From IMG/VR virus record IMGVR_UViG_3300027770_000127, positions 1-37,313 of that record: a DNA stretch of 37,313 nucleotides. The stretch is one strand, 5' to 3'. The DNA comes from a virus. Below, in pieces: positions 1 through 37,313 of the stretch (its first letter is position 1; each line of letters begins with the position of its first letter). The notes under the pieces are model-generated. The model ran no database searches and was not told the DNA's origin. It saw only the letters and a program-made list of their open reading frames with translations. The position numbers were made by a program, and so were the translations under genes.

Positions 1-329
1 CTTTTAATACTTCTTCAGATTATCGTTTGAAAGAAAATGTAAATTATAATTTTGATGCAACAACAAGATTAAAACAATTAAAACCTGCAAGATTTAATTT
101 TAAAGCAGATTCTACAACAACATTTGATGGTTTTATCGCACATGAAGTTAAAGAAGTTATCCCTGAAGCAATAAGTGGTGAAAAAGACGCTGTTGATGAA
201 AAAGGAAATATATCACCACAAGGAATAGATCAATCTAAATTAGTTCCTTTATTAACAAAGGCACTTCAAGAAGCGATTATTAAGATTGAACAATTAGAAG
301 CAAGATTAACAGCATTGGAGAATAAATAA
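1..329 (+). CDS. Tail fibre/spike, C-terminal S74 intramolecular chaperone (5' partial)
   Basis: The reading frame is open to the left edge (codons from base 3 read FNTSSDYRLKENV), so this is the tail end of a larger fibre or spike gene. The Ser-Asp-x-Arg-Leu-Lys motif matches the peptidase S74 (endosialidase-type) chaperone domain, in which the Ser and the Lys five residues later form the autocleavage dyad. Both are present (Ser codon at 15-17, Lys at 30-32). The following segment (GFIAHEV, a PEAI motif, SKLVPLLTKALQEAI) is typical of the family, and the end is a predicted trimeric coiled coil (IEQLEARLTALENK). In known members the domain trimerises the fibre and then cuts itself off. It runs directly into the next adhesin gene. 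Confidence 0.9.
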   Translation, partial: FNTSSDYRLKENVNYNFDATTRLKQLKPARFNFKADSTTTFDGFIAHEVKEVIPEAISGEKDAVDEKGNISPQGIDQSKLVPLLTKALQEAIIKIEQLEARLTALENK

Positions 330-1760
330 ATGCCAACACTTAAAGTAAATGAAATTGTATCTTATAGTGGTAATACACTTACCATTGGTACTTCTACCGA
401 TACTGTTGTTTATACAGGAGGTATTGTTAAAGCTAGTACTATTCAAAATTCAAATTCAAGTAATTTAATTGTACAAACAAATACAACCACGATTACAATT
501 GGAACATCTGGTCAAACAGTAACTTTAGCTAGTGGTGCGAGTTCCTCTGGATTTGGTGCGACTTATAATAGCGGATTAAACTGGACTTCAACGTTAGTAA
601 CTTCAGCGTTAACAGTATCTTCTGGTACAGGATATTTTGTAAACACGTCAACAGCTGCTATAACAGTTACATTACCCGCTTCACCAACATTTGGAAGTAT
701 AGTAGGTATTAATGATTATTCAGGTTATGCTTCAACAAATAATATTACAGTTAATCCTAATGGAAATAAATTAGAAGGTGGAACTTTAAATAAAGTAATA
801 AATACAAATAAAGAATCAGTAATTTTAAATTATGTGGATTCAACACGTGGATGGTTACCAACGTCTGGAGTAAATAATGGCACAGATGCTTTATCACCAA
901 GTTCATATTCAGTAGATTTTTTAGTAATAGCGGGTGGGGGTGGTGGTGGATTTACTGGAGGAGCAGGTGGTGGAGCTGGAGGTTATAGAACATCTGCTGG
1001 AACATCAGGTGGTGGAGGAAGTGCAGAATCAAGCTTAAGTTTTATAGGAGGAAACACTTATACAATTACAATTGGTGCTGGAGGTGCTGGTGGTCGAGAG
1101 ACTCCTTCTATTACTGCATCAAATGGTGTTGATTCTTCAATTTCAGGAACAGGAATTACAACAATAACCTCAGCAGGTGGAGGTAGAGGAGGTTTTGGTA
1201 CAGTACTTGCAAATAGAACAGGTGCTAATGGTGGATCTGGAGGAGGTGGTGGAGGAAGACCATCAAGTTCATCAAGACCAGGAGGTTCTGGTACAGCAAA
1301 TCAAGGATATGGTGGAGGTAGTGGAACAAGTACTGATGAAAGTGTTGAAGGTGGTGGAGGCGGTGGAGGTGCTGGATCCGCTGGTTCTAATGGAACAAAT
1401 TCTGTAGGTGGTAATGGAGGTAATGGAGTTGCTTCAACAATTACAGGTTCTTCAGTTACAAGAGCAGGTGGGGGTGGAGGTGGTGGAGAAGCTATAACAG
1501 CAGGAACAGGTGGAACTGGTGGTGGAGGAAATGGAAGAAACTATCCAGATACAACACCAAGTGTTTCTGGAACTGCAAATACTGGAGGAGGAGGTGGAGG
1601 AGTTTATTCAGGAGAAGCTGGAACTGGAGGTTCTGGAGTTGTAATACTACGTATACCAACTGCTAGTTATTCAGGAACAACAACTGGTTCTCCAACAGTT
1701 TCTACATCTGGTTCAAATACAATTTTAACATATACTGGTTCAGGGAGTTACACAGCATAA
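330..1760 (+). CDS. Glycine-rich tail fibre/adhesin, copy 1
   Basis: A 476-aa protein. The N-terminal third is Thr/Ser-rich with beta-repeat-like stretches (TTTITIGTSGQTVTL), as in marine phage fibre shafts. From about residue 195 it becomes a run of glycine-rich blocks (GGGGGGG, GGAGGGAGG, GGNGGNG) separated by short Ser/Thr/Ala strands, resembling the polyglycine-II tips of T-even gp38-type adhesins. The last 35 residues (SGTTTGSPTV core) recur in the copy at 2112-3548. It starts immediately after the S74 gene stop and ends in a TAATG overlap with the next gene. The likely role is host receptor binding at the tail tip. That is inferred from composition and context; no catalytic motif is visible. 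Confidence 0.8.
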   Translation: MPTLKVNEIVSYSGNTLTIGTSTDTVVYTGGIVKASTIQNSNSSNLIVQTNTTTITIGTSGQTVTLASGASSSGFGATYNSGLNWTSTLVTSALTVSSGTGYFVNTSTAAITVTLPASPTFGSIVGINDYSGYASTNNITVNPNGNKLEGGTLNKVINTNKESVILNYVDSTRGWLPTSGVNNGTDALSPSSYSVDFLVIAGGGGGGFTGGAGGGAGGYRTSAGTSGGGGSAESSLSFIGGNTYTITIGAGGAGGRETPSITASNGVDSSISGTGITTITSAGGGRGGFGTVLANRTGANGGSGGGGGGRPSSSSRPGGSGTANQGYGGGSGTSTDESVEGGGGGGGAGSAGSNGTNSVGGNGGNGVASTITGSSVTRAGGGGGGGEAITAGTGGTGGGGNGRNYPDTTPSVSGTANTGGGGGGVYSGEAGTGGSGVVILRIPTASYSGTTTGSPTVSTSGSNTILTYTGSGSYTA

Positions 1761-2119
1761 TGGCACACTTTGCAAAATTAGGAGTAGGAAATATAGTTGA
1801 ACAAGTGATTGTAGTATCTAATGATATTGCAACTACTGAACAAGCTGGAGTAGATTTTATTAATAAACTTTATAATACAAGAGATGTTTGGAAACAAACT
1901 TCATACAATAATAATATTAGAAAAAACTTTGCAGGAATAGGTTATACTTACGATCAACAAAGAGATGCTTTCATTTCTAAAAAACCTTATAATAGTTGGA
2001 TATTAAACGAACAAACTTGTTTATGGGAATCTCCAGTACCTTATCCAAGTGATGCTTCAATTGATAAAAGATACCAATGGAACGAGCAAATTCAAAACTG
2101 GGAGTTGATCAATGGCTAG
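1760..2119 (+). CDS. Small tail-adhesin partner protein, copy 1
   Basis: A 119-aa protein beginning MAHFAKLGVGNIVEQVIVVS, a family I recognise from marine phages (T4-like cyanophages and relatives), where it sits beside fibre genes. It has conserved aromatic blocks (VWKQTSYNNN, FAGIGYTYD, PYNSWILNE, PVPYP). It starts in a TAATG overlap with the upstream adhesin and overlaps the next adhesin by 8 nt, so each adhesin is translationally coupled to one of these. Function is not established; a fibre-assembly or distal tail component is plausible. It is a close paralogue of 3552-3902. Confidence 0.8.
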   Translation: MAHFAKLGVGNIVEQVIVVSNDIATTEQAGVDFINKLYNTRDVWKQTSYNNNIRKNFAGIGYTYDQQRDAFISKKPYNSWILNEQTCLWESPVPYPSDASIDKRYQWNEQIQNWELING

Positions 2120-3548
2120 TATTATAAGAACAGACGCACTTCAGAATTTAAACACGACTAATGTTATCAGTCAAACAAATAGTACAACTATTACAGTTGG
2201 TGCTACTGGTCAAACTATTAAAACACCAGCAGGAGTTACATTACAAGTAGATACTATTCAAAATACAAATTCTACAACATTAATTACACAAACTAATGCT
2301 ACAACTATTACATTAGGAACATCAGGACAAACTATTGCAGTTGCATCAGGAGCTACTTTATTAGGTGGTGGAATTTCTTGGACTTCAACTGTAGTTACTT
2401 CTGCTATGACAGTAGCGGTTAATACAGGTTACTTTGTAAATACATCAGCGGCAACTATTACAGTAACTCTACCAGCTTCAGCTTCTGTTGGAAATACAAT
2501 TATACTTTCAGATTTTTATAGAACATGGGGAACAAACGCTTTAACTTTAAATCAAAATTCTTTAAAATTTCAAGGATATACTTCACCAAACCCAGTTTAT
2601 AATACTGCTGGGCAATCAGTACAATTAGTTTATTCAGGATCAACACAAGGTTGGATTCCAATATCAGACGATGATGTAACTAATGAAACATTACAAACTT
2701 ATTCCGCAGATTTTTTGGTAATTGCAGGTGGTGGTGCTGGAGGATATGACCAAGGTGGTGGAGGAGGTGCTGGTGGGTATCGTTCTTCTAATGCTACTTA
2801 TGGTTCTTCTGGTGGAGGAGGTAGTGCAGAATCAAGTTTAACATTTAATCCAGGAACAGTTTATACAGTAACAATAGGTGCAGGTGGTGCAGGTGTAACT
2901 TCTGGCGATTCAAATGCAGGTAACAATTCTTCAATATCAGGTACAGGAATAACAACAATAACATCTACTGCTGGTGGTAGAGGTGGAAGATATAATGTTT
3001 CTCCAAGCACAGCAACTTCGGGAGGAAGTGGAGGAGGTGGTGCTGGTAGTTCTGGTTCAAATTTAGCTGGTGGCTCTGGAACAGCAAATCAAGGTTATGC
3101 TGGAGGTACTGGTGTACCTGGTGCTGGTGCTGGTGGGGGAGGTGCTTCTGCTGTTGGTGGAAATGCTAGTACTAATACTGCTGGAAATGGTGGTAATGGT
3201 GTAGCTTCTACAATTACAGGTTCATCTGTTACAAGAGCAGGAGGAGGAGGTGGTAATGCTACTAGCAATACTGCTGGAACAGGCGGTTCTGGTGGTGGTG
3301 GAGCAGCTTCAAATACTCATTCTCCTGGTTCTAATGGTGGAGATGGTACAGCAAATACAGGAAGTGGAGGTGGAGGAACTTGGGACACTTCTTCTCCAGT
3401 AAGAACTGGAAATGGCGGTTCAGGAGTAGTAATACTTCGTATGCCAACAACTAATTATTCAGGAACAACAACAGGTTCTCCAACAGTTACAACATCAGGT
3501 GCAGACACAATATTAGTTTATAACGCATCAGGAACTTACACAGGATAA
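2112..3548 (+). CDS. Glycine-rich tail fibre/adhesin, copy 2
   Basis: A 478-aa paralogue of the protein at 330-1760. It has the same order: a Thr-rich shaft with repeated TTITxGxxGQTI segments, a middle domain with the same SWTST/YFVNTS and ITVTLPAS blocks, a glycine-rich region from about residue 200 and a near-identical C-terminus. The glycine-rich loops differ in length and sequence between copies while the flanks are conserved, as expected for diversified receptor-binding loops. A GGGAG sequence 8 nt before the ATG may act as ribosome binding site. Receptor binding is inferred. Confidence 0.8.
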   Translation: MASIIRTDALQNLNTTNVISQTNSTTITVGATGQTIKTPAGVTLQVDTIQNTNSTTLITQTNATTITLGTSGQTIAVASGATLLGGGISWTSTVVTSAMTVAVNTGYFVNTSAATITVTLPASASVGNTIILSDFYRTWGTNALTLNQNSLKFQGYTSPNPVYNTAGQSVQLVYSGSTQGWIPISDDDVTNETLQTYSADFLVIAGGGAGGYDQGGGGGAGGYRSSNATYGSSGGGGSAESSLTFNPGTVYTVTIGAGGAGVTSGDSNAGNNSSISGTGITTITSTAGGRGGRYNVSPSTATSGGSGGGGAGSSGSNLAGGSGTANQGYAGGTGVPGAGAGGGGASAVGGNASTNTAGNGGNGVASTITGSSVTRAGGGGGNATSNTAGTGGSGGGGAASNTHSPGSNGGDGTANTGSGGGGTWDTSSPVRTGNGGSGVVILRMPTTNYSGTTTGSPTVTTSGADTILVYNASGTYTG

Positions 3549-3551
3549 TTT

Positions 3552-3902
3552 ATGGCACACTTTGCAAAATTAGGAGTAGGAAATATAGTTGAACAAGTAA
3601 TCGTAGTATCTAATGATATTGCAATAACTGAACAAGCTGGTTCAGATTTTATTAATAAACTTTATAATACAAGAGATGTTTGGAAACAAACTTCTTATAA
3701 TGGAAACTTTAGAAAAAACTTTGCAGGAATAGGTTATCAATACGATCAAACAAGAGATGCTTTCATTCCACCTAAGCCTTATAATAGTTGGGTATTAAAT
3801 GAAAATACTTGTTTATGGGAAGCTCCAGTTGCTTATCCAACAGATAGCCAAAAATATAATTGGAATGAAACTACTAAAAATTGGGATTTACAACAATCTT
3901 AA
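3552..3902 (+). CDS. Small tail-adhesin partner protein, copy 2
   Basis: A 116-aa protein. Its first 18 residues are identical to the protein at 1760-2119 and most of the rest is conserved (VWKQTSYNGN, FAGIGYQYDQ, PYNSWVLNE). The DNA of the first 50 bases is also almost identical, pointing to recent duplication of an adhesin-plus-partner module. An AGGA sequence lies 6 nt before the ATG. Function is unknown; tail assembly or tip protein is inferred from constant pairing with the adhesin. Confidence 0.8.
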   Translation: MAHFAKLGVGNIVEQVIVVSNDIAITEQAGSDFINKLYNTRDVWKQTSYNGNFRKNFAGIGYQYDQTRDAFIPPKPYNSWVLNENTCLWEAPVAYPTDSQKYNWNETTKNWDLQQS

Positions 3903-3907
3903 TTTAG

Positions 3908-3929
3908 TATAATCAATCCTAATGATTGA
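3908..3929 (+). promoter_or_regulatory. TATAAT box and small hairpin at start of 2OG oxygenase gene
   Basis: A perfect TATAAT (3908-3913) lies 8 nt before the ATG at 3922, with only weak -35 candidates (TTTACA 3887, 15-nt spacer). A short inverted repeat (TCAATC/GATTGA, 3913-3918 and 3924-3929) spans the start codon. A transcript from this box would be leaderless or nearly so. Confidence 0.45.
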
Positions 3930-4539
3930 ATCCACAATAAACGGAATATTTCCAATACCTGTCTATATGTCAAAACTAGACAGAGAACTTACTAAAAAAG
4001 AATTATCATTTATTGATAAAACAAAATTAGATTTTTACAAAAACGAAGGTAATATTACTTCTAATGATAATTATATATTAAACCAAAAAGTATTTAGTTC
4101 ATTAAAAAAAGATTTATATTTAAGAGTAGAAGATTACTTTAAAAAAGTATTATCTTATACAGATGCAGTGACACCTTTTATTACACAATCTTGGTTAAAT
4201 TATACTGAAACAAATCAATATCATCATAAACATGAGCATCCTAATTCATTAGTATCAGGAGTGTTTTATGTTAATTGTCATGAAGAATTTGATAAAATAA
4301 AATTCTTTAAAAAAGATTCATATCAAGCTATTAAACCAGAAACTAAAGATTGGAATTTATACAATTCTGAAACTTGGTGGTTTACTGTAAAAACAGGAGA
4401 TATTATATTATTTCCATCTTCTTTAACTCATATGGTTGAAACTAAAGAAGGAGATAATACAAGAATTAGTCTAGCTTTTAATGTATTTATTAAAGGCACT
4501 ATTGGTAACAATAAGAATTTAACAGAGCTAATACTTTAG
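3922..4539 (+). CDS. 2OG-Fe(II) oxygenase superfamily protein (PF13759-like), copy 1
   Basis: A 205-aa putative 2-oxoglutarate/Fe(II)-dependent dioxygenase. The double-stranded beta-helix signature is readable: an HHKHEHP cluster at 101-107 (metal ligands likely among H102/H104/H106), then SGVFYVN, then GDIILFPSSLTH (distal His 170) and the 2OG-binding RISLAFN (Arg 181). Proteins of this family are frequent in marine phage tail regions. The substrate is unknown; hydroxylation of a tail or host-surface molecule is possible. It lies between adhesin modules, with its own TATAAT-like box. A second, divergent member is at 7165. Confidence 0.75.
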   Translation: MIESTINGIFPIPVYMSKLDRELTKKELSFIDKTKLDFYKNEGNITSNDNYILNQKVFSSLKKDLYLRVEDYFKKVLSYTDAVTPFITQSWLNYTETNQYHHKHEHPNSLVSGVFYVNCHEEFDKIKFFKKDSYQAIKPETKDWNLYNSETWWFTVKTGDIILFPSSLTHMVETKEGDNTRISLAFNVFIKGTIGNNKNLTELIL

Positions 4540-4557
4540 GCATCATTAACAATATGA

Positions 4558-4607
4558 TATAATTCTATATTGGGAGGGGTCTTCCACCTATACACCAACC
4601 CTTCCCA
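4558..4607 (+). promoter_or_regulatory. TATAAT box followed by a G/C-rich stem-loop
   Basis: TATAAT at 4558-4563 is followed 7 nt later by a 10-bp stem (4571-4580 with 4598-4607, one G-T pair, 17-nt loop). This is very G/C-rich for this genome. No T-run follows, so it could be either a 5' leader hairpin of the transcript for 4623 or a weak terminator of the upstream gene. A second possible box (TATAGG, 4609) is 8 nt before the ATG. Confidence 0.45.
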
Positions 4608-4622
4608 TTATAGGATTATTAT

Positions 4623-5501
4623 ATGTTTTTTGGCGCAACAGCATTTGCAGAAGCACCTTTTTCATCAGAAGGTATTATAAATCAAACCGTTGAGCTTACG
4701 GGGGTTAGTGCTGTAACAGCCATATCAGATGTTTCTACTTTTGTAGATGTAGATGTACAAATTTCTACAAATTTATTAACTATTACATCTGGTGATTTAT
4801 CTTTAATAGGTACAGCAACAGTAAATTTAGATACAAACTTATTAAATATATTCCAAGGTAACGTAGATCTTAATTTTGATGTTGCAATTAATGTAAGCAC
4901 AAATTTAATCCAATTCACTATTGATAGTGTAACAATTGAAGCTGGAGGAAATGTTTATATTGCTACAGGAGCAGAAGCAGCTCTCGTATCTACAGTTAAT
5001 GTAGTAGAAATTGATATTGCATTTGCAGAATTTTTAACAGGACAACAATTAAATTCAACTGTTAATAGTGTAGATGCTCAAGCAGTAAGTTTAATAGAGG
5101 TATCAACTAACTTACTACAAACTACAGTTAATACTGTAGTGGTTAATGCAGACGCTATAGTAGATGCTACTACTAATTTATTAACAGTTGCTTTAGGTGA
5201 TGAAAATACAATAGCTGATGCTAATGTAACTTTATCAACTAACTTATTACAATCTACAGTTGGAACTGCTCAAGGTACAGTATCCATAGATGTTAATGTT
5301 ACAGGAGTATCTTTAAATACAACTACAGGAACAGTAGTAATTAGTATTGGTGTAGAGCTTACTGGAGTACAAATGACAACTTATGTTAACTCTCCTTTGA
5401 TTATCTCTTGGGCCGTGGTTGATATAAACACTACAAATACATGGGCAACAGTAAGTACCAACACAACTAGTACTTGGTCGGTGGTTGATATTGCGGCTTA
5501 A
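4623..5501 (+). CDS. Repetitive tail/virion structural protein
   Basis: A 292-aa protein, almost entirely small polar and beta-branched residues, built of about six degenerate repeats centred on S/T-T-N-L-L/I (ISTNLL, LDTNLL, VSTNLI, VSTNLL, ATTNLL, LSTNLL) spaced roughly 30-45 residues. The end has two short Trp-containing repeats (TWATVSTNT, TWSVVDIAA). Such Val/Thr/Asn repeats suggest a beta-solenoid or fibrous shaft. No enzymatic motif is visible. Position among fibre genes supports a tail role; the exact function is unknown. Confidence 0.65.
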   Translation: MFFGATAFAEAPFSSEGIINQTVELTGVSAVTAISDVSTFVDVDVQISTNLLTITSGDLSLIGTATVNLDTNLLNIFQGNVDLNFDVAINVSTNLIQFTIDSVTIEAGGNVYIATGAEAALVSTVNVVEIDIAFAEFLTGQQLNSTVNSVDAQAVSLIEVSTNLLQTTVNTVVVNADAIVDATTNLLTVALGDENTIADANVTLSTNLLQSTVGTAQGTVSIDVNVTGVSLNTTTGTVVISIGVELTGVQMTTYVNSPLIISWAVVDINTTNTWATVSTNTTSTWSVVDIAA

Positions 5502-5513
5502 AACTAATATAAT
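5485..5513 (+). promoter_or_regulatory. Sigma70-like promoter, leaderless spacing
   Basis: TTGATA (5485-5490), a 17-bp spacer and TATAAT (5508-5513) make a near-consensus promoter. The ATG of the next gene is at 5523, 9 nt after the -10 box, so the mRNA would start at or next to the start codon. The -35 lies inside the end of the preceding gene. Confidence 0.6.
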
Positions 5514-5522
5514 AGCTTAATT

Positions 5523-6191
5523 ATGCCATCATCATATTCTACAGATCTTAAACTAGAGTTAATGGTTACGGGGGAAGCCTCTAACACATGGGGAGATAAA
5601 ACTAACTCTAATTGGAATTTAATACAACAAGCAGTTGCAGGTTATCAATCACTTGCTTTAACCTCAACAACTACAACGTTAGCAATGTCTAATGCAACTA
5701 TTTCTAATGCTAGAAATATGGTGCTTGAACTTACAGGAACATTATCAGCAAATTCTACAGTTAACTTACCAGATGGTATTGAAAAATTTTACGTTGTAAA
5801 AGATTCAGTAACTCATGGTGCGTATAGTTTAACTTTTAAAACAACTTCTGGATCAGGATTTACTACAGAAAACGGTAAAGCATATCTTGCTTATTCAGAT
5901 GGAACAAATATTAATGGAGTTAGTTTAACTAACTTAGGTGGAACTATCGGATCTGCACAAATAGATGATAGCGCTATTACTTCAGCTAAAATTAATGCAA
6001 CAGCAGTTACAACAGTTAAAATTGCAGATGGTGCAATTACAGCAACACAAATTACTTCTAACGCAGTTACTTCTGATAAAATTGCAAACGATGCAGTAAC
6101 AGCTAATAAATTACTTAGAAAATTTACAATTAGTACATCTAATCCAGCAGGCGGAGCTGATGGAGATCTTTGGTTTAAATATACAGCCTAA
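5523..6191 (+). CDS. Tail fibre protein with collagen-like/ITSAKI repeats
   Basis: A 222-aa protein. The N-terminus (LMVTGEASNTWGDKTNSNWN) is a recognisable fibre start in marine phages. The middle resembles a beta-rich shaft (TLSANSTVNLPDG, FYVVKDS). Residues about 140-195 are short repeats of the type D-x-AIT-x-x-KI, common in phage tail fibres. It ends GGADGDLWFKYTA, also typical. It lies 6 nt upstream of the next fibre gene. Role: structural part of the adsorption apparatus, inferred from repeats and neighbours. Confidence 0.75.
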   Translation: MPSSYSTDLKLELMVTGEASNTWGDKTNSNWNLIQQAVAGYQSLALTSTTTTLAMSNATISNARNMVLELTGTLSANSTVNLPDGIEKFYVVKDSVTHGAYSLTFKTTSGSGFTTENGKAYLAYSDGTNINGVSLTNLGGTIGSAQIDDSAITSAKINATAVTTVKIADGAITATQITSNAVTSDKIANDAVTANKLLRKFTISTSNPAGGADGDLWFKYTA

Positions 6192-6197
6192 TTAAAT

Positions 6198-7130
6198 ATG
6201 ACCGTAACTTCAGCAAATGTTTCGGGTACATTCAAAACAGTTACAGATATTTCAGGAAAGGTATCTGGAACTTGGAAATCCGTTGATGAAGGATATGCTA
6301 ACGTATCTGGAAATTGGAAAACAGTATTTATTGCATTTCAAGCAACATCATTTGTAACAGTTACAGGAACTTCTACAACTACAACAGTACCAACTGGAGC
6401 TAATGCTATTCATGTTCAAGCAGCTGTAGGTGGCGGCGGTGGTGGTAATATAGGTTGTGATTATGATAAAGCAGGTGGAGAATCAGCAGGAGCTGCTGGT
6501 GGATCGGGTGCTTATATATCAGATAAAATATTTTCAGTTATTGTTGGAGAAACTTTAACATTAAATGCTGGAACATACGGTGGTACAAATACTAGTAAAT
6601 TAAATGGTACAGCTGGTTCTGGTAATACTACTTCATTATCAGGATCTACAACAGGAAGTATATTTTCATTAACAGGTGGAGGCGGAGCATCTGGAACAGG
6701 TGGAGGTGGTCAAGGTCCAATTAGAACTAATACTGCAGGAACTGCTGGAATTTCAACTATTTCAGGAACTGCAATTACATCTGGATCTTTTAATCAATCA
6801 GGTGTTGTTGTAACTGTTTCAACATGTACAGGTGGACCTGTAGGAACTTTTAATCAATCAGGTAATGGAGCAGATGGTGGTAATAATGGAAATTGTGGTG
6901 GAGATAACTGTCAAATAGGTGGAAGTACTGGTGCAGCCTCTTATGCAGGAAATATTTCAGGAGGAGCAGGATCTCCTCAAGGACAAAACGTTAACGCTAC
7001 TGCAGGAACAAGAGGTTCTGGAGGTGGCGGTGGTGGAGCTCAATATGGTAATCAAGGATATGGTTTTTGTACACTGGGTGCTGTTGGTGGAAACGGTGAA
7101 ATTGTATACAGATTTCTAAGAGTTTCTTAA
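6198..7130 (+). CDS. Glycine-rich tail tip/adhesin protein, cysteine-containing
   Basis: A 310-aa protein. The N-terminal 55 residues contain three VSGxxKxV repeats (NVSGTFKTV, KVSGTWKSV, NVSGNWKTV). A glycine-rich domain follows from about residue 75, with poly-Gly runs, and ends MGxGGNGEIVYRF-like. Unlike the duplicated adhesins it contains several Cys (GCDYDKA, STCTGG, NCGGDNCQIG, FCTLG), which could form disulfides in the virion. Probably a tail-tip protein. No Shine-Dalgarno and only a 6-nt gap from the upstream gene, so co-expressed with it. Confidence 0.7.
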   Translation: MTVTSANVSGTFKTVTDISGKVSGTWKSVDEGYANVSGNWKTVFIAFQATSFVTVTGTSTTTTVPTGANAIHVQAAVGGGGGGNIGCDYDKAGGESAGAAGGSGAYISDKIFSVIVGETLTLNAGTYGGTNTSKLNGTAGSGNTTSLSGSTTGSIFSLTGGGGASGTGGGGQGPIRTNTAGTAGISTISGTAITSGSFNQSGVVVTVSTCTGGPVGTFNQSGNGADGGNNGNCGGDNCQIGGSTGAASYAGNISGGAGSPQGQNVNATAGTRGSGGGGGGAQYGNQGYGFCTLGAVGGNGEIVYRFLRVS

Positions 7131-7156
7131 TTGACTTTATTTAAATAAAGTATATT
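7131..7156 (+). promoter_or_regulatory. 18-bp perfect palindrome with TATATT box
   Basis: 7134-7151 is a perfect 18-bp palindrome (ACTTTATTT and its complement, no loop). TTGACT overlaps its left edge (7131) and TATATT (7151-7156) its right edge, with an unusual 14-nt spacer. The box is 8 nt before the ATG at 7165. This could be a protein-binding operator/promoter or an AT-only terminator hairpin for 6198-7130. Confidence 0.4.
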
Positions 7157-7164
7157 CATTAGTA

Positions 7165-7845
7165 ATGGGCAATATATCCAAGTGGTTTGGTAAAGCTATT
7201 TATATTACAGCTTTAGATAATTTTAAAGAAATTAATGAAGAAATAATTCCATTAATTAATAAAGAAATTACACCGACCAATATTCAGTATGCACGGACTA
7301 CGGACATTAAACCACATGAATTACAATCTATAAATGATGGTATCCACCGTGATGAAAGATTTAAAAAGTTATTTGATGCAATTCAACCAAAGATAATAGA
7401 AGCATTAGAAACCCAACATCTTAGTTTAGAATTATTAGAGGTTTATATAACTAAGGCTTGGGCAACGTTTGCTGTTAAAGATCAGTATATTCATTCGCAT
7501 AGACACATGGCTTCTCATTATAGTTTTGTTTATTATCCTTATGCAGAAGAACAAGGTGACTTAGTATTCCTAGATGATGAATTATGTAAAATTGGATTAA
7601 ACATTCCAGTAAGAAAAGAATACTTTAGTAAATTTACAGAAGTAAATTATGCAAGTGCAATCTACCCAGCTAAAACAGGAAACTTGATTGTATTTCCAAG
7701 TATGATATTTCATGAAACTCAAGTAAACACTACTAATAAACCTAGAATATCAATTTCTGGTGATATTATGCTAACAATGAAACCTAATGTTGTATCAGAG
7801 CACAATATACCAAGTCCTGCAACGTGGAAGAAATTAGGCTCTTAA
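7165..7845 (+). CDS. 2OG-Fe(II) oxygenase superfamily protein, copy 2
   Basis: A 226-aa protein, distantly similar in layout to 3922-4539: H-x-H cluster IHSHRH (H110, H112, H114), GDLVFLDD strand, TGNLIVFPSMIFHE (distal His 183) and the 2OG-binding basic residue in RISISGDI (Arg 194). The DxxxHxDE-like region is not obvious, so exact iron ligands are uncertain. The substrate is unknown; location between tail tip and nozzle genes suggests virion or surface modification. A heptamer repeat (7292-7305) is embedded, encoding ARTTD at residues 43-47. Confidence 0.7.
   Translation: MGNISKWFGKAIYITALDNFKEINEEIIPLINKEITPTNIQYARTTDIKPHELQSINDGIHRDERFKKLFDAIQPKIIEALETQHLSLELLEVYITKAWATFAVKDQYIHSHRHMASHYSFVYYPYAEEQGDLVFLDDELCKIGLNIPVRKEYFSKFTEVNYASAIYPAKTGNLIVFPSMIFHETQVNTTNKPRISISGDIMLTMKPNVVSEHNIPSPATWKKLGS
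7292..7305 (+). repeat. CACGG heptamer repeat, two units, relaxed
   Basis: CACGGAC TACGGAC, two 7-nt units in the same orientation, inside the oxygenase gene. A member of the dispersed heptamer family described in the findings. Confidence 0.5.
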
Positions 7846-7856
7846 TTTACTAGTGA

Positions 7857-7877
7857 GGTATTTTAGTATAAAATACC
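7857..7877 (+). promoter_or_regulatory. 9-bp stem-loop containing a TATAAA box
   Basis: GGTATTTTA (7857-7865) pairs perfectly with TAAAATACC (7869-7877) around a GTA loop. TATAAA (7867-7872) sits in the loop and right arm, 9 nt before the ATG at 7882. No -35 is visible. It may be a late-promoter element with dyad symmetry or a terminator of the upstream gene. Confidence 0.4.
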
Positions 7878-7881
7878 GAAT

Positions 7882-9831
7882 ATGCCTTTAGTTAAGATAC
7901 CATTAAAATCAGGGTTTAATAAACAAGCCACTGCTTCTCAAGCTATGGGCGAATGGATTGATGGTAATAACGTTAGATTTAGATATGGATCTCCTGAAAA
8001 ATTAGGGGGTTGGGAACAGATTACAGATAAATTAATAGCTGGCGCTGCAAGAGCACAATGGTCGTGGACCGATTTAACTGGCAGACGTTACGCGGCTCTC
8101 GGAACTAATAAATGTTTATATGTTTACGATGCAGATAGTTTATATGATATTACACCTTTAGATACAGACAGAACATTAACAAGCTGTACATTTACATCTA
8201 CAACAGGATCTAAAACAGTTACAGTTAATAAAGCTTCACATAATTTAGAAATTGGAGAATACATTTTATTTACTTCTGTAACATTACCAGGTGGTGGAGT
8301 AACTAGTTTTGTAGCTTCTGATTTTACAACAAATACATTTGAAATTATTTCAACTCCTACAAGTGGAACATTTACAATAACAATGGCTGTAACTGAAACA
8401 GGAACAGGAATGTCCTCTCAAGGATCAGCTACTACAACACCTTATGTTAATCCAGGTCCATTAGTTGCATCATTAGGATATGGTTGGGGAACAGGTACTT
8501 GGGGTTTATCTACGTGGGGAACACCAAGAACAACTTCTAATGCAACCATTGATGCAGCCGATTGGTCATTAGATAACTTTGGAGAAAATTTAATTGCAAC
8601 TGTTAAAAACGGCAAGACATTTATTTGGTATCCAGCAAGTGGTGCTGGAACTGCAAACAGAGCAACACTAATTCCAAATAACCCGACAGCTACTATTCAA
8701 ACTATAGTATCAGATAGAGATAGACATTTATTACATTTAGGAACAGAAACAGCTATTGGAAATCCTAATACTCAAGATCCAATGTTTATAAGATTTTCTG
8801 ATCAAGAAGATATTGAAGACTATGTACCAACTTCTACAAATACAGCGGGTACATTTAGATTAGATGACGGTACAACTATTGTTGGTGCCGTAAGAGCAAA
8901 AGATTATATATTAGTTATTACAGATACTGCAGCTTATACAATTCAATTTGTAGGGCCTCCTTATACATTCAGTATAAGAAAAGTAGGTTCTAATTGTGGA
9001 CTTATTGGTAAACATGCTTTAGCGTTCGTAAACGGAGCTGTTTGGTGGATGGGTGATTCTGGAGGATTTTTTAAATTTGATGGAACAGTTAGTGATGTAT
9101 CTTGTTTAGTAGAAGACTTTGTATTTAAAACTCTAGGTACGGACAATTTAGGAATTAACTTTTCACAAGGTTCACAAGTATATTGTGGATTAAATACTTT
9201 ATATACAGAAATAAATTGGTTCTATTGTAAAGCGGGAGTAACAAATATAGATAGAGTAGTTACGCTCAATTATGAAGAAAACTCATGGGTTACTGGAGAT
9301 TTAGCTAGAACTACATATGAAGATTCTAAAGTATTTAAATTTCCATATGCAACTAAATATGATACAACAGCTACACCAACAGTACCAACTATTAATGGAG
9401 CAACAGCTGGAGCTTCTTATTATTTCATTCAAGAAAAAGGTAAAAACGAAATTATAAATACAGGTGGAACTACAACTAACGCTATAGCTGCTTATGTTAG
9501 ATCAGGAGACTTTGAAATAGATCAGGATGGTAATGGAGAGTATTTCTTAAAGATTAGAAGATTTATACCAGATTTTAAAAACTTAGAAGGAAGTGCAGAC
9601 GTTACTATTTATTTAAGATCATATCCTGCAGATACAACAACTGTTAAAGGAGAGACATTTATAGGACCATTTACAATAGACACATCAACTGATAAAGTAG
9701 ATACTCGCGCTAGAGGAAGACTTGCTAGTATTAGAATAGATAGTGATGCTATAGATGATAACTGGCGCTACGGAATATTTAGAGTGGATATACAACAAGA
9801 TGGTCTTGGTGGTAGTTTCCCTCAAACATAA
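7882..9831 (+). CDS. Tail nozzle/stabilisation protein (P22 gp10-like)
   Basis: A 649-aa protein starting MPLVKIPLKSGFNKQATASQ and followed by a WIDGNNVRFRYGSPEKLGGW block, the hallmark of marine podovirus 'stabilisation protein' relatives of P22 gp10, a beta-propeller-like tail accessory factor that closes the portal channel. Repeated propeller-like elements follow (GRRYAALGTN, LYVYDADSLYDIT, TFIWYPASG, GFFKFDGTVSDVS). Residues about 95-180 look like an inserted Ig-like domain, which may explain why it is longer than gp10 (around 470 aa). It would plug DNA and attach fibres. The assignment is from motif memory; T7 gp12-like nozzle is the alternative name for the same role. Confidence 0.7.
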   Translation: MPLVKIPLKSGFNKQATASQAMGEWIDGNNVRFRYGSPEKLGGWEQITDKLIAGAARAQWSWTDLTGRRYAALGTNKCLYVYDADSLYDITPLDTDRTLTSCTFTSTTGSKTVTVNKASHNLEIGEYILFTSVTLPGGGVTSFVASDFTTNTFEIISTPTSGTFTITMAVTETGTGMSSQGSATTTPYVNPGPLVASLGYGWGTGTWGLSTWGTPRTTSNATIDAADWSLDNFGENLIATVKNGKTFIWYPASGAGTANRATLIPNNPTATIQTIVSDRDRHLLHLGTETAIGNPNTQDPMFIRFSDQEDIEDYVPTSTNTAGTFRLDDGTTIVGAVRAKDYILVITDTAAYTIQFVGPPYTFSIRKVGSNCGLIGKHALAFVNGAVWWMGDSGGFFKFDGTVSDVSCLVEDFVFKTLGTDNLGINFSQGSQVYCGLNTLYTEINWFYCKAGVTNIDRVVTLNYEENSWVTGDLARTTYEDSKVFKFPYATKYDTTATPTVPTINGATAGASYYFIQEKGKNEIINTGGTTTNAIAAYVRSGDFEIDQDGNGEYFLKIRRFIPDFKNLEGSADVTIYLRSYPADTTTVKGETFIGPFTIDTSTDKVDTRARGRLASIRIDSDAIDDNWRYGIFRVDIQQDGLGGSFPQT

Positions 9832-9833
9832 TT

Positions 9834-10031
9834 ATGGCTACATATAAATTTTATTATCTTATTTCTGGGAGTAATGGTATTCAACAAAAAGAATACATAT
9901 CTTCTTATAATATAAATCAAGTTAAACCTTATTTCTTAAGTGATACTCCTAATGTTACAGAAGTACGTAGGATTGATATATTGGCAGATCCAGACGGTAT
10001 CAATACAGATGAAGCTTTAGGATATAATTAA
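9834..10031 (+). CDS. Small virion-associated protein, unknown
   Basis: A 65-aa protein (MATYKFYYLISGSNGIQQKE start), 2 nt after the nozzle gene and overlapping the next gene by 1 nt (TAATG). No recognised domain; a mixed beta/alpha pattern and an acidic C-terminal half. Tight packing among tail genes suggests a small structural or assembly factor. I do not recognise the family. Confidence 0.65.
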   Translation: MATYKFYYLISGSNGIQQKEYISSYNINQVKPYFLSDTPNVTEVRRIDILADPDGINTDEALGYN

Positions 10032-10210
10032 TGGCAAAAATTAATTTATACATACCAGAACCTAGAGAACCTTATACTGTTGATAACTTTAGACAAATTA
10101 ATCAAGTATTAGAAACTTTACAAAATCAATTAAATACAACTTTTCAAGAAGATTTAAATGAAGAGCTACAAGCATTTAACTGGTTTTTAATTGGAAGCGG
10201 TGCAGAATGA
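10031..10210 (+). CDS. Small tail-region protein, 59 aa
   Basis: The ORF runs from ATG at 10031 (TAATG overlap with the upstream stop) to TGA at 10208-10210, which overlaps the next ATG (ATGA). The protein MAKINLYIPEPREPYTVDNF... has a helical, Gln/Asn/Glu-rich middle (NFRQINQVLETLQNQL) and ends FNWFLIGSGAE. Both junctions are classic translational-coupling overlaps, so I regard it as real although it is short. Function unknown. Confidence 0.75.
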   Translation: MAKINLYIPEPREPYTVDNFRQINQVLETLQNQLNTTFQEDLNEELQAFNWFLIGSGAE

Positions 10211-10542
10211 CAATAGAATATAAAAGTCAAACTTATAGATTAGCCACAACAAATTTAACTACCACACTTACAGTTAATGCAACAACTAGAACAATTGTAA
10301 AAGAAATTAGTGTTTCAAATATACATAATAATACAGTAGATTGTAATTTTTATTTAAATAAAACTAATGGAAGTGCTATATTTTATCATGTCAAAGTAGC
10401 TGCAGATTCTCATGATAATGCTGTACATAATACTTTAGTATTAGAAGAAAGTGATTATTTAACTTTTCAAGCTAATGTATCTAATGTAGTATCAGGACAA
10501 ATTTCTTATGCTTTATTAAGTAGAAAAAATCAGAATGGCTAG
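10207..10542 (+). CDS. Small beta-rich virion protein, unknown
   Basis: A 111-aa protein, Thr/Asn-rich with alternating hydrophobic residues (TIVKEISVSNI, CNFYLNKTNG, YLTFQANVSN), consistent with a beta-sandwich. Such proteins in this position in marine phages are usually annotated as hypothetical tail or decoration proteins. It overlaps both neighbours (4 nt upstream, 8 nt downstream). No specific function can be assigned. Confidence 0.7.
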   Translation: MTIEYKSQTYRLATTNLTTTLTVNATTRTIVKEISVSNIHNNTVDCNFYLNKTNGSAIFYHVKVAADSHDNAVHNTLVLEESDYLTFQANVSNVVSGQISYALLSRKNQNG

Positions 10543-10666
10543 AAAAGTAAGTAACGGTTCAGGAGCCTTTGTTAAGCATACCAATAAAAAAAGACCAGGC
10601 AGACACTCAAAAAGTCCAAATAAAAGAAATGACCATAAAGAATATCGTGGACAAGGTAGACGATAA
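10535..10666 (+). CDS. Small very basic protein, 43 aa
   Basis: ATG at 10535 overlaps the end of the previous gene by 8 nt; TAA at 10664-10666. The protein starts MARKVSNGSGAFVKHTNKKR and ends RGQGRR. About 16 of 43 residues are Lys, Arg or His, with almost no hydrophobic core. It is likely a nucleic-acid-binding or intrinsically disordered virion protein. Small basic proteins of this kind are common in pelagiphage-like tail regions (from memory). Confidence 0.75.
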   Translation: MARKVSNGSGAFVKHTNKKRPGRHSKSPNKRNDHKEYRGQGRR

Positions 10667-10677
10667 TAGTATATATT
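10648..10677 (+). promoter_or_regulatory. Sigma70-like promoter, leaderless spacing
   Basis: TGGACA (10648-10653), an 18-bp spacer and TATATT (10672-10677). The ATG of the next gene is at 10685, only 7 nt after the -10, so the transcript would be leaderless. It overlaps the end of the basic-protein gene. Confidence 0.5.
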
Positions 10678-10684
10678 AAAGTTT

Positions 10685-10906
10685 ATGGATTATAAAACAA
10701 TAATAGTAGATGGGGTAGAGGTTCCAGTTCTTCCTGCAAAAGCAGAAGAAACAATATTAAATAAAATTACAGGACAAACATACGCAACTATTGATGAATT
10801 TCATGCAGATGTGGCTGACCCTAGTACGCCTACTAAAGCAGAAGATTTACAAAGAGATTTAAAAATAACAGTTGCATCTTTACAGGTTATTGGTAAAACT
10901 AAATAA
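10685..10906 (+). CDS. Small unknown protein upstream of glycosyltransferases
   Basis: A 73-aa protein (MDYKTIIVDGVEVPVLPAKA start) with a central acidic segment and a basic end. The central TGQTYATIDEFHADV reads like a small structural domain. The stop overlaps the next ATG (TAATG at 10904-10908), so it is coupled to the glycosyltransferase gene. No known function. Confidence 0.65.
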   Translation: MDYKTIIVDGVEVPVLPAKAEETILNKITGQTYATIDEFHADVADPSTPTKAEDLQRDLKITVASLQVIGKTK

Positions 10907-11823
10907 TGCAGCCGTTTGGTGGAACTGAAATACAATTAGCGTATTTAAAAAAATACGTATCTAAAGATTTATTTTCTAAAATTAAATTAGAACTATCCGT
11001 ACCAGAAAGAAGTCCTGTAGTTATAGATAAAACTAATGTTCTATGGATTCAAAACAGTTACGATCAACCTAATCTTCATCCTTGGTTTAAGAACAAATTA
11101 AATCACGGTAAATATGATTGGTATGTATTCAATTCTCATTGGGTATATGAGAAGTATAGATACTTCTTTGATATTCCAACAGATCAATCTTTAGTCATTA
11201 AGAATGGATTTACTGATGATCTAGTATTAAAAAAAGATTTTAAACGTAAAGATAAAATTAAATTAGTTTATACTTCAACTCCTTGGCGAGGACTTGATGT
11301 TTTATTAGATGCTATGGAATTAGTTAAATCTGATAAAGTAGAACTAGATGTATATTCAAGCACACAAATATATGGGGATCAATTCAAAGAACAAGCTGAT
11401 GATCAATACAAACCTTTGTATGATAAAGCTAGAAATCTAAAGAATGTTAATTATAAAGGTTATTGTCATCACGATGAATTAGTAAAAATACTTCATACCT
11501 ATGATGTATTTGTTTATCCTAATACTTGGGAAGAAACTTCATGTATCGCGGCCATTGAAGCGTTAGCCTGTGGACTCGTAGCAGTGACCACGGACCTCGG
11601 TGCTTTATACGAGACCTGCGCAGATTTTCCAATCTATATACCTTATCTAAAAGACAAGAAGAAACTAGCAAATCAATTTACATATGTAATAGAGTCTTTA
11701 CCTGAAGTATTAAATAATATAGAAGAAGATAAATTAAAGTTTCAAATGCAATACTATAAACAGTTTTATCATTGGGACATTATTAAAGGAAATTGGGAAA
11801 ATTTTTTAAATGGCATCAAGTAA
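10906..11823 (+). CDS. GT-B (family 4-like) glycosyltransferase
   Basis: A 305-aa protein. The C-terminal Rossmann half carries GT4 hallmarks: LVYTSTPWRGLDVLLDA, then YDVFVYPNTWEETSCIAAIEAL with the E-x7-E motif at E210/E218 that binds the nucleotide-sugar donor, then GLVAVTTDLGAL. The N-terminus starts at GGTEIQL, lacking a first beta strand, so the acceptor domain is short compared with typical GT4 enzymes (about 350-400 aa). It would transfer a sugar to a phage protein, phage DNA or host glycan. A retaining mechanism is expected for the family. It overlaps the following glycosyltransferase by 14 nt. Confidence 0.8.
   Translation: MQPFGGTEIQLAYLKKYVSKDLFSKIKLELSVPERSPVVIDKTNVLWIQNSYDQPNLHPWFKNKLNHGKYDWYVFNSHWVYEKYRYFFDIPTDQSLVIKNGFTDDLVLKKDFKRKDKIKLVYTSTPWRGLDVLLDAMELVKSDKVELDVYSSTQIYGDQFKEQADDQYKPLYDKARNLKNVNYKGYCHHDELVKILHTYDVFVYPNTWEETSCIAAIEALACGLVAVTTDLGALYETCADFPIYIPYLKDKKKLANQFTYVIESLPEVLNNIEEDKLKFQMQYYKQFYHWDIIKGNWENFLNGIK
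11588..11600 (+). repeat. CACGG heptamer repeat, relaxed
   Basis: CCACGGA CCTCGG, two units of the 7-nt repeat with one mismatch, inside the glycosyltransferase gene and in a locally GC-rich stretch. Confidence 0.35.
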
Positions 11824-12637
11824 AGATATAAGATTATTTGTAGGTACTCCAGTTCATTCAGAGGTTTCAATTCATTATTTTAAAGCTTCATTAGAATTTC
11901 AAAAAGAATGTTACGTTAGAAAAATACCTATAATGTTTCAGGTAATGAAAAGTAGTTTAGTTACACAGGGGAGACAGTTATGTGTATCTGCTTTTTTATC
12001 TTCTCAGTGTACTCATTTATTGTTTGTAGATTCTGATATTGCATATTCATATAAAATGTTTGAAAAAATGGTTAACTATGACAAAGATATTTGTATGGTT
12101 CCTTATCCAATTAAATCTATAGACTTTGAAAAAATTAAAAAGAAAATTGAAACTGGTTCTACACTAGATCCAATGTTATTAGGTAATCAATATACAATGT
12201 CTATTACAGATTCTAAAAACATAAAAATTGAAAATGGTTTTATAGAAGTTGAAAGAGGACCTGCTGGATTTATGTTAATTAAAAGAGAAGCTATTAAAAA
12301 ATTAATAAAAGAATACCCAGAGTTTACAATTAAACAACATACATTAATTGATGGTAAATTAGTTGAAAGAGAAAACATGTATAATTTCTTTGATACCTAT
12401 TGGGATCCAAATGAAAAAACTTATACTGGAGAAGACTTTTATTTCTGTAAATTAGCTAAACATGCTGGTATTAAAATGTATGCTTTAGTTGATGAATACA
12501 TATCTCATTATGGAGAATTTGGTTATACAGGTAGATTAATTGATGAATTTATAGTTACAGAAGATAAAGCTGAAGTACCAGGCACTATTATCAATAGTGA
12601 TATAGATCCTAAAGACCTAGAAAAATCAGATAAATAG
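11810..12637 (+). CDS. GT-A-type glycosyltransferase
   Basis: A 275-aa protein. An N-terminal beta strand (IRLFVGTPVHSEVS) is followed by a helical stretch and LLFVDSDIAY, where D74-S75-D76 is the metal/nucleotide-sugar DxD motif of GT-A enzymes. ERGPAGFMLIKREAI and TGEDFYFCKLAKHAG match the acceptor-side and ED catalytic-base regions. It pairs with the GT-B enzyme upstream, suggesting two-step glycosylation of one target. The target is not deducible; virion tail decoration is inferred from location. Confidence 0.75.
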   Translation: MASSKDIRLFVGTPVHSEVSIHYFKASLEFQKECYVRKIPIMFQVMKSSLVTQGRQLCVSAFLSSQCTHLLFVDSDIAYSYKMFEKMVNYDKDICMVPYPIKSIDFEKIKKKIETGSTLDPMLLGNQYTMSITDSKNIKIENGFIEVERGPAGFMLIKREAIKKLIKEYPEFTIKQHTLIDGKLVERENMYNFFDTYWDPNEKTYTGEDFYFCKLAKHAGIKMYALVDEYISHYGEFGYTGRLIDEFIVTEDKAEVPGTIINSDIDPKDLEKSDK

Positions 12638-12668
12638 CAACGATATTGTACATATTTCATTAATTAGT

Positions 12669-12693
12669 TATAATAACATTTAGTTAACTAAAT
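12669..12693 (+). promoter_or_regulatory. TATAAT box followed by 16-bp palindrome
   Basis: TATAAT (12669-12674) is followed 3 nt later by a perfect 16-bp palindrome (ATTTAGTT and its complement, 12678-12693), just before the ATG at 12701. This is the only intergenic gap between the glycosyltransferases and the internal-virion genes. No clear -35. Confidence 0.45.
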
Positions 12694-12700
12694 TAAAAAT

Positions 12701-13750
12701 ATGGATCCATTTACAATCGCTTTAGCCGTATTTGGCGTACAAAAATTAAGAGGACAATCTACAGGTAAATCATTTCGAGACGCATTACTAGCGGCTACAG
12801 GAGCACAAGCTCTTTCCGCTACTTCAGTAGGAGCTGATTTAGGTATTAAAGGTTTTACATTAGGACAAGAAGGATCTTTTTTAGGATCTCTTGGGCCAAG
12901 TGCAAACGCTGCAAATTCTTTAGCTTACGATGCTGCAACATCAGCAGCAGGTAACACAGGAATTATGAGTCAGTTCGGACAAACAGCAGTTGGACAAGGT
13001 ATAAGTTCTTTATATGGTTCACCAGGAACACCAGCAGTAACAGGAATACCTGAACAAACTTACAGAGAAGCTATAACAGATAAAACTACAGGAGCTCTTT
13101 TACAACCAGAGAGAGCGTATCAAGCAGCAGTACCTGCGCAGGCAGCAGTACCAGCAACAGGATACCAAGCTCTTTCACCAACTGAAAAATTAATTACAGG
13201 AGCAGTTGCATTACCTACAGTTGCAGCAGCATTTCAAGATACACCAGAACCAGAAAAAGCTGGATACACAGATGAAGAATATAAAAAAGCTTACGCAGAA
13301 CAATCAGAAAGTTTAAAAAATTTAAGAAATACAGCTAAACCAACTTATACATCAATGAGTCCATATAATTATGGTCAAGGTTCTATGTACACATTTAATC
13401 AAGGTGGTATTGTAAATGCATTACCAAGATTTGCAGTTGGCGGAGTTAACTACATGCCATCAAAAATTACACACGATGAGAATGATGTCTATAACTACAT
13501 TAGAGCTTCAGGATACGTGGAAGATGGATCAGGTACAGGTGAAAAAGATACAGATACTATTCTTGCACAATTAGCAGATGGAGAATTTGTGTCTCGTACT
13601 GATGCTGTTTTAGGTGCTGGGATTATGGCAGGTGCATCACCAAATAATATGAAAGAAATGAGAAAATTAGGTGCTTCGTACTTCTATGATCAACAAGCTA
13701 AATTTAAAAGAATATTTGATTTATTAGATGCAAGCAGAAAGACTAATTGA
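12701..13750 (+). CDS. Internal virion-type protein with LADGEFV motif
   Basis: A 349-aa protein. The N-terminal half is Ala/Gly/Ser-rich and low complexity with possible amphipathic helices (FRDALLAATGAQALSATSVG). The C-terminal part has NQGGIVNALPRFAVGGVNY and then DTILAQLADGEFVSRTDAV, a GG-box/DGEF combination found in internal or ejection proteins of marine podoviruses (from memory). It ends in a charged helix. It overlaps the next gene by 23 nt. Likely packaged in the head and ejected with DNA; this is inferred from composition and position. Confidence 0.6.
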   Translation: MDPFTIALAVFGVQKLRGQSTGKSFRDALLAATGAQALSATSVGADLGIKGFTLGQEGSFLGSLGPSANAANSLAYDAATSAAGNTGIMSQFGQTAVGQGISSLYGSPGTPAVTGIPEQTYREAITDKTTGALLQPERAYQAAVPAQAAVPATGYQALSPTEKLITGAVALPTVAAAFQDTPEPEKAGYTDEEYKKAYAEQSESLKNLRNTAKPTYTSMSPYNYGQGSMYTFNQGGIVNALPRFAVGGVNYMPSKITHDENDVYNYIRASGYVEDGSGTGEKDTDTILAQLADGEFVSRTDAVLGAGIMAGASPNNMKEMRKLGASYFYDQQAKFKRIFDLLDASRKTN

Positions 13751-14186
13751 GAAACGAGTAGACGTCCTTCACATCCATAACACAGATGTAGAAAGATTTT
13801 GGCCATTAGTAAATTTTATGGTTGCAGAATCTTTAAAGTACTCAGGGGGCGCTTACAGTGCTTATCATATTAAAGATTCTTTAATTGATGGTAGCATGCA
13901 ATTATTCTTGGTATTTGGTTCAGATGACGGGCTTAAACAGAAAGTATTTGGTTGCCTCGTTACACGGATCACGGACCAGCCTAATTTAAGACAGTTAGAA
14001 GGTATCATTTTAACTGGAGAAAAAAGAGAATTGTGGCAAGACGAGATGGTATCCATGGTTGAAAATTTTGCAATACAAAACGATTGTAAAAGATTATGTA
14101 TACTAGCTAGACCAGGTTGGAGTAAGATAGTAAAACAATATGGTTGGAAAGTTAAAAACGTAGAATTACAAAAAGAGTTAATATGA
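13728..14186 (+). CDS. GNAT-like/internal virion protein A-like, copy 1
   Basis: A 152-aa protein. The pattern (N-terminal helix FWPLVNFMVAESLKYSGG, strands QLFLVFGSDD and KVFGCLVTRI, helix DEMVSMVENFAIQND, then RLCILARPGWSKIVKQYGWK) resembles a small acetyltransferase fold. Podovirus T7 gp13-type internal proteins are described with this resemblance. A clear CoA-binding Q/RxxGxG/A loop is not visible, so activity is doubtful. It is paralogous to the next gene (shared R-PGW-KI core) and overlaps it by 4 nt (ATGA). A heptamer repeat is embedded at 13963. Confidence 0.55.
   Translation: MQAERLIEKRVDVLHIHNTDVERFWPLVNFMVAESLKYSGGAYSAYHIKDSLIDGSMQLFLVFGSDDGLKQKVFGCLVTRITDQPNLRQLEGIILTGEKRELWQDEMVSMVENFAIQNDCKRLCILARPGWSKIVKQYGWKVKNVELQKELI
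13963..13977 (+). repeat. CACGG heptamer repeat, two exact cores
   Basis: CACGGATCACGGACC: two CACGG cores 7 nt apart, plus a trailing ACC that recurs at other sites. It lies in coding DNA (residues TRITD). Confidence 0.6.
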
Positions 14187-14617
14187 TTATAACAAGTTTA
14201 ATATTACCTAAAGACCTAAATGAGTTTTGGCCAAAGGTTAAAGATCATTTAATGAAGTCCGTAAAATATACTTACGGCAGATATAATTTACAAAATATTT
14301 ATGATGCTATCATGCACAGAAATTATCATTTATGGGTAATATGTGTTGATGGTGTTTATAAAGGAGCTGTTGTAACAAACATTACTGAGTATCCTCAAAA
14401 GAAATTCTTATGTATGCACTTTACAGGTGGATATGATTTAAAAGAATGGAAACAACCTATGTTAGATAAATTAAGAAAATTTGCAATTGATATGAATTGT
14501 GATGGTATTGAATCTAGCGGAAGACCAGGTTGGGTTAAAATATTTTCAAACAATGGAGTTAGAGCAAGTTGGATTACTTACGAACTTCCATTAACAGAGG
14601 AAAAATTATATGGGTAA
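14183..14617 (+). CDS. GNAT-like/internal virion protein A-like, copy 2
   Basis: A 144-aa protein, divergent paralogue of the upstream gene: LNEFWPKVKDHLMKSVKYTYG, VICVDGVYKGAVVTNITEYP, MLDKLRKFAIDMNCDGIESSGRPGWVKIFSNNG. The shared aromatic/basic core (RPGW-KI) and identical domain order show tandem duplication followed by divergence. The lack of a CoA loop again argues for a structural role. It overlaps the next gene by 8 nt. Confidence 0.55.
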   Translation: MIITSLILPKDLNEFWPKVKDHLMKSVKYTYGRYNLQNIYDAIMHRNYHLWVICVDGVYKGAVVTNITEYPQKKFLCMHFTGGYDLKEWKQPMLDKLRKFAIDMNCDGIESSGRPGWVKIFSNNGVRASWITYELPLTEEKLYG

Positions 14618-15443
14618 AGGCGGAGGCGGTGGCGGCGGAGTACCTGCTAACACAACTGCTGTACAAACAGTAAGAGAAGCTCCAGAGATTGAAGCACGTA
14701 AACTCGCTTTATATGATGAAGCAGCAAAGTTAGCACAACAACCAATTTCATTACCAGCAATACAAGTTGCTGCACCAAGTCAATTACAACAAACTGGATT
14801 TGGTATGGCTGGTCAAACAGGTGTTGGTCAACAGGCTGCACAACAAGGTATAGCTAGTCTTCAACAAGCTGCTGCTGGACCAAACATTTCTCAATTTTAT
14901 AATCCATATCAATCATATGTATTAGATGAAATTAATAGACAAGCAGGCATGCAACAAAATCAATTATCCGCACAAGCAGTTAATGCTGGTGCATTTGGTG
15001 GTGGAAGAGAAGGTGTGCAAAGAGCTGAACTACAAAGAGCAACACAACAAAATATAGGACAAGCTCAACAACAAGGATTCAATACTGCATTACAAGCGGC
15101 ACAGCAACAACAACAAGTTGGATTAGGTGCTGGACAAGCTTTACTTGGAGCAGGCGCTCAACAACAAGCAATGCAACAAGGTGATATACAAAGTTTATTA
15201 CAAGCTGGTGGAATACAACAACAACTTGGACAACAAGCTTTAGAAGCTTCAAGACAGACGCAATTACAACAAGCTTATGAACCTTATCAAAGAACAGAAT
15301 TCTTAAAGAATATAATGACTAACTTACCAACTACGCAGAGTTCCGTAACAGCGACCACGGCTCCTGGATCTAATCCACTGGCTCAAGCTGTAGGTACTGG
15401 TTTAGGAGCATATGCGGCTTATAACATTGCAGCTAAAAAATAA
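14610..15443 (+). CDS. Gln/Ala-rich internal virion (ejection) protein
   Basis: A 277-aa protein with a poly-Gly start (MGKGGGGGGG) and a long Gln/Ala-rich helical region (AQQQGFN, AAQQQQQVGLGAGQALLGAGAQQQAM), typical of podovirus DNA-ejection proteins that sit in the head core. The C-terminus is Ala/Gly-rich with a hydrophobic helix (AQAVGTGLGAYAAYNIAA). An AGAGGA stretch 9 nt before the ATG may be the ribosome site. It ends in a TAATG overlap with the next gene. Function inferred from composition and neighbours. Confidence 0.65.
   Translation: MGKGGGGGGGVPANTTAVQTVREAPEIEARKLALYDEAAKLAQQPISLPAIQVAAPSQLQQTGFGMAGQTGVGQQAAQQGIASLQQAAAGPNISQFYNPYQSYVLDEINRQAGMQQNQLSAQAVNAGAFGGGREGVQRAELQRATQQNIGQAQQQGFNTALQAAQQQQQVGLGAGQALLGAGAQQQAMQQGDIQSLLQAGGIQQQLGQQALEASRQTQLQQAYEPYQRTEFLKNIMTNLPTTQSSVTATTAPGSNPLAQAVGTGLGAYAAYNIAAKK
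15355..15367 (+). repeat. CACGG heptamer repeat, degenerate
   Basis: CCACGGCTCCTGG: one exact CACGG core and one degenerate unit. The weakest member of the family; listed for completeness. Confidence 0.2.
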
Positions 15444-16498
15444 TGGATACAATTTTATCAAGAAAATTATTTCGCGAGAAATATGTTGAAGAGATTAAAC
15501 CAAAAAAATTTAATGAAGGCGGTATAGCTACTTTAAAATTAGCTGAAGGTGGAGAAGTTTCAACAAGCAGCTCTACTTTTACTGAAGGAGAAAAATTAGG
15601 TTATTTACTTGCTCCTATTGCTGCTCAATTATTACAAGCAAAACAAAGACCAGGTGAATCAGCATTGTCTTCTTTATTTGGTGCTGTTGGTGAAGGTGTA
15701 TCTCAAATACCAGCTATTGGTTTAAAAATGGCTGAAATTGAAGGTAAAAAGAAAACAACTGCAAAAGGAATTAAAAAAGCAACAGAGGCTGAAAAGTTAG
15801 GTTTAGGTTATAGTGCAGCAGATGAAATTTTATTAAATGTTGAAGATGGTGCTGTAACAGGTATTGCTAAAGAAGTATTTAAAGTAAGTGATTCAAATAA
15901 AGAAATTAACACACAATTAGAAAAATTTAATATTAGATCAACAGATGGTGCTTTAAGAGATTTAGAAGAATATTTACAAACTCTTGCACAAAAAGGAGAA
16001 GGCGGAGATTTACCAGGTATTGGTCCTATCGGTGGAAGAAATCCTCTTCCTAGTACTGAAGGAAAAATATTAAGAGCAAAACTTCAAAATGTAATTAACA
16101 TTAGATTAAAAGATCAATCAGGTGCTGCGGTTACAGATTCTGAGTTTAATAGATTTCAAGATGCTTTAGCTGGTGGTGTTACAACAACTGATCAAGCAGC
16201 ATTATTAGAACAAATAAGAGGAATGAGAAAAGGTATAGAAACAGATAAAGTTAATTTAATTAATAGAATTGATCCAAAAGGAGCAAAAGCTTTTATTGAA
16301 CAAGGCGGCTTAACTTTCTTTGAATCTCCTGGTTATGTTAAAGGACAAGTTGCTGCAGCAGGAATTCCAGTTAAAGAAGATCCAAATGTATTAACTATTG
16401 ATGGAGAAAAGATTAAATTTTATGGAGGAGTACCACACGCTTTAGATCCTAAAGCAGGTGTTTGGAGGCCTAAAAAATCATCAACCGTTAAACAATAA
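15443..16498 (+). CDS. Internal virion-type protein
   Basis: A 351-aa protein. The N-terminus has a basic segment and GG-box repeats (FNEGGIATLKLAEGGEVS) like those of the 12701 gene product. A hydrophobic helix follows (LGYLLAPIAAQLLQA), then helical charged regions and a C-terminal globular part (VLTIDGEKIKFYGGVPHALDP). No enzyme motif. The TAATG overlap at both ends places it in one translational unit with the ejection proteins. Probably head-core or ejection protein. Confidence 0.6.
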   Translation: MDTILSRKLFREKYVEEIKPKKFNEGGIATLKLAEGGEVSTSSSTFTEGEKLGYLLAPIAAQLLQAKQRPGESALSSLFGAVGEGVSQIPAIGLKMAEIEGKKKTTAKGIKKATEAEKLGLGYSAADEILLNVEDGAVTGIAKEVFKVSDSNKEINTQLEKFNIRSTDGALRDLEEYLQTLAQKGEGGDLPGIGPIGGRNPLPSTEGKILRAKLQNVINIRLKDQSGAAVTDSEFNRFQDALAGGVTTTDQAALLEQIRGMRKGIETDKVNLINRIDPKGAKAFIEQGGLTFFESPGYVKGQVAAAGIPVKEDPNVLTIDGEKIKFYGGVPHALDPKAGVWRPKKSSTVKQ

Positions 16499-18912
16499 TG
16501 GGTAAAGTTATTAATGTTGAAGGCTTAAACATTGAAATAGCTGGAGACCAAATCACTAAAGAAGAGTTTGATTTTATAAATGAGATAAAAGCAACTTATG
16601 CTAAAACACCATCGGGTGTTGCTGAAAGCGATATAGATCCAGCAACTGGGTATTATAAATTACCTGAAGTAGATGCTAAAATAAGATTTGCTGTAGCGGC
16701 AGCGCCAAACCTAGATTCTAAATTTTTAACATTAAAAAAATTTTTTAAAGATGTAAAACAAGATGAATATGATCCTACTAATTTTATTGTTACAGATGTA
16801 AATAATAAAAAATTTATTTTAGATGATAAATCAAAAAAAAATTTTAAAGATGTAATAGATGCTTCTAGAGATATAGCTGGTATTGTAGGCTCTACTGCAG
16901 CAGCAATTGCAGCTGCTCCTGGTGGACCAGGGGCTGTTATTGCAGCTTCAGGAGCTGGATTAGCGGGTAGTACAGAACTTATAGAACAATTAGGAAGATT
17001 AGCGGGTACTGAAATAGATAGATCTTTAACAGATCACGCAAAAGAAAGATTAGGAGAATTTGCTTTAGGATCACTGTCTCAAGCAGCTCTTCCATTAGTA
17101 CTGGGTGGAACTAAATATTTATTAAAAGGAGGATCTGAAAAAGCAATTTATACAAAGACTGCTGAAGTATTAGGTGTTCCCGCTGCAGAAGGAAAAGCAG
17201 CTTACAATTCTTTATCTCTAACAGATAAAATTGATAAAGGTATTGAATTAAATATGAAAGATAAGTTAACCCTATTTCAAAAATATGACACACGTCCTAC
17301 ATTTGGACAAATTACAGATAACAAAGTAGTAGATACACTTGAAACAACATTTGCTAACGTTCCATTTGCAGCCCCAATATTAAGATCAAATGCAGAAGCA
17401 GCACAAAATAGTTTAGGTAAAAGATTTGGAGAAATTGTAACTAAAAATTTAGAAATTCCAACAACAGAAATTCCAGGAGATGTTACATCTAAAATAGTAC
17501 AACGTGGATTAATAAAAGAAAGAGGACCAGGAAGATTACCTTTAGGAGATACTGAATATGGTATTACTAATAGATCTGGATTTTTTGAAAGATTTAGAGA
17601 TCAAGCAACTGTTAAGTACGGTGCTTTAGATGATATTATAGGTAAAAATACTACTGTTAGTTTAAATAATACATTTGGGTTTTTAAAAAAAGAAGTAGGG
17701 GACGTTTCTTTTCCTAATTTAAATAAAGTTTTAAATGATCCAAAATTATCTAAAATGTATGCTGCTTTGGTTAAAGATGCTGGAGAAGAAGGAACTATTA
17801 ATTATGGAAAAGCAAGAATACTTAGAACAGAGATAGGAAAAAAATTAGGTAATCCAGTTCTTATAGATCCTCTTCCAAGAGCTACTTATAAAAAATTATA
17901 TGGAGAACTATCAAGAGATATTCAAAATGCTGTAGGAAATCTTCCTGATAAACGAGCATTAACTTTAATGAAAAAGACAGACGGTTGGTATCAAACTAAT
18001 TTAAAATTAATAGACGATTTTTTAGAACCAATTGCTAAAAAAGCAGATGTTGATGGATTAGTTAATAGTTTAATAAATAAATCAAAAACAGGCGCTTCTC
18101 AAATCAGTGCATTACAAAAAGCATTAACTCCTGATGAATATAAAGTTTTAGTAGCAACTGTTATTGATAGATTAGGATCAGCTCCAGTTAAAGGAGAACT
18201 TGCAGCATTCGGTAGAACTAATACTTTTAATACAAGAGTATTTTTGGATAACTATGGCGCTATGGAAGATTCTGCTAAAAAAGCATTATTTGGTGGTAAT
18301 GGTAAAGGTTATAAAACTTTAAATAATTCATTAAAAGAAATTAATAGAATTGCAAGTTATATTGAACTACAAAACCCATTTAAAGATTTAGCTTCAACAG
18401 TTACTAAAGGTACAGCTGGAACAGGACTTGTGGTAGGAGCAGGAGCTGGATTAGCTGCTGGAACAGGTGATCCTATGTTTTTATTAGGTATTCCAATATT
18501 TGGTTACGGTGGAGCAGCTGCTTTAAAAATAATGTCTAATCCAAAATTTTTAGAATGGATTGCATCAGGAACAAAAATTGCGGGCAATAAAGGATTAGAT
18601 GGTGTAGCAGAACATCTTGGAAAAATGGGAATTATTGCTGGTAATAGTGATAATGATACAGCACAATTATCTAATCAATATTTAGAAATGATTAAAAAAT
18701 CTGCAGGTACTTCTGAAAAAAATAAAGCTGGAGAAAATATATCTAAAGCTGTAACTGAACAAAAAGCAACACAAGCTGCAGCACAACCAGTTAAATCAAC
18801 AGCTAATTTAAAACCAGTACAAACTCAAGTTACTTCTGGAGCTAGTGGTAAAATAACTAATATTCCTCAAGAACGTATTAATCAATATACTAACTTGTTT
18901 GGTAGATTATGA
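16498..18912 (+). CDS. Large internal virion/ejection protein, 804 aa
   Basis: The largest protein in the window. It has an N-terminal globular region and then a long Ala/Gly hydrophobic stretch (about residues 127-160, core GSTAAAIAAAPGG). A mostly helical middle follows, and a second Gly/Ala hydrophobic segment (about 635-685, GTGLVVGAGAGLAAGTG) could cross a membrane. Podovirus ejection proteins that extend the tail channel through the cell envelope have this character. I see no lytic transglycosylase or peptidase signature (no clear catalytic Glu motif). It overlaps the putative holin gene by 4 nt. Confidence 0.65.
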   Translation: MGKVINVEGLNIEIAGDQITKEEFDFINEIKATYAKTPSGVAESDIDPATGYYKLPEVDAKIRFAVAAAPNLDSKFLTLKKFFKDVKQDEYDPTNFIVTDVNNKKFILDDKSKKNFKDVIDASRDIAGIVGSTAAAIAAAPGGPGAVIAASGAGLAGSTELIEQLGRLAGTEIDRSLTDHAKERLGEFALGSLSQAALPLVLGGTKYLLKGGSEKAIYTKTAEVLGVPAAEGKAAYNSLSLTDKIDKGIELNMKDKLTLFQKYDTRPTFGQITDNKVVDTLETTFANVPFAAPILRSNAEAAQNSLGKRFGEIVTKNLEIPTTEIPGDVTSKIVQRGLIKERGPGRLPLGDTEYGITNRSGFFERFRDQATVKYGALDDIIGKNTTVSLNNTFGFLKKEVGDVSFPNLNKVLNDPKLSKMYAALVKDAGEEGTINYGKARILRTEIGKKLGNPVLIDPLPRATYKKLYGELSRDIQNAVGNLPDKRALTLMKKTDGWYQTNLKLIDDFLEPIAKKADVDGLVNSLINKSKTGASQISALQKALTPDEYKVLVATVIDRLGSAPVKGELAAFGRTNTFNTRVFLDNYGAMEDSAKKALFGGNGKGYKTLNNSLKEINRIASYIELQNPFKDLASTVTKGTAGTGLVVGAGAGLAAGTGDPMFLLGIPIFGYGGAAALKIMSNPKFLEWIASGTKIAGNKGLDGVAEHLGKMGIIAGNSDNDTAQLSNQYLEMIKKSAGTSEKNKAGENISKAVTEQKATQAAAQPVKSTANLKPVQTQVTSGASGKITNIPQERINQYTNLFGRL

Positions 18913-19139
18913 AAAGAATTATAAAATCACGATTAGAAGATCATATGATAGACTTATATAGTAGAGTAGATAACTTAAAAAAAGATATAGCTATAATTAA
19001 AAATAATCACCTAAAGCATATGAGTTGTGCTATCTATAAAATAGAAAAGAAAGTAGACAAGATCCTTTGGTCTATGATCGGTGGTATGGGAGCATTAATC
19101 CTTACGCTTCTTGCAATAGCCTTTAAATTAATTAAATAA
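18909..19139 (+). CDS. Putative XhlA-like holin / membrane-anchored coiled coil
   Basis: A 76-aa protein. The N-terminal 50 residues form a charged coiled coil (MIDLYSRVDNLKKDIAIIKN, IYKIEKKVDKI), followed by one transmembrane segment (about 53-73, WSMIGGMGALILTLLAIAF) and a short basic tail. This coiled-coil-plus-single-TM layout and size match XhlA-family holin-like proteins. No endolysin is visible next to it, so a lysis role is tentative; a Rz/spanin-like or virion membrane protein is possible. ATGA overlap with the upstream gene. Confidence 0.5.
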   Translation: MKRIIKSRLEDHMIDLYSRVDNLKKDIAIIKNNHLKHMSCAIYKIEKKVDKILWSMIGGMGALILTLLAIAFKLIK

Positions 19140-19142
19140 TAA

Positions 19143-19171
19143 TTGACCATTACCAATAGTTAATCTAATAA
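19143..19171 (+). promoter_or_regulatory. Possible promoter upstream of exonuclease
   Basis: TTGACC (19143-19148), 17 bp, then TAATAA (19166-19171), in the 37-nt gap before the ATG at 19177. The -35 is good and the -10 poor; the spacing again puts the transcription start at the start codon. Confidence 0.35.
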
Positions 19172-19176
19172 GTGGT

Positions 19177-19896
19177 ATGAAACTTATTAGAGAAGATACT
19201 AGTTTTATTGTCACTGACTTTACAAGGGTGGACAAATACCAATACACTAAATATTTAAGAGACGATGACCACGGCCCACGGACCTATCTCGTTGGGGAAA
19301 AGAAAGTTCCATCCGTTACTACAATATTGTCAAAGACATCTTCCAAAGAAAAGCAGGCTTCCTTAGATGCTTGGAGAGCTAGAATAGGTTATCAAGAAGC
19401 TCAAGCTATAACCACACAGGCCGCTAATAGAGGCACGGAGATGCATTATGTTCTTGAGAACTATATGAACGGTGTTGGATACTTAAACCTAAGCTCTAAA
19501 GGGGCTCAATCAAGGATTATGGCCCATAAGATCATAGAGAATCTAGAACCATTAAAGATTATATATGGAAATGAGGTTAGCCTTGCTTATAATGATCAGT
19601 GGGCAGGATCCACAGACCTTGTGGGTAACTTTGATGGCAAGGATACTATTATAGATTTTAAACAAGCAAATAAACTAAAAAGAGAAGATTGGATTGAAGA
19701 TTATTATTATCAAATCGCTGCCTACTCTCTTGCTCATAAAAAGAACTATGGAAACATAGAACAGGGTCTGATTTGTATTTGTACTAAGGATGGAGTATAT
19801 CAGCAATTTAAAATGGATCAAAAAAAACTTTTAGAATATGAGGGCAAGTGGTTTGACAGAGTTCAAAAATATCATACAATGTCAGTCAATGGATAA
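19177..19896 (+). CDS. PD-(D/E)XK superfamily exonuclease (RecB/Cas4-like)
   Basis: A 239-aa protein. Nuclease motifs in order: VPSVTTILS (about 44-52), RGTEMHYVLE (85-94, the His/Glu-bearing motif I), EVSLAYND, GSTDLVGN with D147, and IIDFKQ with D160 and K162 as the D-(x)n-DxK active site, followed by DYYYQIAAYSLAH (the conserved Gln/Tyr helix). The length suits a single-domain phage exonuclease. A role in host DNA degradation or replication/recombination end processing is expected. The heptamer repeat at 19270 encodes residues HGPRT. It overlaps speD by 8 nt. Confidence 0.8.
   Translation: MKLIREDTSFIVTDFTRVDKYQYTKYLRDDDHGPRTYLVGEKKVPSVTTILSKTSSKEKQASLDAWRARIGYQEAQAITTQAANRGTEMHYVLENYMNGVGYLNLSSKGAQSRIMAHKIIENLEPLKIIYGNEVSLAYNDQWAGSTDLVGNFDGKDTIIDFKQANKLKREDWIEDYYYQIAAYSLAHKKNYGNIEQGLICICTKDGVYQQFKMDQKKLLEYEGKWFDRVQKYHTMSVNG
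19270..19284 (+). repeat. CACGG heptamer repeat, two exact cores
   Basis: CACGGCCCACGGACC: two CACGG cores 7 nt apart followed by ACC, as at 13963. It lies in the exonuclease gene in a different codon phase from the 13963 copy. Confidence 0.6.
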
Positions 19897-20269
19897 TAAT
19901 TTACTTGTTCACAAACATTTAATTGTTCGTGCTGAAGTCTATCGCCCACCGATGGACGAGGAGTTTCTTAGGCGTTGGTTAAATGACTTCATTACAGAAA
20001 TTGGAATGAAAGTAATGATGGGTCCATATGTTAAATATTCTAATATGATAGGCAACCGTGGTATCACTGGCGCTGCTATTATAGAAACATCACACATAGT
20101 AATGCACGTATGGGATGAAGTTCATCCTGCACTAATGCAATTTGATGTTTACAGTTGTGGAGAATTTAATCCAGAAACTATTTGTAATAAAATTGAAAAA
20201 GATTTTACAATCCATAAAATAGAATATAAATTCCTTGATAGAGAACACGACCTTAAAGAACTTACCTAG
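19889..20269 (+). CDS. speD: S-adenosylmethionine decarboxylase-like pyruvoyl enzyme
   Basis: A 126-aa protein from ATG at 19889, chosen because it overlaps the upstream stop by 8 nt and gives the standard length of class 1B SpeD. The core GITGAAIIETSHIVMHVWDE contains the pyruvoyl-forming Ser68 and His69, and VYSCG has the catalytic Cys90. SpeD self-cleaves to make a pyruvoyl cofactor and decarboxylates AdoMet for spermidine synthesis. The residue before the cleaved Ser is Thr67 instead of the usual Glu (E-T-S-H against ESH). Some relatives have switched to ornithine or arginine decarboxylation, so the substrate is open. An auxiliary metabolic gene in marine phages. Confidence 0.85.
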   Translation: MDNNLLVHKHLIVRAEVYRPPMDEEFLRRWLNDFITEIGMKVMMGPYVKYSNMIGNRGITGAAIIETSHIVMHVWDEVHPALMQFDVYSCGEFNPETICNKIEKDFTIHKIEYKFLDREHDLKELT

Positions 20270-20279
20270 TGATAAGGTC

Positions 20280-20309
20280 TTGAAATCCTCTAACTAATTA
20301 CTATATAAT
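20280..20309 (+). promoter_or_regulatory. Sigma70-like promoter for hsp20
   Basis: TTGAAA (20280-20285), 18-bp spacer, TATAAT (20304-20309). A G-rich imperfect hairpin (CACC/GGTG, about 20321-20333) lies in the 5' leader. A good Shine-Dalgarno AAGGAG (20357-20362) precedes the ATG at 20369. The leader is about 50 nt, unlike the leaderless tail genes. Confidence 0.6.
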
Positions 20310-20368
20310 ATACAGGACTGCACCATAGGGGTGGGTCAATTAACTTGCTTTAACAAAAGGAGATAATT

Positions 20369-20791
20369 ATGACAAACTTAGATGTTTTCAATAATTTAAA
20401 TAAGCAAATATTCAACGGATCAACAAAGTTTTTTGATGATGCGTTTGAAAATATTTTTGACACGTGGTCAAAAGCACAATCATTCCCATTTTACAATGTA
20501 GTTAAATACACAAAAGGTAAATATGGAATAGAAATCGGTTTAGCTGGATACAACAAAGAAAATGTACTTGTAGAAGTTAAAGACGGTATCTTAACTGTAG
20601 AGGGAAAAGTAGAAGATAAAAACATAGACTATGTACAAAAAGGTTTAGCGTTTAGAAAATTTTTTAAACAGTTCGAGTTAGCTAAAGATGTAATAGTTGA
20701 TGAAGCTGAAATGAAAGATGGTCTACTTAAAATTAAATTTGGTTTTAATGAACCTAAAGATTTTGAAGGTGTTAAAATAGATATCAAGTAA
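20369..20791 (+). CDS. Hsp20/alpha-crystallin small heat shock protein
   Basis: A 140-aa protein with an N-terminal phenylalanine-rich arm (FFDDAFENIFDTW) and an alpha-crystallin domain: PFYNVVKYTKGKYGIEIGLAGYNKENVLVEV, then DGILTVEGKVEDK, then the conserved AFRKFFKQFELAKDVIVDEAEMKDGLLKIKF (the A-x-x-x-G-x-L-type signature). The C-terminal I-x-I anchor is present as IDIK. Chaperone for phage proteins, as in cyanophages. Own promoter and strong SD suggest high expression. It ends just before a tiny ORF and a terminator. Confidence 0.9.
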   Translation: MTNLDVFNNLNKQIFNGSTKFFDDAFENIFDTWSKAQSFPFYNVVKYTKGKYGIEIGLAGYNKENVLVEVKDGILTVEGKVEDKNIDYVQKGLAFRKFFKQFELAKDVIVDEAEMKDGLLKIKFGFNEPKDFEGVKIDIK

Positions 20792-20832
20792 TGATACCTT
20801 ATAACGAATCTGAATGGGAATTTGTTTCCTAA
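20791..20832 (+). CDS. Possible 13-aa micropeptide after hsp20
   Basis: ATG overlaps the hsp20 stop (TAATG) and encodes MIPYNESEWEFVS. Too short to support on coding evidence; only the coupling overlap and its position before the terminator argue for it. Confidence 0.2.
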   Translation: MIPYNESEWEFVS

Positions 20833-20836
20833 TTAA

Positions 20837-20863
20837 ATTTGGGCCACCACATGTGGCCCAAAT
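20837..20863. terminator. Bidirectional terminator hairpin
   Basis: A perfect 11-bp stem (ATTTGGGCCAC, 20837-20847, and its complement 20853-20863) with a 5-nt loop CACAT, G/C-rich at its centre. It lies between the convergent ends of hsp20 (+) and the SNF2 helicase (-). T-runs are poor on both sides. The clearest terminator in the window. Confidence 0.85.
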
Positions 20864-20920
20864 AACAAGACATTATTAATATAGATTAGTATCTATATTT
20901 AAATCAAAGTCAAATTAAAT

Positions 20921-22330
20921 TTACAACCACTTGTTAATAACTTCACCAAGTGTTTCTGCGGATATCTTAATCTTATTTTTTAAAGCAGCTATAATCAATT
21001 CATCAATAGTTTTTTCAGCAACTAAATCTATATAAAGAACATTTTTAGTTTGTCCTATTCTATGCGCTCTATCTTCTGATTGTTGTCTAACTTCTAAATT
21101 ATAACTATTACTAAAGTAAATTACATAAGATGCTTTAGTTAAAGTTAAGCCATAACCACCAGTACTTGGGTTACCTACAAAGAATCTACACTTATCATCT
21201 TCTTGAAAACGTCTAACAGCCTCTTGTCTTTGTTCTGGAGTTATTGCTCCGTATATACTTACAGTGCTATCAGAGCCGTATGTCTTTTTTAATTTATCAA
21301 TAATGGATTCTATGTTGTATATATAATTAGCCCATATAATAAATTTACCATCAGCTTCTTCTACTATTTCTATTAGTTCTTTTAGTTTAGGACAATTTTC
21401 AAATACAGTTATTTCTTGGTTATCCATTTTAACAAAGCCATTACATACTTGATGTAGTCTTAATATCTCCGTTAACTTATTAGTAAAGCTAACTTCTGAA
21501 TCTTGTAATATAACAAAGGCAGCTTTCTTTAATCTATTATAAACTTCTTGTTGTTCTTTACCTAAATGTAAACTTCTTCTTTGATATATTTTTTCTGGTA
21601 AATCTAAACAATCTTCTTTCTTAACTCTAAATGAAAATGTTTTAAGTTTATTTTCTAATTCGTCTAGATTAGTATAGTACTGGGGTATCTCTATTGCTCT
21701 ACCTCCCATATCTATTAATCTCATTACTGCATATCTATTTCTAAAAGTAAGAAATGAAGTAAATCCTAATAATGCTTTATCTAAGAAAGCACACTGACTA
21801 TATAGGTCTAATGGAGATTTGGTTACAGGAGAGCCTGTAAGTATTCTTTTATATTTAGCATCTAAACCAAGCTTAATTAAATTTTTAGTTCTTTTAGCGC
21901 CTTTATTTTTAATAGTTGTAGATTCATCTATTATCATCATTAATTTATCTTTAGTTGGTTTAATGATTTTTTCTAATGCTTGAACACCGCTAGGATGACT
22001 TAATGCTTCTACGTTAATTAAAAAGAAGTTTAATTTCTCATGTTGGTAATCAAATTTATCATGTTCTTTATGTATAGATATTGTATGTTCTACAGAACAA
22101 TGCGCTGTTATTTCTTTATCCCAGTTACGATAAACAGAATTTGGTGCTATTACTATTACTGTATTTACTTCACTTACTGTAAATAAGTATGCAGCATTAT
22201 CAATGGCTACTTTAGTTTTACCAGTACCCATTTCCATAAAATATGCAAAATTCTTTTCTTTTGCACCTTTTTTTAAAGCTTCTCTTTGATGTTCAAAGGG
22301 CTTAGTTTTATATTCAAATTGTTTCGTCAT
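20921..22330 (-). CDS. SNF2-like DEAD/H-box helicase
   Basis: A 469-aa superfamily 2 ATPase. Motifs: Q-like HQREALKKG (14-22), Walker A MGTGKTK (34-40), APNSVYRNW (Ib region), DEST (135-138, Walker B with Ser-Thr instead of AH), LTGSPV (motif III), FIIWANYIYNIESIIDKL, SIYGAITPEQRQEAVRRF and the SNF2 signature QQSEDRAHRIGQTK (motif VI). It lacks fused nuclease domains. Probably a dsDNA translocase acting in replication, recombination or packaging-linked repair. It is the only - gene between two + operons and ends at the terminator; its start is 98 nt from the divergent 22429 gene. Confidence 0.9.
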   Translation of the reverse strand: MTKQFEYKTKPFEHQREALKKGAKEKNFAYFMEMGTGKTKVAIDNAAYLFTVSEVNTVIVIAPNSVYRNWDKEITAHCSVEHTISIHKEHDKFDYQHEKLNFFLINVEALSHPSGVQALEKIIKPTKDKLMMIIDESTTIKNKGAKRTKNLIKLGLDAKYKRILTGSPVTKSPLDLYSQCAFLDKALLGFTSFLTFRNRYAVMRLIDMGGRAIEIPQYYTNLDELENKLKTFSFRVKKEDCLDLPEKIYQRRSLHLGKEQQEVYNRLKKAAFVILQDSEVSFTNKLTEILRLHQVCNGFVKMDNQEITVFENCPKLKELIEIVEEADGKFIIWANYIYNIESIIDKLKKTYGSDSTVSIYGAITPEQRQEAVRRFQEDDKCRFFVGNPSTGGYGLTLTKASYVIYFSNSYNLEVRQQSEDRAHRIGQTKNVLYIDLVAEKTIDELIIAALKNKIKISAETLGEVINKWL

Positions 22331-22380
22331 TCGTGTTTCTATACTTAAAAAAGTATTATTAATATTTTTACATTTTTCGC

Positions 22381-22423
22381 TTTACATTGTCAAATAAATA
22401 AATATAAGCATATTCATAGGAGG
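22381..22423 (+). promoter_or_regulatory. Promoter and strong SD of the replication operon
   Basis: TTTACA (22381-22386), 16 bp, TATAAG (22403-22408). AGGAGG (22418-22423) lies 5 nt before the ATG at 22429, the best Shine-Dalgarno in the window. Located in the 98-nt divergent gap with the helicase. Confidence 0.6.
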
Positions 22424-22428
22424 TCTTT

Positions 22429-22974
22429 ATGGACTTAGAAGCAGAATCAACCAAGATAAGGGTTGATACAAGTATGGCAAAAGATATAGCTGTAAAATGC
22501 AATGAGCTAATAGATCTTCAGAATGAAATAAAAACGATTGAAGAAAAACTAAACAAGGTTAAAGAGCAAGAAAAATTTCTTTCTGAACATGCTATCCCTA
22601 GCTTAATGCAATCAGCAGGTATATCTATGATAAAACTAGAAGATGGAACTGAAGTAAAAGTCAGTCCCTACTACTATGGTAAAATCTCTGAGGATAAAAA
22701 AGAAGCTGCATTCGCTTGGCTTCGTGAGAATAACTTTGGAGATCTAATAAAAAACAATGTATCTTTAGATTTTGGTATGAACCAAGATTTAGAAGCAAAT
22801 AATCTAGTTGCACAATTAAAATCAAAAGGATATAATGTTTTCCAATCTACGACAGTACATTCGGGTACTCTAAAGGCTTTCATTAAAGAGCAAATAAATG
22901 ATGGCAAAGGATTACCAGAAGACTTGTTCGGGATATATACAGCGAATAAAACAAAACTAACAACGAAGGAGTAA
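22429..22974 (+). CDS. Coiled-coil protein opening the replication operon
   Basis: A 181-aa protein. Residues about 20-55 form a coiled coil (CNELIDLQNEIKTIEEKLNK), followed by a globular part (MIKLEDGTEVKVSPYYYGKI, WLRENNFGDLIKNN, VHSGTLKAFIKEQ). I have seen this arrangement in phage proteins encoded next to SSB-like and recombination genes, but I cannot name a function. It lies 2 nt upstream of the SSB-like gene with a shared promoter, which supports a replication or recombination accessory role. Confidence 0.65.
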   Translation: MDLEAESTKIRVDTSMAKDIAVKCNELIDLQNEIKTIEEKLNKVKEQEKFLSEHAIPSLMQSAGISMIKLEDGTEVKVSPYYYGKISEDKKEAAFAWLRENNFGDLIKNNVSLDFGMNQDLEANNLVAQLKSKGYNVFQSTTVHSGTLKAFIKEQINDGKGLPEDLFGIYTANKTKLTTKE

Positions 22975-22976
22975 CC

Positions 22977-23810
22977 ATGGCAAACGCACAAGTAAAACCT
23001 GCTTCAGTAAAAACTGAAGTAGCTGTAAAGAAAGAAGCACCACTACCTAGCATAATGGATTTAGAAGCATCCGCTGGGCAGGGTTCAGAGTATGTCACAG
23101 CACGTGACACGAAACTACCAATCTTAAAAATACTATATGCAAGTTCAGAAGTATTAGATGAGGGTAGTGGAAAGTATAACGCCAATGCAAAGCAAGGCGA
23201 TATCTATAATGAAACAACAGGAAATTTGTATAAAGGTAAAGACGGAATTATTGTAGTTCCTTGTCTATACATTAATACATTTAATGAATGGAAAGATAGA
23301 GGAGACAGTAAAGGTCGTCCAGTAGGTATTCATTTAGATCCTGCTATTATGAGAGACACAAAAAGAGGAGAAGACAATAAAGATAGATTACCAAATGGTA
23401 ATTATATTGAAGATACTGGTAATCACTTTGTTTACATATTGGATAAAGATTACAATCCAATTGAAACAGCTTTGATTGCTATGAAGTCTACTCAAAAGAA
23501 AAAATCTAAGACTTGGAATTCTATGATGCAAAGTAGAAGACTACAAGGGTCTAAGGGTTTCTTTTGTCCTCCGTCTTGGGCAACAGCTTACAAATTAATA
23601 ACAACTAAAGAATCTAATTCTGGAAACAATTGGTTCGGTTGGGTAATTGAATTTAATAAATACCTAAACGATCCTCAGTATGCCAAGCTATTAGAAATGA
23701 CTAAAGCATTTTATGAAAGTGCTATTAAGTCAGATATCTTTGGTAAAGTTGATTTCGGTAAAGAGGAAACACAACAACCTAAAAGTAATACAGAATCAGT
23801 TCCGTTTTAA
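22977..23810 (+). CDS. Putative single-stranded DNA-binding protein
   Basis: A 277-aa protein with a disordered, Lys/Val-rich N-terminal 40 residues. The core is beta-rich (KLPILKILYASSEV, GKDGIIVVPCLYINTFNEW, GNHFVYILDKDYNPIETALIAM), and the end is a flexible Gln/Ser/Glu-rich tail closing in -SVPF. The Pro-Phe end preceded by acidic residues resembles the partner-recruiting tip of bacterial and phage SSBs. The core is compatible with an OB fold, but I cannot prove it. SD AAGGAG precedes the ATG. The position before primase and helicase supports ssDNA binding. A relaxed heptamer repeat is at 23101. Confidence 0.55.
   Translation: MANAQVKPASVKTEVAVKKEAPLPSIMDLEASAGQGSEYVTARDTKLPILKILYASSEVLDEGSGKYNANAKQGDIYNETTGNLYKGKDGIIVVPCLYINTFNEWKDRGDSKGRPVGIHLDPAIMRDTKRGEDNKDRLPNGNYIEDTGNHFVYILDKDYNPIETALIAMKSTQKKKSKTWNSMMQSRRLQGSKGFFCPPSWATAYKLITTKESNSGNNWFGWVIEFNKYLNDPQYAKLLEMTKAFYESAIKSDIFGKVDFGKEETQQPKSNTESVPF
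23101..23115 (+). repeat. CACG heptamer repeat, relaxed
   Basis: CACGTGACACGAAAC: two CACG cores 7 nt apart with variant third positions; a divergent member of the family. Confidence 0.25.
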
Positions 23811-23813
23811 TTT

Positions 23814-25403
23814 ATGTATAAGCAACTAGCGGAACTATTTGCTGGAAACAATACCCAATACATCCAAGCCACTCTAACGGGTGGTAAGGATGAAAGGGGT
23901 AAGAGAAAAGCAGATTACTTAACCATTCATAAGCCACTAACAGAGGAGATATGGAAAGATCATGTTGATGGTAAAATTGTTATTGGTCTTAAACCAGAAA
24001 GGGAGGATAAAGCTATCTGGGGATGTATAGATATTGATCCAAAAAACTATCAAGATTATTCATCAAAGAAATATGTAGATATAATTACAAATTCAAAATT
24101 ACCTTTAATTCCAGTATTATCTAAATCTGGTGGTTTACACTTATTTTTATTCTTAAAAGATTGGGCTAACATTGATGATATTAAAAAAGTATTAAACAAA
24201 TGGAATACTTTATATTTTTTATCCAATGAAGTGTTCCCTATGAACAAAGCTGTTGGTATGCCATATACCAATGCTGAGTTAACATCTGAATATGCCATAG
24301 CAGAAAATGGTATGGGGATTAATCTTCAATCTTTTATTGCTTTAGCAAATAAAAAGAAAATGAATATTCAGGAATTAAATAATTTTGAAACTCCAACCTA
24401 TGAACCAGAAGCACAGTGGTCTAACTATCCTCCTTGTGTACAAAAATTAATACAAGAGAAATGGAGTGGTAATAATAGAAACAATTTTTTATTCAACGTA
24501 CTTACACTTGAGACTAAAAAGAATCCTTTAATAACTTTAGAAGATTTAGTTAGAATAGGTAAGAATAGAAATAGAGAAATATTTACTATACCATTAGAAG
24601 ATAGAGAAGTAGAGAATACAGCAAAGTCTGTTAAAAAAGGTGGATACTTTTATTTATGTCCAAGTAAACATCCAGAACTAGCTCCTATATGTAATAAAGA
24701 ACTATGTATGACTAGATCATTAGGTATACAAGCTGAAATACCTCAGATCATAGATGAATTTAAAAACCCTATGAAGTCGTTTGATTTAAAAACAACTTAC
24801 TATGAATTTGATTATGATAAACAACATATTGTAATGCAACCAGAAAATATGATTGATGAAAAAGCTTGGAGATTAAAATTAATGAGACATGGAATATTTT
24901 GGAAAACATTACCTAAGTCTAAAGCTAATCCAAATCCATATGAAGTAATGTTATCAGCATTAATGAAAAGATTTGTAGAGAATGAACATTTTAATTATAA
25001 TGATATTGTTGAAGATGAAAGATATCAAACATTAAAAGATTTCTTTGAAGATAAAATAGAACAAGATGATTTTGATAAATTAAAAGACGGTTATATCGTA
25101 TTAGATTCTAAAACAAACATTTGCTATTTTACTAGAGCAACAATAGACAAGTGGCTTAAAGATAAGAAGAGTAAAGTATTTAATTCTACAGTAGATGCAT
25201 TACGTTTATTAAATTGCACTAGGCTAGAATATCATAAAGGTGTTAAGAATGTTTGGAATACTCTTATGCCAAAGTTTATTAATCATCAATCAATAAAAAA
25301 GAGCAACGGAAAAATTAACAATGTAAGTGAAATGGACGATGACTACCACACAGGAAAATTTAGAAATCCAGAAGTTAAAACAAATATACAAAAAGACAGT
25401 TAA
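23814..25403 (+). CDS. AEP-superfamily primase (TOTE/PrimPol-like)
   Basis: A 529-aa protein. The archaeo-eukaryotic primase core is clear: IWGCIDIDP (D73 and D75, the metal-binding DxD), then LPLIPVLSKSGGLHLFLFL (S-x-x-G-x-H, nucleotide-binding His109), and AVGMPYTNAELTSEYA later in the domain. At about 280-297 a CPSKHPELAPICNKELC cluster (C-x3-H-x6-C-x4-C) could bind zinc or an Fe-S cluster. The C-terminal half is helical with winged-helix-like segments and no helicase domain. It makes primers for the PolA encoded downstream. The end overlaps the UvrD gene by 65 nt, unusually long. Confidence 0.8.
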   Translation: MYKQLAELFAGNNTQYIQATLTGGKDERGKRKADYLTIHKPLTEEIWKDHVDGKIVIGLKPEREDKAIWGCIDIDPKNYQDYSSKKYVDIITNSKLPLIPVLSKSGGLHLFLFLKDWANIDDIKKVLNKWNTLYFLSNEVFPMNKAVGMPYTNAELTSEYAIAENGMGINLQSFIALANKKKMNIQELNNFETPTYEPEAQWSNYPPCVQKLIQEKWSGNNRNNFLFNVLTLETKKNPLITLEDLVRIGKNRNREIFTIPLEDREVENTAKSVKKGGYFYLCPSKHPELAPICNKELCMTRSLGIQAEIPQIIDEFKNPMKSFDLKTTYYEFDYDKQHIVMQPENMIDEKAWRLKLMRHGIFWKTLPKSKANPNPYEVMLSALMKRFVENEHFNYNDIVEDERYQTLKDFFEDKIEQDDFDKLKDGYIVLDSKTNICYFTRATIDKWLKDKKSKVFNSTVDALRLLNCTRLEYHKGVKNVWNTLMPKFINHQSIKKSNGKINNVSEMDDDYHTGKFRNPEVKTNIQKDS

Positions 25404-26976
25404 GATATTTGGGCCGCCTGGAACTGGAAAGACATATACTTTAATTGAAAAAGTATTAAAGGGACATATTAAAAGAGGAGTTAATCCTAATAATATTGCT
25501 TTTATATCTTTTACAAATAAAGCAGTGGATACCGCAAAAGATAGAACTCTTGCTACATTTCCAGAATATACAGAAAAGGATTTTTCTAGATTTAAAACAT
25601 TGCACAAATATTGCAGAAAATATTTTGAAGAAGAAATATTTGATATTAAAAATTGTTTAATTGATTTTGCACTAGAAGAAAAGTTTATAAAGTATTCCGA
25701 TAGTAGATTAGAAGATGATAACTTTGTTTATAAAGATTGGTCATTAGGTATATATGATAAATCAAGAAACATGATGAAAGATCCAGTGTCTGTTTATAAA
25801 ATGGAATCTTATAAGAGAGATAACATAGATGTGTTTCAAAGAAAGATATCTACTTACGAGCATTATAAACTTAATGGAAGAGAAAGACCTTTAATTGATT
25901 TACAGGATATGATTGAACGAGCTATCAATGAAGTAACTTTCCCACCATTAGATATTTTAATTTTAGATGAAGCTCAAGATTTTACACCATTACAATGGTC
26001 AGTTATTTATAAGATTGTAGATAATGTTAAACGTGTTTATCTAGCAGGAGATGATGACCAAGCTATATATAAATGGAATGGATCAGACCCAAAGTATTTT
26101 ACTACATATTTTCCAGGCCGAAAAGTCGTATTACATAAAACAAGAAGATTTAATCAAGCTATATATGATTTCTCTCAAATAGTTCGTAGAGGAATATTAG
26201 ATAGCGTAGAGAAAGAATTTGAAACAATTAATAAAGAACAAGGTTATGTAAAACGTTATATGAGTTTTATGGAGATACCCTTTAATGAACTACAAGGTAC
26301 TTGGTATATTTTAGGTAGAGTTACTAAAGTCGTTAATGAATTAAGAATGGGTGCTAAAGCTGCAGGATTGTATTTTGAAGATAGCAAAGAAACTAAATCC
26401 TTTGATCAAAAACAATGGAACGCAATTAAAGCATGGACTGCAATATCAAAAGGAAAATCTATTGATAAGAAGAATGCAGAAAATGTATATAGATTTATAC
26501 GAGAAATTGATAACTCTAATTATAGAGATGAAAAGTTTTGGATAGATCAACCTGATTTTACTACATATGATTTTAAACAATTAAAAGAATGGTGTGGCTT
26601 ATCATTAGATGATGAATTCCAAACAAAAGAATGGTGGTGGGTATTAAGAAGAAACTTTAGTTCTAAACAAAAGATTTACTTCATAAGATTATTAAAGCGA
26701 TATGGGCAAGAACAATTGGACAAGAGACCCCAAATCATTATAGATACTATTCATTCTGTTAAAGGTGGAGAAGCTGATCATGTAATTGTATCAGCTAAAA
26801 ACGATTACGCCTCTGATTTTAATAGAAAGAATAAACAAGACAAAATAGACGAACTAAAAGTTTATTACACAGGGTTCACTAGAGCAAAGAAGACATTACA
26901 TTTGCTTTCAAGTGATAACCAATACAACTATCCTGTTGGTAAAGATTATTTAGTCTACTTACAGGAGAAGAAATGA
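25339..26976 (+). CDS. UvrD/Rep-like superfamily 1 helicase
   Basis: A 545-aa protein from the first in-frame ATG (25339); an upstream GTG at 25327 is possible. Motifs: I FGPPGTGKTYT, Ia FISFTNKAV, II ILILDEAQD, III AGDDDQAIYKWNG, IV TRRFNQAIYDF, V TIHSVKGGEADHV, VI YTGFTRAKKTLHLL. It is shorter than UvrD (about 720 aa), with reduced 1B/2B domains. A 3'-5' helicase is expected, probably serving as the replicative or recombination helicase since no DnaB-type gene is in the window. It overlaps the primase gene and, by 4 nt, the DUF3310 gene. Confidence 0.9.
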   Translation: MTTTQENLEIQKLKQIYKKTVKIFGPPGTGKTYTLIEKVLKGHIKRGVNPNNIAFISFTNKAVDTAKDRTLATFPEYTEKDFSRFKTLHKYCRKYFEEEIFDIKNCLIDFALEEKFIKYSDSRLEDDNFVYKDWSLGIYDKSRNMMKDPVSVYKMESYKRDNIDVFQRKISTYEHYKLNGRERPLIDLQDMIERAINEVTFPPLDILILDEAQDFTPLQWSVIYKIVDNVKRVYLAGDDDQAIYKWNGSDPKYFTTYFPGRKVVLHKTRRFNQAIYDFSQIVRRGILDSVEKEFETINKEQGYVKRYMSFMEIPFNELQGTWYILGRVTKVVNELRMGAKAAGLYFEDSKETKSFDQKQWNAIKAWTAISKGKSIDKKNAENVYRFIREIDNSNYRDEKFWIDQPDFTTYDFKQLKEWCGLSLDDEFQTKEWWWVLRRNFSSKQKIYFIRLLKRYGQEQLDKRPQIIIDTIHSVKGGEADHVIVSAKNDYASDFNRKNKQDKIDELKVYYTGFTRAKKTLHLLSSDNQYNYPVGKDYLVYLQEKK

Positions 26977-27188
26977 GTAATAAAGCATTTTTTAAACAAG
27001 TTGGTGGGGCACATTATAAAAAGTATGCCATACAACCATCTCAGTTCATTAATAAAAACAAAATATTGTTTGCAGAGGGTAATATAATAAAGTATATATG
27101 TCGGCACCAAGATAAAGGAAAGAAACAAGATTTGCTTAAAGCAATACAATATATCGAAATGATTATAGAAAGGGACTACAATGACTAG
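26973..27188 (+). CDS. DUF3310 family protein (SaV-like)
   Basis: A 71-aa protein with the family core GGAHYKKYAIQPSQFI, NIIKYICRHQDKGKKQDLLKAIQYIE. These small phage proteins are often annotated as nucleotide kinase-like but the biochemical role is not established. SD AGGAG lies upstream; it overlaps the helicase by 4 nt and polA by 8 nt, so translation is coupled to the replication enzymes. Confidence 0.85.
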   Translation: MSNKAFFKQVGGAHYKKYAIQPSQFINKNKILFAEGNIIKYICRHQDKGKKQDLLKAIQYIEMIIERDYND

Positions 27189-29049
27189 CCTACAACTATC
27201 AATGACGTTTAAGAAAAGCATTTGGTCGTGTCCAAGTGAATATAAAGATTTATCTTCATACCCAGAAATTGCAATTGACTTAGAAACAAGAGACGAGGGA
27301 ATTACTAAAGGACTAGGTGCTGGTTGGGCAACTAATAACGGAGAAGTAATTGGTTTTGCAGTAGCCGTAGATGGATGGCAGGGTTATTATCCATTCAATC
27401 ATTTTGGTGGTGGTAACATGGTTCCTGAACAAGTTCTTAAATATATTAAGAGTGTTTGTGCATTACCTAATAAAAAAATATTTCATAATGCTCAGTACGA
27501 TTTAGGTTGGCTACAAGCTATGGGTATGACTGTTAATGGCGTTATTATTGATACCATGATAGCGGCTGCTCTTATAGATGAGAATAGATGGTCTTATTCA
27601 TTAAATAATATATCTAAAGATTACTTAGGTGAGATTAAAGCTGAAACTGATTTAAATGAAGCGGCTAAAGATCATGGTATTGATTCTAAATCTGAGATGT
27701 GGAAATTACCAGCAGAGCATGTTGGTTTCTATGCGGAACAAGATGCACGGCTCACGTACCTATTATGGCAACGATTTAAACATGAAATCGTAACTCAGAA
27801 TCTAACTACAATATGGGAATTAGAATCTAAAATACTTCCAATATTAATTAAGATGCGCCAAAGAGGTGTTAGAGTTGATGTTGATAAAGCAAGTAGATTA
27901 ACTGTAGAGTTTGCGGCGCAGGAAAAAGTAATACTACATAAAATTAATAAGCTTGTTGGTAAAGATGTAGATATTTGGGCGGCAAGACAAATAGGAGAAG
28001 CTTTTGATAAATTAAAGATTGAATATCCTAGAACTGAAAATACAGGTGCACCATCCTTTACACAAAACTGGTTGCACAATTCTAAACATCAAATCTCACA
28101 ACTGATTGTACAAGCAAGAGAAATTAATAAATTTCATAATACTTTCCTTGCAAATATTTTAAAGTATGAACATAAAGGAAGAGTTCATGCAGAGATTAAT
28201 CAATTAAGATCAGATCAAGGGGGAACAGTATCTGGTCGTATTTCTATGTCTAACCCAAATCTACAACAACTTCCTGCACGTAATAAAGAATTTGCTAAAA
28301 AGATTAGAGGCTTATTCTTACCAGAAGAAGATCATAAGTGGGGTTCATTTGATTATTCACAACAAGAACCTAGAATGGTTGTTCACTATGCGGCTTCCAT
28401 TGGCGAGGGTTATGCGGGTTCACAAGAACTAGTTAGAGCTTATGAAAATGCTTCGGCAGACTTTCACCAAACAATTGCAGAATTAGTTGGTATTGAAAGA
28501 TCTCAAGCTAAAACTATTGGACTTGGATTAATGTATGGTATGGGAAAAAATAAACTGGCCAACTCTTTAGGACTATCCAAAGAAGAAGCAGAAATACTAA
28601 TATCAAAATATAATCGTAAAGTTCCATTTGTAAAACAATTATCTGATAGATGTATGAAAAAAGCAAACGATGAGGGTGTTATTCGTACTAAGAAAGGTAG
28701 AAAATGTAGATTTGATATGTGGGAAACCAGAGACTTTGGTATTCATACTGCTGAAACATTTGAAAACGCTGTTGCTAAATATGGTAAAGACGGAATTAAA
28801 CGTGCCTTTACATATAAAGCATTAAATAGATTGATACAAGGATCAGCTGCCGATCAAACTAAACAAGCAATCGTATCTTGTTATGAACAAGGCTATCTTC
28901 CTATATTGCAAATTCACGATGAATTATGTTTTAATGTAAAAGCTGGAGATGAATTGAAAATAAAAGAAATCATGGAAACGTGTATGGAGTTTAAAGTACC
29001 GAGTGTTGTAGATATAAGCATAGGAGATGACTTTGGACAAGCTAGCTAA
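27181..29049 (+). CDS. polA: DNA polymerase family A with 3'-5' exonuclease
   Basis: A 622-aa protein. The exonuclease domain has AIDLETR (D33, E35), HNAQYDLGWL and YAEQDARLTYL (DEDDy type), so proofreading should be active. The polymerase domain has motif A SFDYSQQEPRM, motif B RSQAKTIGLGLMYG (R440, K444, Y452) and motif C LQIHDEL (His about 579). There is no 5'-3' exonuclease domain. The residue equivalent to E. coli Phe762 is Leu448, a variant discussed for marine phages with slower or temperate-like replication. A heptamer repeat is embedded next to exonuclease motif III (27746). It overlaps 29027 by 23 nt. Confidence 0.95.
   Translation: MTSLQLSMTFKKSIWSCPSEYKDLSSYPEIAIDLETRDEGITKGLGAGWATNNGEVIGFAVAVDGWQGYYPFNHFGGGNMVPEQVLKYIKSVCALPNKKIFHNAQYDLGWLQAMGMTVNGVIIDTMIAAALIDENRWSYSLNNISKDYLGEIKAETDLNEAAKDHGIDSKSEMWKLPAEHVGFYAEQDARLTYLLWQRFKHEIVTQNLTTIWELESKILPILIKMRQRGVRVDVDKASRLTVEFAAQEKVILHKINKLVGKDVDIWAARQIGEAFDKLKIEYPRTENTGAPSFTQNWLHNSKHQISQLIVQAREINKFHNTFLANILKYEHKGRVHAEINQLRSDQGGTVSGRISMSNPNLQQLPARNKEFAKKIRGLFLPEEDHKWGSFDYSQQEPRMVVHYAASIGEGYAGSQELVRAYENASADFHQTIAELVGIERSQAKTIGLGLMYGMGKNKLANSLGLSKEEAEILISKYNRKVPFVKQLSDRCMKKANDEGVIRTKKGRKCRFDMWETRDFGIHTAETFENAVAKYGKDGIKRAFTYKALNRLIQGSAADQTKQAIVSCYEQGYLPILQIHDELCFNVKAGDELKIKEIMETCMEFKVPSVVDISIGDDFGQAS
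27746..27760 (+). repeat. CACGG heptamer repeat, two units
   Basis: CACGGCTCACGTACC within polA, encoding ARLTY beside exonuclease motif III. One exact core and one CACGT variant, followed by ACC as at 13963 and 19270. Confidence 0.5.
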
Positions 29050-29491
29050 GACCAAGCACCACGACTCACGGATCATTGTACATCCATTTTATCAACTATT
29101 TCCAATGAGATTAGAGTTATTATGGTTTGATGATGTAAAACAAATACATACTGCTCATAATGATTTTAAACAAACTGTTAAATTCTCTATGGGGCAAGAG
29201 GGATTGTTATGTCCTATGGTTGTTGATTGGAATAACGATGTTAGAAATGGCGCTAATAGATTTGCAGTATTAAAAAAAGGTAAACTTGCTGATGGTAGTT
29301 TATTTTATAAAGCCAAAACACCAGAAGAAGTTAATTTTCTTGGTAGATTAAATGTAGCTGTTTGGGAAAGACATATTGCTAAAAAAACAGTAACGGATTT
29401 CCAATTCTTATTTGAAGGAAAAATGAAAAAATACACAGAGAAGTGTCTTCATCTCTTTACAGAGAACGTAATAAAATTAAAACAAACTTAA
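29027..29491 (+). CDS. Unknown protein, possible ParB/Srx-like fold
   Basis: A 154-aa protein. A central segment (KQTVKFSMGQEGLLCPMVVDWNNDV followed by NGANRFAVLKKG) resembles the 'eGllxPixVd...nGxxRxxxlkk' pattern of ParB/sulfiredoxin-like nuclease domains. The rest is unrecognised. It starts within the end of polA (23-nt overlap), so co-translated with it. A role in DNA metabolism is inferred only from this. The last 4 bases overlap the convergent gene 29488-29703. Confidence 0.5.
   Translation: MTLDKLAKTKHHDSRIIVHPFYQLFPMRLELLWFDDVKQIHTAHNDFKQTVKFSMGQEGLLCPMVVDWNNDVRNGANRFAVLKKGKLADGSLFYKAKTPEEVNFLGRLNVAVWERHIAKKTVTDFQFLFEGKMKKYTEKCLHLFTENVIKLKQT
29060..29074 (+). repeat. CACGG heptamer repeat, two units
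   Basis: CACGACTCACGGATC just after the polA stop, within the next ORF but in a different codon frame (HDSRI) from the polA copy. Confidence 0.5.
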
Positions 29492-29703
29492 GAAGCGATA
29501 TAATTTATATCTTCTTCTTCGTTTTTTAATCTAGAAATTTCGTCACGTATTGCTTGAACTCTTAATTGTTTTTTAAGTTCTTTCAATTCAAGTTCAATTT
29601 TTAACATGTCGATAGTTTCTTTTCCTTGATCAAGAAATTGTTGATTCCATTTAGATTCAAGAATCATTTTTCTTGCCAACAAGGCTTCACTATTTAGAAA
29701 CAT
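29488..29703 (-). CDS. Small coiled-coil protein, unknown
   Basis: A 71-aa protein, almost entirely one long charged helix (TIDMLKIELELKELKKQLRV, EISRLKNEEED), likely a coiled-coil dimer. It overlaps its upstream - neighbour by 14 nt, forming a two-gene unit between + operons. Function unknown. Confidence 0.6.
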   Translation of the reverse strand: MFLNSEALLARKMILESKWNQQFLDQGKETIDMLKIELELKELKKQLRVQAIRDEISRLKNEEEDINYIAS

Positions 29704-29923
29704 TTAGTTCCTCATATGTTATAAACATCTTTGATGGCGAATACGTGATTTCTTTTGTCATCTTGTATTTACCATCATTGAGTTCTTTTACGAAATTATT
29801 CCTAGAATCCTCATCGTTGGAAGCCCATACGTCATGACTAATACAATGACCAGCATATCTAACGTGGTATCTATATAACTTCATGTCATATCTTATCATA
29901 TCTTTGCTATCGTGGGCAATCAT
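29690..29923 (-). CDS. Small unknown protein, aromatic-rich
   Basis: A 77-aa protein at the longest start; later Met codons (IRYDMKLYRYHVRY) are possible starts because no Shine-Dalgarno is visible at 29923. The sequence (YHVRYAGHCISHDVWASNDED, TYEELNVSK) suggests a compact alpha/beta protein. It is first gene of the - pair and diverges from the 30008 gene. Unknown function. Confidence 0.55.
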   Translation of the reverse strand: MIAHDSKDMIRYDMKLYRYHVRYAGHCISHDVWASNDEDSRNNFVKELNDGKYKMTKEITYSPSKMFITYEELNVSK

Positions 29924-29956
29924 TAAAAAATGGCTTGTTTATTGGTCTTTTAGGCA

Positions 29957-29983
29957 TTGACACGCACTTGTGAACAATATACT
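29957..29983 (+). promoter_or_regulatory. Promoter for the small + operon
   Basis: Consensus TTGACA (29957-29962) and TATACT (29978-29983) with a 15-nt spacer, in the divergent gap before the ATG at 30008. AAAGGA (29996-30001) lies 6 nt before that ATG. Confidence 0.5.
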
Positions 29984-30007
29984 TATTAAGATTCTAAAGG
30001 AAATAAT

Positions 30008-30199
30008 ATGGATATTACAAAATGGAAAAGTGTCGCTATGCGAATTAATGATTATAAAATACTAAGAGCATTGTGTGATGAAAAATTTAGAAACCCCGCA
30101 TCAATGATTTCAAAACTTACACATGACTACGTAAAATTTAGAGCAAATAAAAGTAAAATGACTATTGATGCTTATTTAAAAAAATTATTAAAAAAATGA
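30008..30199 (+). CDS. Small basic protein, possible ribbon-helix-helix
   Basis: A 63-aa protein. A beta strand (KSVAMRIND) followed by two helices (YKILRALCDEKF, NPASMISKLTHDYVKF) matches the order of a ribbon-helix-helix DNA-binding domain, with a basic tail (LKKLLKK). As the first gene after a divergent promoter it could be a regulator. The fold is inferred by eye. The stop overlaps the next ATG (ATGA). Confidence 0.55.
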   Translation: MDITKWKSVAMRINDYKILRALCDEKFRNPASMISKLTHDYVKFRANKSKMTIDAYLKKLLKK

Positions 30200-30291
30200 T
30201 TGAATTAATAAAAAATTTATATTGGTATGAATATACTTTTATAGTTTTATGTATTCTTATTGTTTTTATATATTATTCAAATGAAAGATAA
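30196..30291 (+). CDS. 31-aa single-span membrane peptide
   Basis: ATG at 30196 overlaps the previous stop by 4 nt; TAA at 30289-30291. The sequence MIELIKNLYWYEYTFIVLCI plus LIVFIYYSNER is one hydrophobic segment with charged ends, compatible with an inner-membrane micropeptide. Supported by the ATGA overlap upstream and by the following gene starting 11 nt before its end. Confidence 0.6.
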   Translation: MIELIKNLYWYEYTFIVLCILIVFIYYSNER

Positions 30292-30535
30292 AAAATTAAA
30301 TATATTACAACACGCTAGATTATTTAATATCTACAAAGAATTATTAAGTTATATTCGTCATTTATTAAACAAATATGAAGACGAGCAATTAGTTGCTTCT
30401 ACATTACTTTCACAAGGACTTAGATTATATCGTGGTGTTTTAGATGATAAAAGTTTTAATGAATTATTAGATACAGTAATTAGAGACGCTAAGTTGATAA
30501 AGCCAATAGAAAAACATGAAAAATCAATCAACTGA
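30281..30535 (+). CDS. Small helical protein, unknown
   Basis: An 84-aa protein from ATG at 30281 (an upstream TTG would add 7 residues overlapping the membrane peptide). Helical and charged: ILQHARLFNIYKELLSYIRH, DEQLVASTLLSQGLRLYR, FNELLDTVIRDAKLI. No known domain. It overlaps both neighbours, consistent with an operon. Confidence 0.6.
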   Translation: MKDKKLNILQHARLFNIYKELLSYIRHLLNKYEDEQLVASTLLSQGLRLYRGVLDDKSFNELLDTVIRDAKLIKPIEKHEKSIN

Positions 30536-30770
30536 TTTACATAAATCATTACAAATTTGTGCTAGAAAACTTTCTATTGAAGATTACGCATTAGTATCGG
30601 GTACTCTATTCCAATTACATTGTGGTTATAGCTTTGGTTATAAAAAACATGACCAACAATTCTTGACAGATATTCATTTTATATGGAAAATTAATCATAA
30701 AAAAAGTATTCAAAAACAAGCAAAAATACTAAATTTAAGAGTAGTTAAGGGTGGAAAAAATGAAAAATAA
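30516..30770 (+). CDS. Small basic protein, unknown
   Basis: An 84-aa protein starting 20 nt before the end of the previous gene. Contains SLQICARKLSIEDYALVSGT and a basic C-terminus (KSIQKQAKILNLRVVKGGKN). Possibly nucleic-acid binding by charge only. It overlaps the next gene's start. Confidence 0.55.
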   Translation: MKNQSTDLHKSLQICARKLSIEDYALVSGTLFQLHCGYSFGYKKHDQQFLTDIHFIWKINHKKSIQKQAKILNLRVVKGGKNEK

Positions 30771-30969
30771 CCATTACAATATAGTAATGAACGATAGATT
30801 TGAGGAATTTACACTGAAAGGAAAGCATTGGTCTGGACAGCAAATCTCAGAATTGATAGAGGATGTACATGACGATTACAATTTTTACCTCAAGACAAGA
30901 GAAAGTCCAGAAATAACATTATATTACCGTGACTTACTCTCTTACCTTATTAAAAATTATGGGCATTGA
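30760..30969 (+). CDS. Small acidic protein, unknown
   Basis: A 69-aa protein from ATG at 30760, chosen because AAGGG lies 8 nt upstream; a GTG at 30751 would add 3 residues. Sequence HWSGQQISELIEDVHDDYNF suggests a helical fold. It overlaps the next gene by 11 nt. No recognised function. Confidence 0.6.
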   Translation: MKNNHYNIVMNDRFEEFTLKGKHWSGQQISELIEDVHDDYNFYLKTRESPEITLYYRDLLSYLIKNYGH

Positions 30970-31393
30970 ATTTGCCACCATTTCTCTTAGAACAGACGAA
31001 CTAGTACCTGAACAAAAACTTTGGCGAGGTGTGTTAGTAAACGCTTTAGAAGATACTTTAATTAAACAATCAGATAGAAAATCAAGCATTTATAAAATTA
31101 ATGCTCATGAATGGATAATGCTTTCAGATCATAACTTTGAAGACGTTTGTTATTGGTCTGGTTTTGAACCAAACAAAGTAAAAGAAAAATATGTAGGTGC
31201 TATTGAACGTGGAGATATTTCATTTAATCAAAGACAAGTTGCTTGGGCTAAGTATTACAAACAATATGTTATATATAAAAAATCAAAAGATACTGATTCT
31301 AAAAAATATCATAGAAAAAGATTAGAATATTTAAGAAACACTGTAAAAGATGCAACTACAGCTCTTTTCACTTGTATATTTATTACCGCATAG
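30959..31393 (+). CDS. 144-aa phage protein, unknown family
   Basis: Start placed at ATG 30959 (MGIEFATISLRTDE), which overlaps the upstream stop; a longer ORF start at 30929 would lie deep in the previous gene. Conserved-looking block EQKLWRGVLVNALEDTLIKQ, WIMLSDHNFEDVCYWSGFEP and a basic C-terminal half with a Lys/Arg/Tyr-rich helix (YKKSKDTDSKKYHRKRLEYL). The acidic N-terminal and basic C-terminal halves might suggest nucleic-acid or protein inhibition, but this is speculative. Confidence 0.65.
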   Translation: MGIEFATISLRTDELVPEQKLWRGVLVNALEDTLIKQSDRKSSIYKINAHEWIMLSDHNFEDVCYWSGFEPNKVKEKYVGAIERGDISFNQRQVAWAKYYKQYVIYKKSKDTDSKKYHRKRLEYLRNTVKDATTALFTCIFITA

Positions 31394-31443
31394 GCTTGAT
31401 CCCATATTCATGAATGCACATAATGCGTTCGAAAGGAGATCTC

Positions 31444-31578
31444 ATGGCTAAAAAAAAAGAAACAATTCAAGACATCCTAGATAGAATCAATGAAGACATT
31501 GAGAATATCAGAGAAAAAGTTGAGATTTTAGAATCTGAAGAAGATTCTGATTTTGATGACGAAGAAGACGAAGAATAA
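31444..31578 (+). CDS. 44-aa coiled-coil protein with acidic tail
   Basis: ATG at 31444 with a strong SD (AAGGAG, 31433-31438, 5 nt spacing); TAA at 31576-31578. MAKKKETIQDILDRINEDIE is a basic-start helix, then ENIREKVEILESEED coiled coil, and the last 13 residues are mostly Asp/Glu. Acidic-tailed small proteins can act as DNA mimics or bind basic proteins; not shown here. Last gene of the + operon. Confidence 0.75.
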   Translation: MAKKKETIQDILDRINEDIENIREKVEILESEEDSDFDDEEDEE

Positions 31579-31587
31579 AAAGTAGTG

Positions 31588-31629
31588 TATAATTGGGGGT
31601 AGTTAAAGTTCCTAAATTCTAACTACCCC
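31588..31629. terminator. Convergent-operon stem-loop with TATAAT at its edge
   Basis: A perfect 10-bp stem (GGGGTAGTTA, 31596-31605, with 31620-31629) and 14-nt loop between the + operon end (31578) and the - operon end (31694), best read as a bidirectional terminator. TATAAT (31588-31593) sits 2 nt upstream, an arrangement also seen at 4558 and 12669. A second small dyad (ACACGT/ACGTGT, about 31634-31647) follows. Confidence 0.65.
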
Positions 31630-31693
31630 ACCGACACGTTTACGTGTGCATTGTACGTCTACTTAATGGAGCAAAATAGACATACAAAGATCG

Positions 31694-31861
31694 TTATGGT
31701 TTCATACTGCGCCACTCTTGAAACTTCTCGTCCCAAGTCTTTTCATTACGCAGTTTCCAAAAAACTCTAAATCTTTCCGACAAAGTAATTCTATGTTCGT
31801 ATCTATTCTTATTCATATACCAAAAGAAATTACTTGTCCAACGTTTTATTATAGTACACAT
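31694..31861 (-). CDS. Small basic aromatic-rich protein, 55 aa
   Basis: ATG at 31861-31859, 13 nt before the upstream peptide ends; TAA at 31696-31694. MCTIIKRWTSNFFWYMNKNR start, then ITLSERFRVFWKLRNEKTWD, ending EWRSMKP. Many Trp/Phe/Arg. No known function. Last gene of the long - operon, just before the terminator. Confidence 0.6.
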   Translation of the reverse strand: MCTIIKRWTSNFFWYMNKNRYEHRITLSERFRVFWKLRNEKTWDEKFQEWRSMKP

Positions 31862-31914
31862 AATATAGTTATTGCTAAAAATATTATAAACATTGCATAG
31901 TCATGTCCACTCAT
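31849..31914 (-). CDS. 21-aa membrane micropeptide
   Basis: ATG at 31914-31912 overlaps the stop of 31911-32048 (ATGA); TAA at 31851-31849. MSGHDYAMFIIFLAITILCVL is a short polar head and one hydrophobic span. AAAGGA lies 7 nt upstream. Real by overlap and SD, but very short. Confidence 0.5.
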   Translation of the reverse strand: MSGHDYAMFIIFLAITILCVL

Positions 31915-32048
31915 TTGTTTTCCTTTCTAGTCGATTGATACCAATTACGTTTATACGCTTTAAGTTTATCTATATTGTTTAAATAGTATTCGGCTTGGTA
32001 TTTCTTTAGTCTATCTCTGTTCTTTTCTACCCATTGTTTATTTATCAT
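31911..32048 (-). CDS. 45-aa basic protein, HNH-endonuclease N-terminus-like
   Basis: Start at ATG 32048-32046 with AAAGG 6-9 nt upstream, rather than the longer open frame overlapping the next gene. VEKNRDRLKKYQAEYYLNNIDKLK resembles the repeated basic lead-in of phage HNH endonucleases (K-E-Y-Y-x-x-N-x-E-K type), but no HNH domain follows; either a remnant or a stand-alone DNA-binding peptide. Confidence 0.55.
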   Translation of the reverse strand: MINKQWVEKNRDRLKKYQAEYYLNNIDKLKAYKRNWYQSTRKENK

Positions 32049-32064
32049 TGTTTTACCTTTATTG

Positions 32065-32331
32065 TTATATGTCTTGATCTGCATCGTCATAAAATTTATC
32101 ATAACCCTCTTTCCATTCCTCATCCCAATCGTCTGCGTTCTCATACTGTAGGCCAAGTTCTATTGCGGGATTGTCTTGATCTAATAGTGATGTACCTATT
32201 TCCCCGTACCACGTGACTGTGATATCTCTAGTGTCATCATCTGATACTTCTTCTGGTGGTATGATCTTAAAGATAACATCCGTATCCTCTTTATAACGCT
32301 TTAGTTCTTTTATTAAGTCTTTTATTTTCAT
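32065..32331 (-). CDS. Acidic small protein, 88 aa
   Basis: Starts MKIKDLIKELKRYKEDTDVI, a basic amphipathic helix. An Asp/Glu-rich domain follows (PPEEVSDDDTRDITV, YENADDWDEEWKEGYD). The ATG overlaps the upstream stop (ATGA). Such 'DLIKxLxxYKxDtdV' small proteins are widespread in phages; function unknown. Confidence 0.7.
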   Translation of the reverse strand: MKIKDLIKELKRYKEDTDVIFKIIPPEEVSDDDTRDITVTWYGEIGTSLLDQDNPAIELGLQYENADDWDEEWKEGYDKFYDDADQDI

Positions 32332-32426
32332 TTTCTTCTTTTCCTCTTAGTTGGTTTTTTAATAGGCTTACCAAAGCAATCCCATTTTTTATGATATGCT
32401 TTTAATAACTTTTTAATGTCTTTCAT
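32328..32426 (-). CDS. 32-aa very basic peptide
   Basis: ATG at 32426-32424; TGA at 32330-32328 overlaps the next ATG. MKDIKKLLKAYHKKWDCFGK followed by PIKKPTKRKRRK: more than 40% Lys/Arg. A nucleic-acid-binding micropeptide is plausible. Confidence 0.55.
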   Translation of the reverse strand: MKDIKKLLKAYHKKWDCFGKPIKKPTKRKRRK

Positions 32427-32437
32427 ATGTTTAGTTA

Positions 32438-32518
32438 TCATTTACAGCACCATATTATAAAAAATATTAAAGCTATTAAAGCTATTAATAATCCTACCCA
32501 TATAAAAAAATATGTCAT
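32438..32518 (-). CDS. 26-aa membrane micropeptide
   Basis: ATG at 32518-32516 overlaps the upstream stop (ATGA); TGA at 32440-32438. MTYFFIWVGLLIALIALIFF then IIWCCK: one transmembrane segment with two C-terminal Cys. Coupling overlap is the main evidence. Confidence 0.55.
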   Translation of the reverse strand: MTYFFIWVGLLIALIALIFFIIWCCK

Positions 32519-32748
32519 ATTTTTACCTTAGCTAATGTTAGTCCCTCTATTCCTACACATTTACCATAATGTTTAATGTAAATAAAAGGAAATCTTTTTT
32601 TATTTTTAAGTTGTTTATGTCTTACCAATGGATATTTAAACTTTTTAGTTTTAATATCAAACCTTAACCACATATATTTACAGTGTCGTGGTGGTTTAGG
32701 TAGGTCTAAATAATCTGTTGGTGGTGTCCACGCTTTCATTTCTTCCAT
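32515..32748 (-). CDS. Small basic protein, unknown
   Basis: A 77-aa protein, Lys-, Pro- and aromatic-rich (YLDLPKPPRHCKYMWLRF, KNKKRFPFIYIKHYGK). The ATG codon (or a second Met at 32739) overlaps the upstream gene's end. No recognised domain. Confidence 0.6.
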   Translation of the reverse strand: MEEMKAWTPPTDYLDLPKPPRHCKYMWLRFDIKTKKFKYPLVRHKQLKNKKRFPFIYIKHYGKCVGIEGLTLAKVKI

Positions 32749-32918
32749 CCATTTTTTGTAGCTAAATCATCTATAAATGTTTTAGCTTGTTGTTTATTTT
32801 TAAATAGTTCATTAGCCCAAGTTATAGGCATCAGTCCCATTGGTGTACCATCACGAACATACGCAAAGGTACGCCATCCGTCCCAAGACTTTTTTACTCC
32901 GTATTCTTCTACTTCCAT
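32736..32918 (-). CDS. 60-aa protein, unknown
   Basis: Start at ATG 32918-32916 (MEVEEYGVKKSWDGWRTFAY) rather than the longer frame overlapping the membrane peptide; this overlaps that peptide's end by 10 nt. A Trp-rich start and a helical C-terminus (NKQQAKTFIDDLATKNGWKK). Unknown. Confidence 0.65.
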   Translation of the reverse strand: MEVEEYGVKKSWDGWRTFAYVRDGTPMGLMPITWANELFKNKQQAKTFIDDLATKNGWKK

Positions 32919-33001
32919 AATATAATACTCATGATTAATAATATCCAAGCCATTACTATAATAAAAAGCCAAATATTAGGTTCGTGTTTGTTTATGTTCA
33001 T
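32909..33001 (-). CDS. 30-aa membrane micropeptide
   Basis: ATG at 33001-32999 overlaps the upstream TGA (ATGA); TAG at 32911-32909. MNINKHEPNIWLFIIVMAWI and then LLIMSIILWK: a single span with a polar head. Third membrane micropeptide in this operon. Confidence 0.55.
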   Translation of the reverse strand: MNINKHEPNIWLFIIVMAWILLIMSIILWK

Positions 33002-33192
33002 GTTCTACTCCCGAATGATTTGTTGTTTAGTTTTTCTTTCTCGTAATCTAATGCTTTCTGCATTTCTTCCTCAGTTATAAGTCCGAGTATCTTTTGCATT
33101 TCGCAATAGGCCTTTTGTCCGTGATCGCTTAATCTATCGTAGTCAAAAGCAAGTTCGTTAAATAGTATGTAAAAGCGTTTATGCATTCCCAT
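32998..33192 (-). CDS. 64-aa helical protein, unknown
   Basis: MGMHKRFYILFNELAFDYDR start, then HGQKAYCEMQKILGLITEEE and a Lys/Glu helix. Shares a 1-nt overlap with the upstream stop. Unknown function. Confidence 0.6.
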   Translation of the reverse strand: MGMHKRFYILFNELAFDYDRLSDHGQKAYCEMQKILGLITEEEMQKALDYEKEKLNNKSFGSRT

Positions 33193-33398
33193 TATGCCCC
33201 CTGTTCCAAGTCACACGGCACACGGCTCACGGAATACTTAGGATCAAACTTTGATCCCAATGTCCAAGCCAATAGTTCCTGCGCCATTCTATATCTAATC
33301 TCATCTGCCTTAGATACGTAATTGTTTTGTTCAACTGCCATTTCAAAGTGTGCCAATTCTTCTTCCAACCACGCTACTACGTCTTTTATGTCTTTCAT
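33192..33398 (-). CDS. 68-aa protein, unknown, C-terminus in heptamer repeat
   Basis: MKDIKDVVAWLEEELAHFEM is an amphipathic helix; the protein ends SRVPCDLEQGA. The C-terminal codons overlap the three-unit heptamer repeat at 33214-33234, so that tail may reflect repeat insertion. AAGGA upstream (12 nt gap) gives an SD. Confidence 0.65.
   Translation of the reverse strand: MKDIKDVVAWLEEELAHFEMAVEQNNYVSKADEIRYRMAQELLAWTLGSKFDPKYSVSRVPCDLEQGA
33214..33234 (+). repeat. CACGG heptamer array, three units
   Basis: CACGGCA CACGGCT CACGGAA: three exact CACGG cores at strict 7-nt spacing, on the + strand although the overlapping gene is on the - strand. One of the two clearest arrays in the window. 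Confidence 0.75.
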
Positions 33399-33409
33399 TT
33401 TTCTCCTTG

Positions 33410-33709
33410 TTATATTTTTCCGTATTTAATTGAAACAGCGCCACGTTCCATGTCCAAAGGGTTTTCACACACGAAATAACACACTCGGTTCACGAACCAC
33501 GCACCATTTTGTATCCACGTATATTTGTCGCCCTCAACCAATGTCCAAATCTTCTTTAGGTCTTGTTTAGCAACAAATTCTTTTTCTGCGCCGTAGGTTT
33601 CAAAACTATAATTAACACTATCTATTCCACAGTAAGTTCCTTTTTTATCTATATGATTAGGAATAGGTTTATATGTTTCAAACCACTTCTCAAAATTTAT
33701 CTTTTTCAT
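33410..33709 (-). CDS. 99-aa protein, unknown
   Basis: MKKINFEKWFETYKPIPNHI start, GTYCGIDSVNYSFETYG, then FVAKQDLKKIWTLVEGD and IQNGAWFVNRVCYFVCENP. Small alpha/beta protein with 'W-T-L-vEgD-xxxIxnGxHfVNrlgYlvte'-like phrasing I associate with a phage hypothetical family. 4-nt ATGA overlap with the upstream gene. Confidence 0.7.
   Translation of the reverse strand: MKKINFEKWFETYKPIPNHIDKKGTYCGIDSVNYSFETYGAEKEFVAKQDLKKIWTLVEGDKYTWIQNGAWFVNRVCYFVCENPLDMERGAVSIKYGKI
33484..33504 (+). repeat. CACGG heptamer array, three relaxed units
   Basis: CTCGGTT CACGAAC CACGCAC: 7-nt periodicity retained, cores degenerate (CTCGG, CACGA, CACGC). Encodes part of the FVNRVC segment on the - strand. Confidence 0.45.
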
Positions 33710-33957
33710 TCTTTTTCCTCTAAGTATTCTTGATATTTTCTTTCTTCTACTTCTTTTAAATCATACAAAAGTTCTTCTGCTGAGTTTTCTATTGTGCTTA
33801 CGGCAAAACCCTCATCTACTGCTAACTCCTTAAAATGCTCTAATGCCTCATCTGGCGACATCATCATTCCATTTTTAGTTAATTTGCCCCCTGCATATTT
33901 CATCAATGTTGTTTCATAAAGAAAACCAATAGGAACATCTACATCTGGTATGCTCAT
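33706..33957 (-). CDS. 83-aa acidic protein, unknown
   Basis: MSIPDVDVPIGFLYETTLMK start, then SPDEALEHFKELAVDEGFAV and a Glu-rich helix (ELLYDLKEVEERKYQEYLEE). Coupled to both neighbours by 4-nt overlaps. Unknown. Confidence 0.6.
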   Translation of the reverse strand: MSIPDVDVPIGFLYETTLMKYAGGKLTKNGMMMSPDEALEHFKELAVDEGFAVSTIENSAEELLYDLKEVEERKYQEYLEEKE

Positions 33958-34139
33958 TTAGCCTCCCTTATTAGTTTTTTAATTATTTTCAACATAGCCT
34001 CAAACTTTATGTAGTCTTTGCCTACATCTGCCCCATCATCATTAGTTTTAAATGATGATTTATTGGCATAATAAGCCTCCGTGTGCCAATCTACTAAACT
34101 TTCAACTAAGTTATCTTTGCTTCTTTGTTTTAGTTTCAT
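33954..34139 (-). CDS. 61-aa protein, unknown
   Basis: MKLKQRSKDNLVESLVDWHT with a central acidic loop and a basic helical end (FEAMLKIIKKLIREAK). The end overlaps the next gene by 4 nt, and the start codon shares 1 nt with the upstream stop. Confidence 0.6.
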   Translation of the reverse strand: MKLKQRSKDNLVESLVDWHTEAYYANKSSFKTNDDGADVGKDYIKFEAMLKIIKKLIREAK

Positions 34140-34339
34140 TACACTTCCTCCACATCTTCAATTATTGGGGGAAAGAAATAATCTTGTTCTGCGTGTTCGT
34201 CTGGTCTTTCCCACTCCTCTTTATTTTCTAGGGCTATTTTCTTTGCCTCCTCAACACTATCTGCCTCTACTTGATAAAGCATATAATCTTTATAGTAAGC
34301 AGTTATTGCGTATGTTTTTTTAGTCATTTTTCCTTTCAT
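34139..34339 (-). CDS. 66-aa protein, unknown
   Basis: MKGKMTKKTYAITAYYKDYM start; then a 'YQVEADSVEEAKKIALENKE' helix pattern typical of small phage proteins with a ferredoxin-like alpha/beta fold (strand, then SxEEAxxxA helix), and an acidic C-terminus. Start Met 34339 or 34327. Unknown function. Confidence 0.65.
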   Translation of the reverse strand: MKGKMTKKTYAITAYYKDYMLYQVEADSVEEAKKIALENKEEWERPDEHAEQDYFFPPIIEDVEEV

Positions 34340-34341
34340 TG

Positions 34342-34626
34342 TTATATTACGGGTATAGTTGGTAAATCATCATCACTAGTAAACAATGCCCCTCCGTCAT
34401 TACCCTCATCATCCATTGACGGTGTAAGCCATATCCCATTGTTCAAAAGAATTTGAATTGGTCTTTTATACCATCCTTGTTCTTTTGCTAGTTCCTCAGT
34501 CATATATTCTACTTTGACTATTTTTTTACCTACTAACAATTTATTTATTCTTTCTATCCACATTAACTCTAGCTTTTGTTGGGCAACCTCATTAAATTTA
34601 ATGTAGCCTTCTAATTGTTTAGTCAT
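34342..34626 (-). CDS. 94-aa protein, unknown
   Basis: MTKQLEGYIKFNEVAQQKLE helix, KIVKVEYMTEELAKEQGWYK, then IQILLNNGIWLTPSMDDEGNDGGALF, a beta-hairpin with 'GNdGGALFT' phrasing common in phage hypotheticals. 4-nt ATGA overlap with the upstream gene. Confidence 0.65.
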   Translation of the reverse strand: MTKQLEGYIKFNEVAQQKLELMWIERINKLLVGKKIVKVEYMTEELAKEQGWYKRPIQILLNNGIWLTPSMDDEGNDGGALFTSDDDLPTIPVI

Positions 34627-34865
34627 TTAACTCTCTTTCTAAAGTAGCCTATTGTTTTAAGTAATGAATAACCATCATTAATTGCTCTACAAAAATGTTC
34701 CGTCCTATATTGTTTTGGACAATCTTCATCGGCATTAACTAACATATTTGCTAATGCTTGTTGCAATTTTCCGTGTTCGGTCACTAATTGATTTGCAATA
34801 CTTTTTTGTTTAGTGAAAGTATCATCTAGCTTTTGTATTGCGCTCTCTAATTTAGTATCAAGCAT
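34623..34865 (-). CDS. 80-aa helical protein, unknown
   Basis: MLDTKLESAIQKLDDTFTKQ, LVTEHGKLQQALANMLV: coiled-coil-like helices, then DEDCPKQYRTEHFCRAI with two Cys. 1-nt overlap with the upstream stop (TAATG type). Unknown. Confidence 0.6.
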   Translation of the reverse strand: MLDTKLESAIQKLDDTFTKQKSIANQLVTEHGKLQQALANMLVNADEDCPKQYRTEHFCRAINDGYSLLKTIGYFRKRVK

Positions 34866-35146
34866 TATGCTACCTCCTCTAATTTAAAGTCGTGCAAGAA
34901 AGCCATACTCAAACTTTCTAGATTTTTTACATCTAAATTAGTTATAGGTATTTCGCTTTCAATTCTAACGGCTCTACCATCAGATAAGAATTGTTCTTTG
35001 CTGACATCATTGTCATAAAAGAATTTAGAAATAATTTCTTTATCATCAAAAGCAATACGCTGTTTTTTATCTATGATTGCGTAATCGGTATATTCTCTGT
35101 CGCCGTCATAAATCCTAAAACGTAATAGTGTTTTATCTTTTTTCAT
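34865..35146 (-). CDS. 93-aa protein, unknown
   Basis: Start at ATG 35146-35144 (MKKDKTLLRFRIYDGDREYT), supported by AAGGAG 9 nt upstream and the TAATG overlap with the zinc-ribbon gene; a longer TTG-start frame would overlap that gene. Beta-rich start and a charged C-terminus. Confidence 0.65.
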   Translation of the reverse strand: MKKDKTLLRFRIYDGDREYTDYAIIDKKQRIAFDDKEIISKFFYDNDVSKEQFLSDGRAVRIESEIPITNLDVKNLESLSMAFLHDFKLEEVA

Positions 35147-35310
35147 TATGCTAACTCCTTTTTTAATTCCCAATTACAATCATCATTGTAAAAGTAATTT
35201 GGGTAGTTTTGTTTCATAAAATTATGTTCACAATCAAAACAAACATATTCGTTTTCTACATTACAAAGTGAACAATTTTCAGTAGGTATTAATTTAGCGT
35301 AAATACTCAT
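35146..35310 (-). CDS. 54-aa zinc-ribbon-like protein
   Basis: ATG at 35310-35308 overlaps the upstream TGA (ATGA); TAA at 35148-35146 overlaps the next ATG (TAATG). Two CxxC knuckles, CSLC (13-16) and CFDC (24-27), 7 residues apart, look like a small zinc ribbon, followed by an aromatic/Asn segment and a basic end. Possibly a nucleic-acid or protein-binding early factor. Confidence 0.75.
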   Translation of the reverse strand: MSIYAKLIPTENCSLCNVENEYVCFDCEHNFMKQNYPNYFYNDDCNWELKKELA

Positions 35311-35564
35311 ACTCCAATCCCCCTTGTGTTTATTTCTTGTTTAATAAAGTCCTTGAAATAGTTTTCAAGTATCGTTGGTCTTTCAATCGAGGTATATAAT
35401 CTATGTTCCTCTCTTAGTTTCCTATCATTAAAAGTTTTAATATAATCTTTAATATTTTTTACATCTTCCCACGAAGTAGTAAAAATTCCCTCTGGTAAAA
35501 AATGATGCTGATATACATTTTCATCTTCAGTTGCGGGAACTAAATTTAGTCTAGGTTTTTTCAT
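35307..35564 (-). CDS. 85-aa basic protein, unknown
   Basis: MKKPRLNLVPATEDENVYQH start, SWEDVKNIKDYIKTFNDRKL helix, and NYFKDFIKQEINTRG end. 4-nt overlap with the zinc-ribbon gene, 1-nt with the upstream stop. Unknown. Confidence 0.6.
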   Translation of the reverse strand: MKKPRLNLVPATEDENVYQHHFLPEGIFTTSWEDVKNIKDYIKTFNDRKLREEHRLYTSIERPTILENYFKDFIKQEINTRGIGV

Positions 35565-35785
35565 TATTTAACCTCCGATATATTTATTTGGCTATCATCG
35601 CCGTATTCAGTTCCTTTAAAAGAAACTTTATAATCATCATCTTTGTAAGTGTTGGGCTTATCTAAACTTACATTACTTATGCAATCATTTATTTCATCTT
35701 CATCAAGTTCAACAGCACTCTCAATAAAAAAGTGTCGTGTATCTTGTGAGTATTCTTCTACCTCGTATTTATATTTTTTAGTCAT
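35564..35785 (-). CDS. 73-aa acidic protein, first gene of the small-gene operon
   Basis: MTKKYKYEVEEYSQDTRHFF start, then DEDEINDCISNVSLDKPNTY, an acidic fold, ending SQINISEVK. SD-like AAAGGA 6-9 nt upstream inside a leader shared in layout with 36294, 36770 and 37051. The 258-nt upstream gap holds the operator-like repeats, so this gene should be first in the - transcript. Confidence 0.65.
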   Translation of the reverse strand: MTKKYKYEVEEYSQDTRHFFIESAVELDEDEINDCISNVSLDKPNTYKDDDYKVSFKGTEYGDDSQINISEVK

Positions 35786-35883
35786 TTTTAGTCCTTTTGT
35801 TTGTTTGTGTGAGTATTACTGAAATTCAGTCAAAGACCTTGTCATTTATTTCTAAATGTATTTCTCAACGCAACACTCACGAA

Positions 35884-35917
35884 TTGACAAATCGCATTAT
35901 TTGACAAATTTGTCAAA
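35884..35917. promoter_or_regulatory. Operator-like TTGACAAAT repeat and 18-bp palindrome
   Basis: 35900-35917 is a perfect 18-bp palindrome (TTTGACAAA and its complement), which puts a consensus -35 TTGACA on both strands (35901 + and 35916 -). A direct copy TTGACAAAT lies 17 bp to the left (35884-35892). A third copy is at 36811-36819. -10 boxes at 16-18 bp are poor. Likely a regulatory site upstream of the - operon (gene at 35785). Confidence 0.6.
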
Positions 35918-36008
35918 CATTAAATTTAATTATTTTTCACTATTTAGTTGTATAAAAGTCTTATTTAAAAGGCCGTATATGCTTAAGTTGAGGTCTTGAT
36001 GAGGTGTA

Positions 36009-36032
36009 GTACCCCCTAAAATAAGGGGGTAC
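36009..36032 (-). terminator. 9-bp hairpin after 36043-36294
   Basis: GTACCCCCT (36009-36017) pairs with AGGGGGTAC (36024-36032), 6-nt A/T loop. It lies 11 nt downstream of the - gene's stop; no T-run. GC-rich for this genome. A terminator or processing hairpin is the simplest reading. Confidence 0.6.
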
Positions 36033-36042
36033 AAAGGTTTAA

Positions 36043-36294
36043 TTAATATATGAAAGCACTATCTAGTTTTTCTTGATTTGGATATTCGCCAACATATCCA
36101 ATAACTCCAATGTCTTTAAAGGTGTAGTCTTTTATGTAAGCTAAAGCTATGCCGTGTTTTTGTAAGTATTCTTTTACGGCTAACTCGCATTGTTTTTTTG
36201 CTGTTGCTTTTGTTTTTCCCCGTCCCCAAAACCTAGAACGCCCGTCTGTATCAACGGCTCTAAATTCATAAACGGGTATTTTTTCTTTTTTCAT
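36043..36294 (-). CDS. 83-aa basic protein, possible dsRBD-like half
   Basis: IPVYEFRAVDTDGRSRFWGR then KTKATAKKQCELAVKEYLQK, an arrangement of strand plus TKxxAKxxxA helix reminiscent of small RNA-binding domains, though I cannot confirm it. SD AAAGGAC is 7-8 nt before the ATG. Single-gene unit between two hairpins. Confidence 0.6.
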   Translation of the reverse strand: MKKEKIPVYEFRAVDTDGRSRFWGRGKTKATAKKQCELAVKEYLQKHGIALAYIKDYTFKDIGVIGYVGEYPNQEKLDSAFIY

Positions 36295-36332
36295 TTTCCG
36301 TCCTTTGTTGTGATAGTCATTATTAACTATCT

Positions 36333-36356
36333 CAATGCCCTGATGTCAGAGCATTG
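36333..36356 (-). terminator. Hairpin after 36363-36770
   Basis: CAATGC (36333-36338) with GCATTG (36351-36356); inner CTGA/TCAG adds a second stem with a 2-nt gap (loop too tight to count fully). It lies 7 nt beyond the stop of the - gene. Confidence 0.4.
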
Positions 36357-36362
36357 GGTTAA

Positions 36363-36770
36363 TTAATGTTCTGTATTACTAATTTTATCTGCTGTTATTC
36401 CATTATTAATTAAAGCCTTAACAAATTTTAATTTTGCCCCTGCTCTATGGCTTTCATCAAAAGAACTAACTCCAAAAAAATTAATTAGTTTTCTCAAAAG
36501 TTTTTTTGCCTCTTTATATTCTTCAGTACGATAATATATTGAATCATCATCAATATAATATTCTAAAAAATATTTATACCAAGTTTGATATTCTTCTTCT
36601 GTAATTTCAATAGAATTAAATTTTCTTCTTCTATCGTATTTTAATTTAGAATAAATAATATCTAAAAGTTGATAAGCCCTTTCTGTTTCGTGGTCATAAG
36701 AAATACTAACTTTATGACAAAGTTCGTCTTCAATAAACCAAGTTGCTATCTTAAACTTTCTTGTTTTCAT
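36363..36770 (-). CDS. 135-aa protein, unknown
   Basis: MKTRKFKIATWFIEDELCHK start, then a charged helical protein (AYQLLDIIYSKLKYDRRRKF, EEEYQTWYKYFLEYYIDDDS, YKEAKKLLRKLINFFG) and a basic C-terminus. No recognised domain. Leader AAAGGACG before the ATG matches those at 35785, 36294 and 37051. Largest protein of the rightmost - region. Confidence 0.65.
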   Translation of the reverse strand: MKTRKFKIATWFIEDELCHKVSISYDHETERAYQLLDIIYSKLKYDRRRKFNSIEITEEEYQTWYKYFLEYYIDDDSIYYRTEEYKEAKKLLRKLINFFGVSSFDESHRAGAKLKFVKALINNGITADKISNTEH

Positions 36771-36915
36771 TTTTCGTCCTTTTGTTATTTTTGCTTAATA
36801 CTACTTTACTTGACAAATGTGGCAACAATCTGGCTTTTGTGTGGTTAATCTGTGGTATAAAAAATATATTTTTAGTGTTGCAAAAATACACACAACTTTA
36901 GATTGTAAAATTAGA

Positions 36916-36984
36916 GGTTGCACAAGCATAGGTTGTGCTACCATAGGTTGTACTCGTGTAGGTTGTACTACCATAAGCTGTAGT
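36916..36984 (+). repeat. 15-bp tandem repeat, about 4.6 units
   Basis: Units of 15 bp at 36916, 36931, 36946 and 36961 (consensus GGTTGTRCTACCATA) and a partial fifth. In the + frame it encodes pentapeptides of type GCTxI/V; on the - strand it encodes VQPxx repeats. Both frames are open (+ 36817-37002; - 36974-36801). Confidence 0.75.
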
Positions 36985-37006
36985 CTTAAAAAAATAATTT
37001 GACATT

Positions 37007-37051
37007 TTAAGTAAATAATATTAATATTTGATTGTAAAACTGTTTCGGCAT
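37007..37051 (-). CDS. Leader-like 14-codon ORF
   Basis: A - strand ATG at 37051-37049 preceded by AAAGGACGTA, the same leader sequence as at the neighbouring - genes. It reads MPKQFYNQILILFT then stops. Either a leader peptide, a truncated gene or chance. Confidence 0.25.
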   Translation of the reverse strand: MPKQFYNQILILFT

Positions 37052-37132
37052 TTTTACGTCCTTTCTTTGCTAGTGGTGGCTTATTCCACCACTAGTTTAA
37101 AAATTCATAACAAGTCGGTTTTAGTGAGTAGG

Positions 37133-37152
37133 CACGTGTTCCGTGTTGCGTG
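37133..37152 (-). repeat. Heptamer array in inverse orientation
   Basis: On the - strand it reads CACGCAA CACGGAA CACGTG: 7-nt periodic cores, the only clear copy in inverse orientation. It pairs imperfectly with the array at 37212. Confidence 0.5.
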
Positions 37153-37211
37153 TCGCTTGGTATAGTACCCATCTGCGTTGGGTAGGGCGTCAATAATGGC
37201 GTAAAACGATA

Positions 37212-37232
37212 CACGGCTCACGGCTCACGGTT
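37212..37232 (+). repeat. CACGG heptamer array, three units
   Basis: CACGGCT CACGGCT CACGGTT: three exact cores, two identical units, in non-coding DNA. A single CACGGAAC follows at 37254-37261. Confidence 0.8.
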
Positions 37233-37313
37233 AAGTCATTGATTTATATGTCTTCACGGAACTAGGAACTTTCGGAAAAAATAAGTGAGCAATGACGCCA
37301 ATTTTCCCAGAAA

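Follow-up and report, generated by a model that had tools for sequence, protein, structure and literature searches.

Two genes of a marine phage genome fragment, at positions 5523 and 7882, and probably three more, at 3922, 7165 and 10685, appear to carry sigma70-type promoters of their own that sit against the start codon and would yield leaderless or nearly leaderless mRNAs, the promoter of 7882 heading a conserved tail operon. We consider this reading quite likely. The fragment, hereafter the window, is the 37,313 nt of IMG/VR record IMGVR_UViG_3300027770_000127 (positions 1 to 37,313; 32% G+C). Comparison with related phages strongly supports the box as a conserved start-codon-proximal promoter element at 7882 and 5523, moderately at 3922 and 7165 and weakly at 10685. 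Features are listed in Table 1, where genes are named by the position of their start codon and 'spacer' is the number of nucleotides between the box and the ATG.

Table 1. Candidate promoter elements, the genes they precede and contrasting leaders in the window
Feature	Position	Strand	Remark
Possible -35 TTTACA of 3922	3887..3892	+	N15, short spacing
-10 TATAAT of 3922	3908..3913	+	Spacer 8
2OG-Fe(II) oxygenase gene	3922..4539	+	
Extended TATAAT (TGATATAAT) of 4623, contrast	4558..4563	+	Followed by a leader of ~50 nt
Conserved stem-loop in 4623 leader, contrast	4571..4607	+	Compensatory change in relative L596
-35 TTGATA of 5523	5485..5490	+	Lies in the final codons of 4623; N17 before -10
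-10 TATAAT of 5523	5508..5513	+	Spacer 9; 11/12 consensus match
Tail-fibre-like protein gene	5523..6191	+	
-10-like TATATT of 7165	7151..7156	+	Spacer 8
2OG-Fe(II) oxygenase gene	7165..7845	+	
-35-like TTTACT of 7882	7846..7851	+	17 bp from -10 box
Alternative -10 register of 7882, TATAAA	7867-7872	+	Spacer 9
-10 box TAAAAT of 7882	7869..7874	+	Spacer 7; kept in 27/28 upstream contexts
Virion stabilization/structural protein gene (PHROG 3287)	7882..9831	+	First gene of conserved downstream operon
TGGACA upstream of 10685 box	10648-10653	+	N18
-10-like TATATT of 10685	10672..10677	+	Spacer 7
Small protein gene, no family match	10685..10906	+	
TATAAT before 20369, contrast	20304..20309	+	TTGAAA 20280-20285, N18; SD-containing leader ~55 nt

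Phage and host

The window, a 37-kb fragment, shares gene content and gene order with HTVC023P and HTVC027P, as expected of an HTVC023P-type pelagiphage. The tail fibre, oxygenase, stabilization, glycosyltransferase and 12701 genes follow one another identically in the window and HTVC023P, and the 7882 stabilization protein is 51-55% identical to its HTVC023P and HTVC027P homologs. We infer from these relatives a marine phage akin to SAR11 viruses; a search of bacterial genomes with the 7882 protein gave no match, so that the host assignment, taken from the relatives, is presumptive. HTVC027P is reported to have no RNA polymerase of its own and to depend on the host enzyme (PMC12753301), and no match to the sigma70 region-2 domain (Pfam Sigma70_r2) was found in the window, HTVC023P, HTVC027P or four long relatives. 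Neither Rfam families nor tRNAs were found in the window.

SAR11 genomes served as the host yardstick. A Shine-Dalgarno (SD) site precedes just 17-19% of SAR11 genes that follow an intergenic gap ('gap genes'). An exact TATAAT lies at spacer 5-11 in 3.7-4.0% of them, against 0.5-3.5% at other distance ranges, an enrichment so slight that we make no claim of a host preference for leaderless genes. No host -35 element could be derived from the base profile around 50 TATAAT sites of the host, which was too noisy.

Conservation of the start-codon-proximal box

The strongest evidence comes from the 79 orthologs of 7882, which we grouped into 28 upstream contexts. A -10-like box at spacer 5-11 (a 'near box') is present in 27 of the 28, where 1000 shuffles gave a mean of 7.5 and a maximum of 15; an exact TATAAT is present in 21 (shuffles: mean 0.96, maximum 5). 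The tetramer TTTA stands exactly at -23 from the box in 16 of these 27 contexts and hardly anywhere else, and T occupies -23 in 26 of them. For the window itself, this -35 geometry favors the TAAAAT register. SD sites are absent in 20 contexts, and the other eight have only AAGG, AGGT or GAGGT. All 79 orthologs start with ATG, which is weak evidence, this being common for phage genes. A misassigned start codon was considered and ruled out, as homologs from other phages align from residue 1-4.

Some orthologs lack an intergenic promoter: in L011, L012, L013, L014, L031, L039 and L043 the upstream gene abuts the start codon. L011 is nevertheless counted among the 27 box-keeping contexts, its match, TACAAT, lying inside the upstream coding end. 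Four distant homologs (DSL-LC04, CRP-902, Pag-Yong1 and 023Pt_psg01) are preceded by gaps of 0-24 nt; the upstream sequence of Pag-Yong1, the only one of the four that was read, has no box.

For 5523, the orthologs that have the near box, HTVC023P among them, all show TTGATA or TTGATC exactly 17 bp upstream of it; in distant orthologs an SD precedes the start codon, and the box is either more remote on the upstream side or missing. Upstream of 3922, TTTACAACAA.CTTAATTTA.TATAAT is conserved across three upstream contexts. At 7165 the nearest candidate -35, TTGACT at 7131-7136, is poorly spaced at just 14 bp from the box, and the box of 10685 is conserved in close relatives only. The 16-18 bp expected between sigma70 elements is thus found at 7882 and 5523 (17 bp) and at 10685 (18 bp), while 3922 (15 bp) and 7165 fall short. 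The original prediction had proposed conservation of the box-to-ATG spacing in relatives as its own check; 7882 and 5523 pass it, with a range of 5-11 nt and no single fixed value.

We propose that host RNA polymerase would recognize a host-type sigma70 promoter (TTTANN or TTGATA, 17 bp, TATAAT) whose -10 box lies 5-11 nt before the ATG, and would initiate on the first base of the start codon or no more than about 4 nt ahead of it. The mRNA would then be leaderless or nearly so, and presumably translated without an SD. Taking a leader of at most 5 nt as our operational definition of leaderless, the -10 position fits, with spacers of 7-9 in the window and 5-11 in all but one of the 7882 contexts, the start position itself being predicted from this geometry. 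The earlier idea that a sigma70 start falls at the ATG would hold in this looser form, since spacers of 10-11 imply a leader of 2-4 nt, above zero.

A probable promoter at the edge of an exchangeable cassette

The 7882 promoter appears to lie at a border, with a swappable cassette upstream and a conserved operon downstream. Counts of neighboring protein families were 20 and 13 upstream versus 3 and 2 downstream (20 versus 3 for 7882). Genes swapped upstream of the stabilization gene include fibres, 2OG-Fe oxygenases and others.

The orientation of the upstream neighbor differs between clades. In the window's clade 69 of 72 upstream genes are co-directional; among the 71 loci of the HTVC027P clade, 69 have the upstream gene in divergent orientation, and the median gap is 47 nt. 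Co-directional read-through is therefore unavailable in these divergent loci, and the 7882 ortholog needs a promoter of its own. In HTVC027P itself this ortholog is gp75, with its ATG at 43798. The box is present in 12 of 12 contexts of the HTVC027P clade, where CTTTCAT..TATATAa, at a fixed distance from the ATG, is common to 57 distinct upstream sequences; the final -10 base is mostly G or C rather than T. We also considered that the conserved CTTTCAT might serve the divergent gene. This was ruled out, as the motif stands at a fixed distance from the plus-strand ATG but at a variable one from the divergent gene (gaps of 21-562 nt).

Being fused to the start codon, the 7882 promoter would move with the operon, next to any inserted upstream gene in any orientation. 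It may thus act as a portable operon boundary, with no leader to lose, that keeps the tail operon expressed while recombination exchanges or inverts the genes in front of it, and that has persisted across an abundant marine phage group. We put this forward tentatively, as a possibility somewhat short of an even chance. A competing explanation, rather unlikely in our view, accepts the promoters as real and attributes their position to the compactness of packed genomes instead of insulation from cassette exchange. The upstream stop codon does abut the box in many contexts (TAGTATAAT), and the -35 of 5523 lies within coding sequence; yet leaders and SDs are found at many other gap genes of these genomes, hence compactness is no general rule, and many gaps before 7882 orthologs measure 40-100 nt, hence space is not limiting.

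It is improbable that the boxes are not promoters at all and instead act within long polycistronic mRNAs as A+T-rich translation or mRNA elements, through an unstructured start region or S1-type binding. The host commonly has A+T-rich start regions without an SD, and the prevailing co-directional neighbors in the window's clade would suit such transcripts. However, A+T-richness does not explain near-perfect TATAAT hexamers, a -35 element always 17 bp away, or the recurrence of this geometry where the upstream neighbor is divergent.

Near boxes within the window

Taken by itself, the window is suggestive; the relatives are decisive, for 7882 and 5523. As had been described, -10-like boxes lie 7-9 nt before the ATG of all five genes, none of which has an SD of at least 4 nt. 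Three gapped genes of the same region that the earlier description omitted, 4623, 12701 and 19177, have no good near box: TATAAT lies 59 nt upstream of 4623 and 26 nt upstream of 12701, and 19177 has TCTAAT only. In the window's gaps, hexamers that match exactly or with a single mismatch are frequent (3.4% of positions), and near boxes at five or more of eight late gap genes represent a modest excess for an A+T-rich window (P ~0.014, dinucleotide shuffles). When all six matches are counted, TCTAAT at 19177 included, the binomial P lies between 4e-4 and 4e-6 according to the background chosen.

Could the boxes be chance matches, as some near-TATAAT sequences within 5-11 nt of an ATG are expected at 32% G+C? 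For the eight late gap genes, shuffles of the window give 1.7 expected hits; scanning positions 3500-13000 for generic sigma70 promoters revealed no excess (43 sites against 51.8 expected); and the boxes of 10685 and 7165 are either unconserved beyond close relatives or poorly spaced. That scan, like a weight matrix trained on 7882 relatives, is powerless in such an A+T-rich window, where top matches are mostly intragenic; its best site was the 5523 promoter. Chance is excluded for 7882 and 5523 by the near-universal box of the former and the fixed 17-bp spacing of the latter, and for the set as a whole we judge it slightly less probable still than a role in translation.

SD sites, leaders and the two-class scheme

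The original prediction went further and set leaderless late genes against SD-led early genes. The five SD-led genes it named are as described (aaaggag at 20369, aggaggt at 22429, aaggag at 22977, aggag at 26973 and aaaggag at 31444), and in the window the near-box genes do lie in the tail region and these five in the replication and small-gene regions. As a temporal program, with late genes leaderless as a class, the scheme is very improbable: strong SDs stand before the classically late genes of the capsid region (capsid, GroES, gp39, gp41, gp42 and gp57) in six phages (HTVC023P, HTVC027P and the four long relatives); a structured leader is conserved at 4623, itself a tail gene; SDs replace the near box in distant orthologs of 5523; exact near boxes are limited to the 7882, 5523, 3922, gp51 and gp63 families; and the replication genes 23814, 25327 and 30929, omitted from the prediction, have no SD. 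Late virion genes as a class therefore do not lack SD and leader. No exact near box was found among 133 unassigned gap genes, and gp63 has both a near box and an SD. We did not use the anticorrelation of SD and near box as evidence, since the two vie for the same bases.

Comparison with known systems

T4-type late promoters (TATAAATA) have no -35 element and are directed by gp55, a phage sigma factor. They resemble the promoters described here in placing a proximal -10-like box ahead of virion genes, but differ from the combination seen here, TATAAT plus a -35 conserved 17 bp away, in phages where no sigma-like gene was found; the candidate promoters are thus not of the T4 late type. The classic leaderless phage mRNA is that of lambda cI, a temperate-phage repressor gene whose transcript starts at the ATG. 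As predicted here, the mRNA of a phage gene begins at the start codon, whereas our cases are virion and auxiliary genes of a relative of HTVC023P-type pelagiphages.

Lambda is also named in a survey of leaderless genes (Zheng et al. 2011, PMC3160421), which describes in bacteria a TATAAT-type signal whose first T lies around 12 bp ahead of the start codon and reports a TG before the box in low-GC genomes. Our genes agree with these in the absence of SD and the ATG start, the first T of the box lying 11-17 bp upstream. That work is a statistical survey of cellular genomes, in contrast to a few phage genes with predicted starts and conservation across exchanged upstream contexts. In the alphaproteobacterium Zymomonas mobilis, a member of the same class as SAR11, 119 TSS-gene pairs have leaders of at most 5 nt (PMC7566282). 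Those leaders were mapped by experiment, whereas ours, of 0-4 nt and behind a similar sigma70-type promoter, are predicted. We found no start-site map for SAR11; a strand-specific RNA-seq series of HTVC027P-infected HTCC1062 exists (PRJNA1253180; PMC12753301).

A contrast between SD and SD-less genes within one genome fragment should not be taken for temporal regulation, and any timing assigned to these genes is presumptive. The 7882 promoter illustrates how a conserved operon may remain expressed beside a hypervariable cassette, and a promoter conserved across the family, whose start site can be predicted, would offer a concrete and cheaply testable case of leaderless virion-gene expression in SAR11 phages.

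A conserved promoter close to the start of gene 7882

The 37,313-bp virus contig is a genome fragment from a relative of the Pelagibacter phages HTVC023P (~61 kb) and HTVC027P (~58 kb). Five of its genes, named by ATG position (3922, 5523, 7165, 7882 and 10685), carry a near box, that is, a TATAAT-like -10 hexamer, with spacers to the ATG of 8, 9, 8, 7 or 9, and 7 nt, respectively. As originally predicted, none of the five has a Shine-Dalgarno sequence (SD), and the five genes named as SD-led do have one; several replication genes also lack SDs. Three genes of the same region, 4623, 12701 and 19177, lack a good near box. Within the window alone the excess over chance is modest, near boxes preceding no fewer than 5 of the 8 late genes that follow an intergenic gap (gap genes; shuffle P ~0.014). 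A generic promoter scan returned fewer promoter-like sites than shuffles of the same sequence, the 5523 promoter scoring highest.

Conservation in relatives is far more telling for 7882. We clustered 79 orthologs (55-100% identity) on the sequence upstream of the box, giving 28 contexts. TATAAT with at most one mismatch occurs at a spacer of 5-11 nt in 27 of these, versus a shuffle mean of 7.5; one match (locus L011) lies inside the end of the abutting upstream gene and is to be discounted. The exact hexamer is found in 21 contexts (shuffle mean 0.96). When contexts are aligned on the -10 box, T is observed at -23 in 26/27 and TTTA in 16/27. At 17 bp from the -10, this element, which played no part in anchoring the alignment, resembles a -35 hexamer. 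Several contexts have TG one base before the box, as in extended -10 promoters.

Features of the near-box genes, with exact near boxes counted among gap genes of each family
Feature	Position	Sequence or product	Exact near box	Remark
7882 -35-like	7846-7851	TTTACT		chosen by -35 geometry in window
7882 -10	7869-7874	TAAAAT		register chosen by -35 geometry
7882	7882	virion structural protein (PHROG 3287 match)	34/47	named stabilization protein in some relatives
5523	5523	tail-fibre-like	11/26	
3922	3922	2OG-Fe(II) oxygenase	2/6	
7165	7165	2OG-Fe(II) oxygenase		
gp63			5/6	mostly with SD as well
gp51			1/4	

A perfect inverted repeat, GGTATTTTA-GTA-TAAAATACC (7857-7877), overlaps the 7882 -10 box, and a relative (L006) shows a compensatory change (GATATTTTA/TAAAATATC); it may serve as an operator or hairpin confined to close relatives.

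Across 80 loci of the HTVC027P clade, with 57 distinct upstreams among them, CTTTCAT and TATATAa precede the 7882 ortholog at constant distance. The element reads TTTCAT-N17-TATAAN-N7-ATG, the geometry of the 7882 promoter. Since the upstream neighbour is divergent in 69/71 loci (median gap 47 nt), the ortholog needs its own promoter, and the conserved one would leave room for a leader of a few nucleotides at most. Nothing short of mapping argues more strongly than these loci for a 7882 transcript with no leader or almost none.

Other near boxes and long leaders

In orthologs of 5523 with an exact near TATAAT, including that of HTVC023P, TTGATA or TTGATC lies exactly 17 bp upstream of it, even though the intervening bases vary; more distant orthologs have SDs (AAAGGA or AGGAG) and no near box. 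For 3922, TTTACAACAA.CTTAATTTA.TATAAT recurs across three upstream contexts, but elsewhere among the orthologs the box is missing or stands 14 nt away. At 7165, AATTGACTTTATTT.AATAAAGTATAT is conserved in two contexts, and in another lineage TATAGT or a variant of it precedes the ATG by 5-6 nt. The 10685 box is conserved only in close relatives.

Two palindromes lie nearby: ACTTTATTTAAATAAAGT (7133-7150), before 7165, is retained in two upstream contexts, its perfect symmetry broken in some relatives (TTTATTTCAATAAA); TTTAGTTAACTAAA (12679-12692) lies between the 12701 TATAAT and ATG, its core TAGTTAACTA retained in relatives. Positions 330-3902 hold a tandem duplication of a pair of proteins, one glycine-rich (476 and 478 aa) and one small (119 and 116 aa), the copies starting nearly identically (MAHFAKLGVGNIVEQ).

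Gene 4623 is preceded by TTTAGG-N17-TGATATAAT and then by a leader of ~50 nt, which folds into a stem (GGGAGGGGU/ACCCUUCCC, within 4558-4622, downstream of TGATATAAT). Although identity of the protein ranges from 39 to 100%, this leader is almost invariant in 21 viral contigs, which span three upstream contexts; a compensatory stem change is seen in L596 (GGGAAAGGU/ACCUUUCCC). No Rfam family was found for it, and it looks like a 5'-terminal stem-loop leader. The SD-led 20369 has TTGAAA-N18-TATAAT and a longer leader. A single promoter type serves near-box and long-leader genes, which differ only in its distance to the ATG.

Late genes are not a leaderless class

The original prediction opposed SD-led early genes to leaderless late genes, a reading that fails on comparison of sequences. 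Because the fragment does not include the capsid module, the window by itself is no test of late genes in general. SDs precede the capsid gene, GroES-adjacent gp37, gp39, gp41, gp42 and gp57 of HTVC023P; HTVC027P gives the same picture, as do gap-preceded capsid-region genes of four long related contigs. Nor is the near box a general late mark: among 464 distinct gap genes, exact boxes occur in few families (see table), and in 0/133 genes of unassigned family. In gp63 (HTVC023P, at 41989) and its orthologs, AGGAG comes immediately after TATAAT and ahead of the ATG in 5/6 relatives; as a promoter, this box would place the SD upstream of the start site and cut it off.

Probable leaderless expression at an operon border

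With sigma70, RNA polymerase starts 6-9 nt after the -10 box. Most likely, host polymerase would start on the first base of the ATG or at most ~4 nt before it, and mRNA of near-box genes would then be translated independently of SDs. Such translation must be wide in the host, since SDs (at least 4 nt) precede only 17-19% of gap genes in two SAR11 single-cell genomes (G014 and G016); the phages have 45-49%.

Proteins upstream of 7882 belong to 20 families (13 in the HTVC027P clade) and those downstream to 3 (2 in that clade; median overlap 1 nt). The promoter sits where an exchangeable cassette meets a conserved operon. These neighbours suggest that the border position may be the selective reason for keeping it; compactness is an alternative.

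Leaderless bacterial genes whose Pribnow box lies at comparable distance are already known (PMC3160421), as are leaderless transcripts in Alphaproteobacteria (PMC7566282). We found no pelagiphage gene described as leaderless in the openly licensed literature. The near-box pelagiphage promoters would represent a further case of known leaderless genes, with unusually clear comparative support.
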